This document shows, piece by piece, positions 1-64,000 of a DNA stretch of 64,000 nucleotides; positions within the stretch are counted from its first letter, which is position 1, and each line of letters opens with the position of its first letter. The notes beneath the pieces were generated by a model. It saw only the letters and a program-made list of their open reading frames with translations. It was not told the DNA's origin and ran no database searches. The position numbers and the translations under genes are program-made. The stretch is from Nothopassalora personata. Its lineage: Eukaryota; Ascomycota; Dothideomycetes; Mycosphaerellales; Mycosphaerellaceae. Location: NCBI GenBank assembly GCA_033816765.1, contig CM066287.1, positions 1,488,001-1,552,000 of the forward strand, in the 5' to 3' direction.

Positions 1-585
1 TTAATTCTACTATTTAGGGTCTTAACAATCCTTATAGTCTACTAGTTATTATAGTATAGTAGTATCCGATTCTCCAATTTAAGGGTAACTGTACTAAAAA
101 GCCTATCCTACTATAGGACCTCTAAGGCGGCGTAACTAAGGGCATATAGCTCTAATTCAGTGCTTAATTTCGTAACTATTCCCTACTTAACTGCTCTCTA
201 GTCGATAATCCCCTTAAAAAGGAAAAAGACAAAGGCCTTACTTAATCTACGAGTTTTCTTATCGTCGGCAAATAAGGTATCTAAGGCCCTATAGAATTCT
301 AGTAGCGTTAAGTCCGAGGGTTTAGGTAGGCCGTAGTACTTAATCGAATAATCCGTAGTGTAGAGAAGGTATTAAATCAAGTGTCTCACTGCCCTAAGAG
401 CCTCCTTTATAGGGTTAGTTAGGTGCTAAGAAAGAAGAGAGACTAAAAAGGATATATTAGGGCGCGTTTCCACTACTGCAAAGTTCACCGATCCTACTTA
501 GGACCTATAAACGTTAATCTCTTCCGTAGTAGCCTAAAGTTCATTTCTAAGGCCGATATATCCCCCTAGTAGGGGAGTTTTAATC
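1..585 (-). pseudogene. Copia-3 relic: RNase H / pol C-terminus
   Basis: The minus strand reads, with several stop codons, as the end of a Copia pol. It shows the conserved stretch around the aspartate of RNase H (YADDKKTRRL), followed by a FVFFLFKG-like segment and an ELELYALS segment. Nearly every CpA and TpG has become TpA. It ends exactly at the left LTR of the chromovirus relic 586-7529. The same Copia resumes at 7530, so this is host sequence split by that insertion. The window start truncates it. Confidence 0.7.
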
Positions 586-946
586 TGTTATTGTCTCGTT
601 CTAGGGCTAGTCTTAAAGGAGAGATAAGTTAAGTCACGTGGCAGTATTCTTTAGAGAGGCTAAAGTAAGCTAAGCGAAGATAAATAATAGGAATAAGAGT
701 TGTATTCCAATTAGTAAGATAGTAACATAAGTTGAACGTATTAGAACTATAAGGGTTTCTAGCGTTCCTAAATATAAAAGAGATTCGTAGATCTCGGTGA
801 TTAGTCTAATCATTCTAAGTATAAGCAGTCTAATTAGTCTAAGCATAAGTAGTCTAATCGCTCTATGTCTAAGCGCTTAGGTAGGATAAGTTACGTATTC
901 GTCTTGTCGTTATAATTCTAGGGTCCCTAGGAATTATTCCGTAACA
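586..946 (-). repeat. Gypsy-1 3' LTR
   Basis: This is a 361-bp LTR with ends tgttattg / ccgtaaca in plus orientation. It differs from 7169-7529 mainly by RIP-type transitions. The half nearest 586 (R-U5) matches the LTR at 47721-48189 in the right nest, while the U3 half does not. Confidence 0.88.
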
Positions 947-1019
947 CTATCCCCCTCTTAGCCTAGCTTCGTCCCGAAGCTTCTTAAGCCGTTATTATTT
1001 CTTATAGTAATAGTTAACT

Positions 1020-1502
1020 ATGTCTTCTTCCTCCTATAAACGCCGTTATTGACTTGCTCTAGATACTAAAATTTCCGGTATCGAAATAGCTCTATACACG
1101 AATTGTTAGAAGTCTCGATCCTCGGGCGTAGTAGTAAGGTGTATCGTAGGTTCTCGGTCTAGGAAGTGTTCGGCCTACATTCGAAAAGGCTGTAAAGATT
1201 GCGATATACGTCTTTCCCGTCCGGAGTAGGAACGTCTCCGCGATTCGCGCGATAAGCTTAAGCTAGAGCTTAAGAGGATTAAAGAGGAGGAGGTGCGGCT
1301 AAAGATACGCAAGATCTGTCTTCGGAAACAGCTTCGATTAGCTAAGCGTCGTACCGACGATGCCGTCGCTAAGGAGTTAGAGGAGCTCGAGGAGGAAGAG
1401 GCGCGCGAGGAGCTAGCGTCTCTTAAGCGGGCGTCGGGGGTAGAGGTATCGCCTTCGCTAGTCTCCTTCTCGGATATCCTAGAGATGCCCGTAAATAACT
1501 AG
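1020..1502 (+). pseudogene. Gypsy-1 antisense ORF relic (Zn2Cys6-like + coiled coil)
   Basis: A 161-codon frame opens with ATG at 1020, 74 bp from the LTR edge, and ends at TAG 1500-1502. It carries four in-frame stops, all explainable by RIP, and no frameshift. Its C-terminal half stays open from 1293. That half contains KICLRKQLRLA followed by an acidic coiled-coil run, which closely matches the intact antisense ORF at 61576-62163. In the N-terminal half the cysteine cluster is visible although two positions now read Tyr (C to Y, TGT/TGC to TAT/TAC). The spacing fits C-x2-C-x11-C-x8-C-x2-C-x7-C. It is convergent with gag-pol of its own element. The function is unknown. Confidence 0.75.
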
Positions 1503-1598
1503 GCGGCGCTTTCTAGAGCGGAGCCTTAGGGCGAGTCCTTAGGGGTAGAGACTTATTAGGGTACTTATTTGTAAGTTATGTCCCTATTCTTATTAATC

Positions 1599-1672
1599 GG
1601 CTAGGTAGCTTAGTAGTAGAGCGTAAGCTATCTACACTCTTAAGGTCGTAGGTTCGATTCCTACTCTAGCCG
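1599..1672 (+). pseudogene. tRNA-like relic
   Basis: A 74-nt cloverleaf can be drawn. The acceptor arms are GGCTAGG and TCTAGCC (one G-T pair), the D-stem is GCTT/GAGC with a box A-like TAGCTTAGTAGTAGAGC, the variable loop is AGGTC, and the T-stem is GTAGG/CCTAC around TTCGATT (box B GGTTCGATTCC). The anticodon arm is imperfect: the C28-T38 position is mismatched and the loop has 9 nt, so no anticodon can be assigned. It lies inside the Gypsy-1 relic between the chromodomain end and the antisense ORF. It is more likely a captured tRNA or tRNA-derived SINE piece than a working gene. Confidence 0.5.
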
Positions 1673-1734
1673 CTCCTAGCCGACTAGTCGCTAATCGGTA
1701 ACTTAGTAGGCTAGCCGTTTTTTAGTCTTGTAGT

Positions 1735-4700
1735 ATTCCTGGATTTTTTGCTAACAGTTATGTAGATTTTCTTTTAGTTCCTAGGTACTTTCTAATTCGT
1801 CGTATCCTTTCCATTTAACAAGGTATCGCTAACCTTTCTTATCTAGGATTCTTTCGACTTCGAATTCGTTTTCTACTTCCGGTTCGAAATAGAAGCTCTC
1901 CTAGTAGGGTGTTTCGGCGTCTACTAGTTCTAACTTAGAGATATAGAAGACTAGGTGGATTTTTGCGTCTAGTAGTAGTCGTAGGCGGTAGTTAACTAGT
2001 CCTATAACTTTATCGATGAAAAATAGTCCGACCTTAACGTAATCTAGTTTCTTAGTCTATCTTCTTATTCTTAAGTTTTTTATAAGGAGATAGACCTTAT
2101 CCCCCTCTTTTAGTAGAGGTGCTATTTTTCTTATGTCCTACCGTTATTAAGACAGTTTTTGTTATGCATCTTCGATCGCCTTGCGTGTTTCTTTATGCAC
2201 TTCCTTAAGAGTATCCGTCGTTACGATTGCTCTTTCGGCTTATAGGTAGCATCTAGGTATTCTAAATAGGTTAGGATCTTTACTAAAGTTCGCATAAAAT
2301 AGTGTCGTTAAAGTTGTCTCTAATTTGTAGTTGTTTAGTGCAATCTACGCTATTAGTAGTAATGAGACCCAGTTGTCTTATATATAATTAATGTAGTATC
2401 GTAGGTATTGTTCTAGCGTTTAATTTATCCTTTTGGTTTATCCGTCTATTTCCGGATAATATACTATTAATAGCTTATGTTTGATTCCGATCGTTCCTAT
2501 AAGCGTCTTCTAGTAATTTAATGTAAATAGCTTATCTCTATCCGTTATAAATACTTAGGGAAATCCGTAGTATCGGATAAGTCTATCTAGTACGAGGTAT
2601 CCGAGCTACTCTATATCGTATATTTCCGATATAGGAATAAAGTGTACGTATTTCGTAAGTCTATTAACTATAACTAGTATTATGTCGTATAGTTGTTTCG
2701 TAACTTAATCCTTTAACGGTAGGAGTTTCGTAATAAAGTCTATTATAACTTCGTCCTATAGTTTCGTCGGTAGCGTCCTAAACTGTAGGTAACCATATTT
2801 TATATGTCTCGTAGCCTTGTTTCGTTAGTAGTGTACGCATTGTTTAATGTAGCGTAACACCTTAAGTCTTATCTATAGAAATAAGAAACTGCGTTATATT
2901 AGGTCTATTGTCTTTAAAGTTCTAGGGTGTCTATAAGTTAGTCCGTCGTAATGTTGTCGTATACATTCTTCTTCTCAATCCTTAGGTACTTAGTATTTTC
3001 CTTACGATATAGGGAATTGTTCGTCCCTATCGCCTAATATCCGTACGGTGTTATTAAATTCTCTTATTTTAGTACTAAGACTTCCGTCGGGGTTCGTCTT
3101 TAATATTTTGTGTTACACTAGTTCTTTTCCTTCTATATAGTCGCTTCTTTGGCTTAGCGCGTCAGCGCGGCCGTTCTCTCTTCCTAGAGTATATTTAATT
3201 TCGAACTTATACTGCCCTAGTAGCTCCAACTAGCGGGCTTGCCTTCGGGTAAGTTCTTTCGTCGTCGTGAAGTACGTAAGATTCTTATAGTTAGAAAGAA
3301 CCGTTAACTTCGGTAGGCCCTCGACATATACTCTCTAATGTTACATAGTAGCAATAATAGCTAGAAGCTCTTTATTATAGATGTCGTAGTTCTGTTCCGC
3401 TATAGTTATTTTCCGGGAGTAATAGGCTACTAGGTGTCTCTACCTATCGTGTGTCTATGTTAGACATGCGCCTATTGCTATATTAGACGTATCGGTCTCG
3501 ATGTAGACTTCCTTACTACTATCGAATAGTCGAAGCGTAGGGGCTAAAGCGCATTATTCTTTAAGTTTCTTAAATGCTTCAATCTATTCTTTTCCCTATT
3601 TCTAAGTAACGTCTTTTCTCGTAAGCATCGTTATTAGTGCTGCTGTTTTTACGTAGTCCTTAATGAATTTCCGGTTGTAGTTCGCTAGTCTAAGGAATAA
3701 TTGTACGTCCTTAACTGTTTTTAGTTCTAGCTATTCTCTAATTGACTATGTCTTCGTAGGGTCGATCGCTATCCCTATAGTGCTAATAATAAAGCCTAAG
3801 AATTTAACTTCTTTCTTATAGAATTCGCATTTCTCGGGTGCCGTCTTAAATCCTAAACGTGTAAGTCGTTCGAAGACGTCCTAGACTTGTCTTATGTACT
3901 CCTGTAGGGATCCTTTTATATAGACTAGTATGTCGTCTATATAAGCGATAACGCATATATCGAGTAGGTCTCTAAGTGTTTCGTTAATAAGGTCCTAGTA
4001 GGATGCGGGTGCGTTAGTTAATCCTATTAGCATAACTAAGAATTCGTAGAGTCCGTATCTTATTCTAAAAGCGGTTTTCCATTCTTCTCCTTCTACTATT
4101 CGTATAGTATAGAAGGCATCTCATCTCGTAGGTTAATCTTCGTGTACTAGTCCGATCCGGTTAATCTATCTTATACTTCTTCGATGTTAGGTAGCGGGTA
4201 TCGGTTCTTAATCGTAATCTCGTTTAACTTCCTATAGTCTTATACGAGTCGTAACTTCCCGTTTGCTTTTAGAACGAACATATATAGAGTTCCTACACTC
4301 TAGGTGGATCTTCTTATCTATCCTTTAGCTAGCTTCTCCTTTAGCTATTCTCGTAGGGTCTATAGCTCTTTCTTAGACATTTAATATAGGGGTCCCTATA
4401 GAGGCTCTTTCCCTAGCTAAATGTTAATCTTGTAATCCTATAGGCGGTGCTTAGGTAAGGCGGTTTTACCTCTCTCCTCTTTAAAGAGTCGCGACTACTT
4501 ACGATACTCCTTAGGAATACTTAACTCTAAGATGTTAGTATTCTTCGATAGTGCGTTACTTCTATTACTTCTAGTAACTTCGTAACCCGGCGGCCCTACG
4601 CTAGTATCTATCCCGGTCGAAGGTAGTTCTTCTATCCTTCTATTCGGCGTAAGCTATATCTCGTTTAGCTGTTTCCTTACCTTATCTACTAGTAAACGCT

Positions 4701-5830
4701 ACTACTACGTAGGCTAAATGTCGATAACGTAATCGCATTCCCTAAATGTAAGTACTCCTCTTCTCTAGTCGATTACTAGATTGTACTTTCTTAACTAAGG
4801 CATACCTAATACTATGTTATAACTAGCTATATTAGTAACGTCTAAGGTAATATTCTCGTAGTACTATTAGATAGCTAGTGGCAATAGTATCGTCTCCTAT
4901 TCTACGCTAGGTAACGATAATCCGTTTACCGCGATTAACTCGTAACCCCATTTCTTCTTTAGGGTAGCTAACCCGTTTCTTCTTATAAAAGACTCGGAGA
5001 TGAAATTCCCCGCTACTCCTAAGTCGATTATAACACTAGTCTTATGTCCGTTAACGATTGCTTGTGTCTAGAAAACTATGTTTAATGTCGATGCATAAGC
5101 CTAAGTATTGCATAACTCCCTCCGGTCGCTTATTCCTAGAGAGCTAATCCTTTTCCCGAATAGTATATAGTTCGCTATACTTCGTGCCTAGAGGCTTCGG
5201 CTAGAACCTATAGCCCGTTGCCCTATGTCTACACTTATAGTCTATTACGTTCCTAGATCTTCTACGTTTCTAAGTAGAGTGCGCGTACGTGTTACACTAT
5301 GTTACGTAATTTATTCGAAATAAATGTTCCTAAAGATGTAAGATATCCGGTTCCTATTATTCGGCTTCCTATCGGTAGTCGTTCTATAACGGCGGTTACT
5401 AGATTCTCGGTTATTTCTATAAGTGGGTATCCCTAGGCTATGCCTCGTAGGGTGTCGAGTGTCTTATTAAACTTAATAGAGTGTAGCCTCCTTCGTCCGC
5501 CTATCTTAGGTAGGAATTCCTCGTGCCTTCTTTATAGGTAGATAATTATGTCGTATAGTTTCTTAGGTGCATCTACCGTAAAGGTAAGTTGTTCGTTATC
5601 GTCGTTAGTGTCGCTCTCTTCTCCTTTGGAGGAATCTTCTTCGCTTAATTCTTCCGGATCCTATTCTTCCTTAATAGTATTTAGCCCGGTAGTTTCTTAA
5701 CTTTCTTCCTATAGTTCTAGTGACTATAATCCGTTCTATCCTAGGTCCTGATTTTCTTTATCGCTTCTATCTTCGTTAAAGTAGGATTCGTCGATGTCTA
5801 CTTCTCGGAGCGTAGCGTTTTACCTATGCG
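1735..5830 (-). pseudogene. Gypsy-1 pol relic (PR-RT-RH-IN-chromodomain)
   Basis: Minus-strand translation with many stops shows, from the 5' end, a retropepsin remnant near 5030 (IDLGVAGNF), a reverse transcriptase YIDDILVY motif near 3925-3960, integrase sequence at about 2300-3000 and a C-terminal chromodomain at about 1745-1880 (VERILDKKG, RYLVKWKGYDE). This order defines a Ty3/Gypsy chromovirus. Chromodomains in this clade direct integration toward marked chromatin (known for the family). RIP has destroyed every long frame. Confidence 0.75.
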
Positions 5831-7160
5831 TCGCTCCTAGGGTTCCTCGTAGTTACTAAGGCTAATACCCTACGCCTAACTTCGCGGCGTAGTAGATTTA
5901 ACACGATTCTTAGTAACAGAATCGCTAATGAAGGCTTCTATAACCATTTCGAGACTCGGATTCGATCTCGTAGTCGACTCTTCGTGTTATTATGTTAAAC
6001 TGTCGTAGTTAGTTCTTCGCATTAAATGGAATAACTACCATTTGCTGCCTATAGTATCCTCCTCGTCCTTCTAAGGGGTCTAGGAGAGGCATCGTGCTTC
6101 TATTACTAGCTCTCTCCCCTACTCTCCGAGTATAGTCGGTATCTCCTCGAGATCTAACGCTACTCTCGGATTTACTAGTTCGGGGTTGCATTATATTAAA
6201 TTGCTCGCGGCGTACTATATTCTTACCGCGGCAATCCCGCGCTATGTAGCCTTCCTTACTATAGGTATAGTATATAAGTTTTCCTTTTCCTTTAAAGGGC
6301 TTTCCGTAGCCCCTACTTTTATCGATCCTCCGTCCTCGTTAGGTAACGTCTAGTTCCATTAGCTATAGTCTATAGTAGGGCTAGCTTTGTCGTGAGAATT
6401 CTCCCTTCGTAACGTATCCTCCTAAGGGTCTACGGTCCGGAGCGTATCCTACTATTCCTCCTACTTTAGAGTCGTATTTCTTCTCCTAGTGTCGTTCCTA
6501 GAGCTAGTTATCGATATTAATCGACGCTTTTATTAGCTCTTCGAGGTTAGTAATCCGTCCCCCGTATCTTATTAACTCGTCCTTAACGGAGTCCTTAAGT
6601 CTACGTCGGAACATAGTTATTAACGCCGTCTAGTTCTATCTAGTAATTTGTCCGTATTCTTCGAATTTGGCGGTATACTCTGAAGTAGACGTCTTCTACT
6701 TTAGGTGTTAAATAATTCGTATAGCCTATTAGACTTCGTTCGAGGTTCTAAAGATTAATTTTATCTTTTCTTTAAAAAGGGTATAGCTCCTAAACATTCC
6801 GGTAGGGTCTTATCGTCCTATACCTTTAAGGTATTCCTTAAGGTAAGGTTTAATCCAGTTCTACGCACTTCCGCGAAGGTACGTAATAGCGAAGATAGTT
6901 CTTTTATCGGCATCGACTAGGTTGAACATGAGATATATATCTATCTAGTTAATCTAGTCGTCGAACTTAGCTCTGTCTCTATAGAAGAGGTCTAGCTTAG
7001 TAGCCTTAACGTCGTTCTTCCTTAGAGTAGGCTCGTTATCGTTATTAGACTTATCGTCCTTCGTAGTGGTCTGTTGTAGTAGCGTACGGCGGATGCTTCC
7101 TACTTCGCTAGGGGCGGGTATTCCCCTACTAGCTGCTTAAGTAGCGCTTATCCTAAGGGC
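5831..7160 (-). pseudogene. Gypsy-1 gag relic
   Basis: This is a minus-strand Gag remnant directly inside the 5' LTR. The zinc knuckle is recognisable at about 6230-6290 (YYTYSKEGYIARDC), where RIP has replaced two of the three cysteines and the histidine by tyrosine. The same gag is less decayed in Gypsy-4 at 48207-49068 and 56312-56928, where the knuckle still reads GHIARDC. It is non-functional. Confidence 0.7.
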
Positions 7161-7168
7161 GTTTAAAG

Positions 7169-7529
7169 TATTATTGTCTCGTTCTAGGGCTAGTCTTAAA
7201 GGAGAGATAAGTTAAGTTACGTAGCGGTATTCTTTAGAGAGGCTAAAGTAAGCTAAGCGAAGATAAATAATAGGAATAAGAGTTGTATTCCAATTAGTAA
7301 GATAGTAACATAAGTTAAACGTATTAGAACTATAAGGGTTTCTAGCGTTCCTAAATATAAAAGAGATTCGTAGATCTCGGTGATTAGTCTAATCATTCTA
7401 AGTATAAGCAGTCTAATTAGTCTAAGCATAAGTAGTCTAATCGCTCTATGTCTAAGCGCTTAGGTAGGATAAGTTACGTGTTCGTCTTATCGTCATAATT
7501 CTAGGGTCCCTAGGAATCATTCCGTAACA
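7169..7529 (-). repeat. Gypsy-1 5' LTR
   Basis: This 361-bp partner of 586-946 has the same length. Its outer TG is mutated to TA at 7169-7170, a RIP change. It is followed by the TAATC target duplicate. Confidence 0.88.
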
Positions 7530-8450
7530 TAATCCTCTTCTCCGGTCTTAAGATACCGTAGCGATAACTAATCTTCTCGATATAGGTCTTCTAGTTAAGT
7601 TTAAGGATCCGCTGTTAACGATTGCGAGTAATGTAAATCCCGTAGAACTATTTAATAGGTCCTATTACCTTTATCTCGTATTTGTTAGTTAGTCCTTAAA
7701 TAAGCCCCTTAGCTCTTAATTCGGATTTTAAGGGCTAAGTAAAGCAAATATTATCTACATAGAAGAAAACTAGGACTAAAAATTCCCTATTAATAAAGAG
7801 ACAGTCCGTAACTTTAGATAGGCCGAGGTCGTTAAGGGTGTTTTTAAGCTCTAAATACTATAGTAGAGGGGACTCCTTAAATCCGTAAAGGGCTTTGTAG
7901 TACCTTAGAAGTTTTCCTTCCTTCTTAAATCCTTTAGGGGTATACATATATACTAGCGATAGCATAGGGGTATTGAGAAACGCGTTTACGGCGTCTATCT
8001 ACAGTGTCTTAAGGTTAAAATAGGCTACTAGGGCTATTATATACCTAAAGAGTCTTACATAAAGGGTTACTACGTAGGTTTCCCCTATAGCGTCCTTTTA
8101 ATCGCCTCGAGCGTACACTCGAGCCTTACATTTTAGGAGTTCTACGTTTTAGTTAAGCTTATATTTCTATACCTAAGTTATTAACGTTATCGGGTGTTCT
8201 ACTACTTCGACCTTATTATACTAAGACAGGGTGTTTGTCGTAAATTGCTTCTTAAATTCTTTAACACTTACTGCCCTAAATGCTTCCCTATAAGGGTGTA
8301 TATTAAGGTCCTTCTATCGCTTTAGTTTAGGGGGTAGTATGTTCCCTATTCCGGTTATTTTAGACGATATAGTTAAGGTATTACTCTCTTAAGGTCCCTT
8401 CGAGAGAGTAGCTAAGACTTTAATCCTCTTAATAGCAAGAATCGAGTATA
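7530..8450 (-). pseudogene. Copia-3 relic: reverse transcriptase
   Basis: On the minus strand this fragment reads as Ty1/Copia reverse transcriptase. It shows LLKCKARVYARGD, then ETYVVTLYVR, then IDAVNAFLNTP, and a VFFYVDNI motif in place of YVDD. It continues the RNase H piece at 1-585 once Gypsy-1 is removed. It is interrupted at 8450 by the LTR of the pol-less element. The adjoining upstream part of the same protein is found inverted at 19787-21108. Confidence 0.78.
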
Positions 8451-8799
8451 TGTTACGGAATAGTATAGGAAGACCCTAACTACTTATTAAGCGAACTAGT
8501 ACAAGCATAGCGGAAGACTGTAGGGAGTAATTAGGTTAAACAGCTATAATTACGGTGAGCGTAAGCACTCTAATTAGTCTAATTAGATTACTTAGTGATC
8601 GGCCTACTTACTCTAATTAGTTACGCTAAGACATAGCACTATATAGACGACGCTTCTTTACGAGTAGATAGGAGCTTCGTACTTAACTTATTTTAAGTAT
8701 ATACTATATACTATTTAGGACTACTACCTTTATAACTAATTAAGACATCCCTATAAAGATCTAAGCCCGAGTTGTAATAACGTATAGCGGTTCCTAATA
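8451..8799 (+). repeat. Relic-A 5' LTR
   Basis: This 349-bp LTR opens tgttacgg and ends ttcctaata, a RIPped form of ttcctaaca. It carries the core block actatatagacgacgcttc that is shared by all pol-less elements in the window. Upstream of that block, ctaattag repeats look like RIP products of CTGATCAG. Confidence 0.85.
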
Positions 8800-8831
8800 A
8801 CTTTAAGCACTACTACTAGGGCCCTTTATAT

Positions 8832-9821
8832 ATGTCTAGGAGAGACGCTACCCGGAGTCCGTTACGACAATAGCTATAGTTAACTAGCATTACGGAACGA
8901 ATAAGCGAAATGTTGATTACTAGAAGCGGAAAACGATTAACACCCTCTATAAGCTCGAACAGCATATACGAGTACCCTAAGGCACCTAAAGTATTACTAC
9001 CGGAGACGTTCGATGGAACATAAGGGAAGCTAGAGGCTTTTTAGCTATAGGTTTAGCTGTACCTCTACTTTAACGCCTAACAGTTTAATAGCGAGGCCTC
9101 TAAGGTCTTGTACGCCGTATCTTTCCTAAGGGGTAGGGCAGCCCGAGGATTCCGACTATATCTTAAAGACTAGCTTAATAACTAGGACGAAGGAGACAAC
9201 CCGAAGACGGAAATCCGGAAGATATTTACCGACTATAATAAGTTCGAGATTAAACTAAACGACCTATACGGGATACCTAACGAAGAGGTTTATGCCGATA
9301 GACATATCCGACAACTCCGACAAAACACCTTAGTTATAGTCTATGCCTCTAAGTTCTAAGGATATGCCGCCGACCTCGAGTAGAACGACGTAGCATTTCG
9401 ATCCTAGTTCTACCTAGGCCTAAAGAACAACGTTAAGGCCGAACTATCTCGAAACTCTAGCCTTACTAGCTTAGCCGCGATAGTTAAGGCTATAAAGGAA
9501 ATCGACGAGAGACTCTAGGAGCTAAAGTACGACCGATTCTTATAGCCTAGATTCTAGAGACCCGCGAGAAGCGGAAGAGGGGGCTTTAAAGCTAGGAGTT
9601 ATAACCCTAATTACGGAGATCTAATAGAATTAGACGCTACGGAAAGGCGCGGACGAAGTAAGTAGTTAATAAGAGATCTAACTTACTATACATGTAGAAA
9701 GAAAGGCTACTATACTAGAGACTGTCTAAAGAAGAATATTATTAGCCGCGAGTTTAACGCAATAGATCGGGTAACAATAACATACTAGGAATGCGAGAAC
9801 TTCTTCTCGAAATCTGCCTAG
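8832..9821 (+). pseudogene. Relic-A gag
   Basis: The frame is 990 nt, exactly as long as the intact gag at 60477-61466, with the same first and last codons and no indel. Stops and missense changes come from CpA-to-TpA and TpG-to-TpA; an example is the opening, where ctggga became ctagga and gtcacg became gttacg. The zinc knuckle region (about 9690-9730) has lost cysteine positions. The pair makes a direct before/after record of RIP. Confidence 0.85.
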
Positions 9822-9999
9822 TAGAAACGACCTAACGAAGAGGCATTAAACAGCGGCTTCTTAATTTAATAACCTAGAACACAGAAGTTAACATAGCGAT
9901 ATAAGGACACGACTACTAGATAACAACTTACAAGGAACTAGGAAAGCTAAAATCTTCGAAAGGAACGAAGCCTTAGGAACTAGGAAACAGGAGGTTCTA

Positions 10000-10497
10000 G
10001 TTTAGAGGCGACAGTTCTAGAGGAGCCTCGAGAGAGGACGACAACGGGGGCACCTCGACACCGTTCTAGACCTCTTAGCCTAGAAGCTTCGACTCGACGC
10101 TCTTAGCCTCCTTAAGATCCTCTAGCTCTTAGGCGACGGCGTCGTCGACACGACGTTCGGCTAGACGTAACTGCTTCCTTAAACGGATCTTCTTTATACG
10201 CTTCTCTACTAGCGCTTAAAGAAGCATAACCTCCTCTTCCTCGAGCGACTCGATATTATAGCGAATCTTTTCCCTGACATCGCGGAGGCGCTCCTATTAC
10301 GGATAAGAGATCTTTACGTTATAAGGACGACCCTTACGTACACACTCGGAACACTTACTAGACCTAGGGCTAACGATGCACTTGGGATGCTCGCCGGAAA
10401 CGGAAGAACGACAGTTTAAATAGGGTGCTATTTTAATACCGTTTCGTTAGATGTTGCGGGAAAGGGTAAGACGACGAAGTAAGGAAGAAGACGACAT
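10000..10497 (-). pseudogene. Relic-A antisense ORF relic (Zn2Cys6-like)
   Basis: On the minus strand an ATG at 10497, 78 bp from the 3' LTR, starts a frame with MSSSSLLRR, a cysteine region containing KCIVSPRSSKCSECVRKG, and then the KIRLRKQLRLAERR coiled-coil segment typical of the family. Several stops fit RIP. It converges on the gag relic. The downstream end is approximate. Confidence 0.7.
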
Positions 10498-10574
10498 TCT
10501 TACGGTCGTAAAGTGTAGGTATCGAGTTAACGTTATATAGCTTCCGGGACGGAAGCTAGCTAAAAGGGGGATAG

Positions 10575-10692
10575 TATTACGGAACAGTATAGGAAGACCC
10601 TAACTACTTATTAAGCAAACTAGTATAAGTACAGTAGAAGACTATAGGGAGTAATTAGGTTAAACAGCTATAATTACGGTAAGCGTAAGCAC
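10575..10692 (+). repeat. Relic-A 3' LTR, first part
   Basis: These 118 bp match the beginning of 8451-8799 and stop at agcac, where a Copia LTR begins. With the 236-bp part at 21109-21344 and the 5-bp duplication counted once, the total is 349 bp, exactly the 5' LTR length. Confidence 0.85.
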
Positions 10693-13091
10693 TATTAAGT
10701 TAAGACCTTATAGGATACGTAGTCAGTAGCGGAGTAGAGTTAAGAGATTAATCTTTAACTAGCTAACAGCTACAGGGCATGTAGCAATATATTAGGAACT
10801 AATGCGTTAGTTATGTTAGATGTCTATCTAAGCTAAAGGGGAGAGAAGGTATCTTCCGATAAGCTAAGTTATCGTAGATGCCTTAGGCTATTAGATCATA
10901 ACCTAACTGTTAGCTCCCCTTAAGATGCTACATCTTAACACTCCTACTTATCTTATATAGGAGGTTATAGTCTACTCTTCTCCTATTAGTAGTATTTAGA
11001 CCTCTATAATAGGTTAAGCTAGCTTATAAACCTCTAGAAGTGTAGACTAGTCTTTAGCTTTATGAACCTATCTATAACTATCTTAGATGTTAGGGTGTAC
11101 TTAACAGTAATAAGCCTTCTCTACTAAAGTTTCCTAACAGCATTGTAGGTAATGTTAATATGCTTTAACTTATTATAAACATATACATCCCTTACTAGGG
11201 TAAGGGCAGCTTAGTTATTACCTCTTAATTGGACTAGTCTTAAGCTTAATATAGTCTCCTAGTTTCTAGTAATCCTTAGTTAATAGGAACAGTCTCCTAC
11301 TAACTCTAGACAGTCTATCTCCCTTAGTAGTGAAGCTAGGAATTGGGATTGCTTTATACATGTATTTATAGCTATGTATTTAGCTTCTATTATAGATGTT
11401 GCTATAGACTTTTGCTTCTTACTTATCTAGGAGACTAGTGCCCTATAGAGGAAGAAGATATACCTAAGGATAGAGACTCTATCTACTTTATCTATTGTAT
11501 AATTAGAGTTATAGTATCTAACTAGGCATCCTTCTCTATGCCTAGAGAAGACAAGGCTAAGATTAGGATATAACCTTAGATATCTTATAATCTTCTTTAA
11601 AGCCTTTATGTAGTAGGTAGATAGGTCACTTATAAATAAGCTTATCCTTCCTAGGGTAAAAGCAATGTCTAGCCTTGTAATTGTTACTAGCTACATCTAT
11701 GTACTATTAATACTCTAGTACTCTACCTTGTTACACCTCTTATCTATGTAGCTTAAAGGTTTAAGAGCCTTATAGCTATCTATAGGTGAGTATGTAAGTG
11801 CTGCCTTCTTATGGTTTATCCCTATCTTAGTAAGGTTGTCCCTAATAAAGTGTCCCTAGTTAAGTTTTAGGATTCCTCTCCTCCTATCCCTTATAACTCT
11901 TATACTAAGGATCTTTTTAGGTTTACTAAGATCTTTAATCTTAAAGACTTTGCTAAGTTCTCTTTTGAACTAGAGAACATCTGTTAACTTTAGTGCAGCA
12001 ATTAGAATGTCATCTATATATGTGAGAATTATGATCTCTTTTTCCTTATAAATGAGTAGGCATAGATCTACCTCTAACTATGTGAATCCAATCTCTCTAA
12101 GCTTTAACACATAGAGTTAATTCCAATCTCTAGCTACTTGCTTAAGTCTATATAAGCTTTTAAGGATCTTAAACACTATATTTAGTAGAAGCTTAACTCC
12201 TAGTAGTAGTAACATAAAGATGTCTTTATAGAGGGTGCTTTCTATGAACGCATTGTTTACATCTACTTAGTAAAGATAGAGATCCTTCTTATATACAATA
12301 GCTATGAATACCCTAAGGGTGTCCTATCTAACTGTAGGCGCAAATGTCTCTATAAAGTTAATACTAAACTTCTATAAAAAGCTCCTTATAACTAGCCTAG
12401 CCTTAAACTTTTTAATAGCTCTACTAATGCTTCTTTTAACATTAAAGACCTATCTTAACGTAACTAAGTTTACTCCTTTTAGTAGAATAGCATTCTCCTA
12501 GGTGTTGTTACTCTATAGAGCATCTAGCTCCTTCTAGATTGCTTCCTTCTAAAGGTGTCCCTATTTCTTATTATTTATAGCATCCTTATAGGACTTTAGA
12601 ATTAGGATCTCTTGCTTATATGTAATAACTTCTATAGTTACTATAAAGGCCATCTCCTTAACTTCTTCTAGGAATTTACTATCCTATAGTACTAAATCAT
12701 CTACTAATTGCATAGCTATAAAGAAAGCTTAGTAGTAAGTAGTAAGGTTCTCTAAGAGGTCTATTGCTTCTCCTACTTTAGTAGCTAGTTTAGGTATAGG
12801 GACTATAGATCTTAAGGCTTTCTATTTCTATTTATAGCCCTTAACATTATAGTTAGCCCTCCTCTTACTAAGGGATAATCTAAGAGTAGTTACTTGTGTT
12901 CTAGTAACATTCTTTTCCTAGAGATCTAATAAGCTTATCTTAATTAGCTTATCGATTTTCTAAAATTCCCCTATATTCTTTAGAGGCTAGGGAAGTTGCA
13001 TAAACAGCTTTCTTAGCTAGGCTATTACTAGGCTGCTCTACTAAATGATTAAATGGTAAATAGGTTACTCTAAGGATATGTCCTTCCTTAG
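10693..13091 (-). mobile_element. Copia-X relic, 3' part
   Basis: This is the minus-strand 3' end of a Copia element: a 248-bp LTR (10693-10940), then the RNase H and reverse transcriptase end of pol read leftward. It is the reverse complement of about 24550-26960 in the complete relic Copia-2, apart from point changes. It is cut off at 13091 by the LTR of Gypsy-2. The left flank carries the target site AGCAC. The matching right end is not next to it but at 21345, inverted. Confidence 0.82.
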
Positions 13092-13288
13092 TATTAAGGG
13101 GATGTCGCAATGTATAGCACGCCTACGACCTGCTAGTCGTAGATGAACTAATTCTTGCCTTTTGTTCAAGACGCATCGCGCGTCGTAAGGTGTACTTATA
13201 CGTATTACGTGTAGCTTAGTAGCCGGTCGCGACCGTATGTTACATGTAAGGCCACATGTAGGGGTTAGCTACTAGGCTGCCCCTTACA
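13092..13288 (-). repeat. Gypsy-2 3' LTR
   Basis: This is a 197-bp LTR whose outer end now reads tattaagggg and whose inner end is ccccttaca. It matches 19590-19786 apart from RIP-type transitions. The ends form a short inverted repeat. Confidence 0.85.
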
Positions 13289-13591
13289 ATTGCCTCCCCT
13301 CCCGTGCGAGCTGTCCTTAGCTCGCTAGTTACTACGTAGAGGCTCCTATGTACTTCTAGAACTATAGTTGCTATACGGCCTACATACGGGTTACGTACGT
13401 GTCGTTATGTAGGTGTAGGTAAGTAAGGCTTAGTTACTATACCGACGTAGCTAGTTAGGGGCATAAAACTCTAGCCTAACCTAGCCCTATTCTCTAGCAC
13501 GTTCCCTAGCTTATTACCTTCGCTATACTACTACTACGTACCCGTACCGTACTATTATCGTAAGCGCCTCGCTAGTATTATTATCATTATT

Positions 13592-14580
13592 ATGTCTACC
13601 GTGCCCTCCTCGCCGCTATTCTCTAGCCGCTCCGCCTCCTCTAGTAGTACTAGTAGCGACAGTACTACTAGCGCCGTAGAAGACGAGCGCCGCTAGGCGG
13701 CTCTAGTACGCGACGCCCCTAGAACGCCTAGTAGTCGCAAGCGACTAGCATTACCCTCGTAGCTACTAACGCCCTCGCTAGCTACTAAGCTCTCGTAGAG
13801 AATTAATATGTACATACGGTACCTCCCGTACTTCGTTAGGGGTAAGTCTCTACGCGTGTCGCCTACGATTTGTATACTAACCACTTACTAGACGAGGCCG
13901 ATAACTGTAATAGTGTTACTACCGGCGAGCTCCTAAAGAAGTGTAGCCGCTATAGGTATAGTAAACATAGCTACGTACCTAACACTAGCTACGCCATCGC
14001 CTCGCTAGTAAGCCGCCTACGCGCCGCGCGGTCCTAGCGCGACTTCCTTACGGCTATGATAGGCTAGGCGCCTATAGACCTCTAGTAGTAGGAGCTAGTA
14101 GAGTAGATCCGCCTATGTGCCTAGCTAGGTAACGACATTAAGGAGGTAAGTCGCTACTTTGCTCGTACGAGTCGACTACTACTCGCAGGGGAGGGCTCTA
14201 GTGCGTCCCCTATGCTTCGGCTAACCCTTCCTATAGGCTATTAGGCAGTTTAATGCCTATAAGCATAAGCGTACCGGGGAGACCCGTATACGTGCCTCCG
14301 CCGCCGCCGCTACTACTGCCGCCGCCCCCGCCGCCGAAGCCCTCGCGCTCTAGTAGGAGTAGAACCGCGCCCTTAATAGGCTGTTCGAACTCGGCCGCGC
14401 CGTAAGTCGTATATTCCTCGCCTACGTGTACCCTACTAACCGTAGTCCTAGTTCCTATAGGCGTAGAACATCGACACTACCGCCGCCGACTAGGCATTCT
14501 TACCTAAGTTACTACGTAACGACAACTAAGGCGCTCGCCTTACACGCTGCTCGCGGGCTCCTCGCCTACTACTACTCTAC
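13592..14580 (+). pseudogene. Gypsy-2 antisense coding relic with CxxC cluster
   Basis: On the plus strand, opposite to gag-pol, an ATG at 13592 opens a Ser/Thr-rich frame. A further coding-like stretch in another frame includes LLKKCSRYRYSKHSY at about 13927-13974. If the two tyrosines derive from RIPped cysteine codons, this gives C-x2-C-x6-C, half of a Zn2Cys6 cluster. Further on there is strong GCC-codon (Ala) bias near 14300-14340. Stops and at least one frame change are present. It occupies the same place, convergent and next to the 3' LTR, as the antisense ORFs of the other elements, but it begins about 300 bp from the LTR. Homology to them is inference. Confidence 0.4.
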
Positions 14581-14649
14581 GTAGCCCCTAGTAGGCGCGC
14601 TACTCTTTAGCTTTTGTTTTATTTATAGTTAAGAAAAGTTTTATTTATA

Positions 14650-17600
14650 CTCTAGTGCTAGTCTTATTTGCTTCTCCTTAACGCCTTATAGTCGGCTACT
14701 ATACGATCCGCATTCGCGAGGCCCTCCGCCGGTTCCTAGCTATTATACTCCTCTAGCTAGTCCTTCTACTAGACTAGATACTGTAGCTTACCCTTACGCT
14801 TACGCCTATCTAGTACTACCTCTACCTTATACTCTCCGTCCTTATTAGCTAGAGGGGGTACGGGTCTATCCTTATCGCTACCGATATACGGCTCGAGGAG
14901 AGAGATATAGAAGACGTTATAGAGCCTTAAGTTGGCTAGTAGCGCTAGGTGGTACGCCTACGAACCGACAGCGTCCGTAATGCGGTATAGGCCGATGAAC
15001 TTCGGACCTATCTTCTTCTTTAGTACTGCTAACTTAAGGTTCTTCGTTAATAATAGGACTAAGTTACCTACGCGGTAGGTCTTAGCTTAGTAGGTCTTAT
15101 TATAGTAGCGAGCCTAGCTTTCTGCTATAGCCTTCTATCGCTCCTCGAGTGTAGCGCGTAGTTTTCGTATGCGACTCGTAGCTATTACCGCTACTAGTAC
15201 TTCCCCCCCCTAGGTCTCGTCTCGAGATCTAGTTAGTATAGGGGCAATCTTAGGTCGCTAACCGTGCGCTATTTCGAACGGACTCATCCGTAGTGTTAGG
15301 TAGATACTGTTATTAGCTACGAATTTAGCAACTGTAAGCTACTTAGCCTACTTAGTTTAATTGTTACTATAGTAATAACGAAGGTATTGTTCGAGGGTTT
15401 AGTTTATCCTCTTAGTTTAGCCGTTAGTCTAAGGGTGAAAGGCCGTAGATAGCTTACGCTTTATACGCGCTTCGAAGTAGAAGTTACTCTAAAACTAACT
15501 AGTGAAGACCGGACCTCGGTCGCTTACTATACCTAACGGGACACTATAGTGTCGCACGACTTCGTCTCGTAGGAGCCTCGTAAGCTCTACGGCTGTATAA
15601 GTCTTCGTCGTCGGGATGTATAAGCTCATTTTTAAGTAGCGATCGACTATTACTAGGATCGCATTATATACGCAACCGGCTCGCGTGCTTAGAGGTAGGT
15701 CCGTAATAAAATCCATAGTAATTTCCTACCACGGTCGCTCCGGTCTAGGAAGCGGTTGTAGCTCGCCGTAGGGTCGATAGCGCCTCGCCTTCGAACCCTA
15801 GTAGGTTCTATAGGCTTGGACGTATTATTTCACGTCCGTACTAAGTAAGTCCTACTAATAATTACGTCGTAATAGCTCTTTAGTCTTAGTCCTTCTAAAG
15901 TAACCCGCGAGGACGTCGTCGTAGTGCATACGAATTAGATACGACCTAATTGCGTAATCCCTAGGTACTACGATCGCGTCTCCGTAGTACATAAGGTCAT
16001 CCTTTATATACTATCCCTTAGCGTCCCTCGCGCTTAGCGCCTACGCTAAGTATACGGCATACTAGTCGTCTTACTACTACGCGATCTTTATTAAGAGTGG
16101 GATTAACTTACCCGTCGAGCTATAAGCTTAACCCTGTATTACTATAGCGTATACTGCTACTAGTAAAGACGGCTTATCTTAATAGGGAAGGTTACCTCTC
16201 CGCACTACTATTGCCGCGCCTATGTCGCCCTACATCGCCTCGTAGGTAGTAAGTACGCGCTTTACCGTCGGCTCGCTTATCCCTTCTAGAGACTTCTTCT
16301 AGAAAGACAGCTTACTTTATAAGGTAGGTAGCAAGTTCGAAGTTTGTTACGTTATAGCTACGTAGTTACTACGTCTCGAAGGCGCGTCGGCTAGGTTAGT
16401 CTTACCCGGCCGATGCTCTACTATAAAATTAAAAGACTATAGGAACGTAGCCTATCGAGCTTACCGCCTATTTAGCTACTTTACTATTATAAAGCCCTAT
16501 AGGTTAGCGTAGTCGACTAGTACTCGCACCGTATGCGTAGCGCCCTCTAAGTATAGCCTCTAATGCTTAAAAGCCTTAACTACTGTAAGTAGCTCCTAAT
16601 CGTACGTCTCGTAGTTATACTTAGCTAGTATTATCTTACGTGAATAGAACGCGATAGGATGCTACTTAGCACTAAACAATTAGGATATAATACCTACGAT
16701 CGCGAAACCTAAGGCATCCGTCTCGACTCGCGTGCGTAGTGTAGGATCGAAGTGCCTAAGTATTAGTACACCTAAGAATCCGGCCTTAAGCTATCAAAAC
16801 GCCTACTCTTCGCTTAAGGTCTACGTAAGAGGGCCGTACTTCTTACCGTCCTTAGATCCCTTTAGCAGGTCCGTTAGGGGCTTATAGACCCTTAAGTATC
16901 CTTCTATAAAACGCCGGTAGAAGTTGCAAAACCTAAGGAAGGACTGGACCTTATAAAAGGTCGTAGGTGTAGGCTATTCCTCGATAGCGGCTACCCTACT
17001 CCTGTCTATCGACACGCCTACGGCGCTTACGATAAACCTAAGGAACTCTATACTCTCCTAGAAGAAGTAACACTTCTTAGGGTTTGCGAATAGGGTAAAC
17101 TTTCGTAGCCTCTCTAGCACCGCGCGTACGGCTCGCACGTGTGCCTTACGCGTCTCGCTGTAGATGAGGATATTATCTAGGTAGACTACGTAAATGTCAT
17201 TAACTAAGCCGGTTAGCGCCTTGTTAATATACCCTTAAAAGGTTGCCGGTGCGTTAGTTAACCCGAACGGCATTACTAGGTACTCGTAGTATCCGTATCG
17301 CGTGCGAAACGTAGTCTTCTACTTATCGCCTCGCTTAATAGGGATACGATAGTAGGCGTCCTTTAAATCGATTATAGTAAAGAACCTAGAACCTAATAGC
17401 CTATCTAGCGTCTCGCTAATTAGGGGTAGGGGGTATCGGTTCTTTACTATAATCTTATTTAGGCCTCTATAATTAATATAGAGCCTAAGAGTACTATTCT
17501 TCTTTAGTACGAATAGGATAGGCGTACCCGCCTCGCTTACGGACCGCCTAATCTACCCCTTCTCTATTGCTTACGCAAGGTACTCCTTTAAGGCCTCTAA

Positions 17601-18120
17601 CTTAGTTAAGGACTAGTAGTATAGCGGCTTAAAAGGGGGTTTCTTTCCTTTAACGAGATTAATCGTATACTTAACCCCGTCGGGCATCTTGCGCTTCGCC
17701 TACTTATTAGGTGCGTATATATCTCGGAAGTCTATAAATTCTTTAGGCTACGAGGGGCCCTCTCCTTTAGGTACTACTATAGTAATAGCCCGAACACTTA
17801 TCGTATAAACCTGCTTTAAGCTCTCGAGATCCTTAAGGAACTCGCGTGCGTTACGCTACTAAACCGTAGGCGTCTCTATACCGTAGTACTACTAGTTATC
17901 CTTATCGGCCTTTACTATCCGATTACGATGCCGCTAGGGTCTACCTAAAATTACTAATAGCCTACCTATAGGTACCGCGTAGTAGATAGCATTACTTACG
18001 CGCTCTACTCCCGCGTTATTAGCGAGTCGTAGCCGAACCGTAAAGGCGCCGTAGCAATACCCTAGGTTATACGTATACGACTCTAACTTCGGTAGCCTTA
18101 CCTTATTAATAGGTTGCATT
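14650..18120 (-). pseudogene. Gypsy-2 pol relic
   Basis: Minus-strand remnants include reverse transcriptase with YLDNILIYS near 17155-17200 (second Asp now Asn), an integrase core still open at 15495-15716 (starts MDFITDLPL, ends IVSDRGPVFTS) and a chromodomain at about 14690-14860 (VEVVLDRRKRKGKLQYLV). The domain order is that of a Ty3/Gypsy chromovirus. Stops throughout make it dead. Confidence 0.78.
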
Positions 18121-19560
18121 TAATGTCGGAGTACATACTTATACGACACTAGGCTAAGATCCGTACAGTCATCTAGGAGAAACGTAGCCTCGCGAAAGCC
18201 CTTACGAGTCTCGACTGCGCCTCGTAAGTAACGCGCTAGACACGTATCTACTTGCCTTAAGGGGTCGACTTTAGGAAAACTCGGACTTAGGAGCGACCTA
18301 CTTATAGTCCTCTACCTTTTCCCTAGTCGCTACGATAGACACATATCTACTCGTCTTAAGGGGTCGACTTTAGGAAAACTCGGACTTAGGAGCGACCTAC
18401 TTCTAGTCCTCTACCTTTTCCCTAGTCGCTACCCTTCTTAGTTAGAGCCTTCGTAGCGTCTACCCTACGAACCGCTTACGCGCTACGGTCCTTCTATAGG
18501 TGCCTATTCGGGCAATCCGTCTTAATGTGACCCTTCTTATAGTATCTATAGCACTCCGCTTTAGTCCTATCGAAGGTTATAGACGATCCGCCGGCGTCCC
18601 GCTAGTAACTCGCACCCGGGTCGCGCGACGCCTAACTATGCTTCTACTACTTCGAGCTACGATCGCTTCGCCCTTAGTCGCCCTTAGTCTCTCGCCTACG
18701 GCGACTATACTGCCCGCGGTCGTGCCCTCCGCTACTACGCTCCGTGCTTTTAATGCGCGAAGCTAGGATTACTAGTTCCTCTCTAGTTATTAGGATGTTA
18801 TAAAACTTAACGATTACGGACCGTAGGCTAGGCGTAAGCTTAGCGAGCATATGTCGTACGCGTTACGCCTCCGTATAGTCCCCTAACTAATCCTCTATAA
18901 TATCTAGCTTAGTCGTAAACTAACGTACTATCTAGTTGTCCTTCTATTTTACCGCCTTATACTCTAACATTACGTTAAGCACGCGGTTTATAGGATCACC
19001 GTATACGTCTCGATAGAACTCCTTAAAGTCCTAGTATATATACCCTTTAAGGTTAAGGACGCTATAGTTAGCGTACTATCGCTTACTTACCTCTCCGCTT
19101 AGGTATATAACCCTATATAGGACCTTTAACTCGTTCGTCGCATACGTGCCGCCTAAGAGGGTAAAGATAAGAGAGAGCTCCCTTAGGAATACCCGTACTT
19201 TCTTAATCGAGTCCCCTCTAAAAGGCGTAGGTTCTTTAAGACGTAAACGTATCGTATACGATACGACCGCGCCTCGAGCTACGATATTATCGTTAGTTAC
19301 TATAGATAGAGGAGGGGGAGGGGGAGTAGGGGATAGTTCTCCGCCGGATTCGCCCTAAGGGTCCGCCGGCGGTACGCTTACGTCCCGCAAGATCTCTAAC
19401 TGTTCAATCTCCCTCTATATCTCCTTCTCCTTAACCTCTACCCGAAGGGCATCCCTCCTTACGACTAAGGCTACACGCCTCGCTTATTACTAGGCCCTAG
19501 GGCTTAGGGGAGCCGTAGGCGTAGCGGTACTATCGTCGCGTTCGGACTCTATAGCGTGTA
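18121..19560 (-). pseudogene. Gypsy-2 gag relic
   Basis: This is a minus-strand Gag remnant inside the 5' LTR. A zinc knuckle can be read near 18500-18550 (ECYRYYKKGHIKTDC, with one cysteine turned to tyrosine). Upstream there is a charged, helix-rich region. A 99-bp in-frame tandem duplication follows the knuckle toward pol (18238-18435). Confidence 0.65.
18238..18435. repeat. 99-bp tandem duplication in Gypsy-2
   Basis: Two adjacent units start at 18238 (agacacgtatctac) and 18337 (agacacatatctac) and are nearly identical. The 99-bp period equals 33 codons, so it would have kept the frame. It lies in the gag-pol linker. Confidence 0.8.
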
Positions 19561-19589
19561 TAGATTGCAACGAAGAGAAGAATTAGAAC

Positions 19590-19786
19590 TGTTAAGGGGA
19601 TGTCGTAATATATAGCACGCCTACGACCTACTAGTCGTAGATGAACTAATTCTTACCTTTTGTTTAAGACGCATCGCGCGTCGTAAGGTGTACTTATACG
19701 TGTCACGTGTAGCTTAGTAGCCGGTCGCGACCGCATGTTATATGTAAGGCCACATATAGGGGTTAGCTACTAGGCTACCCCTTATA
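19590..19786 (-). repeat. Gypsy-2 5' LTR
   Basis: This is the 197-bp partner of 13092-13288, opening tgttaagggg. It is followed directly by Copia-3 integrase sequence without a matching target duplicate. Confidence 0.85.
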
Positions 19787-21108
19787 ACTACTATAAGGTC
19801 CTTAGATACCCTAGGCTAGAGCGTATAATGCACCTACAAGACGTAGTAAAGGGCATTAAGATTATAGGATTAGAGGAACTACCTAAAACTAACGAGTGCG
19901 AATCTTATACCCTCTTAAAAGGATATAAGAGGATATCTCGAAGGTCTAGGATTAAGATACGACCTCCTTCGATACTTAAGGACATCTTAATTGACCTTAT
20001 AGAATTCGATGTAGGGTATAATAGGGATCGATATACCTTCTATACTAGCGATAAGAATACAGGACTTTAATTTAACTAGATTTTTCCTCGAAGAACCTAG
20101 GAGAACGTAATAGAGGCATATCTAGAACTTATAAGGTTTATTCGATCCTTTAGAAGGTTACTTACCGTACTGTATTTAGACAACGACAAGGCCTACGGGG
20201 TAGTATTTAAGTCTTAGCTACTAAGAGACGGGGTTACTTAGAAACTAACTGCCCCCTATGTGCCCGCTTAGGACCTAGTAGAAATATCCGGAAAGTACTT
20301 AATTATTACTACTAGGGCATTAACATTGTTAGTAGGCCTACCTTTAAACCTATAGCCTAAGATCGTCTTAATAGCTACTTACCTTATAAACAGAACACTA
20401 TCTAAGAAGTTAGGCTAGAGGACCCTATTTAACGTAGCTACGGGCATTAAGCTAAGCCTTGCTTACATCTACAAAATAGGTTCTAGAGCATACGCTTATA
20501 AGACGAATAAGAAAGAACGCCTACGCGCCTATAAAATGGATTCTCGATGCTATATCGGTTACTTAGTTAGATTTAAAGGTTACAACATCTACCGAATCTA
20601 GATACTATCCTACGGATAAGTTATAAGATCTAGGGATGTCACCTTTAATAAGAAGTTGAGGTACGAGGGCCTGTACGACGTTAACCTCGGACTAGCTATT
20701 TAAGACAACGAGAGACTTCTATGTGTCGTAGAACCTCTAAGGCTAGCCTATAAGGGACAATTTAAGGAATTGCTATTAACAATTAACCTTTCGACTAACC
20801 CTTAAGCTTAGGGGGTAGGGGACAGCATACATTAAGAAGAGGTAGATAAGGAAATTCTATATGATAATCCGATTAAAATGAGGGAATCAGAATTTAATTA
20901 TTAATAGATACACCCCTAAACTTTACAACTAGATCCGTAAATAGGTCTAGAAACCTAACTCTAGCTATTTAGACTATTCGTTCCTCTAGGGGATACATAT
21001 AAGTTAAGAGGATTAATTAGACCTAGACCTAAAACTCTAGACTCTAAGGATACCTACGACACAATTCATTAGAATAAGAAACTAAGGTACGACGAAGAAC
21101 GAGTACAC
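19787..21108 (+). pseudogene. Copia-3 relic: integrase region, inverted
   Basis: The plus strand encodes a Copia integrase remnant. An open piece at 19828-20070 (GIKIIGLEELPKTNECES onward) resembles the pre-integrase zone. It is followed by a TLYLDNDKAYG core segment and the C-terminal LRAYKMDSRCYIGYLV segment typical of Copia. Joined end to end with the complement of 8450-7530 it continues into the reverse transcriptase at the shared target site. The block therefore originally lay on the minus strand and has been inverted. Confidence 0.72.
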
Positions 21109-21344
21109 TGTTAGGAACCGCTATACGTTATTATAACTCGGGCTTAGATCTTTATAGGGATGTCTTAATTAGTTATAAAAGTAGTAGTCCTAAACAGTAT
21201 ATAGTATATACTTAAAATAAGTTAAGTACGAAGCTCCTATCTACTCGTAAAGAAGCGTCGTCTATATAGTGCTATGTCTTAGCGTAACTAATTAGAGTAA
21301 GTAGGCCGATTACTAAGCAATCTAATTAGACTAATTAGAGTGCT
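21109..21344 (-). repeat. Relic-A 3' LTR, second part (inverted)
   Basis: These 236 bp are the reverse complement of the last 236 bp of the Relic-A LTR, from agcac to ttcctaaca. The outer end still reads tgttagg. It adjoins the 5' LTR of Copia-2 at 21345. Confidence 0.87.
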
Positions 21345-21592
21345 TATTAAGATATAGCATCTTAAGGGGAGCTAACAGTTAGGTTGTAATCTAATAGCCT
21401 AAGGCATCCACGATAACTTAGCTTATCGGAAGATACCTTCTCTCCCCTTTAGCTTAGATAGACATCTAACACAACTAACGCATTAGTTCCTAATATATTG
21501 CTGCATGCCCTGTAGCTGTTAGCTAGTTGAAGATTAATCTCTTAACTCTACTCCGCTGCTAACTACGTATCCTATAAGGTCTTAACTTAATA
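21345..21592 (+). repeat. Copia-2 5' LTR
   Basis: A 248-bp LTR runs from tattaagatatagcatc (RIPped TG start) to cttaacttaata. The sequence after it, ggttataagcccg, is also found after the Copia-4 LTR at 46707 and is the likely primer-binding region. Confidence 0.85.
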
Positions 21593-24500
21593 GGTTATAA
21601 GCCCGAGTTTATGTAGGAGTAAGAGCAACCTATATTAGTATAGGTTACTTGTATCCCTTACTATTATAGCAGAAAACATCTAGGAAGTAGAAGTCTACCC
21701 TATCTATCCTATTAAGGAGCTTAGTTTAATACTAAGTAATAGGTAATCTAGAAAAGGACTCTATACGGCTTACTATAAGCTAATACCTTAAAGACACTCT
21801 ATAGGCAGAACTGCATCGAGATACTATTAAGAAGGACTTTAAGTAAGTCATTTAGAACTCTACTAGGAGAGACAGACCTATGTCCTAGCTCCGAGACTAT
21901 ACCGCTCTTTCTTTACCCTACTAAGTAGGCCTTAGTATCTACACCTACGAACCTTACTATTCTACACTAAAAGCCTTAGTAGGACCTAAGCCACGACCTT
22001 AAAGCATATACACCTTGTTTTATTACATTTAATTTATTATAGATTTATACTAAGAGAAAGGAGAAGAGAAGAGAACTAAAATCCCAATTCTTAGGAGAGA
22101 CAACTAGAAGAGATAGTTTAACCTTTAGAGATATAAGATAGAGAGCTAGTTAGCATTCTTTACAACTAATAACCTATTAGAAGTGTTATTTAACAACATT
22201 AAGGGCAAGAACCTAAAACTCTAGGAAGAGACTAAGATTAAAGAGATTCTTAATGCACTAATATAGATAAAACAAAATGCAGCTTGCTGCTTTAGTATCC
22301 TAAGTAGGATTATAGAAGAAGATAAATTTAAGCTTAAGGGCTCTTACGAATCTAGAAAAGCTGCTAAGATATAGGTGCATCTCTAGAATAAGTATAGCTA
22401 GGTGTTACTAACCTATGCACATAAGCTTATAAAACAGTTTATAAACTTTAAGATAAGGAAAGAGTTCACTATTAGATCTATATAGGCACACCTAGTATCT
22501 CTTAGAAGGAGGATTGCTAATGTTAACCTAGAGGGCTAGCACTATAGGAAAGCTAATATAAGAATAACCTAGCTTTTAAGCTTACTACTACCTAACTACT
22601 ATATAGCTAGGGATACTATTATAGCTTAGCTAAAGATAGATCATAAAAGGACCTTAAAGATCCTTAAGGCTTAAGAGGCTAGATTGAATCCCTCTAAGGC
22701 TAAGTATAGTATAGTAGCTACCTAGGTTAGGCCCTTAGGTTAGGTAAGATCACTTTCCTACCTTCTCTATAAGAAGGACTATCTTATTAAGGACTGCCCT
22801 AGTCTCTCTAAGGCAAAGAAGGTCCTTAGATCTCATTCCTAAGCACTATCCTCCTAGAATGTAACACATGTTAAGAAGAGAAGATCTCTACTACTATCTT
22901 TAAGAAGAACACTAAGAGAGAAGTCCTCTATAGAGGAACTTAAGAAAATAGTAAAGAAACTTAGCTCTAATATGCTGTTACTCTAGAAGAACTAGGCCTA
23001 GTCTCCTTCCTCTAAAATAAGGAAGACTAGGAAAGGTTTCTCTACCTAAGAGCTACCTAACTTATATAACTTATCCTAGAAGACAATGTCTAATAATAAT
23101 AAGTATAATAAAGTAGCTTACTTAACTATAGAAGTCTAAGGCAAGTTCCCCTTATTAGAGTAGTTACTTAATTCTTGTGCTTTATCCTATATAACTAACT
23201 AGAACTGCCTCTTTAGATCTATAACTCCCTTAATAAAGAAGAAATAGATTAAAGTAGGAGGTAGGCATTTGTTAGCTACTTATATTAGGACTGTAGAGAT
23301 GAGTAGGAGATCTAGCAGGAAAGTTGTTTTAGAAGATGTTCTACTTATACCTAAGCTAGGGGTAAACCTAGTTTCTTAGAACCAGTTTAGTAAGCAGTTT
23401 GGTGTCCAACCTCCTTCATTTTCTCTTGTATCCCCCTCTAGCTAAACTATTGTCTAGACAAGGCTCCTTAGGAGGGTTCTATTTATTAATAAGATTTCTC
23501 CTCTACTATAAGAAAGGGCACATTACTTATTATGTGCACTACTAATAGAGAATGCCTTTATAACTGCTAAATTAGAGACTAACCTAAAACAGTAGGAGCT
23601 TTAGTATAGAAGATTTGCACACTTTAGGAAGAACTTGCTCTAGAATCTTTATAAGGTAATAGACTTAAAAGAACCTATTCCTATTCCTAGGGATAGCTTC
23701 CACTAGTGTAGAGTGTATTTAATAGCAAAGATAAAGAAGTACAAAGGCAAAGTTACTAAGAGAAGACCTAAAAGACTTGCCCTTATATCCATTAACATAT
23801 ATAGTCTACTACTAACATTAAGGCTAGGGTTCAAATACTAGCTTAAGATTATTGACAACTTCTCTAGAAAAAAGTGGACCTATCCTCTTAAGAAAAGAGA
23901 AGATGCTCTAGTTGCTCTCTAGAACTAGAAGATTAAGGTAGAGAGGAAATCATCAGCATAGTTAAAAGCAGTTAGGCTTAATAATATAAGGGAACTTATT
24001 GTATTAGTTAAGCAGTAGGAGAAGGATTTAGGAATTAGGCTAGAGCATACTAAGGCATACAACTCGCTCTAAAATGGACTAGTTAAAAGGTCAATACAAA
24101 CCTTAGAAGACTCTATAAGGGCAATGCTTAAAGAGGCTAAGATGCTAATTGAATTCTAGCCTAAAGCACTAGAAGCCTAAACCTACATAAGGAACAAACT
24201 ACTAAATAGTCTAGACTATAATAGGTTTAAGGTTTCACTAGATAAAGCCTTTAATAGTATTAAGCTAACTATTAACTATTTGAAGGTTTAGGGATGCAAA
24301 GCTATTATCTACATAGATATAAGATCCTAGCCTTAATAGGCAAGAAGTAATAAACTAATGAATAGAGGCAAAGAAGCAGTGTTTATTAGATACGTTAAAA
24401 ACACAGCTAAGGCCTAGCTCTTTTAGGAACTAGACATAAAAGCTGTTAAACAATATATATATGCAGACTTCTTTAAGGACCAACCTAGAGGTAATATAGA

Positions 24501-26712
24501 TCTTAATGTTACAAAATTGAATCTATTAAGCAATGCACTAGCTAGGAGACCCTTAGGGAGGCTAAGGAAGGACATATCCTTAGAGTAACCTATTCACTAT
24601 TCAATTATTTAGTAGAGCAGCCTAGTAACAGCCTAGCTAAGAAAGCTGTTTATGCAACTTCCCTAGCCTCTAAAGAATGTAGGGGAATTGTAGAAAATCG
24701 ATGAGCTAATTAAGATAAGTTCACTAGATCTCTAGGAAAAGAATGTTAGTAGGACACAAGTAACTACTCTTAGATTATCCCTTAGTAAGAGGAGGGCTAA
24801 CTATAATATTAAGGGCTATAAATAGAAATAGAAAGCCCTAAGATCTATAGTCCCTGTACCTAAACTAGCTACTAAAGTAGGAGAAGCAATAGACCTCTTA
24901 GAGAACCTTGCTGCTTACTACTAAGCTTTCTTTATAGCTATGCAATTAGTAGATGATTCAGTACTATAGGATAGTAAATTCCTAGAAGAAGTTAAGGAGA
25001 TAGCCTTTGTAGCAACTATAGAAGTCATTGCATATAAGCAAGAGATCCCAATTCTAAAGTCCTATAAGGATGCTATAAATAATAAGAAATAGGGACACCT
25101 TTAGAAGGAAGCAATCTAGAAGGAGCTAGATACTCTATAGAGTAACAACACCTAGGAGAATGCTGTTCCACTAAAAGGAGCAAACTTAGTTACGTTAAGA
25201 TAGGTCTTTAATGTTAAAAGAAGTATTAGTAGAGCCATTGAAAAGTTTAAGGCTAGGCTAGTTATAAGGGGCTTTTCATAGAAGTTTAGTATTAACTTTA
25301 TAGAGACATTTGCGCCTATAGTTAGATAGGACACCCTTAGGGTGTTTATAGCTATTATATATAAGAAGGATCTCTATCTTTACTAAGTAGATATAAATAA
25401 TACGTTTATAGAAAGCACCCTCTATAAAGACATCTTCATGTTACCACTACTAGGAGTTAAGCTTCTACTAAACATAGTGTTCAAGATCCTTAAAAGCTTA
25501 TATAGACTTAAGCAAGCAGCTAGAGATTAGAATTAACTCTATGTGTTAAAGCTTAGAGAGATTGGATTTATATAGTTAGAGGTGGATCCATGCCTACTTA
25601 TTTATAAGGAAAAAGAGATTATAATTCTCACATATATAGATGACATTCTAATTGCTGCACTAAAGTTAATAGATGTTCTCTAGTTCAAAAGAGAACTTAG
25701 CAAAGTCTTTAAGATTAAAGATCTTAGTAAACCTAAAAAGATCCTTAGCATAAGAGTTATAAGGGACAGGAGGAGAGGAATCCTAAAACTTAACTAGGGA
25801 CACTTTGTTAGGGACAACCTTACTAAGATAGGGATAAACTATAAGAAGGCAGCACCTATACACTTACCTATAGACAGCTATAAGGCTCTTAAACCTTTAA
25901 GCCACATAGATAAGAGGTGTAACAAGGTAGAGTACTAGAGTATTAATAGTACATAGATGTAGCTAGTAACAATTACAAGGCTAGACATTGCTTTTGCCCT
26001 AGGAAGAATAAGCTCATTTATAAGTGACCCATCTACCTACTACATAAAGGCTTTAAAGAAGATTACAAGATATCTAAGGTTATATCCTAATCTTAGCCTT
26101 GTCTTCTCTAGGCATAGAGAAGGATGCCTAGTTAGATACTGTAACTCTAATTATGTAATAGACAAAGTAGATAGAGTCTCTATCCTTAGGTATATCTTCT
26201 TCCTCTATAGGGCACTAGTCTCCTAGATAAGTAAGAAGCAAAAGTCTATAGTAACATCTACAATAGAAGCTAAATACATAGCTATAAATGCATGTGTAAA
26301 GCAATCCCAATTCCTAGCTTCACTGCTAAGGGAGATAGACTGTCTAGAGTTAGTAGGAGACTGTTCCTATTAACTAAGGATTACTGGAAACTAGGAGACT
26401 ATGTTAAGCTTAAGACTAGTCCAATTAAGAGGTAACAACCAAGCTGCCCTTACCCTAGTAAGGGATACACATGTTTATAACAAGTTAAAGCACATTAATA
26501 TTGCCTACAATGCTATTAGGAAACTTTAGTAGAGAAGGCTTATTACTGTTAAGTACACCCTAACATCTAAGATGGTTGTAGATAGGTTTATAAAGCTAAA
26601 GACTAGTCTACACTTCTAGAGGTTTGTGAGCTAGCTCAACCTGTTATAGAGGTCTAAATACTACTAACAGGAGAAGAGCAGATTATAACCTCCTATGTAA
26701 GATAAGTAGGAG

Positions 26713-26959
26713 TGTTAAGATGTAGCATCTTAAGGGGAGCTAACAGTTAGGTTGTGATCTAATAGCCTAAGGCATCCACGATAACTTAGCTTATCGGAAG
26801 ACACCTTCTCTCCCCTTTAGCTTAGATAGACATCTAACACAATTCATACATTGGTTCCTAATATATTGCTGCATGCCCTATAGCTATTAGCCAGTTAAAG
26901 ATTGATCTCTTACTCTACTCCGCTGCTAACTACGTATCCTGTTAGGTCTCAACTTAACA
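26713..26959 (+). repeat. Copia-2 3' LTR
   Basis: This 247-bp LTR keeps its tgttaag...cttaaca ends. It is less RIPped than its partner at 21345 and matches the LTR at 46460-46706 closely. Confidence 0.85.
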
Positions 26960-28560
26960 CTAAATATCTATACGCTCGTCTAAGAATAGAACTTTCTTTC
27001 GCATTTAAGGGAGTGAGATAATATTGTAGTAAAATCCTAGAATGTAGAGGGTATTCTCAAGGTTTAAGGTAACTAGGTGTCTATCTAGTAACTTAATACG
27101 GACCTTTGCGGTACCCTTAACTACTCCTCGAAGGGTAGTAGCCGCTACGTAGACTAGTGTATCCTTAGGGATTAATTCTAGGGTGAATTCGGCCTTCGTA
27201 GGTTTATTAATTATGTGTACGTTAGACCCCCCATCTAGTAGCTAGGAGTCCTCCTCCGATAAGTTGTTAGAGGAGTATACTCCCTAGGTCTTAATTGCGC
27301 GTAGTCCGTATAACCCTCTAGGTCTCGAATCCGTTTCCTCTGTTCTTTAGTCTTTATTAGAGTTAGACTAAAGATCCTTTATAAGTTTAAGGGCCTTAGG
27401 ATCCTTATATCTACTTGCCTAGCGCTTATAGAATTAAGGATTGTCCCTTAGATACTTACGGTAGGTCTTTAGCTAACCTTTCTAAGTATTGTCTATGCTT
27501 TCCTAGGGTAGTCGTAAGTTATAATTAACGATATTGCATTTTCTAAGGAATAGGCATGCTTTATTAGGAGGTTTTCTAGTCATTTTAGCATATGTTCGCC
27601 TTAGGCGATCCCTCGTTATCTTTTCTAGGGAATAACTAGTAGTCTGTTAATCCCCTAATATAGCAAATAAGATGCTCTTCTTAGTGTTGCTATTTGCCTT
27701 ATACTTACTAGGGTTCCTTCTAGTAAACTTAAGACACCTCTAAATAGCGTCTTTAAGGTTATTACTTAATTCCGTAATAATTCTACCTTTAGCTACATCG
27801 ATAGTGTCCTTAATTATGCGGCATAGGTTATCTTTTATATATAGGGCAAGTAGATAGCCCCTCTGTCTAAGCTTTCGGTTAAGCTCGAGCTACTTTATAA
27901 GAAATTAGTCGATATTCTTACTCTTAGGTCCCTTTATAAGCTTATTATGTTAGCTCTAAAGAATTACCCTTCTACTCTTAGTCTTAGGCTCTAGTTTAGC
28001 TTTAATGTATGTCTACTAAGTAGAGAGGGTATCTAGTCGGCTAAGAAGGTCGTTAAGGTACATTTATAGAATGGTCCTCTCGAAGTAGGATTTTAGGGAG
28101 CGTTTACGAGTTACAAAGTCCTCGTATTCTTTCTTCTAATCCCTATACATCGCATACCGGAGGTTGTACGATGTGCTAATTCTACTAAATAGGGTCTATG
28201 CAGCTGCATTATCGTCTTTAGCAGGAGGGTTTAGTAGAGGGCCTATAACTAGTTCCTAAGGTTTAGGTAATAGATCGAGATCTATTTCCTAGGTTGTCGT
28301 ACCGTCCTATAACTTCCCTTCTATATACTTCTACAAGTCTATTCTAACTGCTTTAGCCTAAGTCTAAAGGTAGAAGTTATTAAACATAGAGGGATTATAG
28401 TAGTTTAGTTCCTTTATTGTCGTAGCGGACGGGTAGTCCTAAAGGTATTACCTAAGGTCTATTATATACCTCGATTAGGTCTAATAGATATGTGCAATTC
28501 CGAATAGAGACCCTAAGTTGCTTAACTCGGGCTTATAACTGTAAAACTAGTAGAGATGGA
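26960..28560 (-). pseudogene. Copia-3 relic: gag and protease
   Basis: On the minus strand this reads as the 5' half of a Copia polyprotein with stops. A protease motif (LLDGGSNVHIINKPT, from DSGS-type) lies near 27200-27240, and the rest toward 28500 is gag-like and charged. Together with 1-585, 7530-8450 and 19787-21108 it would complete one old Copia element. The rightmost 100 bp before the gene island cannot be assigned. Confidence 0.6.
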
Positions 28561-28689
28561 AGTTTGGAACTAGGGTATTAAGTCTAGAAATTAGGGTATG
28601 AAAAACTATGTTTATTACTAGTAGTAGCACCCTTAAGGTGCTTATATAAGTCTTCTTTTGATAAGACGCCCTCAATCCCTGTAATTCAG
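28561..28689. other. Boundary of RIPped nest and gene island
   Basis: Between about 28560 and 28690 the composition changes from CpA/TpG-poor to normal. No LTR edge, gene or repeat could be placed here. Confidence 0.5.
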
Positions 28690-29103
28690 GTGCCTAATCT
28701 CATTTCCCAAGGACAAGTAATTACCACACTCAATCAGGTTATGTCACCCTCAAAACCTGCTATCCATGCATCATCCTGGCGCTTCACACAACCCCTCGCC
28801 ATTGTCGCAGAGGTACCTTATTATAATACTGCTTACACATCACCTCTAATGTCTAAAGCCATGAGCTACCACTTCCGACCGCATGGGCATATTCGTCAGT
28901 GGCATGACTTTCAGAAAACGTCTGGCACAGGCTTGGACTACCCGAACCCCATGTTCCAGCGACCACTGCCTCGGACTGTGCTTGTGTCGGTAGTGTCAGA
29001 CAATGAAGTCATTCCCGAGCGTGCGGAAGGGGTATTTGCCAGCAAGCCTTTTTTGTGCACTTCCACACAGAATTGCGTCACACACGGGCCTCGAACGGCG
29101 TAG
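28690..29103 (+). CDS. Doubtful hypothetical protein (137 aa)
   Basis: An open frame of 137 codons lies at the left edge of the gene island. I recognise no domain, signal peptide or family. Composition is unremarkable and it ends within the 3' flank of the ATPase gene. It may be chance. Only expression data or a conserved homologue would make it a gene. Confidence 0.18.
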   Translation: MPNLISQGQVITTLNQVMSPSKPAIHASSWRFTQPLAIVAEVPYYNTAYTSPLMSKAMSYHFRPHGHIRQWHDFQKTSGTGLDYPNPMFQRPLPRTVLVSVVSDNEVIPERAEGVFASKPFLCTSTQNCVTHGPRTA

Positions 29104-29526
29104 GAACTTGACGCTCATCAGTGCTTTTCGAGAAAACACGGATGACGATATGCAAAAGTGACACCGCAAATGCCAGTGATAGTCCAGCGAAGTCCCGGAT
29201 TTCAGCAATGCTACTTCATCGTATGTGGAAACATAGGAATGGGGGGCAATTAGAAGTCGAGAGCTAGAGGATAACGATTGTGGGTGACGATGTGTTGCAC
29301 ATGCGGTAGGTGACAGGGAGGATATCAGAGATGTCGTGGTTGTAGGCGAACACTCGTTGAATAAGGCAATAGCGAGAAGCTGACGTTCATGGTATGTTCG
29401 TATTCATTACCTTGGCCGTACACCGCGCCATAGTCCCTTGGTGAATAACAATCATCAAGTTCGCAGATACCCCATAGCAGGACATAACGCTGATCAATCA
29501 TGCCATGCCCAAATTCCGCGCTCAAT
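29104..29526. other. Intergenic, 3' flank of the ATPase gene
   Basis: No supported gene is present. It contains the downstream region of the minus-strand ATPase; short open frames on both strands have no recognisable features. Confidence 0.5.
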
Positions 29527-32500
29527 CTATACCATCAACTTTTCATCGCCCATGCTCGACTGCGTGAGGTACCGCTCAAACACTTTAGTCTCCAAATCCA
29601 CACTTCCCGATCTTCCACTGTTCCGATACTTCTTCGCCTTCCGCCTCCTGAAATAAACTCTCTTGCACCACTTCCAACCCTCAATACCCATAAAGAAGAG
29701 GAGGCTGGCAACGAAGACAATCCCCCACTCCCACTTAATGCCCGTATGTCGGAAAACTTGGCCAGAGATGACAGGGATGTACAGAATCGGGAAGATCAGC
29801 ACGAAGCCGGCGACGATAGCCCAGAACAGGAATTGGTTCCTCCAGACCACTCGCATCCAGTTGGTGAAGTAGTGGGTCGAGTTGGGATCCATGCGGAAGA
29901 AAGATCTTCGCATATCGATCACTTCCCAAGCCAAGAAGAGAGAGAACCAAGTCAAGCAGGCGAAGCAAGTAGCTCGTGCACGGAAGATGGTCTCGCAGCC
30001 ATCGCCGATAGACTCATTGCAGCGGATACCGATTTGGCCGCCGCCCAATGGGTAAAGCACGAGAACGAAAGCTGCCAGGCAAAGAGCAGCGATCCAAATG
30101 CCATAGACCACCATGTCGACGAGGAGTTCGATCGTGAAGATACCGCGTTTCAGGTTCTGTGGTGGGCGCGAGAGGACGTCTGGGGCCTTTTCTTGGAATC
30201 CAAGACCCATATCTGGAATACCGGAGGTGATCATGATAATCCAAAGAATCTCAATCGGCGAGATTGGGAAGACGGACAGGTTCTCATCGTCTTTGAAGAC
30301 GAGACCAATGAGGAGGACGAAGGCCTGAGAGATGTTCTGTGCCAAGAGATGGAGGACGAATTTCTGAATGTTGTCAAATGTGCGACGACCCTCTTCAACG
30401 GCGGCGAGGATGCTGGCGAAGTTGTCGTCCGTGAGGATAATGTCTGAGGCGTCCTTGGCAACGTCTGAACCGGCCATACCCATGGCGATACCTACATCTG
30501 CGCGCTTGAGGGAAGGGCTATCATTGACGCCGTCACCGGTCATGGCGCAGAACTTGTTGCGCCGATGGAGAGCTTCAATCATGCGGACTTTTGTGTTTGG
30601 AGCACAGCGAGCAATGACGAGTGGCAGGACCGGAAGGTTATCGATTTGGTCGTCGGAGAGTGCGTCAAATTGAGATGCAGTCATGACCATGGAGTCGGCA
30701 ACATGCTTGCTGATTTCTGCCATGTTGCGTGGAAGAATGCCGACTTGGCCAGCGATTGCTCGCGCTGTCCCGGGGTGGTCGCCAGTAAGCATGTGAACTT
30801 CCACGCCGGCTTCGTGGAAGCGGCGGACGGAGGGTGCGGATTCCGGGCGAGGTGGATCGTAGAGGCCGACGAGACCGCGGAAGATGAGATCGTTTTCAAC
30901 TTTGCTGCGGTCAATTTCTTCGCCCTCAACGTAGGATTCGTTGTAGTCGCGGCTGGCGAGGGCAAGAACACGAAGACCGTGGCTTGCGAGAGCTTCCATG
31001 TTCTGCAAAATTTCGTCGCGATACTCTTCAGTCATCTCGACTGCGTCGCCCTTCTTGTTCTTGTAGGTTGTGCAGGAGGCGATGACTCTCTCAACGGCGC
31101 CCTTGGTGACGGCGTACATCTTGTCGGTGTGGAGGTCTTTGTAGATGACGCTCATCTTCTTGACATCGGAGTCGAAGGGAAACTCAACAAGCATCTTCAT
31201 AGCTGGATTGTCACCGCCGACCGATGCACGTCTGTTCCATTGGAAACGTGATGCGAACACCTGAATGGCGATTTCAGTGGGGTCACCACGAGCGTTCCAT
31301 GCGCCAGCATCGGTCTGATGGACAGTCGCGAGGTTGGCAAGCGAGGCAACACGAAGATAGTCTTTTAGTGCCTCGCTGTTCTGCAAGAGCTCAGAGTATC
31401 CCGATTCCTTGTCCTTATCTTGTGGCTGAATGTGCTGTGGCTGCTTCTCGTTGTACGAGATGGCCCCTTTGGTAGGGTTGAATGGCTCATCGGATTCTCC
31501 GATCGTGTAAGTGCCTTCGGCCGGGATCCATGCCTTCTTCGCTACCATCTTGCCCTGAGTCAAAGTACCTGTCTTGTCAGAGCAAATGTCAGTGACAGCG
31601 CCAAGAGCCTCGAGCGATCGCAGGTTTCGAACGATAACGTGACGCTCGACCATGCGCTTCGTGCCTGCAGCCATCGTGATCGTGAGGACCACAACAAGAG
31701 ACGCGGGAATCATGGAGAGACCAGTCGCAACAGCATAGATGATGACCTCGCGCTGATTGCGGAATTCATTGGCGCCCAAGACGATGACAGCACAGATGAC
31801 AGCAATGATGAAGAGAAGGCAAGCCAGTCGTGAAAGCTTCTTCTGCAAAGGTGTGCCCACATTGACTCCCAGAAAGTGTCCGACAGCGTCACTCATCGTG
31901 AGAATTGCTGCTTGAACGTAGCGGTATGGCTTGGTCGTGCCGTCTTCCTTGCGCTTGACTGGTCGAATCCTGCTGTCCTTCTTACGAAGTGCAGCTGCAA
32001 TGGTTCCAATCTCGGTGTGCATTCCTGTAGCAAAGACAATGCCGGAAGCACGTCCTTTAGTGACTGTAGAGGAGCTGTATGCTACATTCAGCCGGTCGCC
32101 GGGTCCCGTGGCGTCGTCGAATACATCGTTGTGTGCTTTTCGTACGGGAAGCGACTCTCCAGTAAGAAGAGCCTCATCGGTTTCGAAGTTGACAGCATCG
32201 ATAAGTCTGACATCCGCTGGAATGGTGTCTCCAGTCTTGAGTTCGACAAGGTCTCCTGCTACGATTTCGACTGTGGACACACTGTTCGATTGGCCGTCAC
32301 GAACAGCCTGAGCTGTCGGTGAACTGAGCGAGCGGAGCGAATCCATAGTCTTCTCCGCTTGAAATTCCTGGTAAAAGCCGACTGCGATGTTGATGAAGAT
32401 GACGCCTGCCACAACACCCCCCTCAATCCACGACTGGATAGCGAAGGATACGATCATAGCAATAATCAGGACCAGTGTCATCGCATTGGCGACTTGTCGG

Positions 32501-32736
32501 AGAAGAATCTTTCCTGGATTGACCTTCTGGCCATCTCCCAATTCGTTGCGGCCAAACTCTTCGAGCCTCTTGCTGGCCTCGCTCGAGCTGAGTCCATCGT
32601 CGATGTCGGCCTGAAGCTCTTCTACCACTTCCTTCCAGTTCAACGCGTGAGCTGACTTGGAGAGTGGCTTGTTCGATTGTCCGGAGACGTGGCCATCAGC
32701 CACTTGCTTCGGTTCCTGACCCATCCTGCCTGTCAA
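29527..32736 (-). CDS. ENA1: ENA-type sodium/potassium-exporting P-type ATPase
   Basis: This is an intronless gene for a 1069-residue fungal type IID P-type ATPase, which pumps Na+ (and K+) out across the plasma membrane using ATP. The order is a cation-ATPase N-terminal domain (about residues 30-85), the first membrane pair (85-120), TGES of the actuator domain (192-195), an IPASL motif in membrane segment 4 (about 343) where Ca2+ pumps have PEGL, the phosphorylation site DKTGTLT (Asp387), TGDHPGTA, and the hinge TGDGVNDSPSLK (about 730). A membrane C-terminal domain with a basic tail follows. The IPASL form and about 1070-residue length are typical of ENA pumps. The start is the first Met upstream of the conserved N-terminal domain. 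It is transcribed away from the glutaredoxin gene and faces the left transposon nest with its 3' end. All catalytic motifs are present, so it should be functional. The exact ion preference cannot be told from the sequence. Confidence 0.93.
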   Translation of the reverse strand: MTGRMGQEPKQVADGHVSGQSNKPLSKSAHALNWKEVVEELQADIDDGLSSSEASKRLEEFGRNELGDGQKVNPGKILLRQVANAMTLVLIIAMIVSFAIQSWIEGGVVAGVIFINIAVGFYQEFQAEKTMDSLRSLSSPTAQAVRDGQSNSVSTVEIVAGDLVELKTGDTIPADVRLIDAVNFETDEALLTGESLPVRKAHNDVFDDATGPGDRLNVAYSSSTVTKGRASGIVFATGMHTEIGTIAAALRKKDSRIRPVKRKEDGTTKPYRYVQAAILTMSDAVGHFLGVNVGTPLQKKLSRLACLLFIIAVICAVIVLGANEFRNQREVIIYAVATGLSMIPASLVVVLTITMAAGTKRMVERHVIVRNLRSLEALGAVTDICSDKTGTLTQGKMVAKKAWIPAEGTYTIGESDEPFNPTKGAISYNEKQPQHIQPQDKDKESGYSELLQNSEALKDYLRVASLANLATVHQTDAGAWNARGDPTEIAIQVFASRFQWNRRASVGGDNPAMKMLVEFPFDSDVKKMSVIYKDLHTDKMYAVTKGAVERVIASCTTYKNKKGDAVEMTEEYRDEILQNMEALASHGLRVLALASRDYNESYVEGEEIDRSKVENDLIFRGLVGLYDPPRPESAPSVRRFHEAGVEVHMLTGDHPGTARAIAGQVGILPRNMAEISKHVADSMVMTASQFDALSDDQIDNLPVLPLVIARCAPNTKVRMIEALHRRNKFCAMTGDGVNDSPSLKRADVGIAMGMAGSDVAKDASDIILTDDNFASILAAVEEGRRTFDNIQKFVLHLLAQNISQAFVLLIGLVFKDDENLSVFPISPIEILWIIMITSGIPDMGLGFQEKAPDVLSRPPQNLKRGIFTIELLVDMVVYGIWIAALCLAAFVLVLYPLGGGQIGIRCNESIGDGCETIFRARATCFACLTWFSLFLAWEVIDMRRSFFRMDPNSTHYFTNWMRVVWRNQFLFWAIVAGFVLIFPILYIPVISGQVFRHTGIKWEWGIVFVASLLFFMGIEGWKWCKRVYFRRRKAKKYRNSGRSGSVDLETKVFERYLTQSSMGDEKLMV

Positions 32737-33632
32737 CCATGTAGCGAGTGATAAGCTGACCTTTGTTGATGTGGTAGGCGAGGAATGTTGTATGGATGTG
32801 GGGCAAGTAGCAAGTATGGAAACGAGTGCTTTGTTCTAAAGTAGACCTTTGAGATCGTTCTTTGCAATATGATGCCGTGGCGGCAAAGCCTGCCACGAAG
32901 GGAGAACCTACTTATGTATCTGGGCCTCGACAGCATTGTTCCGCGGCATTGGGTGAGTGACAAGACGTGTTCTTGGCTGCCCAAGAACTCTGAAAAGTAT
33001 GAGCCTTGGCGACCACGAACTGCCTCCAAGAACTCTATCCGAGCAGAGATATCTGCTGACTTGCACAGCATTTCGCCTCGGACTGGAACAATGGGCAGCT
33101 GCCGTGCCCATGGTACTGCTTATCAAGTTCCTAGACGTTTTCCTGACCTATGTCGTTAATGTTTTCCGGCAGTGGCAGCTGAAATTGCTCTCTACAAGCC
33201 GCGCGGTACCCGTCAATGGCATCATGGTAGGGTGTTGGTGTAGATGTGGCGTAAGTGCCAAGGGCGGAGCGGACACCAAGGGCAGCATATCGCCACCCAC
33301 ATCGCTGGCATTGGCTCAGGGTACGCTGCCGAGAAGTCGAAAGCTTGGGGAATGCAGAGCTTCAGCGATAATAGCTGAACTGGTGTCGCGGAGATGCTGT
33401 GTCTGCCTCAGGCAGTCAGCATGACATCATTCCATCGGCTCATCATCTCGCTTTGCCGAAGTGGATTGTTCAGCAACACATTGCGTGCTGGACGCGTCTA
33501 CGTACTAAACACCCCTCGACCTCTGACAACCAGATTCCGCTCCTCTCCCAAACAACGACCAAATAGTTGCCCATCATTAACTTCATACGCTCCATTTTCA
33601 GCGCCGCACGGCCAGCAAGTCCAAACGCAATC
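32737..33632. promoter_or_regulatory. Divergent intergenic region between ENA and glutaredoxin
   Basis: This is 0.9 kb between two genes transcribed outward, so both promoters must lie here. No TATA box or repeat stands out. Short open frames on both strands overlap each other and look like chance. Confidence 0.45.
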
Positions 33633-34050
33633 ATGGCGGCAAAGGCCAAGGCACAACACATCATCGACAATAATGCAGTTGGTATAGATGTTCTGCCCGA
33701 ATATGGCGCCACAGCTACTAACAGACCCATTAGCCGTCTTCTCCAAGTCCTACTGCCCACATTGCAAGTCGACCAAGTCGCTTCTGAGCGAGCTCGGCGT
33801 CAAGCCATACATCATTGAGCTCGACCAAGTCGGTATGTTCCGGACATTCCTTGATCTGTACGTCGGCGACCAGGACTGACTCAACCCACCAGATGACGGC
33901 GCCGCTATCCAGGATGCCCTCGAGGAGATCACCAAACAGCGCTCCGTTCCAAACATTTTCATCGACCACGAGCACATTGGCGGCAACTCCGAGTTGCAAG
34001 CAAAGAAGAGCCAGCTCCCAGATCTGTTGAAGAAGGCAGGCGCAGTCTAG
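33633..34050 (+). CDS. Dithiol glutaredoxin (3 exons)
   Basis: Exons at 33633-33681, 33725-33832 and 33893-34050 join to a 104-residue protein. Intron 1 (43 bp, with ctactaacag at its end) and intron 2 (60 bp) both have GT-AG ends and keep the frame. Glutaredoxins reduce protein disulfides and glutathione mixed disulfides with glutathione. The active site is CPHC (Cys27-Cys30) in FSKSYCPHC, followed by the family's SVPNIFI cis-proline segment and a GGNSEL glutathione-binding segment. The length is that of a classical single-domain cytosolic glutaredoxin. CPHC in place of the usual CPYC is a mild variant. There is no targeting peptide. Confidence in the family is high; the exon borders are from splice signals and alignment memory only. 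Confidence 0.88.
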
Positions 34051-34253
34051 ATACCCAAACGCAAGAGCACGCAGATGAGCAAGGATACAGTGCAATAGCG
34101 GCCGTACCGACGACATACCACTGAGCTGAAGCTACACAAGCCTTTCATATTCTTCCCTCGCCACAAGCACAAGAACACAAGCCTTGTCCGGCATTACAGT
34201 TCAAACCATCGCCACAGCCAATCTTTGCCAAGCCACAGAGGCATCAAGAGACT

Positions 34254-34802
34254 CTAGTCAAGCTCACCCTTCTCTGCCATCTCCCTCATGGCCACAATAC
34301 TACTATGCACCGCCAACTTCGCACCTTCCACTGACTGCTTCCACTTCTCCTTATGCTCTTCACTCCCCTCCACAACATCAGGATACCTCCACTCAAATAT
34401 GTAGATCATCTGCATATCCTTTTCCTCCAAGCTTTCGCCATCCGAGATTGTGTTCGTGATCAGGGCGCCGGAGGGTTGCCAGAAGTCGACCTACTGACAA
34501 TCGTTAGACATCACGTGGGAGGCATCCATGTTTCTTCTCTTACTTACCTTGGTAGGATAATAACTCTTACAAACTTCTTTCACGCTCATCGCTGGGTGTC
34601 CAGGTCGTTCTTTGAAATGTGCTTCGCGAACGACTTCGTTCTCTTTCTCCGAGAGGACGTCACAGTCGCTGATGATGGGGACGAAGTCTTGCGCTTGACG
34701 GATTTTGCGCTGGAGGCCTTTCCAGACTTGGTCGCGGGTAAGGACTGGGGTCGCGTTGGGTGGGTTGATGGGTTCGGTGTAGGCGCAATTTATGGTGACC
34801 AT
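34254..34802 (-). CDS. DUF1857 family protein (2 exons)
   Basis: Exon 1 is 34548-34802 and exon 2 is 34254-34490. The 57-bp intron has gtaagta and tag ends and preserves the frame. The product has 163 residues. It starts MVTINCAYTEPINPP and contains LTRDQVWKGLQRKIR, a pattern I associate with the fungal DUF1857 family (Bet v 1-like fold, sometimes called AtaL-like). Members are small single-domain proteins; some sit in secondary-metabolite clusters, but no biosynthetic neighbours are seen here. An open frame extends upstream of the chosen start to 35012, but that part has no family similarity and looks like 5' UTR. The function is unknown. Confidence 0.8.
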
Positions 34803-35394
34803 CTTGGCTACGGCTGGAGCTGTTGTTGCTGGGTGAGTTTCGCTAGATGAGTTACTTGCTTCGTTATCAGAGTGGAAAATGTGCCTTGTACGATACTGGG
34901 ACGACGTGAAGGAATATTGCAGAGATATACCTTTGCAACAATCAACTGCTGCACGATAATTTCCAATGCACCGGCCGTACAGCTCTAGCCGAATCCCGCC
35001 AAACCCTACCATTGAAGAGCATGCCCCGGGTGGGCTGAGGTAATGATGCAGGTGCTACACGCTTTCGGTCTTGGTGGAGAGGCCGACTTGGCAGACACGC
35101 CAAGAGTAGGTCCGGACATAAAACTCCACTTCAGCTGAAGGACCACGATATGGTAATGCCAAGAACGAACTGCTTGGGCTGGCAAAGAAATACTTTTGAG
35201 TATGTACTGTTCGCTGGTGGATCACGTAACCCCCCTGGGTATTGCCTCGCTGCTCGCTGGCTCATCTTGTGTACCATCCACACCAATCATCAACACTTCG
35301 AGATCGTAAGTCATAAAATCGTCCGGTCCGCATGCCTTCGACAAATCATAAACGCCGCCGCCAAAAGCAATCGATGGTCGTCGAGATCAAGTCC
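34803..35394. other. Intergenic
   Basis: It contains the 5' flank of the DUF1857 gene and the 3' flank of the secreted-protein gene. I see no further gene, RNA or repeat. Confidence 0.5.
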
Positions 35395-35831
35395 TTATCC
35401 GCATGTTGGAGGTGGGTAGGAGGTTGTAGCCACGCAGAAGTTTGCATCAAAGCACCTAGGCCCAGTCAGTACAGTTTCCAAGGGCCATTGCGTTGCGCAG
35501 AAAGAGCCTACCCTCCATAACGCTTCCGCGCCAGGCCACTTCCACAGTCCATCATGGTCACCAGGTCCACGCATTTGGATGACGGCACGCATGCCGGATT
35601 GCCACCGGGTGCCTCAGGTGGAAGTGTCGGCGCAGCTGTGGTGACAGAGCTTGTGCTGGTGCTGGTGTTGTTGCTGTGACTGAGCCAGCTGGCTGTTGCA
35701 GTACCGGTAGAGTCTTGCCTCTCTAGAATTGCGCCTGGTCGTGCTGCTGCAATGCGAGATGGGACGTCATCAAGTCTGGGCACGGCTGCAGCGGCGGCGC
35801 ATCCGAAAAAGAGTATGAGTGAGCCCTTCAT
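35395..35831 (-). CDS. Small secreted cysteine-rich protein (2 exons), effector-like
   Basis: Exon 1 (35512-35831) and exon 2 (35395-35455) are joined across a 56-bp intron with gtaggc and ctag ends. The result is a 126-residue protein. Residues 1 to about 16 form a signal peptide (MKGSLILFFGCAAAAA). A Ser/Thr-rich middle (TSTSTSSVTT) and a C-terminal domain with six cysteines follow. Three of the six are in exon 1 and three in exon 2, which supports the intron: without it the frame stops four residues after the splice. Six cysteines allow three disulfides, as in many small secreted fungal proteins. I recognise no named family. It could be a plant- or host-interaction effector or a cell-wall protein; that is inference from size, secretion and cysteine content. 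Confidence 0.68.
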
Positions 35832-36523
35832 GATGTTGTTGTGGTCGAAGCTTCTTCTTTAAGATGGGCAAAGAATTCGATGAAGGCGATGAAATGATAG
35901 GGTGACCTGGATTTTTGGTTTATTATGCTCCGAGAGCCTGGAGCGGAAAGCAGTCAACTTATGAGTCTGGTGAAGATCAGCATACCACCACAACCCGTTA
36001 AATTTTGTGGGCTTGGCGATGTATACTGCACCACACACTTTCTGTCTCGCAACGTGGTGGCCAAGGTCGTCATCGGCGATCAGTATCTGAAGAAACTAAT
36101 CTTAGGTAGTACGAGCTTGGATCGCAGGAATGCGATGCCAGGGAGTGGGAAGATCTCGCACCAATGACCCGGTCCACGTCCGCTCTTGATGATTAGGAGG
36201 CCCTTGAACGAGGACACATCTAGCGATGAGTACACCTTGCTGGTCCCGTAATGAGAGACATCGGTAATTGGCGTCGGGTTTCACCTTCTCACGCATGAAG
36301 ACGAGGGTCAAGTATAGCGATCGGCAATATTGACTCCGCTTCAGTAAGCAAGAATGTTGAAGTCCACATACCAGGGCGATGAACCCAAGGGGACTCCTCA
36401 TATTCGTTCGCCATGCGGTGTTAGTGTCGTACGGCAGGCTGGAGGTGGCTCCGGGAACCATGCGAGGTTAGATTCAGCAAGGAGAAACTTGGCTCGTCAT
36501 ACAGTGCGGTATATACAAGCGTG
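35832..36523. other. Intergenic
   Basis: This lies between the secreted-protein gene and the M20 gene 3' end. A minus-strand open frame at 36102-36461 has no recognisable domain or signal. Nothing else is seen. Confidence 0.45.
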
Positions 36524-38095
36524 CTAGTGACCACCCATACCATGGCGTTTCTTCATCTCGTTGAACTCGCGTTTTGCTTCTATTAGCAGCTCAGGTCGTG
36601 TTAGAACGTCCACACCTGTCGCCTAACAACGACACTATTAGCGATGACCTGTTAAATGATGAACGGCGAGAAGACCGGCATAACATACCGCAAGTGCCTT
36701 CGCTACCTTCAGCGCGATATGGTGGGACTCTTCAGTCCTTGCAGCCTTCTCGAAATCAGGTGTGTGCGGGCCGCCAAGCGACTTGCCCTCCTTGTCTTCG
36801 CTACGTATCCAGAAGTTGGGCTGCGATGCAACGTCAACGAACGATCGTGTCATCCTCTCATCATGTTGCTTACACTTATGGATGGCATCTGATAGCTGAC
36901 GTTGCCTTGATCCGTACTTGCCATGGTGGAGCCGGATATCCAGTCAAGCTCGGGAGATGGAATGTCACCTCCTAGTGTGTTGAAGGCGCTTCTGTAGCAG
37001 GAAGCTGAACAAAAGTCAGTTGTTGCCGAGAGAACGTGGCAACGTCTCAGCAGTCACCGAGCGGAATAAACACAGCCAGTCGAGCAATCTGGCTCCGAGA
37101 CTCGTTGCCTTCAACTGCGCTTGGACGTTTTCTCACTCACCTAGGGCTTGGTTTGGCATGTGATCGTCATAGGCACCCTTTGGTGTGACTTTCAGAGTGG
37201 CGCCTGTGGCCAGGGCTCCCGCATCAAAACATTTCAGCACCCTGGCCTTCAATGCTTCAAGCCGCCTGCGGTTCTCTGACCGCACAACGAACATGCCAGC
37301 GCTGTACGCGTGGATGATGTTCGGCCGAAGCCCGCCATTGGTGATGTTGCCTTGGATGATATCGCCCGGTTCGGTCTGCTGTCTAAGCACACTGATGGCG
37401 TTGTAGGCAGATACCAACGCATCCAACGCATTGATGCCTTGCCATGGAGCAGCGGCAGCGTGCGCCTCCTTGCCGAAATATTCGACCCTGAAGCTTGCAT
37501 ACGCCGCAGTACGCATCAGAGCTGCATCGGGCGTGATCCCTGGGTGCGAGATGAGTGATACATCTACATCTTTGTAGGCGCCTGCATCCAGCAGCTTGAT
37601 CTTGCCGCCGCCACCTTCTTCAGCGGGCGTACCGTAAAGTACTACCTTTCCACCAAGATCATTGTCCATGGCAATCTTTGCGGCGGCCAAAGCAGCTCCT
37701 AGTGACGCAATGGCGATAAGATTGTGCCCACAGGCATGGCCAATGCCCTTCAAGGCATCGTACTCCGCGTTGAACGAGATCGTCGGCCCTTTCTTGCCAC
37801 TATCGTACACGGCAACAAATGCGGTCTTGATCTCGTACGCTGAAGGAGTTACCTTCCAACGAGGCTGGGTGGTGAGAAATCTTACAAGGGTTTCGTGGGC
37901 GTGGAACTCCTTGTATTGCAGCTCGGGATGATCATGTATCTCTAGCGACACCTGCCTGAGATCGTCGCTGATCGCATCGACATATTGCGAGATGCTGCTC
38001 AGGTGAAGGCTGTGCTCGTCTTGATGCTCTACCATGACGAAGTCTTCCATGTTGTTGTGTTGACGAAAGAGAGTTTCAGACGCGCGCGAAATCAT
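36524..38095 (-). CDS. M20 family amidohydrolase / metallopeptidase (4 exons)
   Basis: Exons at 37141-38095, 36874-37004, 36689-36820 and 36524-36622 give 438 residues, with introns of 136, 53 and 66 bp, all GT-AG and in frame. M20 enzymes hydrolyse amide bonds (amino-acid conjugates, dipeptides) with two metal ions. Seen here are the N-terminal LEIHDHPELQYKEF signature, the metal-binding GIGHACGHN (His124), PAEEGGGGK (catalytic/metal Glu), ISHPG, STDQGNVSYQMPS, GPHTPDFEKAAR, and the C-terminal PELLIEAKREF. This order matches the M20D2/ACY1L2-like group, usually 400-440 residues. A start at 38050 (MEDFVMVEHQ) is equally possible. The first exon alone looks like a truncated 320-residue ORF; the downstream exons show that the gene is complete. 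The substrate is unknown. Confidence 0.85.
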
Positions 38096-39758
38096 CGTCC
38101 GCGGGGCGCCTCGGCAAGAGCGGCCAGCCTCAAGCTCAAGAGACCACCACTTTGGCCCATCTTTCTCATGTCTTCAATCGCACGACATCGGCCTGGACAG
38201 CAGCGGCTCAGCACGATATCGGCATCAAAGTGGTACTTGGCTCAGCATTCCGTACCTCATCGACCGTGCTGCATCGCGCCTGCGGCTTTGATGTGGTACG
38301 AACGCGTTCACAACCTGCACCATCAACGGCGGCCTCCAGCACGCTGAGCGCTTGATGTTACTGAGCTCCGCATGTTGTGCATGAGCAAGAGGTCCGGGTC
38401 GGGTAATGGTGCAATGACACGGACGGCCCGTGTTTGCATGCGGCTGCATTCACTAGCAACCAGCAACGCGTGCTCCACGGCAGTTGGGCAGCTTCTTGAC
38501 ACGCTTTCTAAAACGCGTATCTGTTGACAATCTTCAGCATCCATCCTTACAGGTCAAGGTACTCACTCCGCGACCCTAGATTTGCCGCGGGACCCAACCT
38601 TTGGGAGCTCACAGGAACCCTCTCTGGCAGCGGTGTGCACCTTCCATCGCCGTAACGGCATCCTCCAGATCTACAGGCAACACCAGTTCCCTTCGGCACT
38701 GCCTCGTATGATCATAACGAGGCTCAACTTCGTCACTTTGTTGCTATCTCTGGACGCAACTCTCAGCCTTGTTTTATGCCCCTGGCGATCGGCGATGATA
38801 CCCGCTTGACCTATGGGCATTTCTTTTCCAACACCACGCATGTTCCACCGCCCATGTGGAAGAGCAACCCAAAGGCAACGCGACGGAACGAAGTGCGAGG
38901 ATTCTCGTCGGTTCTTCGGCAGAACCAGGTCGGTTCGGTACTTGCATGGATTCTGCTACAGTAACCTTCAATAGCGAATCACTGACACACAATGCTCGAA
39001 CAAGAGCGACCTTCTTACCATGAGCTCTGTGTACACGGAGCCGTCTCCTACAGGTTGCGATCATGAGCTCGGAATCTCAAATCAGCATCTTGAGCTGTTC
39101 TGTCGCATACTGTGAATATCTCACTGCTGTGCAGAGTGCGGGTCTTTCTCCGGGCCGGCTGCCTTGAAAAAGCTTCGCAGATCGGCTACGAACGACATGT
39201 CCCGATCGCAACTGTTTGCCCTGATCAGCACTGCTCAAGATGATTCCCAAGTCGCCAACACAAAGGCACTCTAGACCGCTGTTGTCCAGCTTCGAGGCTT
39301 CACGTAATCTCCAGGCGTTTGATTCTGGTAAGTTCCTCCCTGCGAAGCCCTGTCCATGCACGTCTTGGGGACAAGATTCAAACCTGGCTTAGCCATGTCG
39401 TTCCGTAGCTGAACTCTCCCGCGGGCCCAGGACTCTTTTATGCGTTATGAGAGGTTGCTCAGCAGAGTGCGTGTCTATGACCGTCAGTGACACAAGAAGT
39501 GATCTTCGATGATGGTGTCACATTTCTGTGCCCTTGGGTTGTTTATGCCTCTGGTCGCCTGCTGACGTCGACTTTACTTCCCCCTCATGATCCTCATAAC
39601 ATCTACAGGAACTGAACAAAACAAACTGAACAAGGCATACTGCTCACGATGGCTCGGGCGGAGAGCACCCAGCACCACCACGGCGGATCCCTGTTTGTCT
39701 CGCCTGACAGTCTCATGCTCAACAATGACTTGAGCGCTGGTCGGAACGATCAAGAACA
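38096..39758. other. Intergenic region of 1.6 kb
   Basis: No gene can be supported. Open frames of 60-96 codons occur on both strands without domains or spliced continuation. A 68-codon frame at 39649-39855, starting MARAESTQHHHGG, lies just upstream of the bHLH gene and could be a 5' exon or an upstream ORF. Confidence 0.45.
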
Positions 39759-40670
39759 TTGCCATGTCGGCACGAATGCACAATCACATCATCAAAGCGT
39801 TTGTGCGCCATTTCGATCTCTGGGCCAAGCTGTCCAAGATTTCACCTCAAGCTGACAGCAACCATAGGGGAGGCGCAACAGCGACATGAAAGACCAATGC
39901 TTCCGTTACACTATGTGTCCGAGTGGTCCATTCCAACCCAGAATTCTTTTCGCCACAACCTACCTCCGACCCCCCTCTCGCCATTCAGACCATTAAACCC
40001 TTTGTCCCAGGATGCCAAGGCCGCATTCCCGTGCACAGGAACTGCAGACGACTGCTGGAACCTGGAGTTGTGTCCCAAGCACCGGCAGTGGCCGAAGGTG
40101 GAACAGCCACCGACACCTCCAGAAATGATGGACTCGAGACCAATGCCGCATAACCCACGCCGGAGAAGCGCACCTGCATCGGATTTGGAGCCACCACCAG
40201 CGAAGATGAAACGCCACGTTACTGAACCAGAGGAAGCAGATCCAGAAATCTCCGGTCGATTCCATCGTTCATCCATGTCCAGGGATAACCGTGCGAACGT
40301 ACCCAGAGGCAGAGTCCCGCATAACCTCGTCGAGCGTCGCTATCGGGACAATCTCAACAACCAAATTGAAGCTCTGCGCCTGACATTGCCCTCACTCCGG
40401 GACGCGCAGCCATGTCTCGATGCCATGGAAGATCCTTCCGGGCCAAGAATGCCATCCAAGGCTGTCATCATTTCCACCGCCGCGACTTACATCAAAGATA
40501 TGGAGAATGAGCGAGCCAGACTACTAGCGGCCAACACGGCGTTACAAGAGCAGGTCAGCAGTCTCAAGAAGCTGGTGGGTTGTGATGACTGCTCGATCTT
40601 GCAGTATCTGAACGCTATGCAGGTGAATGCGCACGTGGTGGGTGACGCTGGACTGCGTACACCGAGCTGA
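39759..40670 (+). CDS. SREBP-like basic helix-loop-helix transcription factor
   Basis: A single exon encodes up to 303 residues. A start at 39897 (MLPLHYVSEWSIP, 257 residues) looks more natural, because the 46 residues before it are cysteine-rich and lack similarity to anything I know. The middle is proline-rich (PPTPLSPF, QPPTPPEMM) with a basic KMKRH/RRR region. The bHLH begins near residue 183: the basic region HNLVERRYRDNLN has His, Glu and Arg for E-box contact and the Tyr that marks the SREBP subgroup. A long loop follows, then helix 2 (SKAVIISTAATYIKDMENE) and a leucine-zipper-like tail. There are no membrane segments, so it is not a full membrane-bound SREBP. It is probably a nuclear regulator; the targets are unknown. 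Confidence 0.85.
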   Translation: MPCRHECTITSSKRLCAISISGPSCPRFHLKLTATIGEAQQRHERPMLPLHYVSEWSIPTQNSFRHNLPPTPLSPFRPLNPLSQDAKAAFPCTGTADDCWNLELCPKHRQWPKVEQPPTPPEMMDSRPMPHNPRRRSAPASDLEPPPAKMKRHVTEPEEADPEISGRFHRSSMSRDNRANVPRGRVPHNLVERRYRDNLNNQIEALRLTLPSLRDAQPCLDAMEDPSGPRMPSKAVIISTAATYIKDMENERARLLAANTALQEQVSSLKKLVGCDDCSILQYLNAMQVNAHVVGDAGLRTPS

Positions 40671-42112
40671 ACGGATATGGATATGCGGACATGATTCCGA
40701 ATCGACGGTAGCTGAGTACGAGATGAAGCAACAGCGTCGGCTGCTTGTCCAGATGATCGAGGAAAGACGACGAAAATCTGCAGCTCGCCGCTGTCTAAAA
40801 TTCATGTTCACATCTTATTTGAGGTTAGCGATGCGTTCAGGTGCAATGGGATGGAATCAAATCGAATGGGAAGACAATACTGTGACTTTTGGACATGGAG
40901 ACCTGGTTGGGAACTGAAGTTGAAAATAGATATCCATGAGAATGAACGACTTGAGACTGTCTCAAGATCACCGGCAAACGCCTGATCGTTGTTCAAGCGT
41001 GAGGTCGCATGTCACTTTTTCGGTAATGATACGAAGCCCATGCCAAGAATCTCGAAGCCGTTGTGACGGAACGGTCAGAGCTCAACGTCCGGTTCGCAAG
41101 GACCGAATCTAGATGTCCTTGGACGCATGGGGCTGTGGCCGCGGTACAGGTTTCCGGAAGGACCCCGGAAGGACGGGATCGATGACGAGGAACTTGTGGC
41201 AGTTTTTTCTGCATTCAGGATGTTTGGTCTGGCAGTTGCGGTTGTGTGCAACAGCTCGAAAGAGAAACAACACTCGGTGGGATTGTTTGACTGTTCCGCC
41301 GAACGATTGGAGCGTGCTGCGTGAGGCGTTCCTGGTCCATGGGCGAATGTGCTGCAGTCGTCCTGGTTGGTCGACTTGACGAAACGGAGTTACCAGGTCA
41401 ACACGGCTGTTGGATGCAGACACGATTCGAGGCCGTATACCAATAGTGTGTCAGAACGGTGAAAAAAAGGAGAGAATCCAGTGGAGGTAATTTTGGTGAA
41501 CTTCGAGGACTCGAGTTCCCTGCGGAAGCCAAGGCATTGCCGAAGCTCATAGTCGTCCATGATTGGTTCTTGTAGGTTCTTGTAGGCTCGGGCGTCTTAT
41601 GATTGCAACTTTAATAGATAGAAACAGGTGCATTGTTCTCGAACAGGACATGTCCTGGTAGAGCCACGCGCTCAGTCACCAGCCATCATTCTTCGACTCG
41701 TTTTACGAGCGGAGAGAAAGAGGACGACGACGTCGACGGTGACGACACCCACGGGGGGTTGCCGTTTGGTGTTTCAAACACGACAGGCAGGAGCTTGGTA
41801 GATTGAGGCTGATCTGGACGTCGCGTTGAGACGGAGACGGTTCAGCAGCGTTGGCTGCATGCAACCTTGGAACTTCGCTGCATGCAAGTGTGGAAGCAGG
41901 TTCGCGACATCCATCTTCGGCTCTCTGGATGTGGCATCGGTTGTCGGAAAAGAGACTACAACGACTTTGGGACGATCGGTGCTGGTAGTTGGCACGTTGG
42001 GTCTATGCCTTGCGGCGTGATTCGGGCTGGTTAGTTCTATCGGCGTGATTCGGGGGTTTGTGCTGGAAACGACGACAGCCAGTGCAACGCACGAACACGA
42101 CGTCACACAAGC
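40671..42112. other. Intergenic region of 1.4 kb
   Basis: It holds the 3' flank of the bHLH gene and the 5' region of the TeaR-like gene. ORFs here on both strands lack domains. No RNA gene or repeat was recognised. Confidence 0.45.
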
Positions 42113-43840
42113 ATGGCAGCCACGCACAATAGCGGGGCATGGAGCTATGCCGTCCCGTTGGACGAGATGGATGGTAACGCCAGACATCTGCCGCATCGAC
42201 GGGACACGATGGGCGATGCCGAGGACGGGGGCAAGAAGGTGCGGGAGAAACGACCGAGTGCTTGGGGTCTGATGTCCGACTCGGAGACGACCAAGCAGAG
42301 GAGGACGTCGATGCGACAGAACCACACCGCCGCCGGCCGGAAACGTTCGCGCAATCAGCTACGAGACATGCGTCAGCGGCAAGATGAGAACAATGAGCTG
42401 CCGGGAGTGGACGACTCGGCGTGGATACACCGGGACAAACTGGCGCAGATCGAGATCCAGGAGATGGCAGAGGCGGGCATAAGTGTCCGCCCTTCTCGAC
42501 GCTCAGAGAGCGCTGGTCCTCACGATACGGGGAGCGGGCGCTCCCTCAGTCGCTCCAGCACGCATCGCCTACGAAGTCGCACGAGCCAGACCCGTCAGAA
42601 TGACATCAGCAACGACGTGGATTATGCCGATGCGTACCCTGCCCACGGCGACGAATTTCCTCGCAAACGCGTTCCGACCGTCCCTCCAGCAGCACATGAA
42701 GAGCCAGAGCCAGAGTCCATGCCACAAGAGCACCACCCTGCTGCAGATGCTGACTACAATCCGTACAGAGACGCTGACTTTCGCAATCCAGACGAGGTTG
42801 CTCGTGAGCGACAAGCATATAAAGGGCAGGTGGCTAGGCCAAGTACGTCTCGCATACCTGTGTCAAGAGTGTCACCAGTACCCGTCCCAAAGGACATTGC
42901 AGACAGAGACTCGCCTCTACCTCGAAGTCGTGCAGGCAGCCAGAATTGGGGTTCTAGCTTTGACGAGATGCGTAATGCCCGCAAGATTCGAAGTCCTAGT
43001 GTGAGCAGTGCAATCTTGCTGGATTCTGACCCGGAGAAGTTGGAGAAGTCGAAAACGCTACCATCCGGGAGCTCTTCAAACAAGAACTCGTCAAATGATG
43101 AGTACAGTCCGCCGAAGAGCCGCGTGCCCACAAAAGCAACGCCTGGCTCGAGGAAGCCTTCCATCCCGACGGCCACGAGCAACAAACCTGATACATCGCA
43201 CCAGAACAAGCGGGCAGTGTCTGGTGCAACCGGCCAACGACCTGGATCTAGCTCAGGTCGAGCGCAAAAGCCACGACCGTCTTCTGGCCGGCATTCTCCA
43301 CCCGAAGGCGAAGCGCCTTGGATTGCGGGCATGTACAAGCCAGATCCGCGGTTGCCACCCGAGGAGCAAATGGTGCCAACGCATGCGAAGCGGATGATGC
43401 AGGAACAGTGGGAGCGGGAGGGCAAGTCTGGTACTGTGTATGACCGCTACTTCAACCTGTTGAACGACGAGCAGCCTCCCAGGCCGAAAGTGCCCGTCTT
43501 GGATCCGCAATCCTTATCACCACTTATGCCGAGGAGCCCTTCACCTCAGAAGAATCGACCATCACCGAACGGGTCTGCAAATGGAGGGCCTTGGCCACTG
43601 AGTCCCACGAAGTCTGACTCTCGCAGCGATGCCGGCAGCGTCCGACCAGGAACCAGTGGCGGCTACAAAATCACGCCTACGATTCCCTCTTCACCGCATA
43701 TACAGCGCTCCAACCCAGCATCACCAATCCCACCAGCGGCAGAACCGACCATGGGCCACAGCACCACACCGCGGGTCCCTGATCTGGATGAGAAGGAGGA
43801 AGCCAAGCCAAAGAAGGCTTGCTGCTGTGTGATGATGTAG
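42113..43840 (+). CDS. teaR: TeaR/Mod5-like prenylated cell-end polarity protein
   Basis: An intronless gene encodes 575 residues. Almost all of it is low-complexity and disordered (Ser, Pro, Arg rich). One conserved block sits near residues 400-445 (APWIAGMYKPDPRLPPEEQ, then a VPTHAKRMMQEQWEREGK segment), and the protein ends in CCCVMM. The last four residues, CVMM, form a CaaX box for farnesylation, and the two preceding cysteines could be palmitoylated. This layout matches TeaR of Aspergillus and Mod5 of fission yeast, membrane anchors for the Tea1/TeaA cell-end marker at hyphal tips. The family call rests on my memory of the MYKPDPRLPP block plus the CaaX end. The first Met was chosen; MDGNARHLPH slightly downstream is an alternative. 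The gene is the last one before the right transposon nest. Confidence 0.75.
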   Translation: MAATHNSGAWSYAVPLDEMDGNARHLPHRRDTMGDAEDGGKKVREKRPSAWGLMSDSETTKQRRTSMRQNHTAAGRKRSRNQLRDMRQRQDENNELPGVDDSAWIHRDKLAQIEIQEMAEAGISVRPSRRSESAGPHDTGSGRSLSRSSTHRLRSRTSQTRQNDISNDVDYADAYPAHGDEFPRKRVPTVPPAAHEEPEPESMPQEHHPAADADYNPYRDADFRNPDEVARERQAYKGQVARPSTSRIPVSRVSPVPVPKDIADRDSPLPRSRAGSQNWGSSFDEMRNARKIRSPSVSSAILLDSDPEKLEKSKTLPSGSSSNKNSSNDEYSPPKSRVPTKATPGSRKPSIPTATSNKPDTSHQNKRAVSGATGQRPGSSSGRAQKPRPSSGRHSPPEGEAPWIAGMYKPDPRLPPEEQMVPTHAKRMMQEQWEREGKSGTVYDRYFNLLNDEQPPRPKVPVLDPQSLSPLMPRSPSPQKNRPSPNGSANGGPWPLSPTKSDSRSDAGSVRPGTSGGYKITPTIPSSPHIQRSNPASPIPPAAEPTMGHSTTPRVPDLDEKEEAKPKKACCCVMM

Positions 43841-44628
43841 CCACATTCCCTTCACCACAGACCTTTACCACATTCAACAGGGATCCCGACACCGCGACGA
43901 CACACACAACTATTTTCCTTTTGTACATCATCATCGATCACAACTTTTCGACTGGACCTTGGCCCTGACGACTGTGCTTTACTTTTACTACTACTGGAGC
44001 CTGGATTGGATCGGACATGATCGAGAGCATATGTGTCATTAGCTGTGCTATAACCCCCCACACACGAGCGCTGAGACACGTGAAGAGAAGAGATTATCCC
44101 GAGCCGACGATTCGGTCGGCGTAGGAGAGGATTCGTTCTGATTTGATAGCGTTCAGCGTCGGCACAGAAGATGTCCTTTTTGTACTTTTGTTTCCGTTTA
44201 TATTGTATGGCGTTTGTTGGCGCATGGAGGAAGTAAGATGGTGGGTGCTACAGGGTAGCCGCCCTTTTCTTGGGCATGGAGGAAACATGGGGAGCAGAAG
44301 GTGGAGGGAGGGCATGAGGAGTAAGATGCCAAAGCGAATAGTATGTAAAGAGCAGATTGATACTGAAGAAAGGGAAAGGGTCGCGAGATCTCTGGATTTC
44401 GTGCATAGCCCAGCCATCTCTACGATCTTCTCACCTACCGTCAAATGGGGAACGGAAGGTCGAACCGAAGCCTCAAGCCGGTGTTGTAAATAGGTATTTG
44501 ACGAGTACAAGCTTCCAGATTGAAACGATAGGGTGGATTAGTAGCCCTTATAAATTGCTATAGGGTGTAAGACTATCTAGCTATAGAAACAGTGTAATAT
44601 AGTATGTGTGTGCTAAGTCCTAACTAAT
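43841..44628. other. 3' flank of teaR and boundary to the right nest
   Basis: About 680 bp of normal composition gives way near 44520 to CpA/TpG-poor sequence, about 100 bp before the first LTR. No gene was recognised; a 116-codon frame at 44143-44493 has no features. Confidence 0.45.
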
Positions 44629-44945
44629 TGTTAGGAACCGCTATACGTCATCCTAACCGGGCTTAGATCTTTATAGTAATGTCTCTAACTCGTTAAGAAG
44701 GTAGTGGTCCTAAACAGTATATAGTGTATACTTGAAATAAGTTGAGTACGAAGCTCCTATCTACTCGTAAAGAAGCGTCGTCTATATAGTACTATATCTT
44801 AGCGTAACTAATTAAACTAATTAGACTAATTACTAAGCACACTAATTAGACTAAGCGCTTAGTTACTAAGGTCTCTAAGCTAATTAGTTTCGGATTCTTC
44901 CGCAAAATAAGTAGTTATAATTCCTTAGAATCTCGGACCGTAATA
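44629..44945 (-). repeat. Relic-E 3' LTR
   Basis: This 317-bp RIPped LTR runs from tgttaggaaccg to gaccgtaata. It shares the core tatatag/acgacgcttctttacgagtag block and the U5 part with the LTRs at 56929 and 59029; its U3 differs. Confidence 0.8.
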
Positions 44946-45023
44946 CTATCCCCCTTCTAGCCTAGTTCCGTCCCGGAACTCTTATATAAGCCCGCTAGTC
45001 CTCGTCGTTACCTAGGCATCGTA

Positions 45024-45605
45024 ATGTCTTCCTCCTCTAAAAGTTCCGTTCGTCGATAAGCCCTCGCTATCGACATACAACGATCCGGTATTAAGATAGC
45101 CCCCTACTATTACTATCGGTCCGCTCGAGTCGCTACTACCGAGTAGCGCCTAAAATGTATCGTTTCGCCCCGGTCGGGAAAATGTTCGGAGTACGTAAGG
45201 AAGGGTTATTCTAATTGCGACGTAACCCTATCCGTACCCGAGTAGACGAGGTTTTGCGACATTCGTAATAGCCTCTAGCGAGATCTCGAGCGTGCGGAGG
45301 AGAAAGAGGTAGAGCTTCTCTATTAGTAGGCCGAGCTCGCTTAGCGTATTATTCGCTAGAAGGCGAAGAAAATCCGTCTTCGTAAGTAACTTCGCCTCGC
45401 ATCCGGTAAGGCCGACGATACTATAGTAAAGGAGCTCGAAGACCTTAAGGCGGTAGAAGAGGAAGAGATAAGGGAGTCCGCTAGTATAGAAAGCGTACCG
45501 TCGTCTAAGGACTTCGATCCTTAGTAGATGTCGGTTTAGGACTAGGAGTAGTTATACGATCCCTCCTTTCCTTAGGTCGTGCCTCCTCTAGCCTTATCGT
45601 CGTAA
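45024..45605 (+). pseudogene. Relic-E antisense ORF relic (Zn2Cys6-like)
   Basis: A 194-codon frame opens with ATG at 45024, 79 bp from the LTR, and ends TAA 45603-45605, with no frameshift but several RIP-type stops. It aligns along its length with the intact ORF at 61576-62163: IVSPRSGKCSE at the cluster, RAEEKEVELL and KKIRLRKQLRLASGKADD (with RIPped codons) in the coiled coil, and DPSFPVVPPLALSS-like C-terminus. Three cysteine positions near the first half of the cluster now read tyrosine. Confidence 0.8.
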
Positions 45606-45654
45606 GTCGTTGTTCTAGTAGTCTTTTATCCGTTACTATTATTAACTTCTATTT

Positions 45655-46420
45655 AGTCGTCCTATAGAGAGCGCCTTCACGCGGCGGACGACGTAAGTAT
45701 CTTCGTTACGACGAAGAGAAACTAAGACTCTCTCTCTCGAAAAATACAAGCCTACTCGACTCGAAACAAGAAAAGACAGGTCGGACGAACCGAACGAACG
45801 AGATACGCTCAAAATCTACAAACAAGAACTCCGGAACTGCGAGAAGGGAAAGCGACGTACATAGCGTACACGTCGCTCGAACAACGAAGGCGCTGTCTAC
45901 CTGTCGTCCCGGCAAACCACGTAAACTGCCGGCTGGAACCAAGAGAGGCGTTTAGGGGCGCAAACCACGTATACTGCACGGCTGGAACCAAGAGAGGCCG
46001 AGGGGGGAACGACAGCGAGGCCACTGCGACCGAGGAGCTACACTCGAGACCGGAGAACGCGACTGGATTTGAAACAGAGGCAACGGGTGTTTCTTGGGAT
46101 TTTGCTCGGTGCGTACGGGTACGGCCGGCTTGGCTTTTTAAAACAAGAACGAGACACGGGCGCAAAACTTGTCTCGCCCGGGGCAAGGCGACAAACCGCA
46201 ATTCTCGACAAGACACGACTACCGGGTACGCGCGTACTACGCCGCAATATATTCGATTTACGGTTCGAATAGCGAGCGTTGCTCGCATCTTTTAAGGAGT
46301 TTTTACGTCCGGGGTACGACGGGGCTTTTCTCCTTCTCTCAAATTTTGGTCTCGTTCTCGAGACCCGTGTTGCATAGTCTTTGACTCAAATAGCACGTTA
46401 ATGGAATAATCAATCAATCA
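45655..46420 (+). mobile_element. 766-bp unmutated insertion with 14-bp target duplication
   Basis: The sequence attaacttctattt occurs at 45641-45654 and again at 46421-46434. Removing one copy plus the 766 bp between restores continuity with the intact elements. The insert keeps normal CpA/TpG content, unlike its host, and ends in aataatcaatcaatca, a short AATC-type tail. A long target duplication plus a simple-repeat tail suggests a non-LTR retroposon (LINE fragment or SINE). No clear pol III boxes or reverse transcriptase motif is seen; a GGTTCGAATAG at 46262 only partly fits box B. It contains an imperfect 49-bp tandem repeat at about 45910-45996. Confidence 0.65.
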
Positions 46421-46459
46421 ATTAACTTCTATTTCTCTAGGTTATTAAATTAAGAAGCC

Positions 46460-46706
46460 TATTAAGATGTAGCATCTTAGGGGGAGCTAACAGTTAGGTT
46501 GTGATCTAATAGCCTAAGGCATCCACGATAACTTAGCTTATCGGAAGACACCTTCTCTCCCCTTTAGCTTAGATAGACATAAAACACAATCAACACATTG
46601 GTTCCTAATATATTGCTACATGCCCTATAGCTATTAGCTAGTTAAAGATTGATCTCTTACTCTACTCCGCTACTAACTACGCATCCTGTTAGGTCTCAAC
46701 TTAACA
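46460..46706 (+). repeat. Copia-4 5' LTR
   Basis: This 247-bp LTR runs from tattaagatgtagc to caacttaaca, the same family as 21345-21592, 26713-26959 and 10693-10940. The shared ggttataagcccg follows. Confidence 0.85.
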
Positions 46707-47720
46707 GGTTATAAGCCCGGGTTTGTACAGGAGTAAGAGTAACCTATATTAGTACAGGTTACTTATATCCCTTGCTATTATAGTAGAAAACATCTAGGAA
46801 GCAGAAGTCTACCCTATCTGTTCTATTAAGGAGCTTAGTTTAATACTAAGTAATAGGTAATCTAGAAAAGGACTCTATACGGCTTATTATAAGCTAATAC
46901 CTTAAAGACACTCTATAGGTAGAACTACATCGAGATACTATTAAGAAGGACTTTAAGTAAGTCATTTAGAACTCTGCTAGGAGAGACAGACCTATGTCCT
47001 AGCTCCGAGACTACACCGCTCTTTCTTTACCCTACTAAGCAGGCCTTAGTATCTACACCTACGAACCTTACTATTCTATACTAAAAGCCTTAGTAGAACC
47101 TAAGCCACGACTTTGAAGTATATACACCTTGTTTCATTACATTCAATTTATTATAGATTTATACTAAGAGAAAGGAGAAGAGAAGGGAACTAAAATCCCA
47201 ATTCTTAGGAGAGACAATTAGAAGAGATAGTTCAAGCTTTAGAGATACAAGATAGAGAGCTAGTTAGCATTCTTTGCAATTAATGACCTGTTAGAAGTGT
47301 TATTTAACAACATTAAGGGCAAGAACCTAAAACTCTAGGAAGAGACTAAGATTAAAGAGATTCTTAATGCACTAACATAGACAAAACAAAATACAGCTTA
47401 CTGCTTTAGTATCCTAAGTAGGATTATAGAAGAAGATGAATTTAAGCTTAAGGGCTCTTACGAATCTAGAAAAGCTACTAAGATATAGGTACATCTCTAG
47501 AATAAGTATAGCTAGGTGTTGCTAACCTATACACATAAGCTTACAAAACAGTTTATAAACTTTAAGATAAGTAAAGAGTTCACTATTAGATCTGCATAGG
47601 CACACCTAGTGTCTCTTAGAAGGAGGATTGCTAATGTTAACCTAGAGGGCTAGCACTATAGGAAAGCTAATATAAGAATGACCTAGCTTTTAAGCTTACT
47701 GCCACCTAACTACTATGTAG
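46460..47720 (+). mobile_element. Copia-4 relic, 5' fragment
   Basis: A 247-bp LTR (46460-46706) is followed by the leader and first part of gag, closely matching 21345-22600 of Copia-2 but with fewer RIP changes. It was inserted into Relic-E and is cut at 47720 by the LTR of Gypsy-4. Confidence 0.83.
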
Positions 47721-48189
47721 TGTTACGGTTCTAATCTAGGGCTGAAAGAAGCTAACTAATCAGACCTCTACAATTGGTAGTGTTACGGTTCTAATCTAGG
47801 GCTAAAGGAAGCTAACCAATTAGACCTCCACAATTAGTGGGCGCTTCTGCCCGAGAAGTGCTCTCTCACCCGTAGGAATAAAACTAAGGAACCGAGAGAG
47901 CAACTAAAGTGATCTCCTTAATCTCGTTGATCTCGGTGATCTCGAGAGAGCATAGAGAGCATAGAGAGCACGGAGAGTAAACGCTCTATCTCCTTTATAT
48001 TTAGGAACGCTAGAAACCCTTATAGTTCTAGTGCGTTCAACTTATGTTACTATCTCACTAATTAGAATACAACTCTTATTCCTATTATTTATCTTCGCTT
48101 AGCTTACTTTAGCCTCTCTAAAGAATAATACCGCTACGTAACTTAACTTATCTCTCTTTTAAGACTAGCCCTAGAACGAGACAATAACA
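47721..48189 (+). repeat. Gypsy-4 5' LTR
   Basis: A 469-bp LTR opens tgttacgg and ends gagacaataaca. Its first 120 bp are two imperfect 60-bp units (47721 and 47781). From the TATA-like ctttatattt near 47990 to the end it matches the complement of the Gypsy-1 LTR, while the U3 part is different and rich in gagagca repeats. Confidence 0.75.
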
Positions 48190-48206
48190 CTTTAAACGCC
48201 CTTAGG

Positions 48207-49068
48207 ATGAGCGCTACTTAAGTAGCTAGTAGGGGAACACCCGCCCCTAGCGAAGCAGGAAGCATCCGCCGTGCGCTACTATAACAGACTACTACGAAGG
48301 ACGATAAGTCTAATAACGATAACGAGCCTACTCTAAGGAAGAACGACGTTAAGGCTACTAAGCTAGACCTCTTCTATAGAGACAGGGCCAAGTTCGACGA
48401 CTGGATCAATTAGATAGATATGTATCTTATGTTTAACCTAGTCGATACCGATAAAAGAACTATCTTCGCTATTACGTACCTTCGCGGAAGTGCGTAGAAC
48501 TAGATCAAACCTTACCTTAAGGAATACCTTGAAGGTATAGGACGATTAGACCCTACTAGAATGTTTAGGAGCTACACTCTTTTTAAAGAGAAGATGAAAT
48601 CAATCTTTAGAACCTCGAACGAAGTCCAACAGGCTATACAAATCATTTAACACCTAAAGCAGAAGACGTCTACTTTAGAGTATGCAGCCAAATTCGAAGA
48701 ATACGGACAAATTACCGGATAGGACTAGACGGCGTTAATAACTATGTTCCGACGTGGACTTAAAGACTCCGTTAAGGACGAGTTAATAAGACACGGGGGA
48801 CGGATCACTAACTTCGAAGAGCTAATGAAGGCGTCGATTAATATCGATAACTAGCTCTAGGAACGATACTAGGAGAAGAGATACGACTCTAAAGTAGGAG
48901 GAATAGTAGGATACGCTCCGGACCGTAGACCCTTAGGAGGATACGTTGCGAAGGGAGAATTCTTACGATAAAGCCAACCCTACTATAGACTACAGCTAAT
49001 AGAACTGGACGTTACCTAACGAGGACGGAGGATCGACAAGAGTAGGGGCTACGGAAAGAAGCCCTTTA
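48207..49068 (+). pseudogene. Gypsy-4 gag relic, first part
   Basis: An ATG at 48207, 18 bp after the LTR, opens a gag frame with several TAG/TAA stops. It is the complement-strand homologue of Gypsy-1 gag (7160 leftward) and contains an FYRDRAKFDDWINxxDMYL-like segment near 48370-48430. It is interrupted at 49068 by the intact chromovirus 49069-56311 and continues at 56312. Confidence 0.72.
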
Positions 49069-49264
49069 TGTCACGGGCGAGAGGGACTACTATAGGTACG
49101 GGTAGAGACATATGTAGTTACGCGAGCTATCTAAGAGGTCGAAGGTACGCGCGAGAAGATAAGGGAACGCGAAGTAAGCTAGCGGGCGCTAGCGGCCGCT
49201 AGCGCGCGGGGCTGCGACCGATGACGTGTCGCGGGGCAGTGAGTGAAAGTGCTGTCTCGTGACA
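49069..49264 (-). repeat. Gypsy-3 3' LTR
   Basis: This 196-bp LTR runs from tgtcacggg to ctcgtgaca. The end of pol (to 49189) lies inside it. A GC-rich palindromic stretch (ctagcggccgctag) is near 49190. Confidence 0.92.
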
Positions 49265-52200
49265 GTACCCCCCCTCCTCAAAGAAGGAGCTCCTGTGACT
49301 GTGCTATTGCGTTCAGTGCCTGAAGCGTGCCGTGCGCCATTGCTGGCAGCACTGCCATTGCTTGTTTCTTGGGCTTCATCATGTGCAATGCGTGTCGTGG
49401 AGTGACAGTGACCTTCGCAAGGCTTACCAGAAGGCGATGTCGTCATGCCGTCAGCGTAGAGTGGCTCACCTGCGGCCGCGGACAGGAATCCTTCGTCTTG
49501 TAGAGTTGGTGTGTACTGCACATCGAGGATCACTGCCAGGCCGTACTGAGTGACTGTCTCGAGTCCGTCGAAGGCAGGCTTAGGTTTGTCAGGGTACCGC
49601 TGATGGAAGGCAATGGCGAGCTCTTCGCATCCTGGTAACACTGCAGTCCATTTTGCCCAGCTCTGTGTGTTGTCTTTCCATCGCACCATGTACCAGACGT
49701 CGTTGTACCTGATCTTTGAATCCACCAAGTCATCCACCTCATGCTCCTCGGATGCCTGGCCCTCGCGTTCGACGATCACAGGCGCCGGTGTTGGCTCACG
49801 CTGTCCAGGCATCCCCTCGTCGGCTGCTCGCCGCAGCTTGCTTGTGTGAAACACATTGTGTATTTGCATGCCGTCGCTAAGCTCGAGTTCGTACGAGCGC
49901 CTGCCCACGGTCCTTGTGACCTTGAACGGCCCAAGGTACTTGTGGTCAAGCTTCTTGCTTGGGCGCGTGGTCTTGATATCACGGGCATCCAGCAGAACCA
50001 TGTCACCAGGCTTGTAGGCAGGCGCTGGTGCACGCCGGGCGTTGGCGGCATCGGCGGTGCGTGCTTGTGCAAATGCGTGTGCATCTCTCAGCTCATCGAG
50101 TCGCTCCTGGCGCATGGACTCGAGTACTTCGTGCATGTGCTGCTGAGTGCTCTGCATGTTGTCAACCAGATTGTTAGCGGCTTCGACATTGGGTACTTCT
50201 CTGGCAGTGATTTGTGGTCTCGCAAGGCTCGTGAATTCCATCCGTGGGTGGCGACCGGTGTCTGCAAAGAAGGGTGTCATGCCGGTGCTAGTGGACTGGT
50301 GGTTGTTGAGAGCGAACTCGGCATCCGGAAGTAGTTGAACCCAGTTGTCTTGCTGATAGTTGGCGTAGGCGCGAAGATACTGTTCAAGTGCCTGGTTGGT
50401 GCGCTCGGATTGTCCGTCGGTCTCTGGATGGAAGGCCGTAGAAAGATTTTGCTTGATGCCAAGACGCGCGCAAAGTCTTCGGAAGAGCGCACTGACAAAT
50501 TGCGTGCCGCGGTCACTGACGATAACCTCCGGCAGACCGTGCAATGGAAAGATGTGCTTGTGGAATAGTAGCGCTGCATGCTCGGCTGACAAGTCGTTCG
50601 TAGGCAGCAGGCGAACTCGCTTGGTGAGCATGTCAGTGACGGTCATGATATGTTTGTAAACCAGTCCCGTCTCCGGGTCTTTGCTAGGCGGTAGGTCGAC
50701 GATGAAGTCCACTGCAATATGCTTCCATTCGTAGCTTGGGGTTGAATGCGAGGACAGTGTACCCTGCTTAAGCAGTCGAGACGGTGTAGATCTCCGGCAT
50801 ATGATGCAGTATCGCACGTACCGGGCGACATCGCTAGCCATGTTAGGCCAAAACAGATTCTGTCTCTGCAGCAGGTTGAAGGTCCTGGCGATGCCTTGGT
50901 GCCCTGCAGCTCTACCGTCGTGGTATCGCTTCACTATTCTGGTGCGAAGGTTCTGGAATGCAGGGACGTATAGGGCTTTGTTGACATATAACCGGTCCAT
51001 GATGATCTCGCAATCTGAAGCTGCTATTTTCTGTTGCTGGAGCCACGCGTTGGTACGTCCTTGCTGCAGGTCGGTCTTCAGACGCTGCATGTGGGCTTTC
51101 ACAGTCTTGCTGTTATATGCTTCTTCGCACAAGGCTTCTTCTGGCTGATCATCGGTGTCATCTTGGTCGGGGGCATCTTCGGGTTGCGCAAGTTCTTGAA
51201 CAGGGGGGGCATCTTCGGGTTGCGCAAGTTCTTGAACAGGTTCTTGGGCGGGTTCAACAGGTTCCTCGTTGCTTGGTGTGTCGTCTTCGTCATCTGAGTC
51301 GCAAACAGAGGGTGGGACATAGGTCGATGGCGCGTCCATTTGCATTGCAGATTCCTCGTTGTCATCGATCTGCATCGCGAATTGAGTAACGATGTCGAGG
51401 TTGTGCGGTTTCAAGATGGTTTGCTGTTGATACTGCACTCTCTCGTCATCCACCCCCGCCGGAATGTCTTGAGAACGACGTGTCAGAGCATCTGGCTTAG
51501 TGCCCTGCACTCCAGGTCGATACGTGATCTTGAAGTTGAACTGTGAAAGGAACTCGGCCCAGCGTGCTTGACGCCTGTTCAGTTGCTTCGTGGTCATAAA
51601 GTATTCCAGATTGCGGTGGTCCGACAGCACGCGGACTGGCTTATCGTCTGTGGCACAAATGAGCTCAGGCTGCCACTCCTCGAACGCCTTGACAATGGCA
51701 AGCAGCTCTTTGTCGTAGATGTCATAGTTGCATTCTTGCGGACTGAGCTTTTTGGAATAGAAAGCCACAGGCCGAAGTACTCCATTGATCATCTGTGACA
51801 GCACTGCTGCATTGACCCAGTCGCTTGAGTCTGTCTCAACCCAGATCTGTTCGCCTGGTTGATAGTGCGCAAGCATGCCGGCTTGGCTGAATCTCTGCTT
51901 GAGTTCCTTGAATGCGGCTTCGCACTGTGGAGTCCATACGAAAGGCGGTCTCTTTGCTTTGGACACCCTGCCGTTAACCTTGCTTCCTTCCCCCGTCTTG
52001 GTGAGGTCCGTGAGGCAGGCTGTGACCTTCGAGAATCCGTAGATGAATTTGCGGTAGAATCCTGTGAAGCCTAGGAAGGCCAGTACGTCCTTGACATTGC
52101 GAGGAGTCTCCCAGTTCATGATGGCCTCGATCTTGACTGGGTCCATGTCGACGCCTTCAGTAGTGATAATCAGGCCTAGATATTTGATGCGCTTGACATG

Positions 52201-53670
52201 GAATTCGCACTTGTCGATGTCGACTGGCAGACCGGCTTCGCGCAGTTTGAATAGTACTTTGCGGACATGGGCTCGGTGGTCGTCAAGTGAGCCATCCGTG
52301 TATATAAGGACGTCGTCCAGATACACAGTGACAAAATCGTCCAGGAATTCGCGGAGGATCTCGTTGATCTTGCGTTGCCAGCTGCTTGGCCCATTACAGA
52401 GCCCGAAGGGGAGGACTTTGAACTGGTACAGCCCATATCTGGTAATGAAGGCTGTCATCCATTCATCTCCCTTGCGGATGCGCATGTTATTAAATGCTGC
52501 GACGATATCAAGCTTCGTGAACCACTTTGCCTTGCACACGCGTTCGAGGGTCTCTCGCAGCAACGGGATGGGATAGCGGTCTTTGATGGTGAGTGCGTTG
52601 AGGGCTCGGTAGTCAATGCACACGCGCAACCCTCCTCCTGGCTTCTTTACGATGAGAACGGGTGACGACATGTCGGACTTGGAGGGTTCGACCGTGCCGT
52701 TGGCCATGCCGTCGTCAATGAACTTCTTAACGACAGCCAATTGTTCTGGGTTCATGCTGAATGCTTTCTTGTACGGCAGATTGTTCTCAGAGCCTGGCTT
52801 CAGGTTGATGGCATGATCTGAAGGGCCATGCTCAGGTAGTTTGAAGTCGTTCTTGTGCCTAAAGGTATCCGCAATGTCATGGTACTCCGGTGGTAGCTTG
52901 ACTTTGGGGTCTTGCACTTTGCTCTTCTTCATGAATATTTCCCAGTCGTCCGGAGACATGGCGAACGCAGTGGCATGTTCGTCGTTGGGGTCGAAGTCTT
53001 CGGGCCACAGGGCGAACATCTCGCCGTTGTCTTCTTGTTGCCTGCCTTGCCGCTTGCGGGCGCGTTTGGCCATTCGATAGAATGCGTCGGCGCTGATGAA
53101 GCATATGTCCGGGTCCGGTTCTGGCGGGACCACTTTCGGTGGTGCGGGTTTTGGTGTATTGGACTTGCTCGTTGCGTCCATGACAATAGTGCATGGTCTG
53201 CTGCCCTCGCAATGAGACTGGTAGCAGAAGGGCTTATCGAATGAGAGTGTCTTGTTCTTGAAACTGCAGGACGGGTCATGTTCTTCAAGCCATGAAATGC
53301 CGAGGACAATGTCGTACTTGTCCAAGTCCGTGATGTAGCAGAGCTCTTGGCTGGTGTGCCCACCGATGGTGATGTCCATCAGTGCCGCCTCTAAGAGGCG
53401 GGCAGTAGATCCGTTGGCCAAGCGGAGCCTACGGGGTCTATCAAGCTTGAATGTAGGTATGGTATTTGCGCGGACGAATCTTGGGTCAGTGAACTTGGAA
53501 GAGGCACCAGTGTCAGAGAGGGTGAGAGCTTTTGCTTTCCTACCTGATGTGCTAGTTACAGTGCTGGCGCACACCATGTGCTTTCCATGCGTTGGTTGTA
53601 CATGTATAGGCGTATGGGTGTCACCCTCAGCTGTTACTGCACACAGATATTCCTCCTCTTGGGCAAGCAT
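49189..53670 (-). CDS. pol: Gypsy-3 Pol polyprotein (PR-RT-RH-IN-chromodomain)
   Basis: From its first Met the frame has 1493 codons, but it is open upstream across the gag stop to the slippery site at 53763-53769, so it is probably made as a Gag-Pol fusion. Domains in order: aspartic protease with SDTGAS (about residue 53), reverse transcriptase with FGLCNGPSSW and YLDDVLIY (about 449), RNase H with ETDSSD and YDKELLAIV (about 610-660), a low-complexity acidic linker with a duplicated 12-residue unit (about 810-840), integrase with HHCC zinc finger, DFIVDLP, SDRGTQF and QSERTNQ (DDE core, about 900-1090), and a chromodomain (VDDLVDSKIRYNDVWYMVRW, about 1310-1350). The order defines the chromovirus group of Ty3/Gypsy. 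The last 76 bp, including the stop, lie within the 3' LTR. All catalytic residues I can check are present. Confidence 0.93.
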   Translation of the reverse strand: MLAQEEEYLCAVTAEGDTHTPIHVQPTHGKHMVCASTVTSTSGRKAKALTLSDTGASSKFTDPRFVRANTIPTFKLDRPRRLRLANGSTARLLEAALMDITIGGHTSQELCYITDLDKYDIVLGISWLEEHDPSCSFKNKTLSFDKPFCYQSHCEGSRPCTIVMDATSKSNTPKPAPPKVVPPEPDPDICFISADAFYRMAKRARKRQGRQQEDNGEMFALWPEDFDPNDEHATAFAMSPDDWEIFMKKSKVQDPKVKLPPEYHDIADTFRHKNDFKLPEHGPSDHAINLKPGSENNLPYKKAFSMNPEQLAVVKKFIDDGMANGTVEPSKSDMSSPVLIVKKPGGGLRVCIDYRALNALTIKDRYPIPLLRETLERVCKAKWFTKLDIVAAFNNMRIRKGDEWMTAFITRYGLYQFKVLPFGLCNGPSSWQRKINEILREFLDDFVTVYLDDVLIYTDGSLDDHRAHVRKVLFKLREAGLPVDIDKCEFHVKRIKYLGLIITTEGVDMDPVKIEAIMNWETPRNVKDVLAFLGFTGFYRKFIYGFSKVTACLTDLTKTGEGSKVNGRVSKAKRPPFVWTPQCEAAFKELKQRFSQAGMLAHYQPGEQIWVETDSSDWVNAAVLSQMINGVLRPVAFYSKKLSPQECNYDIYDKELLAIVKAFEEWQPELICATDDKPVRVLSDHRNLEYFMTTKQLNRRQARWAEFLSQFNFKITYRPGVQGTKPDALTRRSQDIPAGVDDERVQYQQQTILKPHNLDIVTQFAMQIDDNEESAMQMDAPSTYVPPSVCDSDDEDDTPSNEEPVEPAQEPVQELAQPEDAPPVQELAQPEDAPDQDDTDDQPEEALCEEAYNSKTVKAHMQRLKTDLQQGRTNAWLQQQKIAASDCEIIMDRLYVNKALYVPAFQNLRTRIVKRYHDGRAAGHQGIARTFNLLQRQNLFWPNMASDVARYVRYCIICRRSTPSRLLKQGTLSSHSTPSYEWKHIAVDFIVDLPPSKDPETGLVYKHIMTVTDMLTKRVRLLPTNDLSAEHAALLFHKHIFPLHGLPEVIVSDRGTQFVSALFRRLCARLGIKQNLSTAFHPETDGQSERTNQALEQYLRAYANYQQDNWVQLLPDAEFALNNHQSTSTGMTPFFADTGRHPRMEFTSLARPQITAREVPNVEAANNLVDNMQSTQQHMHEVLESMRQERLDELRDAHAFAQARTADAANARRAPAPAYKPGDMVLLDARDIKTTRPSKKLDHKYLGPFKVTRTVGRRSYELELSDGMQIHNVFHTSKLRRAADEGMPGQREPTPAPVIVEREGQASEEHEVDDLVDSKIRYNDVWYMVRWKDNTQSWAKWTAVLPGCEELAIAFHQRYPDKPKPAFDGLETVTQYGLAVILDVQYTPTLQDEGFLSAAAGEPLYADGMTTSPSGKPCEGHCHSTTRIAHDEAQETSNGSAASNGARHASGTERNSTVTGAPSLRRGGTVTRQHFHSLPRDTSSVAAPRASGR
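51171..51242 (-). repeat. 36-bp tandem repeat in Gypsy-3 pol
   Basis: Two units of 36 bp (gcatcttcgggttgcgcaag starts at 51173 and 51209) encode the repeated peptide PVQELAQPEDAP in the linker between RNase H and integrase. Confidence 0.85.
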
Positions 53671-53728
53671 CTCATATCCTTGCTCGTGTTCTGGTCCTTC
53701 GTGTTCGTGACTCGTGGATTCGTGAGGC

Positions 53729-53769
53729 GCTCCGTCAACGCGACTGTGTTGAGGAGCTAAGCATTTCCC
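53729..53769 (-). promoter_or_regulatory. Programmed -1 ribosomal frameshift signal, gag-pol
   Basis: On the minus strand the heptamer GGGAAAT (53769-53763) reads G GGA AAT in the gag frame, fitting X XXY YYZ. Five nucleotides later a stem starts: GCTCC TCAAC (53757-53748) pairs with GTTGA and GGAGC (53739-53735 and 53733-53729), with one bulged C at 53734 and an 8-nt loop (53747-53740). The gag stop TAG is at 53759-53757. Slipping back one base leads into the pol frame, which is open from there on. Confidence 0.78.
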
Positions 53770-56012
53770 TGAGGAGCTGCTTCAATGGGAAGGGCCGGTG
53801 CATCGGTCATGGCGTTGAGGGCGATTGGGGTCTCTCGATCGACATCGCCAGTGCGCCACTTGCCACGCGAGTTGTGAAGAATGCACACGGGGTCGAGGCC
53901 GGTGTGGTCAGGCTCTCGACAGCGGAAACATCGGCCTTCACGGCGGCACTGGTCGCGGACTTCGTCGGTGAGCTTGGGCAGGTTGCCGTACTTGCGAGGG
54001 ATGATGCGGACGGCAGGGCCTGTGTTCTGGCTTCGCGTGGTGACAGTGAGCGTGTTGTTGGTGAGTGGTGTGCGCTGACCGCCGGAGCCAGAACCACCTT
54101 GCTGCTGTTGCTGGCCGCCGTTGCCCTGCTGACGACGGTTGTTCTGCTGGCCGGCATTGGCGTTGTCCTTGTCCTTGTCCTTGTTCTCGTTGTTCTTGCC
54201 GTGCATGCTCTTGAGTGTGTTCCAGGCTTCCTCCTTGTCCTTGGCAATGCGGCAGAACTCAGAGAAGTTCTCGAGCAGTTGGTGATCCTCCATCTTGCGC
54301 ATCCAGAACTCGTTCAAGCTGATCCATAGCTTGTATGTAACCAGCTTCTCACCTGCTTTAGCCGATAGGCGGCGGTATTCGATGATGTACTCGGCAAATT
54401 CTTGATTCTTCTTCTGGCGGAGCTGTATAAGCTCGCGGCCTGCCTTGAGTGCAACGTCACGCGGGTTCTCGCCGAAGTTCTCGTCCAGCTCGTCCCACAT
54501 GTCCTCTAGCGAGCCCCAAGAGTCATTCTCGATTGCAAGCAAGAAGATGTCTTTGGGCGTACCGGAGGTGTGACGCTTGATGTAGTTGAAGATGTCAATA
54601 CACGGGGTCTGAGGTGTGTATCTTGCGCTGATGGCGTCCTTGCAGCTGTCCTTCCAGTCCCTATAGGATGGGGATTCAGCAGTGTTGTCGAACTCCTTGG
54701 GATGAGGGAAGCGCTTGTCAGGTTCTTGCGCGAACGTGGTAGTGTTGTCGGTCTTGTGTGTTAGGACCGAAGCATGGCGCTCACGGCGTCGATCGTGTTC
54801 AGTGCGAGGTCTGTCACGATCTTGCCGAGCCTGACCTGCTGGTGTCTGAGAACGGCGAGCGCCAGCCTGTGGGAATCCGTCCAAGCCAGGGTCGCGTTCT
54901 TGGTGACCTTGGTCTCGACGGCGTTGATGCTCAAGCTGTTCGTGGAAGGTACGGGGTCGCTCGGTCGACTCGTTCAGGCGAGCTTGTGTCTTGAGGTGCA
55001 CAATCTCGTTCTTCAGCTCGTTGACCTCGTTCTTGTACTGCTCGAGCTCATCTTCTGCCTGGTCGAGGTTGCCATTTGCTGTAGTAATGCGGTTGGACAA
55101 CTCGTCAGTGATGCGCTTGTGAGTGGCCTTCAACATGTAGTCCTCGGGAATCCTGTCCTCGTTCTTGAGCTCATCCTCGAGTTCGCGCACGCGCTCCTCG
55201 TGGGTTTTTGCATCGGCGTCTCGTTCGTCTCGCTCCTGCACGATCTCGTCGCGATCCTGGGTAATGATGTCGATAGCATTCTTGGCCTCTTCGAGCCTCT
55301 CTTCTGCTTCATCCCGCTCTTGTAATGCTGCGTTGCGTTCCTCACGATATCGCTTTGTGAGTTCGCGGTTAGAGTTGAAGGCCGTCTTAAGCTTGGCGTA
55401 TCCGTCCACTGTACTCTTGACGCTGAGGTAGATCGTGACCGGGCGTAGGTTGACTTGTCTCTGGAACGCAGTGGCGTCGGCGAGTCGATAGTTGGCGGGA
55501 TCGTATGTGAATTCGGCGTTATCGCGGTCGATCGCATCGAATCGTGGTGGTGCATCTGGGTCGTGGGCAGAGGTCAAGTCGATGCCTTGCCCATCATCCT
55601 CGTAGCCGGACAAGTTAGTGTCCTCAACTGGCTGCTTACCTTGTCGCCGGCTGCTTGGTCGTGTGGAAGACTCGGCAGGCTGTTGCGACTGCGACTCGGC
55701 TCGCATGGTATCTTGCGTTTCGAGTGGTTGGGTTTGGGATTGATGAGTCTGTACTTGAGAGAGAGGAGACTTGCCTATGCCGCCTGGTGGCGACATGTTT
55801 CCCTTACCCTCTTGCTGGTCTTGCTGGATACGCGTGAGGCGATCCGGATGCATGTTGTCACGGTCTCCTGGGCTTAGCATAGATCGTACGTGTGCTTGAA
55901 GTTCTGGGTCATCGGCGCCTCTATTCAGCAGCTCTGCTGGAATGGAGGACTCGCGTTCGCGCTGTCGGCGCTGCCTTGAGAAGGGCGGTTGCTGTTGCTG
56001 TTCGTTGTCCAT
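53757..56012 (-). CDS. gag: Gypsy-3 Gag
   Basis: This 751-residue structural protein packages element RNA into virus-like particles. The N-terminal third is Gln-rich and disordered. Residues of about 210-345 form a long coiled coil (runs such as EERNAALQERDEAEERLEEA). The retrotransposon Gag domain follows at about 440-600 (RFPHPKEFDNTAESPSYRDW, then ENDSWGSLEDMWDELDENFG). A Gln/Gly-rich stretch (QQQQQGGSGSGGQ) precedes the zinc knuckle CFRCREPDHTGLDPVC, which has C-x2-C-x4-H-x6-C spacing in place of the usual x4. The chosen ATG is the first after the 5' LTR. Ending in GNA-stop just past the slippery site, it should be the main product, with Gag-Pol made by frameshifting. Confidence 0.9.
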   Translation of the reverse strand: MDNEQQQQPPFSRQRRQRERESSIPAELLNRGADDPELQAHVRSMLSPGDRDNMHPDRLTRIQQDQQEGKGNMSPPGGIGKSPLSQVQTHQSQTQPLETQDTMRAESQSQQPAESSTRPSSRRQGKQPVEDTNLSGYEDDGQGIDLTSAHDPDAPPRFDAIDRDNAEFTYDPANYRLADATAFQRQVNLRPVTIYLSVKSTVDGYAKLKTAFNSNRELTKRYREERNAALQERDEAEERLEEAKNAIDIITQDRDEIVQERDERDADAKTHEERVRELEDELKNEDRIPEDYMLKATHKRITDELSNRITTANGNLDQAEDELEQYKNEVNELKNEIVHLKTQARLNESTERPRTFHEQLEHQRRRDQGHQERDPGLDGFPQAGARRSQTPAGQARQDRDRPRTEHDRRRERHASVLTHKTDNTTTFAQEPDKRFPHPKEFDNTAESPSYRDWKDSCKDAISARYTPQTPCIDIFNYIKRHTSGTPKDIFLLAIENDSWGSLEDMWDELDENFGENPRDVALKAGRELIQLRQKKNQEFAEYIIEYRRLSAKAGEKLVTYKLWISLNEFWMRKMEDHQLLENFSEFCRIAKDKEEAWNTLKSMHGKNNENKDKDKDNANAGQQNNRRQQGNGGQQQQQGGSGSGGQRTPLTNNTLTVTTRSQNTGPAVRIIPRKYGNLPKLTDEVRDQCRREGRCFRCREPDHTGLDPVCILHNSRGKWRTGDVDRETPIALNAMTDAPALPIEAAPQGNA

Positions 56013-56115
56013 GAAGTCGGGTCGTGTCGCGGACTTTGGTCGCGCGTCCTGGCGGTTCTCGGTGTCGGTGTCGCGCAGAGGTCAGCTCTCTGCTTTGAAG
56101 AAAGGCGTAACTAAC

Positions 56116-56311
56116 TGTCACGGGCGAGAGGGACTACTATAGGTACGGGTAGAGACATATGTAGTTACGCGAGCTATCTAAGAGGTCGAAGGTACGCGCG
56201 AGAAGATAAGGGAACGCGAAGTAAGCTAGCGGGCGCTAGCGGCCGCTAGCGCGCGGGGCTGCGACCGATGACGTGTCGCGGGGCAGTGAGTGAAAGTGCT
56301 GTCTCGTGACA
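56116..56311 (-). repeat. Gypsy-3 5' LTR
   Basis: This 196-bp LTR is identical by eye to 49069-49264. The minus-strand sequence just inside, gttagttacgcc, is the presumed primer-binding site; I cannot name the tRNA. Confidence 0.92.
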
Positions 56312-56928
56312 CTTTAAAGGAAAAGGAAAACTTATATACTATACCTATAGTAAGGAAGGTCACATAGCGCGGGATTGCCGCGGTAAGAATATAGTGCGCC
56401 GCGAGCAATTTAATATAATGCAACCCCGAACTAGTAAATCTAAGAGCAGCGTTAGATCTCGAGGAGATACCGACTATACTCGGAGAGTAGAGGAGAGAGC
56501 TAACAATAGAAGCACGACGCCTCTCCTAGACCCCTTAGAAGGACGAGGAGGATACTATAGGCAGTAAATAGTAGTTATTCTATTTAATGCAAAGAACCAA
56601 CTACGACAGTTTAACATAATAACACGAAGAGTCGACTACGAGACCGAATCCGAGTCTCGAAATAGTTATAGAAGCCTTTATTAGCGATTCTATTACTAAG
56701 ACTCGTGTTAAATCCACTACGCCGCGAAGTTAGGCGTAGGGTATTAGCCTTAGCAACTACGAGGAACCCTAGGAGCGACGCATAGGTAAGACGCTACGCT
56801 CCGAGAAGTGGACATCGATAAATCCTACTTTAACGAAGATAGAAGCGATAAAGAAAATCAGGACCTAGGATAGAACGGATCATAGTTACTAGAACCATAG
56901 GAAGAAAGTTAAGAAACTACCGGGCTAG
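56312..56928 (+). pseudogene. Gypsy-4 gag relic, second part
   Basis: It resumes gag after the Gypsy-3 insertion. A zinc knuckle remnant (YYTYSKEGHIARDC) lies at about 56330-56375, followed by MQPRTSKS-like sequence that matches the complement of 6009-6191 in Gypsy-1. It has RIP-type stops. It is cut at 56928 by the pol-less element A. Confidence 0.75.
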
Positions 56929-57276
56929 TGTTAGGAACCGCTGTACGTTATCACAACTCGGGCTTGGATCTTTGCAGGGATGTCTCAATCAGTTATGAAG
57001 GTAGTGGTTCCAAACAGTATATGGTGTATACTTAAAATGAGTTGAGCACGAGGCTCCTATCTACTCGTAAAGAAGCGTCGTCTATATAGTGCCATGTCTT
57101 GGCGTGATCTGTCCTGCTCTGCCCTGAGCGAGTCTGATCAACTGATCAAGAGTGATCAGGACCGATCAGTCCTGATCGCTCTGTCACGTGACTCCCCAGG
57201 CATCCATGTCTGCAGCTTCGTCTGGTTTCCTGCTCCGTTGTCCAACCATTTGCACCGATAACACTGTTCCGTAACA
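56929..57276 (-). repeat. Element A 3' LTR
   Basis: This 348-bp LTR runs from tgttaggaaccgctg to gttccgtaaca. It contains a cluster of TGATCA/GATCAG palindromes at 57133-57178 and the core block with TATA (complement of gcgtcgtctatatag, about 57080). The neighbouring antisense ORF starts 80 bp beyond its inner edge. Confidence 0.92.
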
Positions 57277-57355
57277 TAATCCCCCCCTTCAGCATTGTTG
57301 TCCCCAACAATCCATTTTATAAAGACTTGTGAGTCCTTTCCTTCTCTTGCTAACG

Positions 57356-57928
57356 ATGCCGTCCTCGACTGACCGTCGCAAGCGCGTTCTGGACGAAATT
57401 TCCCGGTCTGGTCTTCCCGCCGAATCCCCCTGCGACTACTGTAATAGTCGCGGCCTTTGTTGCATCATGCTTCCAGACGAATCTCGTTCCGCCCGCTGTT
57501 CCAATTGCATTTCCCAGGGTCGCAAGTGTGTGAATGCGTCGTGGTCTTCGCTTGACCGCACCAGGGAGCAGGTCTCGAGAGACCTTGAGAACTCCCTCGA
57601 CGCTCTGGACAAGAAACAAGAGGAGTTGAGCGCTCTTCTTTCCAAGGTCTCGCGTCTCCGTCGCACTCTGAAGCTTGCCGAAGAGCGCGCTTCGAAGAAG
57701 GCGACGTGCCTCCAGGAAGAGTTGTTTCTGGAGGATCAGCAGACCTGGCGCTCGGAGCAATCCGCCATTCTCCGGTCCGATCCCGATCTTCCCCTCGAGC
57801 CCTTGTCGACCAAGTCCCTGCAGTGGTTGGATACTTTCGATTGGGACTCCCTTCCCGCTGGTTTCCTAGAAACCCCCAGTGGTGTCCTCCCATCGTGGGT
57901 ATTCTTGTTCGTTGTGGCCGTGTCGTAG
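57356..57928 (+). CDS. Element A antisense ORF: Zn2Cys6-like coiled-coil protein
   Basis: It is a complete, unmutated 190-residue protein if read from the Met at 57356 (MPSSTDRRKRV); nine codons upstream at 57329 is a second ATG. That start is 80 bp from the 3' LTR, the position seen in all copies. A cysteine cluster at residues about 23-55, CDYCNSRGLCC...CSNCISQGRKC, has C-x2-C-x6-C-x11-C-x2-C-x6-C spacing, which is the fungal Zn2Cys6 pattern, though the usual basic residues between cysteines are scarce. A coiled coil follows (about 65-130, DALDKKQEELSALLSKVSRL) and then an acidic, Trp/Phe-containing C-terminus (WLDTFDWDSLPAGF) that resembles an activation domain. It converges on gag of the same element with 75 bp between stops. 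The function is unknown; DNA-binding regulator is my inference. Confidence 0.78.
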   Translation: MPSSTDRRKRVLDEISRSGLPAESPCDYCNSRGLCCIMLPDESRSARCSNCISQGRKCVNASWSSLDRTREQVSRDLENSLDALDKKQEELSALLSKVSRLRRTLKLAEERASKKATCLQEELFLEDQQTWRSEQSAILRSDPDLPLEPLSTKSLQWLDTFDWDSLPAGFLETPSGVLPSWVFLFVVAVS

Positions 57929-58003
57929 TGTTGACTTCTTTTCCCTAGGTCATCAAATCAAGAAGCCGCTGTTTGATGCCTTGCTGTCCTCAGGTTGTTT
58001 CTG

Positions 58004-58996
58004 CTAGGCAGATTTCGAGAAGAAGTTCTCGCATTCCTGGTATGTATTCTCTTCGCGAATCATTGCGTTGAACTCGCGGCTAACCATGTTCTTTTTCTTG
58101 CAGTTCCTTGCAAAATGGCCTTGCTCGCCACATACGTAGCAGGTGGAACCTTTGCTCTTCAGCCCCCTTCCTGTCCTACGTTCCGTTACGTCCAATTCCA
58201 TTGGGTCTCCGTAACCATTAGGGTCCTGACTTCTGGCCTTGAAGCCCCCTCTTCCGCCCGCGGCGGGTCTCTGGTATCCAGGCTGTACGTGTCGGTCGTA
58301 CCTCAACTCCTGGAGCCTTTCGTCGATCTCCTTTGCTGCCTTGATCATCGCCCCTAGCGTAACGACGCTGGCGTTTCGGGATAGTTCGGCTTTGACGTTG
58401 TCTTTCAGCCCGAGGTAGAACTGCGATCGCAAAGCTGCGTCGTTCCATTCCAGGTCGGCGGCATATCCTTGGAATTCTGAGGCGTACAGCGCTACAGAAG
58501 TAGTCTGTCGAAGTTGTCGGATATGTCGGTCGGCGTATACCTCCTCATTTGGTATCCCGTATAGATCATCGAGTTTCGTCTCAAACTCGTCGTAGTCGTG
58601 GAAAATTTTTCGAGTTTCCGTTTTCGGTGTTTCTCCCTCGCCCTGGTTGTGTAGCCAGTCCTTGAGGTATGGTCGGAATCCTCTAGCTGCTTTTCCTCGT
58701 AGGAAGGATGCGGCGTACAAGACTTTAGAAGCCTCGCCTTGAAACTGGTGTGCGTTGAAGTGAAGGTACAACTGAACCTGCAGTTGAAAAGCCTCCAGTT
58801 TGTCCTTGGTCCCGTCGAACGTCTCCGGCGTAGACACCTTAGGTGCACGGTGGTGGTCCAATGGGTTCAGCATACCCATAGGAGTGTTGTTGTTCTTGCT
58901 GCTTCCTGTAATCGACATTTCGCTCATTCGTTCCGTGATGCCAGTTGACTGTGGCTGTTGTCGTGACGGACTCCGGGTAGCGTCTCTCCCAGACAT
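58004..58996 (-). CDS. gag: Element A Gag
   Basis: This 330-residue protein (start MSGRDATRSPS; two more codons are open upstream) is about 97% identical to the gag ORFs at 60477 and 62625. It contains a retrotransposon Gag domain (about residues 55-200, starting TPETFDGTKDKLEAF and including YLHFNAHQF) and one standard zinc knuckle, CYVCGEQGHFARNC (C-x2-C-x4-H-x4-C, about residue 290). It should form particles and bind element RNA. No protease follows. The difference in length from the other copies is one residue (PNGYGD against PSYGD). Confidence 0.88.
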   Translation of the reverse strand: MSGRDATRSPSRQQPQSTGITERMSEMSITGSSKNNNTPMGMLNPLDHHRAPKVSTPETFDGTKDKLEAFQLQVQLYLHFNAHQFQGEASKVLYAASFLRGKAARGFRPYLKDWLHNQGEGETPKTETRKIFHDYDEFETKLDDLYGIPNEEVYADRHIRQLRQTTSVALYASEFQGYAADLEWNDAALRSQFYLGLKDNVKAELSRNASVVTLGAMIKAAKEIDERLQELRYDRHVQPGYQRPAAGGRGGFKARSQDPNGYGDPMELDVTERRTGRGLKSKGSTCYVCGEQGHFARNCKKKNMVSREFNAMIREENTYQECENFFSKSA

Positions 58997-59028
58997 ATGC
59001 AAAGGGCCCTGGTGGTGGTGCTCAAAGT

Positions 59029-59376
59029 TGTTAGGAACCGCTGTACGTTATCACAACTCGGGCTTGGATCTTTGCAGGGATGTCTCAATCAGTTATGAAG
59101 GTAGTGGTTCCAAACAGTATATGGTGTATACTTAAAATGAGTTGAGCACGAGGCTCCTATCTACTCGTAAAGAAGCGTCGTCTATATAGTGCCATGTCTT
59201 GGCGTGATCTGTCCTGCTCTGCCCTGAGCGAGTCTGATCAACTGATCAAGAGTGATCAGGACCGATCAGTCCTGATCGCTCTGTCACGTGACTCCCCAGG
59301 CATCCATGTCTGCAGCTTCGTCTGGTTTCCTGCTCCGTTGTCCAACCATTTGCACCGATAACACTGTTCCGTAACA
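59029..59376 (-). repeat. Element A 5' LTR
   Basis: This is identical by eye to 56929-57276 at a constant offset of 2100. Just inside, the minus strand reads actttgagcaccaccacc, and tttgagcacc also follows the Element B LTR, so it is the likely primer-binding site. Confidence 0.92.
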
Positions 59377-60096
59377 GCTAGATACTATCGAGGAAGAACA
59401 GGATCCGGAAGAATTAAGCGAAGAAGATTCCTCCGAAGGAGAAGAGAGCGATACTAACGACGACAACGAACAACTTACCTTCACGGTAGATGCACCTAAG
59501 AAACTATACGACATAATTATCTACCTATAAAGAAGGCACGAGGAATTTCTACCTAAGATAGGTAGACGAAGGAAGCTACATTCCATTAAGTTTAATAAGA
59601 CACTCGACACCCTACGAGGCATAGCCTAGGGATACCCACTTATAGAAACAACCGAGAATCTAGCAACTACCGTTATAGAACGACTACCGATAGGAAGCTA
59701 AATAACAGGAACCGGATATCTTACACCGTTAGGAACATTTATATCGAATGAATTACGTAACATAGTACAACACGCACGCGTACTCTACTTAGAAACGTAG
59801 AAGATCTAGGAACGCAATAGACTACAAGTGTAGACATAGGGCAACGGGCTACAGGTTCTAGCCAAAGCCTCTAGGCACGAAGCATAGCGAACCATATACT
59901 ATTCGGGAAAAGGATTAGCTCCCTAGGAATGAGCGACCGGAGGGAGTTATGCAATACTTAGGCTTATGCATCGACATTAAACATAGTTTTCTAGACACAA
60001 GCAATCGTTAACGGACATAAGACTAGTGTTATAATCGACTTAGGAGTAGCGGGGAATTTCATCTCCGAGTCTTTTATAAGAAGAAACGGGTTAGCT
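59377..60096 (+). pseudogene. Gypsy-4 relic: gag-pol linker and protease start
   Basis: It continues Gypsy-4 after Element A. An acidic linker (EDSSEGEESDTNDDNEQL near 59425-59470) and, near 60030-60090, a retropepsin remnant (VIIDLGVAGNFISESF) are the complement of 5640-5030 in Gypsy-1. It is cut at 60096 by Element B. Confidence 0.72.
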
Positions 60097-60437
60097 TGTT
60101 ACGGTTCGGTTCAGGAAGAACCCACAGCCACTCATTCTTCGGGAAGGACCGAAACTGAGCAGGTCGACTTCGCTCAGACTGATCAGCTCAGTGATCAGTT
60201 CGCTCAGTCTGCTCAGTGATCAGTCTGCTCAGTCTGATCAGTTACGCCAAGACATGGCACTATATAGACGACGCTTCTTTACGAGTAGATAGGAGCCTCG
60301 TGCTCAACTCAAATCAACACTCTTGTGTTAAGTTGCAACCTTGTAGTGAACTCTCGTTCACACTACTTTAGAGACATATCGAGGATCGACACTTCCTAGG
60401 CCACCCACGTGACGAGGGACAAGGCCCAACCGCAACA
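60097..60437 (+). repeat. Element B LTR, first
   Basis: This 341-bp LTR carries four TGATCAG palindromes (60176-60242) within CTCAG repeats, then a TATA box (actatataga, about 60260) and the conserved acgacgcttctttacgagtag block. Beyond gtgctcaactca its U5 differs from the LTR of Element A. Confidence 0.9.
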
Positions 60438-60476
60438 CTTTGAGCACCAAAAGCCGCGGGGAGTGCTATCGATTAT

Positions 60477-61466
60477 ATGTCTGGGAGAGACGCTACCCGG
60501 AGTCCGTCACGACAACAGCCACAGTCAACTGGCATCACGGAACGAATGAGCGAAATGTCGATTACAGGAAGCAGCAAGAACAACAACACTCCTATGGGCA
60601 TGCTGAACCCATTGGACCACCACCGTGCACCTAAGGTGTCCACGCCGGAGACGTTCGACGGGACTAAGGACAAACTGGAGGCTTTTCAACTGCAGGTTCA
60701 GTTGTACCTTCACTTCAACGCACACCAGTTTCAAGGCGAGGCCAGCAAGGTCTTGTACGCCGCATCCTTCCTACGTGGAAAAGCAGCTAGAGGATTCCGA
60801 CCATACCTCAAGGACTGGCTCCATAACCAGGGTGAGGGGGAAACACCGAAAACGGAGACTCGAAAAATTTTTCACGACTACGACGAGTTTGAGACGAAAC
60901 TCGATGATCTATACGGGATACCTAATGAGGAGGTATACGCCGACCGACATATCCGACAACTTCGACAGACCACTTCTGTAGCGCTATACGCCTCAGAGTT
61001 CCAAGGATATGCCGCCGACCTGGAATGGAACGACGCAGCACTGCGATCGCAATTCTACCTCGGACTAAAGGACAATGTCAAAGCTGAGCTATCCCGAAAC
61101 GCCAGCGTCGTTACGCTAGGGGCGATGATTAAGGTAGCAAAGGAAATCGACGAAAGGCTCCAGGATTTGAGATACGACCGATTCGTACAGCCTGGATACC
61201 AGAGACCCGCCGCGGGCGGAAGAGGGGGCTTCAAGGCCAGAAGTCAGGACCCTAGTTACGGAGACCCAATGGAATTGGACGTAACGGAGCGTAGGACAGG
61301 AAGGGGGCTGAAGAGCAAAGGTTCCACCTGCTACGTATGTGGCGAGCAAGGCCACTTTGCAAAGAACTGCAAGAAAAAGAACATGGTTAGCCGCGAGTTC
61401 AACGCAATGATTCGCGAAGAGAATACATACCAGGAATGCGAGAACTTCTTCTCGAAATCTGCCTAG
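60477..61466 (+). CDS. gag: Element B copy 1 Gag
   Basis: This 329-residue Gag starts at MSGRDATRSPS, 40 bp after the LTR. It has a Gag domain at about residues 55-200 and a zinc knuckle CYVCGEQGHFAKNC near 290. It is identical to the copy at 62625 and about 97% identical to Element A gag. It ends with the conserved ECENFFSKSA. It provides capsid function; no pol is encoded. Confidence 0.88.
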   Translation: MSGRDATRSPSRQQPQSTGITERMSEMSITGSSKNNNTPMGMLNPLDHHRAPKVSTPETFDGTKDKLEAFQLQVQLYLHFNAHQFQGEASKVLYAASFLRGKAARGFRPYLKDWLHNQGEGETPKTETRKIFHDYDEFETKLDDLYGIPNEEVYADRHIRQLRQTTSVALYASEFQGYAADLEWNDAALRSQFYLGLKDNVKAELSRNASVVTLGAMIKVAKEIDERLQDLRYDRFVQPGYQRPAAGGRGGFKARSQDPSYGDPMELDVTERRTGRGLKSKGSTCYVCGEQGHFAKNCKKKNMVSREFNAMIREENTYQECENFFSKSA

Positions 61467-61575
61467 CAGAAACAACCTGAGGACAGCAAGGCATCAAACA
61501 GCGGCTTCTTGATTTGATGGCCTAGGACACAGAAGTCAATACAGCGACACAAAAACACGACTACTGGATAAGAAC

Positions 61576-62163
61576 TTACGACAAGGAGGCCAGCGGAGGG
61601 ACGGTCCAAGGAAAGGAAGGGTCACACAGCTGTTCCCAATCCTGAGGCGGCATCTGCCAAGGATCGAATTCCTTGCCAGAGGATGTCGTCTCAACGCCAG
61701 CAGCACCTTCCCCCTCCCGATCCTCAGCCTCAAGCTCTTCAAGCTCCTTCGCCACGGCATCGTCGGCCTTGCCGGATGCGAGGCGAAGCTGCTTGCGAAG
61801 ACAAATCTTCTTGGCCTTTTGGCGTATGATACGCTGGGCCAGCTCGGCTTGCTGATGGAGAAGCTCCACCTCCTTCTCCTCCGCACGCTCGAGCTCACGT
61901 TGGAGACCGTCACGGATATCGCGAAATTTCGTCCACTCGTGTGCCGAAAGTGTCACATCGCAATCGGAGTATCCTTTGCGTATACACTCTGAGCATTTTC
62001 CGGAACGGGGCGACACGATGCACTTCGGACGCTCGGCGAGGGCAGGGACCCTTGCGGCACGGCAATGATGACAAGGAGCCATTTCAACACCGGTTCTCTC
62101 AATATCGATGGCGAGCGCCTTTCTTCGAAGAGATGTTTTAGAAAACGATTTGGAGGAAGACAT
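61576..62163 (-). CDS. Element B antisense ORF: Zn-cluster coiled-coil protein
   Basis: Read from MSSSKSFSKTS at 62163 (82 bp from the next LTR) it has 195 residues; an upstream in-frame ATG at 62184 adds seven. The cysteine cluster is PCHHC...KCIVSPRSGKCSECIRKGYSDC, C-x2-C-x13-C-x8-C-x2-C-x7-C, a wider version of the Zn2Cys6 layout. Next comes a coiled coil (residues about 75-155, QRELERAEEKEVELLHQQAEL; KKICLRKQLRLASGK) and a Trp/acidic C-terminus (DPWQMPPQDWEQL). It converges on gag with a 109-bp gap. RIPped relatives are at 1020-1502, 10000-10497 and 45024-45605. Its relation to the Element A protein is seen in layout more than in sequence. The role is unknown. Confidence 0.78.
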   Translation of the reverse strand: MSSSKSFSKTSLRRKALAIDIERTGVEMAPCHHCRAARVPALAERPKCIVSPRSGKCSECIRKGYSDCDVTLSAHEWTKFRDIRDGLQRELERAEEKEVELLHQQAELAQRIIRQKAKKICLRKQLRLASGKADDAVAKELEELEAEDREGEGAAGVETTSSGKEFDPWQMPPQDWEQLCDPSFPWTVPPLASLS

Positions 62164-62244
62164 TGCGGGTGCAGCTCGAAACATACGGTGACAAGCGGGT
62201 TATGTAAGAAGTTCCGGGACGGAACTAGACTAAGAGGGGGATGG

Positions 62245-62585
62245 TGTTACGGTTCGGTTCAGGAAGAACCCACAGCCACTCATTCTTCGGGAAGGACCGA
62301 AACTGAGCAGGTCGACTTCGCTCAGACTGATCAGCTCAGTGATCAGTTCGCTCAGTCTGCTCAGTGATCAGTCTGCTCAGTCTGATCAGTTACGCCAAGA
62401 CATGGCACTATATAGACGACGCTTCTTTACGAGTAGATAGGAGCCTCGTGCTCAACTCAAATCAACACTCTTGTGTTAAGTTGCAACCTTGTAGTGAACT
62501 CTCGTTCACACTACTTTAGAGACATATCGAGGATCGACACTTCCTAGGCCACCCACGTGACGAGGGACAAGGCCCAACCGCAACA
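62245..62585 (+). repeat. Element B LTR, second (shared)
   Basis: This is identical by eye to 60097-60437. It is both 3' LTR of copy 1 and 5' LTR of copy 2. Confidence 0.9.
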
Positions 62586-62624
62586 CTTTGAGCACCAAAA
62601 GCCGCGGGGAGTGCTATCGATTAT

Positions 62625-63614
62625 ATGTCTGGGAGAGACGCTACCCGGAGTCCGTCACGACAACAGCCACAGTCAACTGGCATCACGGAACGAATGAGCG
62701 AAATGTCGATTACAGGAAGCAGCAAGAACAACAACACTCCTATGGGCATGCTGAACCCATTGGACCACCACCGTGCACCTAAGGTGTCCACGCCGGAGAC
62801 GTTCGACGGGACTAAGGACAAACTGGAGGCTTTTCAACTGCAGGTTCAGTTGTACCTTCACTTCAACGCACACCAGTTTCAAGGCGAGGCCAGCAAGGTC
62901 TTGTACGCCGCATCCTTCCTACGTGGAAAAGCAGCTAGAGGATTCCGACCATACCTCAAGGACTGGCTCCATAACCAGGGTGAGGGGGAAACACCGAAAA
63001 CGGAGACTCGAAAAATTTTTCACGACTACGACGAGTTTGAGACGAAACTCGATGATCTATACGGGATACCTAATGAGGAGGTATACGCCGACCGACATAT
63101 CCGACAACTTCGACAGACCACTTCTGTAGCGCTATACGCCTCAGAGTTCCAAGGATATGCCGCCGACCTGGAATGGAACGACGCAGCACTGCGATCGCAA
63201 TTCTACCTCGGACTAAAGGACAATGTCAAAGCTGAGCTATCCCGAAACGCCAGCGTCGTTACGCTAGGGGCGATGATTAAGGTAGCAAAGGAAATCGACG
63301 AAAGGCTCCAGGATTTGAGATACGACCGATTCGTACAGCCTGGATACCAGAGACCCGCCGCGGGCGGAAGAGGGGGCTTCAAGGCCAGAAGTCAGGACCC
63401 TAGTTACGGAGACCCAATGGAATTGGACGTAACGGAGCGTAGGACAGGAAGGGGGCTGAAGAGCAAAGGTTCCACCTGCTACGTATGTGGCGAGCAAGGC
63501 CACTTTGCAAAGAACTGCAAGAAAAAGAACATGGTTAGCCGCGAGTTCAACGCAATGATTCGCGAAGAGAATACATACCAGGAATGCGAGAACTTCTTCT
63601 CGAAATCTGCCTAG
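62625..63614 (+). CDS. gag: Element B copy 2 Gag
   Basis: This 329-residue Gag is identical to 60477-61466, with the same Gag domain and CCHC knuckle. The preceding 40-bp leader, including the primer-binding region ctttgagcacc, is also identical. Confidence 0.88.
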   Translation: MSGRDATRSPSRQQPQSTGITERMSEMSITGSSKNNNTPMGMLNPLDHHRAPKVSTPETFDGTKDKLEAFQLQVQLYLHFNAHQFQGEASKVLYAASFLRGKAARGFRPYLKDWLHNQGEGETPKTETRKIFHDYDEFETKLDDLYGIPNEEVYADRHIRQLRQTTSVALYASEFQGYAADLEWNDAALRSQFYLGLKDNVKAELSRNASVVTLGAMIKVAKEIDERLQDLRYDRFVQPGYQRPAAGGRGGFKARSQDPSYGDPMELDVTERRTGRGLKSKGSTCYVCGEQGHFAKNCKKKNMVSREFNAMIREENTYQECENFFSKSA

Positions 63615-63723
63615 CAGAAACAACCTGAGGACAGCAAGGCATCAAACAGCGGCTTCTTGATTTGATGGCCTAGGACACAGAAGTCAATACAGCGACACAA
63701 AAACACGACTACTGGATAAGAAC

Positions 63724-64000
63724 TTACGACAAGGAGGCCAGCGGAGGGACGGTCCAAGGAAAGGAAGGGTCACACAGCTGTTCCCAATCCTGAGGCGGCA
63801 TCTGCCAAGGATCGAATTCCTTGCCAGAGGATGTCGTCTCAACGCCAGCAGCACCTTCCCCCTCCCGATCCTCAGCCTCAAGCTCTTCAAGCTCCTTCGC
63901 CACGGCATCGTCGGCCTTGCCGGATGCGAGGCGAAGCTGCTTGCGAAGACAAATCTTCTTGGCCTTTTGGCGTATGATACGCTGGGCCAGCTCGGCTTGC
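63724..64000 (-). CDS. Element B copy 2 antisense ORF, C-terminal part
   Basis: This is the C-terminal portion of the second copy of the Zn-cluster coiled-coil ORF. It runs in from beyond the window edge and stops at 63724, equal to 61576 plus 2148. The cysteine cluster itself lies outside the window. Confidence 0.75.
   Translation of the reverse strand, partial: QAELAQRIIRQKAKKICLRKQLRLASGKADDAVAKELEELEAEDREGEGAAGVETTSSGKEFDPWQMPPQDWEQLCDPSFPWTVPPLASLS

Follow-up and report, generated by a model that had tools for sequence, protein, structure and literature searches.

A convergent zinc-cluster-like gene beside the 3' LTR of retrotransposons in Nothopassalora personata, a candidate regulator of own-family LTRs

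The 64,000-nucleotide stretch of Nothopassalora personata DNA analysed here (contig CM066287.1, positions 1,488,001 to 1,552,000, forward strand; the window) holds two LTR elements, A and B, in which an open reading frame (ORF) runs on the strand opposite gag, close to the 3' LTR. The question raised by this locus is what such a gene does for the element that carries it. The original prediction proposed a domesticated or element-borne DNA-binding protein, perhaps driven by an antisense promoter in the 3' LTR.

Elements A and B and the spread of their convergent gene

The features of the window, by position and strand, are as follows.
1020..1502, plus: mutated ORF relic, family J type by eye
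1599..1673, plus: tRNA gene, CTA anticodon, adjoining the family J relic
10000..10497, minus: mutated ORF relic, with a gag relic at 8832-9818 beside it
45024..45605, plus: mutated ORF relic, B-like, 63% identical
56929..57276, minus: element A 3' LTR, 348 bp, starting TGTTACGG in element orientation
57108..57268, minus: element A U3, family-specific (variable) portion
57294..57311, unstranded: element A inverted repeat with 7-bp arms, in the ORF/LTR gap
57318..57323, plus: TATAAA between the element A inverted repeat and the ORF start, a possible antisense promoter
57356..57928, plus: element A convergent zinc-cluster coiled-coil ORF, 190 aa
57431..57529, plus: element A six-cysteine cluster, residues 26-58, read off the translation and aligned to solved Zn2Cys6 domains
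58004..58996, minus: element A gag, 330 aa, capsid domain and CCHC knuckle
59029..59376, minus: element A 5' LTR, flanked by the target duplication GCTAG
60097..60437, plus: first LTR of tandem element B, 341 bp
60477..61466, plus: element B gag, first unit, 329 aa
61576..62163, minus: element B convergent zinc-cluster-like coiled-coil ORF, 195 aa, or 202 aa from an upstream ATG
62210..62226, unstranded: element B inverted repeat AGTTCC-GGGAC-GGAACT
62245..62585, plus: middle LTR of tandem element B
62253..62389, plus: element B U3, family-specific portion, rich in short repeats
62625..63614, plus: element B gag, second unit
63724..64000, minus: element B ORF, second copy, clipped by the window end and full in the genome to 64311 (C1:1551727-1552311)

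The two LTRs of element A are 100% identical across 348 bp, and its gag is recognised by Pfam (Retrotrans_gag, 7.9e-11; zf-CCHC, 2.7e-6). Element B is a tandem whose third LTR starts at 64393, beyond the window, with a TAGCT duplication on the outer flanks, and its gag is 98% identical to that of A. As predicted, the antisense ORF is intact in both elements and recurs in the relics in stop-ridden form. Its ATG had been placed 74-82 bp inside the 3' LTR; the ATG-to-LTR gap is 79 bp in A, 81 bp in B and, counted by hand, 77 and 78 bp in two relics, with the third falling just short at 73 bp, and "inside" can only refer to the inner side of the LTR. Aligned to the B ORF over 174-180 residues, the three relics are 43%, 38% and 63% identical to it, and the statement that they keep frame and length holds only for an alignable frame, because they contain 3, 7 and 15 in-frame stops (manual count). 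The gag relic near the 10-kb ORF relic is likewise related (64-65%).

Beyond the window, at least 17 families with an intact convergent ORF are present in this 54.5-Mb genome, and each of two own-genome searches with an ORF protein returned at least 150 matches. PPT-LTR junctions were located by the junction pattern and not by the ORF: of 298 junctions 10 were fetched, and all 10 carried the convergent ORF or a relic of it (four relics, one truncated). Each intact ORF copy that was read adjoins an LTR start. Of the 13 families read initially, 11 show both LTRs, families D and J having been read on one side only. Because of the position next to LTRs a domesticated host gene was rejected, and that half of the original proposal is not supported. 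An ORF overlapping gag is excluded by the intergenic gap of 25-113 bp across the 10 short families. Two marks of self-priming chromoviruses of the Tf1/sushi type, a chromodomain integrase and a leader complementary to R, are present. The pol of families D and J carries Chromo and Tf2-1-like SH3 domains. In all five short families tested the leader 3' of the 5' LTR is complementary to the LTR R region (TTGAGCAC with GTGCTCAA), and in family E TTGAACGC pairs with GCGTTCAA, over 8 bp in every case and at an inferred R start. The convergent ORF appears to be a regular component of a group of chromoviruses in this genome. In the comparisons that follow, C2, a near copy of C1, was left out of the 10-family sets and kept as a row in the dN/dS and hydropathy sets and in the U3 repeat control; relics were excluded from pair counts.

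The encoded protein and selection on its sequence

The encoded protein combines a cluster resembling Zn2Cys6 with an extended coiled coil and a tail rich in acidic residues. The consensus spacing of Zn2Cys6 domains (PF00172) is C-x2-C-x6-C-x5..12-C-x2-C-x6..8-C. Element A has C-x2-C-x6-C-x11-C-x2-C-x6-C in its translation, exactly as claimed, and A and C (x6, x11, x6) and D (x6, x10, x6) all agree with the consensus. The B clade departs from it: B reads C-x2-C-x13-C-x8-C-x2-C-x7-C, with x13 between the second and third cysteines. Five cysteines are invariant across 23 aligned proteins, of which 17 are encoded in this genome and 6 were taken from databases (alignment A5, which omitted P0001-P0005, P0009, P0012 and P0014 of the first 14 database proteins). 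Zn_clus was matched by more members than any other Pfam family (7 of 13, with E-values of up to 10 admitted); the best score, 21.0 bits for L024, lies at the Pfam cut-off of 21. The Pfam search proposed for both ORFs gave 7.8 bits for A alone and no match for B. Among the proteins scanned, the sole match to DUF3716 (PF12511; threshold 22 bits) was P0015, at 16.6 bits, and P0028 used as a search query matched only itself.

Structure prediction, also proposed originally, gave a metal-cluster fold for A and none for B. The A model (pLDDT 83.9) returned Zn2Cys6 domains as 11 of its 12 Foldseek matches and lies within 1.4-1.8 Å rmsd of PPR1, LAC9 and Pho7 over 33-35 residues. The B model had a single, unrelated Foldseek match, with no Zn2Cys6 structure among the results. 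All six cluster cysteines line up with those of eight Zn2Cys6 domains of the host (probability 49%). The predicted model argues well for a zinc cluster in the A clade, and homology weakly suggests one in the B clade; the claim of an element-borne zinc-cluster coiled-coil protein carries over in the same two degrees. In Gal4-type domains a basic run between the second and third cysteines contacts DNA; such a run is present in C (RRLKRS) and F (TREKKV) and absent in A and several others. Among the 50 residues at the C-terminus, 6-11 are acidic and 0-3 basic (14 rows, 13 families).

Selection on the amino-acid sequence could be measured in two family pairs only, most pairs being saturated. The dN/dS was 0.083 for B versus B86 (30 changes at 447 nonsynonymous sites, 70 at 138 synonymous sites) and 0.17 for G versus I. 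The ORF is under purifying selection in both measurable pairs, and the value near 1 that the original prediction had named as contrary evidence was seen in neither of them. Across all pairs, pN equalled or exceeded pS in 6 of 91; within families, copies are too alike for dN/dS (C1 versus C2: zero synonymous changes). The ORF is not a chance reading frame, because five cysteines are invariant in 23 proteins and each own-genome search found at least 150 matches, and the dN/dS values likewise rule this out.

A diverged ORF-U3 module and readings of its function

Comparison of the 10 short families separates two kinds of sequence. Gag is 98% identical and the core promoter-R-U5 92%, whereas the ORF stands at 51% and the upstream U3 at 52%, against shuffled levels of 48% and 43%. 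Between G and I the synonymous divergence is 0.018 in gag and 1.86 in the ORF. ORF distance tracks U3 distance (r 0.46, P 0.009), a correlation that mere linkage would also predict, and tracks neither gag (r -0.22) nor core-R-U5 (r -0.10). The new finding is that ORF and upstream U3 form a single strongly diverged module, with gag and core promoter-R-U5 in common. In the variable U3 of element B, 26 different 7-mers recur, where shuffled sequence gives 1.7 on average.

We consider it somewhat probable that the ORF encodes an element-borne nuclear DNA-binding regulator, a standing gene of self-priming chromoviruses that acts on own-family LTRs. Its hosts would be these chromoviruses (Ty3/gypsy) and short gag-only elements presumably dependent on them. 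With a promoter that probably sits on the inner margin of the 3' LTR, the ORF would yield a product whose divergent Zn2Cys6 cluster contacts DNA, whose coiled coil dimerises it and whose acidic tail, with a conserved tryptophan, acts on transcription. The product would enter the nucleus and probably bind sites within the adjoining U3, through which it would reach all LTRs of its family; nuclear location, DNA binding and the target are what we infer, and the effect may be activation or repression. Protein and control region may be exchanged as one module among elements sharing gag and core promoter, because the two lie side by side. Against this regulator stand the low or missing Zn_clus matches of A and B, the non-canonical spacing and model of B, the lack of a DNA-contacting basic run in A, the linkage that could produce the ORF-U3 correlation, the restriction of dN/dS to two pairs, and the finding that the U3 of the same family shows no enrichment of half-sites of the inverted repeat described below (P 0.89).

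That inverted repeat lies about 18 bp from the LTR (15-21 nt), and its arms change together across families: over 18 families 88.9% of cells are paired, and double changes number 22 against 6.5 ± 2.1 in shuffled data (0/500). Such compensation favours a repeat that serves as operator for the ORF product as a copy-number repressor, whose chief targets would be the ORF's own antisense promoter and the LTR, which we regard as possible but doubtful; it also favours an RNA or cDNA hairpin for packaging or for plus-strand priming at the polypurine tract, unrelated to an ORF that may still regulate other targets, a serious candidate that falls short of an even chance. Just 1 of 80 paired cells is a G-U pair, a scarcity that fits a DNA dyad better than an RNA stem, and the repeat region tracks ORF kinship (r 0.55, P 0.004, n 10); both speak for the repressor and against the hairpin, as do, against the hairpin, four families with just 5 perfect pairs and a shuffle P > 0.1. 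However, the position of the repeat is constant relative to the LTR (sd 1.2 bp) and varies relative to the ATG (sd 22 bp; 13 families), and its centre GGGAC is more conserved than the arms, unlike most operators; this constant distance and centre, with the same stem recovered by RNAalifold, fit the hairpin. A TATA-like motif follows on the antisense strand 0-19 bp past the repeat in 11 of 18 families, in a scan run without a shuffled control; the other 7 families gave no such motif. The motifs make an antisense promoter near the 3' LTR plausible and are in keeping with the repressor; the blank families count against it.

Two further readings set the regulatory protein aside. Antisense transcription itself, through double-stranded RNA, silencing or interference, might be what is selected, the protein being incidental; the convergent layout fits, and roles of this type are proposed for plant antisense ORFs in the accessible text of PMC7264820, but the invariant cysteines and the purifying selection seen at the amino-acid level in two pairs make this improbable. 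The ORF might instead be envelope-like: the homologue from Cercospora beticola metavirus 1 carries that name in the database and in the accessible part of PMC8537984, and the ORF does lie near the 3' LTR. No 19-residue stretch with a mean hydropathy of at least 1.6 occurs in any of 14 rows from 13 families (highest mean 1.55, at the A C-terminus; 0.07-0.93 in the other proteins), and together with the opposite strand, the cysteine cluster and the coiled coil this rules out Env, to which we give almost no credence. These results suggest that the "Env" label on the fungal metavirus is wrong.

Returning to the own-family regulator, a bolder version would have retrotransposon "immunity types" by analogy with lambdoid phages: each family would answer only to its own zinc-cluster regulator and matching U3, Gag, core promoter and presumably helper Pol would be shared, and the pairs would diversify far faster and move by template switching. 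We put this forward tentatively, as an idea that may well not hold.

Comparison with known systems

Named database relatives of the ORF protein come from Sporormia and Cercospora, which we take to be Dothideomycetes. One parallel is that "Env": it is homologous, with 42% identity to B over 144 aa, and belongs to an element classed in Metaviridae, but it is labelled env and has two cluster cysteines substituted. According to the accessible text of PMC8537984, this metavirus was assembled from RNA sequencing of the fungus and the gene was called env. In Botrytis cinerea, Boty-like elements are reported to be gypsy elements with a chromodomain and an extra antisense gene, brtn (Zhao et al. 2011, Virology 417:248). 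Antisense ORFs are also known in plant LTR elements; in the accessible parts of PMC7264820 and PMC11963269 they share position, orientation and conservation across copies with the ORF described here, TRP28 is predicted to bind DNA and non-autonomous members exist, whereas the domain differs and a shared gag with a swappable ORF-U3 module is not described. The literature searched, which included few subscription papers, held no account of a fungal LTR element with an antisense gene of zinc-cluster type. The antisense ORF reported here combines a recognisable DNA-binding-type domain, a signal of selection and an adjoining candidate target; 17 natural variants were seen, ten of them in short families sharing gag, and the pairing of regulator and target is therefore directly testable.

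The short elements resemble the TR-GAG type in having LTRs and gag without pol, and unlike it they keep a second conserved gene that is present in pol-bearing relatives too. The TR-GAG type comprises non-autonomous gag-only LTR elements. In lambdoid phages, the immunity region, a regulator with its control region, swaps as a block among elements sharing other genes. Its likeness to the ORF-U3 module is one of analogy only; if the parallel were true, this would be a retrotransposon group organised like lambdoid phages, each family with its own regulator/U3 pair.

Convergent ORFs in short and pol-bearing LTR elements

The genome comprises 54.5 Mb in 40 contigs, of which the window is C1:1488001-1552000; the genes it contains mark the window as fungal. 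Within it, alongside AT-rich mutated tracts, lie two short elements, A and B, each laid out as LTR, gag (capsid domain and CCHC knuckle), convergent ORF on the strand opposite gag, polypurine tract and LTR:

56929-59376, element A, with target duplication GCTAG on its flanks
60097-64733, tandem element B, reaching past the window end, in which three LTRs alternate with two internal parts; a single TAGCT duplication

While the gag genes of A and B are 98% identical, their antisense ORFs are only 29% identical over 129-142 aa. Element A was inserted within a relic gag gene of the autonomous family E; its two flanks are 92% and 88% identical to E, and their matches overlap by 5 bp. Another tandem array of short elements lies at C12:1356314-1367583 (six gags, period 2056 bp). 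The window also holds another gypsy element, whose gag ORF (751 aa, matching gag weakly) and pol ORF (1493 aa) are both intact and occupy 49189-53670 and 53757-56012 on the minus strand; no chromodomain match was found in this element (49189-56012), and no ATG-started ORF of at least 100 aa was among those listed for 46288-49189.

Searches of the same genome with the ORFs of A and B each gave at least 150 matches, many with open frames, and one representative was chosen per family. Ten families carry gag only (A, B, B86, C, F, G, H, I, K and L); in three others (D, E and J) the same type of ORF faces a gypsy pol ORF in convergent orientation, and the pols scanned, those of D and J, have a chromodomain. 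In E, the LTRs (410 bp) are identical to each other, the open gag frame encodes 673 aa and shares 37% identity with gag of the short elements, and pol is open throughout the parts read. Elements of the Tf1/sushi type are self-priming. The leader following the 5' LTR (window 58997-59028 and 60438-60476) is complementary to the R region of the LTR (TTGAGCAC/GTGCTCAA); in E the pair is TTGAACGC/GCGTTCAA, both sides changing together between the short elements and E, and this complementarity fits self-priming of that type.

In families E and J, pol and the antisense ORF have a tRNA gene with anticodon CTA between them, encoded on the same strand as the ORF:

1599-1673 of the window, plus strand, tRNA gene (Rfam tRNA), anticodon CTA
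L071:1514-1591 and L075:1572-1646 (loci fetched from the genome), tRNA genes, anticodon CTA

The Rfam tRNA scores were 50.6 and 52.5 bits, relative to a gathering score of 29. By eye, 36 of the 40 scored genome matches adjoin an E or J ORF, relic (an ORF copy mutated by stops) or junction, and the remaining 4 are without a neighbour among the ORFs, relics and junctions listed; the gene was not found in L070, a family D locus. The anticodon would read UAG. The gag stop of E is TAG; one codon further on stands a TGA, and pol is read in the -1 frame, so that simple read-through would not join gag and pol of E.

Families found through the ORF cannot show that it is a standard part of the elements, because the search itself went through it, and we therefore searched by the site where the polypurine tract meets the LTR. 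This junction, GGGGATGGTGTTACGG, had 298 exact genome matches (reversed control, 0), and a second pattern with GGGAC upstream had 163 (control, 0). The first 100 of the 298 were listed, and from the listed places we fetched ten junctions: six were chosen because their inverted-repeat sequence was new, the other four because they had no ORF among the matches listed. All ten carried the ORF: five intact, one truncated and four relics, the last identified by eye in frame translations. The five intact places represent four new families, one of them seen twice, bringing the intact families to 17. The ORF opposite gag near the 3' LTR, which the original prediction had described from the window, is real and widespread in the genome. 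Near-identical ORF relics (2 TAG, 2 TAA) recur on the small contigs C20, C21, C30-C34, C39 and C40 and at C9:5388 and C9:20192, perhaps within a large repeat. Junctions about 10,775 bp apart form two opposed sets (C1:5714681, 5725456 and 5736231, plus strand; 5754076, 5764855 and 5775630, minus strand), and one of them (L086) has a relic ORF resembling family E.

Selection on the ORF and its linkage to the upstream U3

The ORF is under selection where this is measurable. By the Nei-Gojobori method, dN/dS was 0.083 for B and B86 (dS 0.85, dN 0.070) and 0.17 for G and I (dS 1.8, dN 0.31). The original prediction had proposed this comparison for intact copies; the values are between families, within-family copies being too similar for use. 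Across 14 aligned rows, pN was below pS in 85 of 91 pairs, most of them saturated. The two measurable pairs say that the ORF is retained for its protein.

In element orientation, the LTRs start with TGTTACGG, followed by 129-195 bp varying between families; the ten short families have in common a core that starts at CACTATATAGACGACGC and takes in R and U5, whereas D, E and J have another core. Among the 45 pairs of short families, median identity was 98.1% for gag and 92.0% for core-R-U5, 51.4% for the ORF (shuffled, 48.2%) and 51.7% for the upstream U3 (shuffled, 42.9%). Synonymous divergence of G and I is only 0.018 in gag against 1.86 in the ORF; for B and B86 the two values are 0.164 and 0.85. 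ORF distance correlates with U3 distance (r 0.46, P 0.009) and with the inverted-repeat region between ORF start and LTR (r 0.55, P 0.004), but not with gag (r -0.22) or core-R-U5 (r -0.10). Since the ORF and the upstream U3 are neighbours on either side of the LTR border, a single template switch within gag, made while co-packaged RNAs are being reverse-transcribed, would swap both, and U3 copying would then place the swapped U3 in both LTRs. Short repeats exceed shuffles (P under 0.05) in the upstream U3 of 9 of 13 families and in the core-R-U5 of 0 of 11 rows. Two types of U5, with the 3' end GGTTCCTAACA or CCGCAACA, occur alongside nearly the same gag, which likewise points to recombination.

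The inverted repeat between ATG and LTR

An inverted repeat with variable arms around a centre of GGGAC, or close to it, lies between ATG and LTR in 18/18 families, its end 15-21 bp from the LTR. At least six perfect pairs are formed in 14 of the 18; D, H, N1 and N4 have only five and are singly not significant. Because CA/TG mutation on both strands can mimic compensation, relics were left out of the pair analysis, except N6 (truncated ORF). When the 18 rows were aligned, 88.9% of cells at the five core pairs were paired (shuffled, 63.7 ± 3.4) and double changes numbered 22 (shuffled, 6.5 ± 2.1); 0 of 500 shuffles were as high in pairing, double changes or covariation score. Two further counts were not above shuffles: pairs showing any double change (4, reached in 234 of 500) and different pair types (9, reached in 104). 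Slid versions pair in 17-44% of cells.

The repeat may be an operator, as the scarcity of G-U (1 of 80 paired cells) and the TATA-like motifs that come next on the antisense strand of 11 families out of 18, a plain count with no shuffled comparison, would favour. Equally it may be an RNA hairpin, to which its conserved centre and fixed distance to the polypurine tract point; in 13 families its distance from the LTR hardly varies (sd 1.2 bp), whereas that from the ATG does (sd 22).

Relatives and known antisense ORFs

Two profile searches, with about 8,000 best candidates scored in each, yielded 30 different relatives, mostly metagenome entries without names; those named include Sporormia fimetaria and Cercospora kikuchii. 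One database protein, P0028, is the 'Env' of Cercospora beticola metavirus 1 and shares 42% identity with B across 144 aa. Because none of the 14 rows tested, ORF proteins of this genome to which P0028 is an outside relative, has a transmembrane-like stretch, the 'env' label looks like a misnomer. The ORF product is best read as a putative element-borne zinc-cluster regulator, inherited and exchanged with the adjacent control region, on which it probably acts.

Passages of PMC7264820 and PMC11963269 describe antisense ORFs of unknown function between pol and 3' LTR in plant LTR elements, and predicted DNA binding for TRP28; passages of PMC7264820, PMC8365987, PMC4227169 and PMC5987419 refer to Botrytis brtn. 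Additional antisense ORFs in LTR elements are an already known kind; apparently new, within the literature searched, are the zinc-cluster identity of the antisense ORF, the ORF-U3 module over a common gag, and the compensated inverted repeat.
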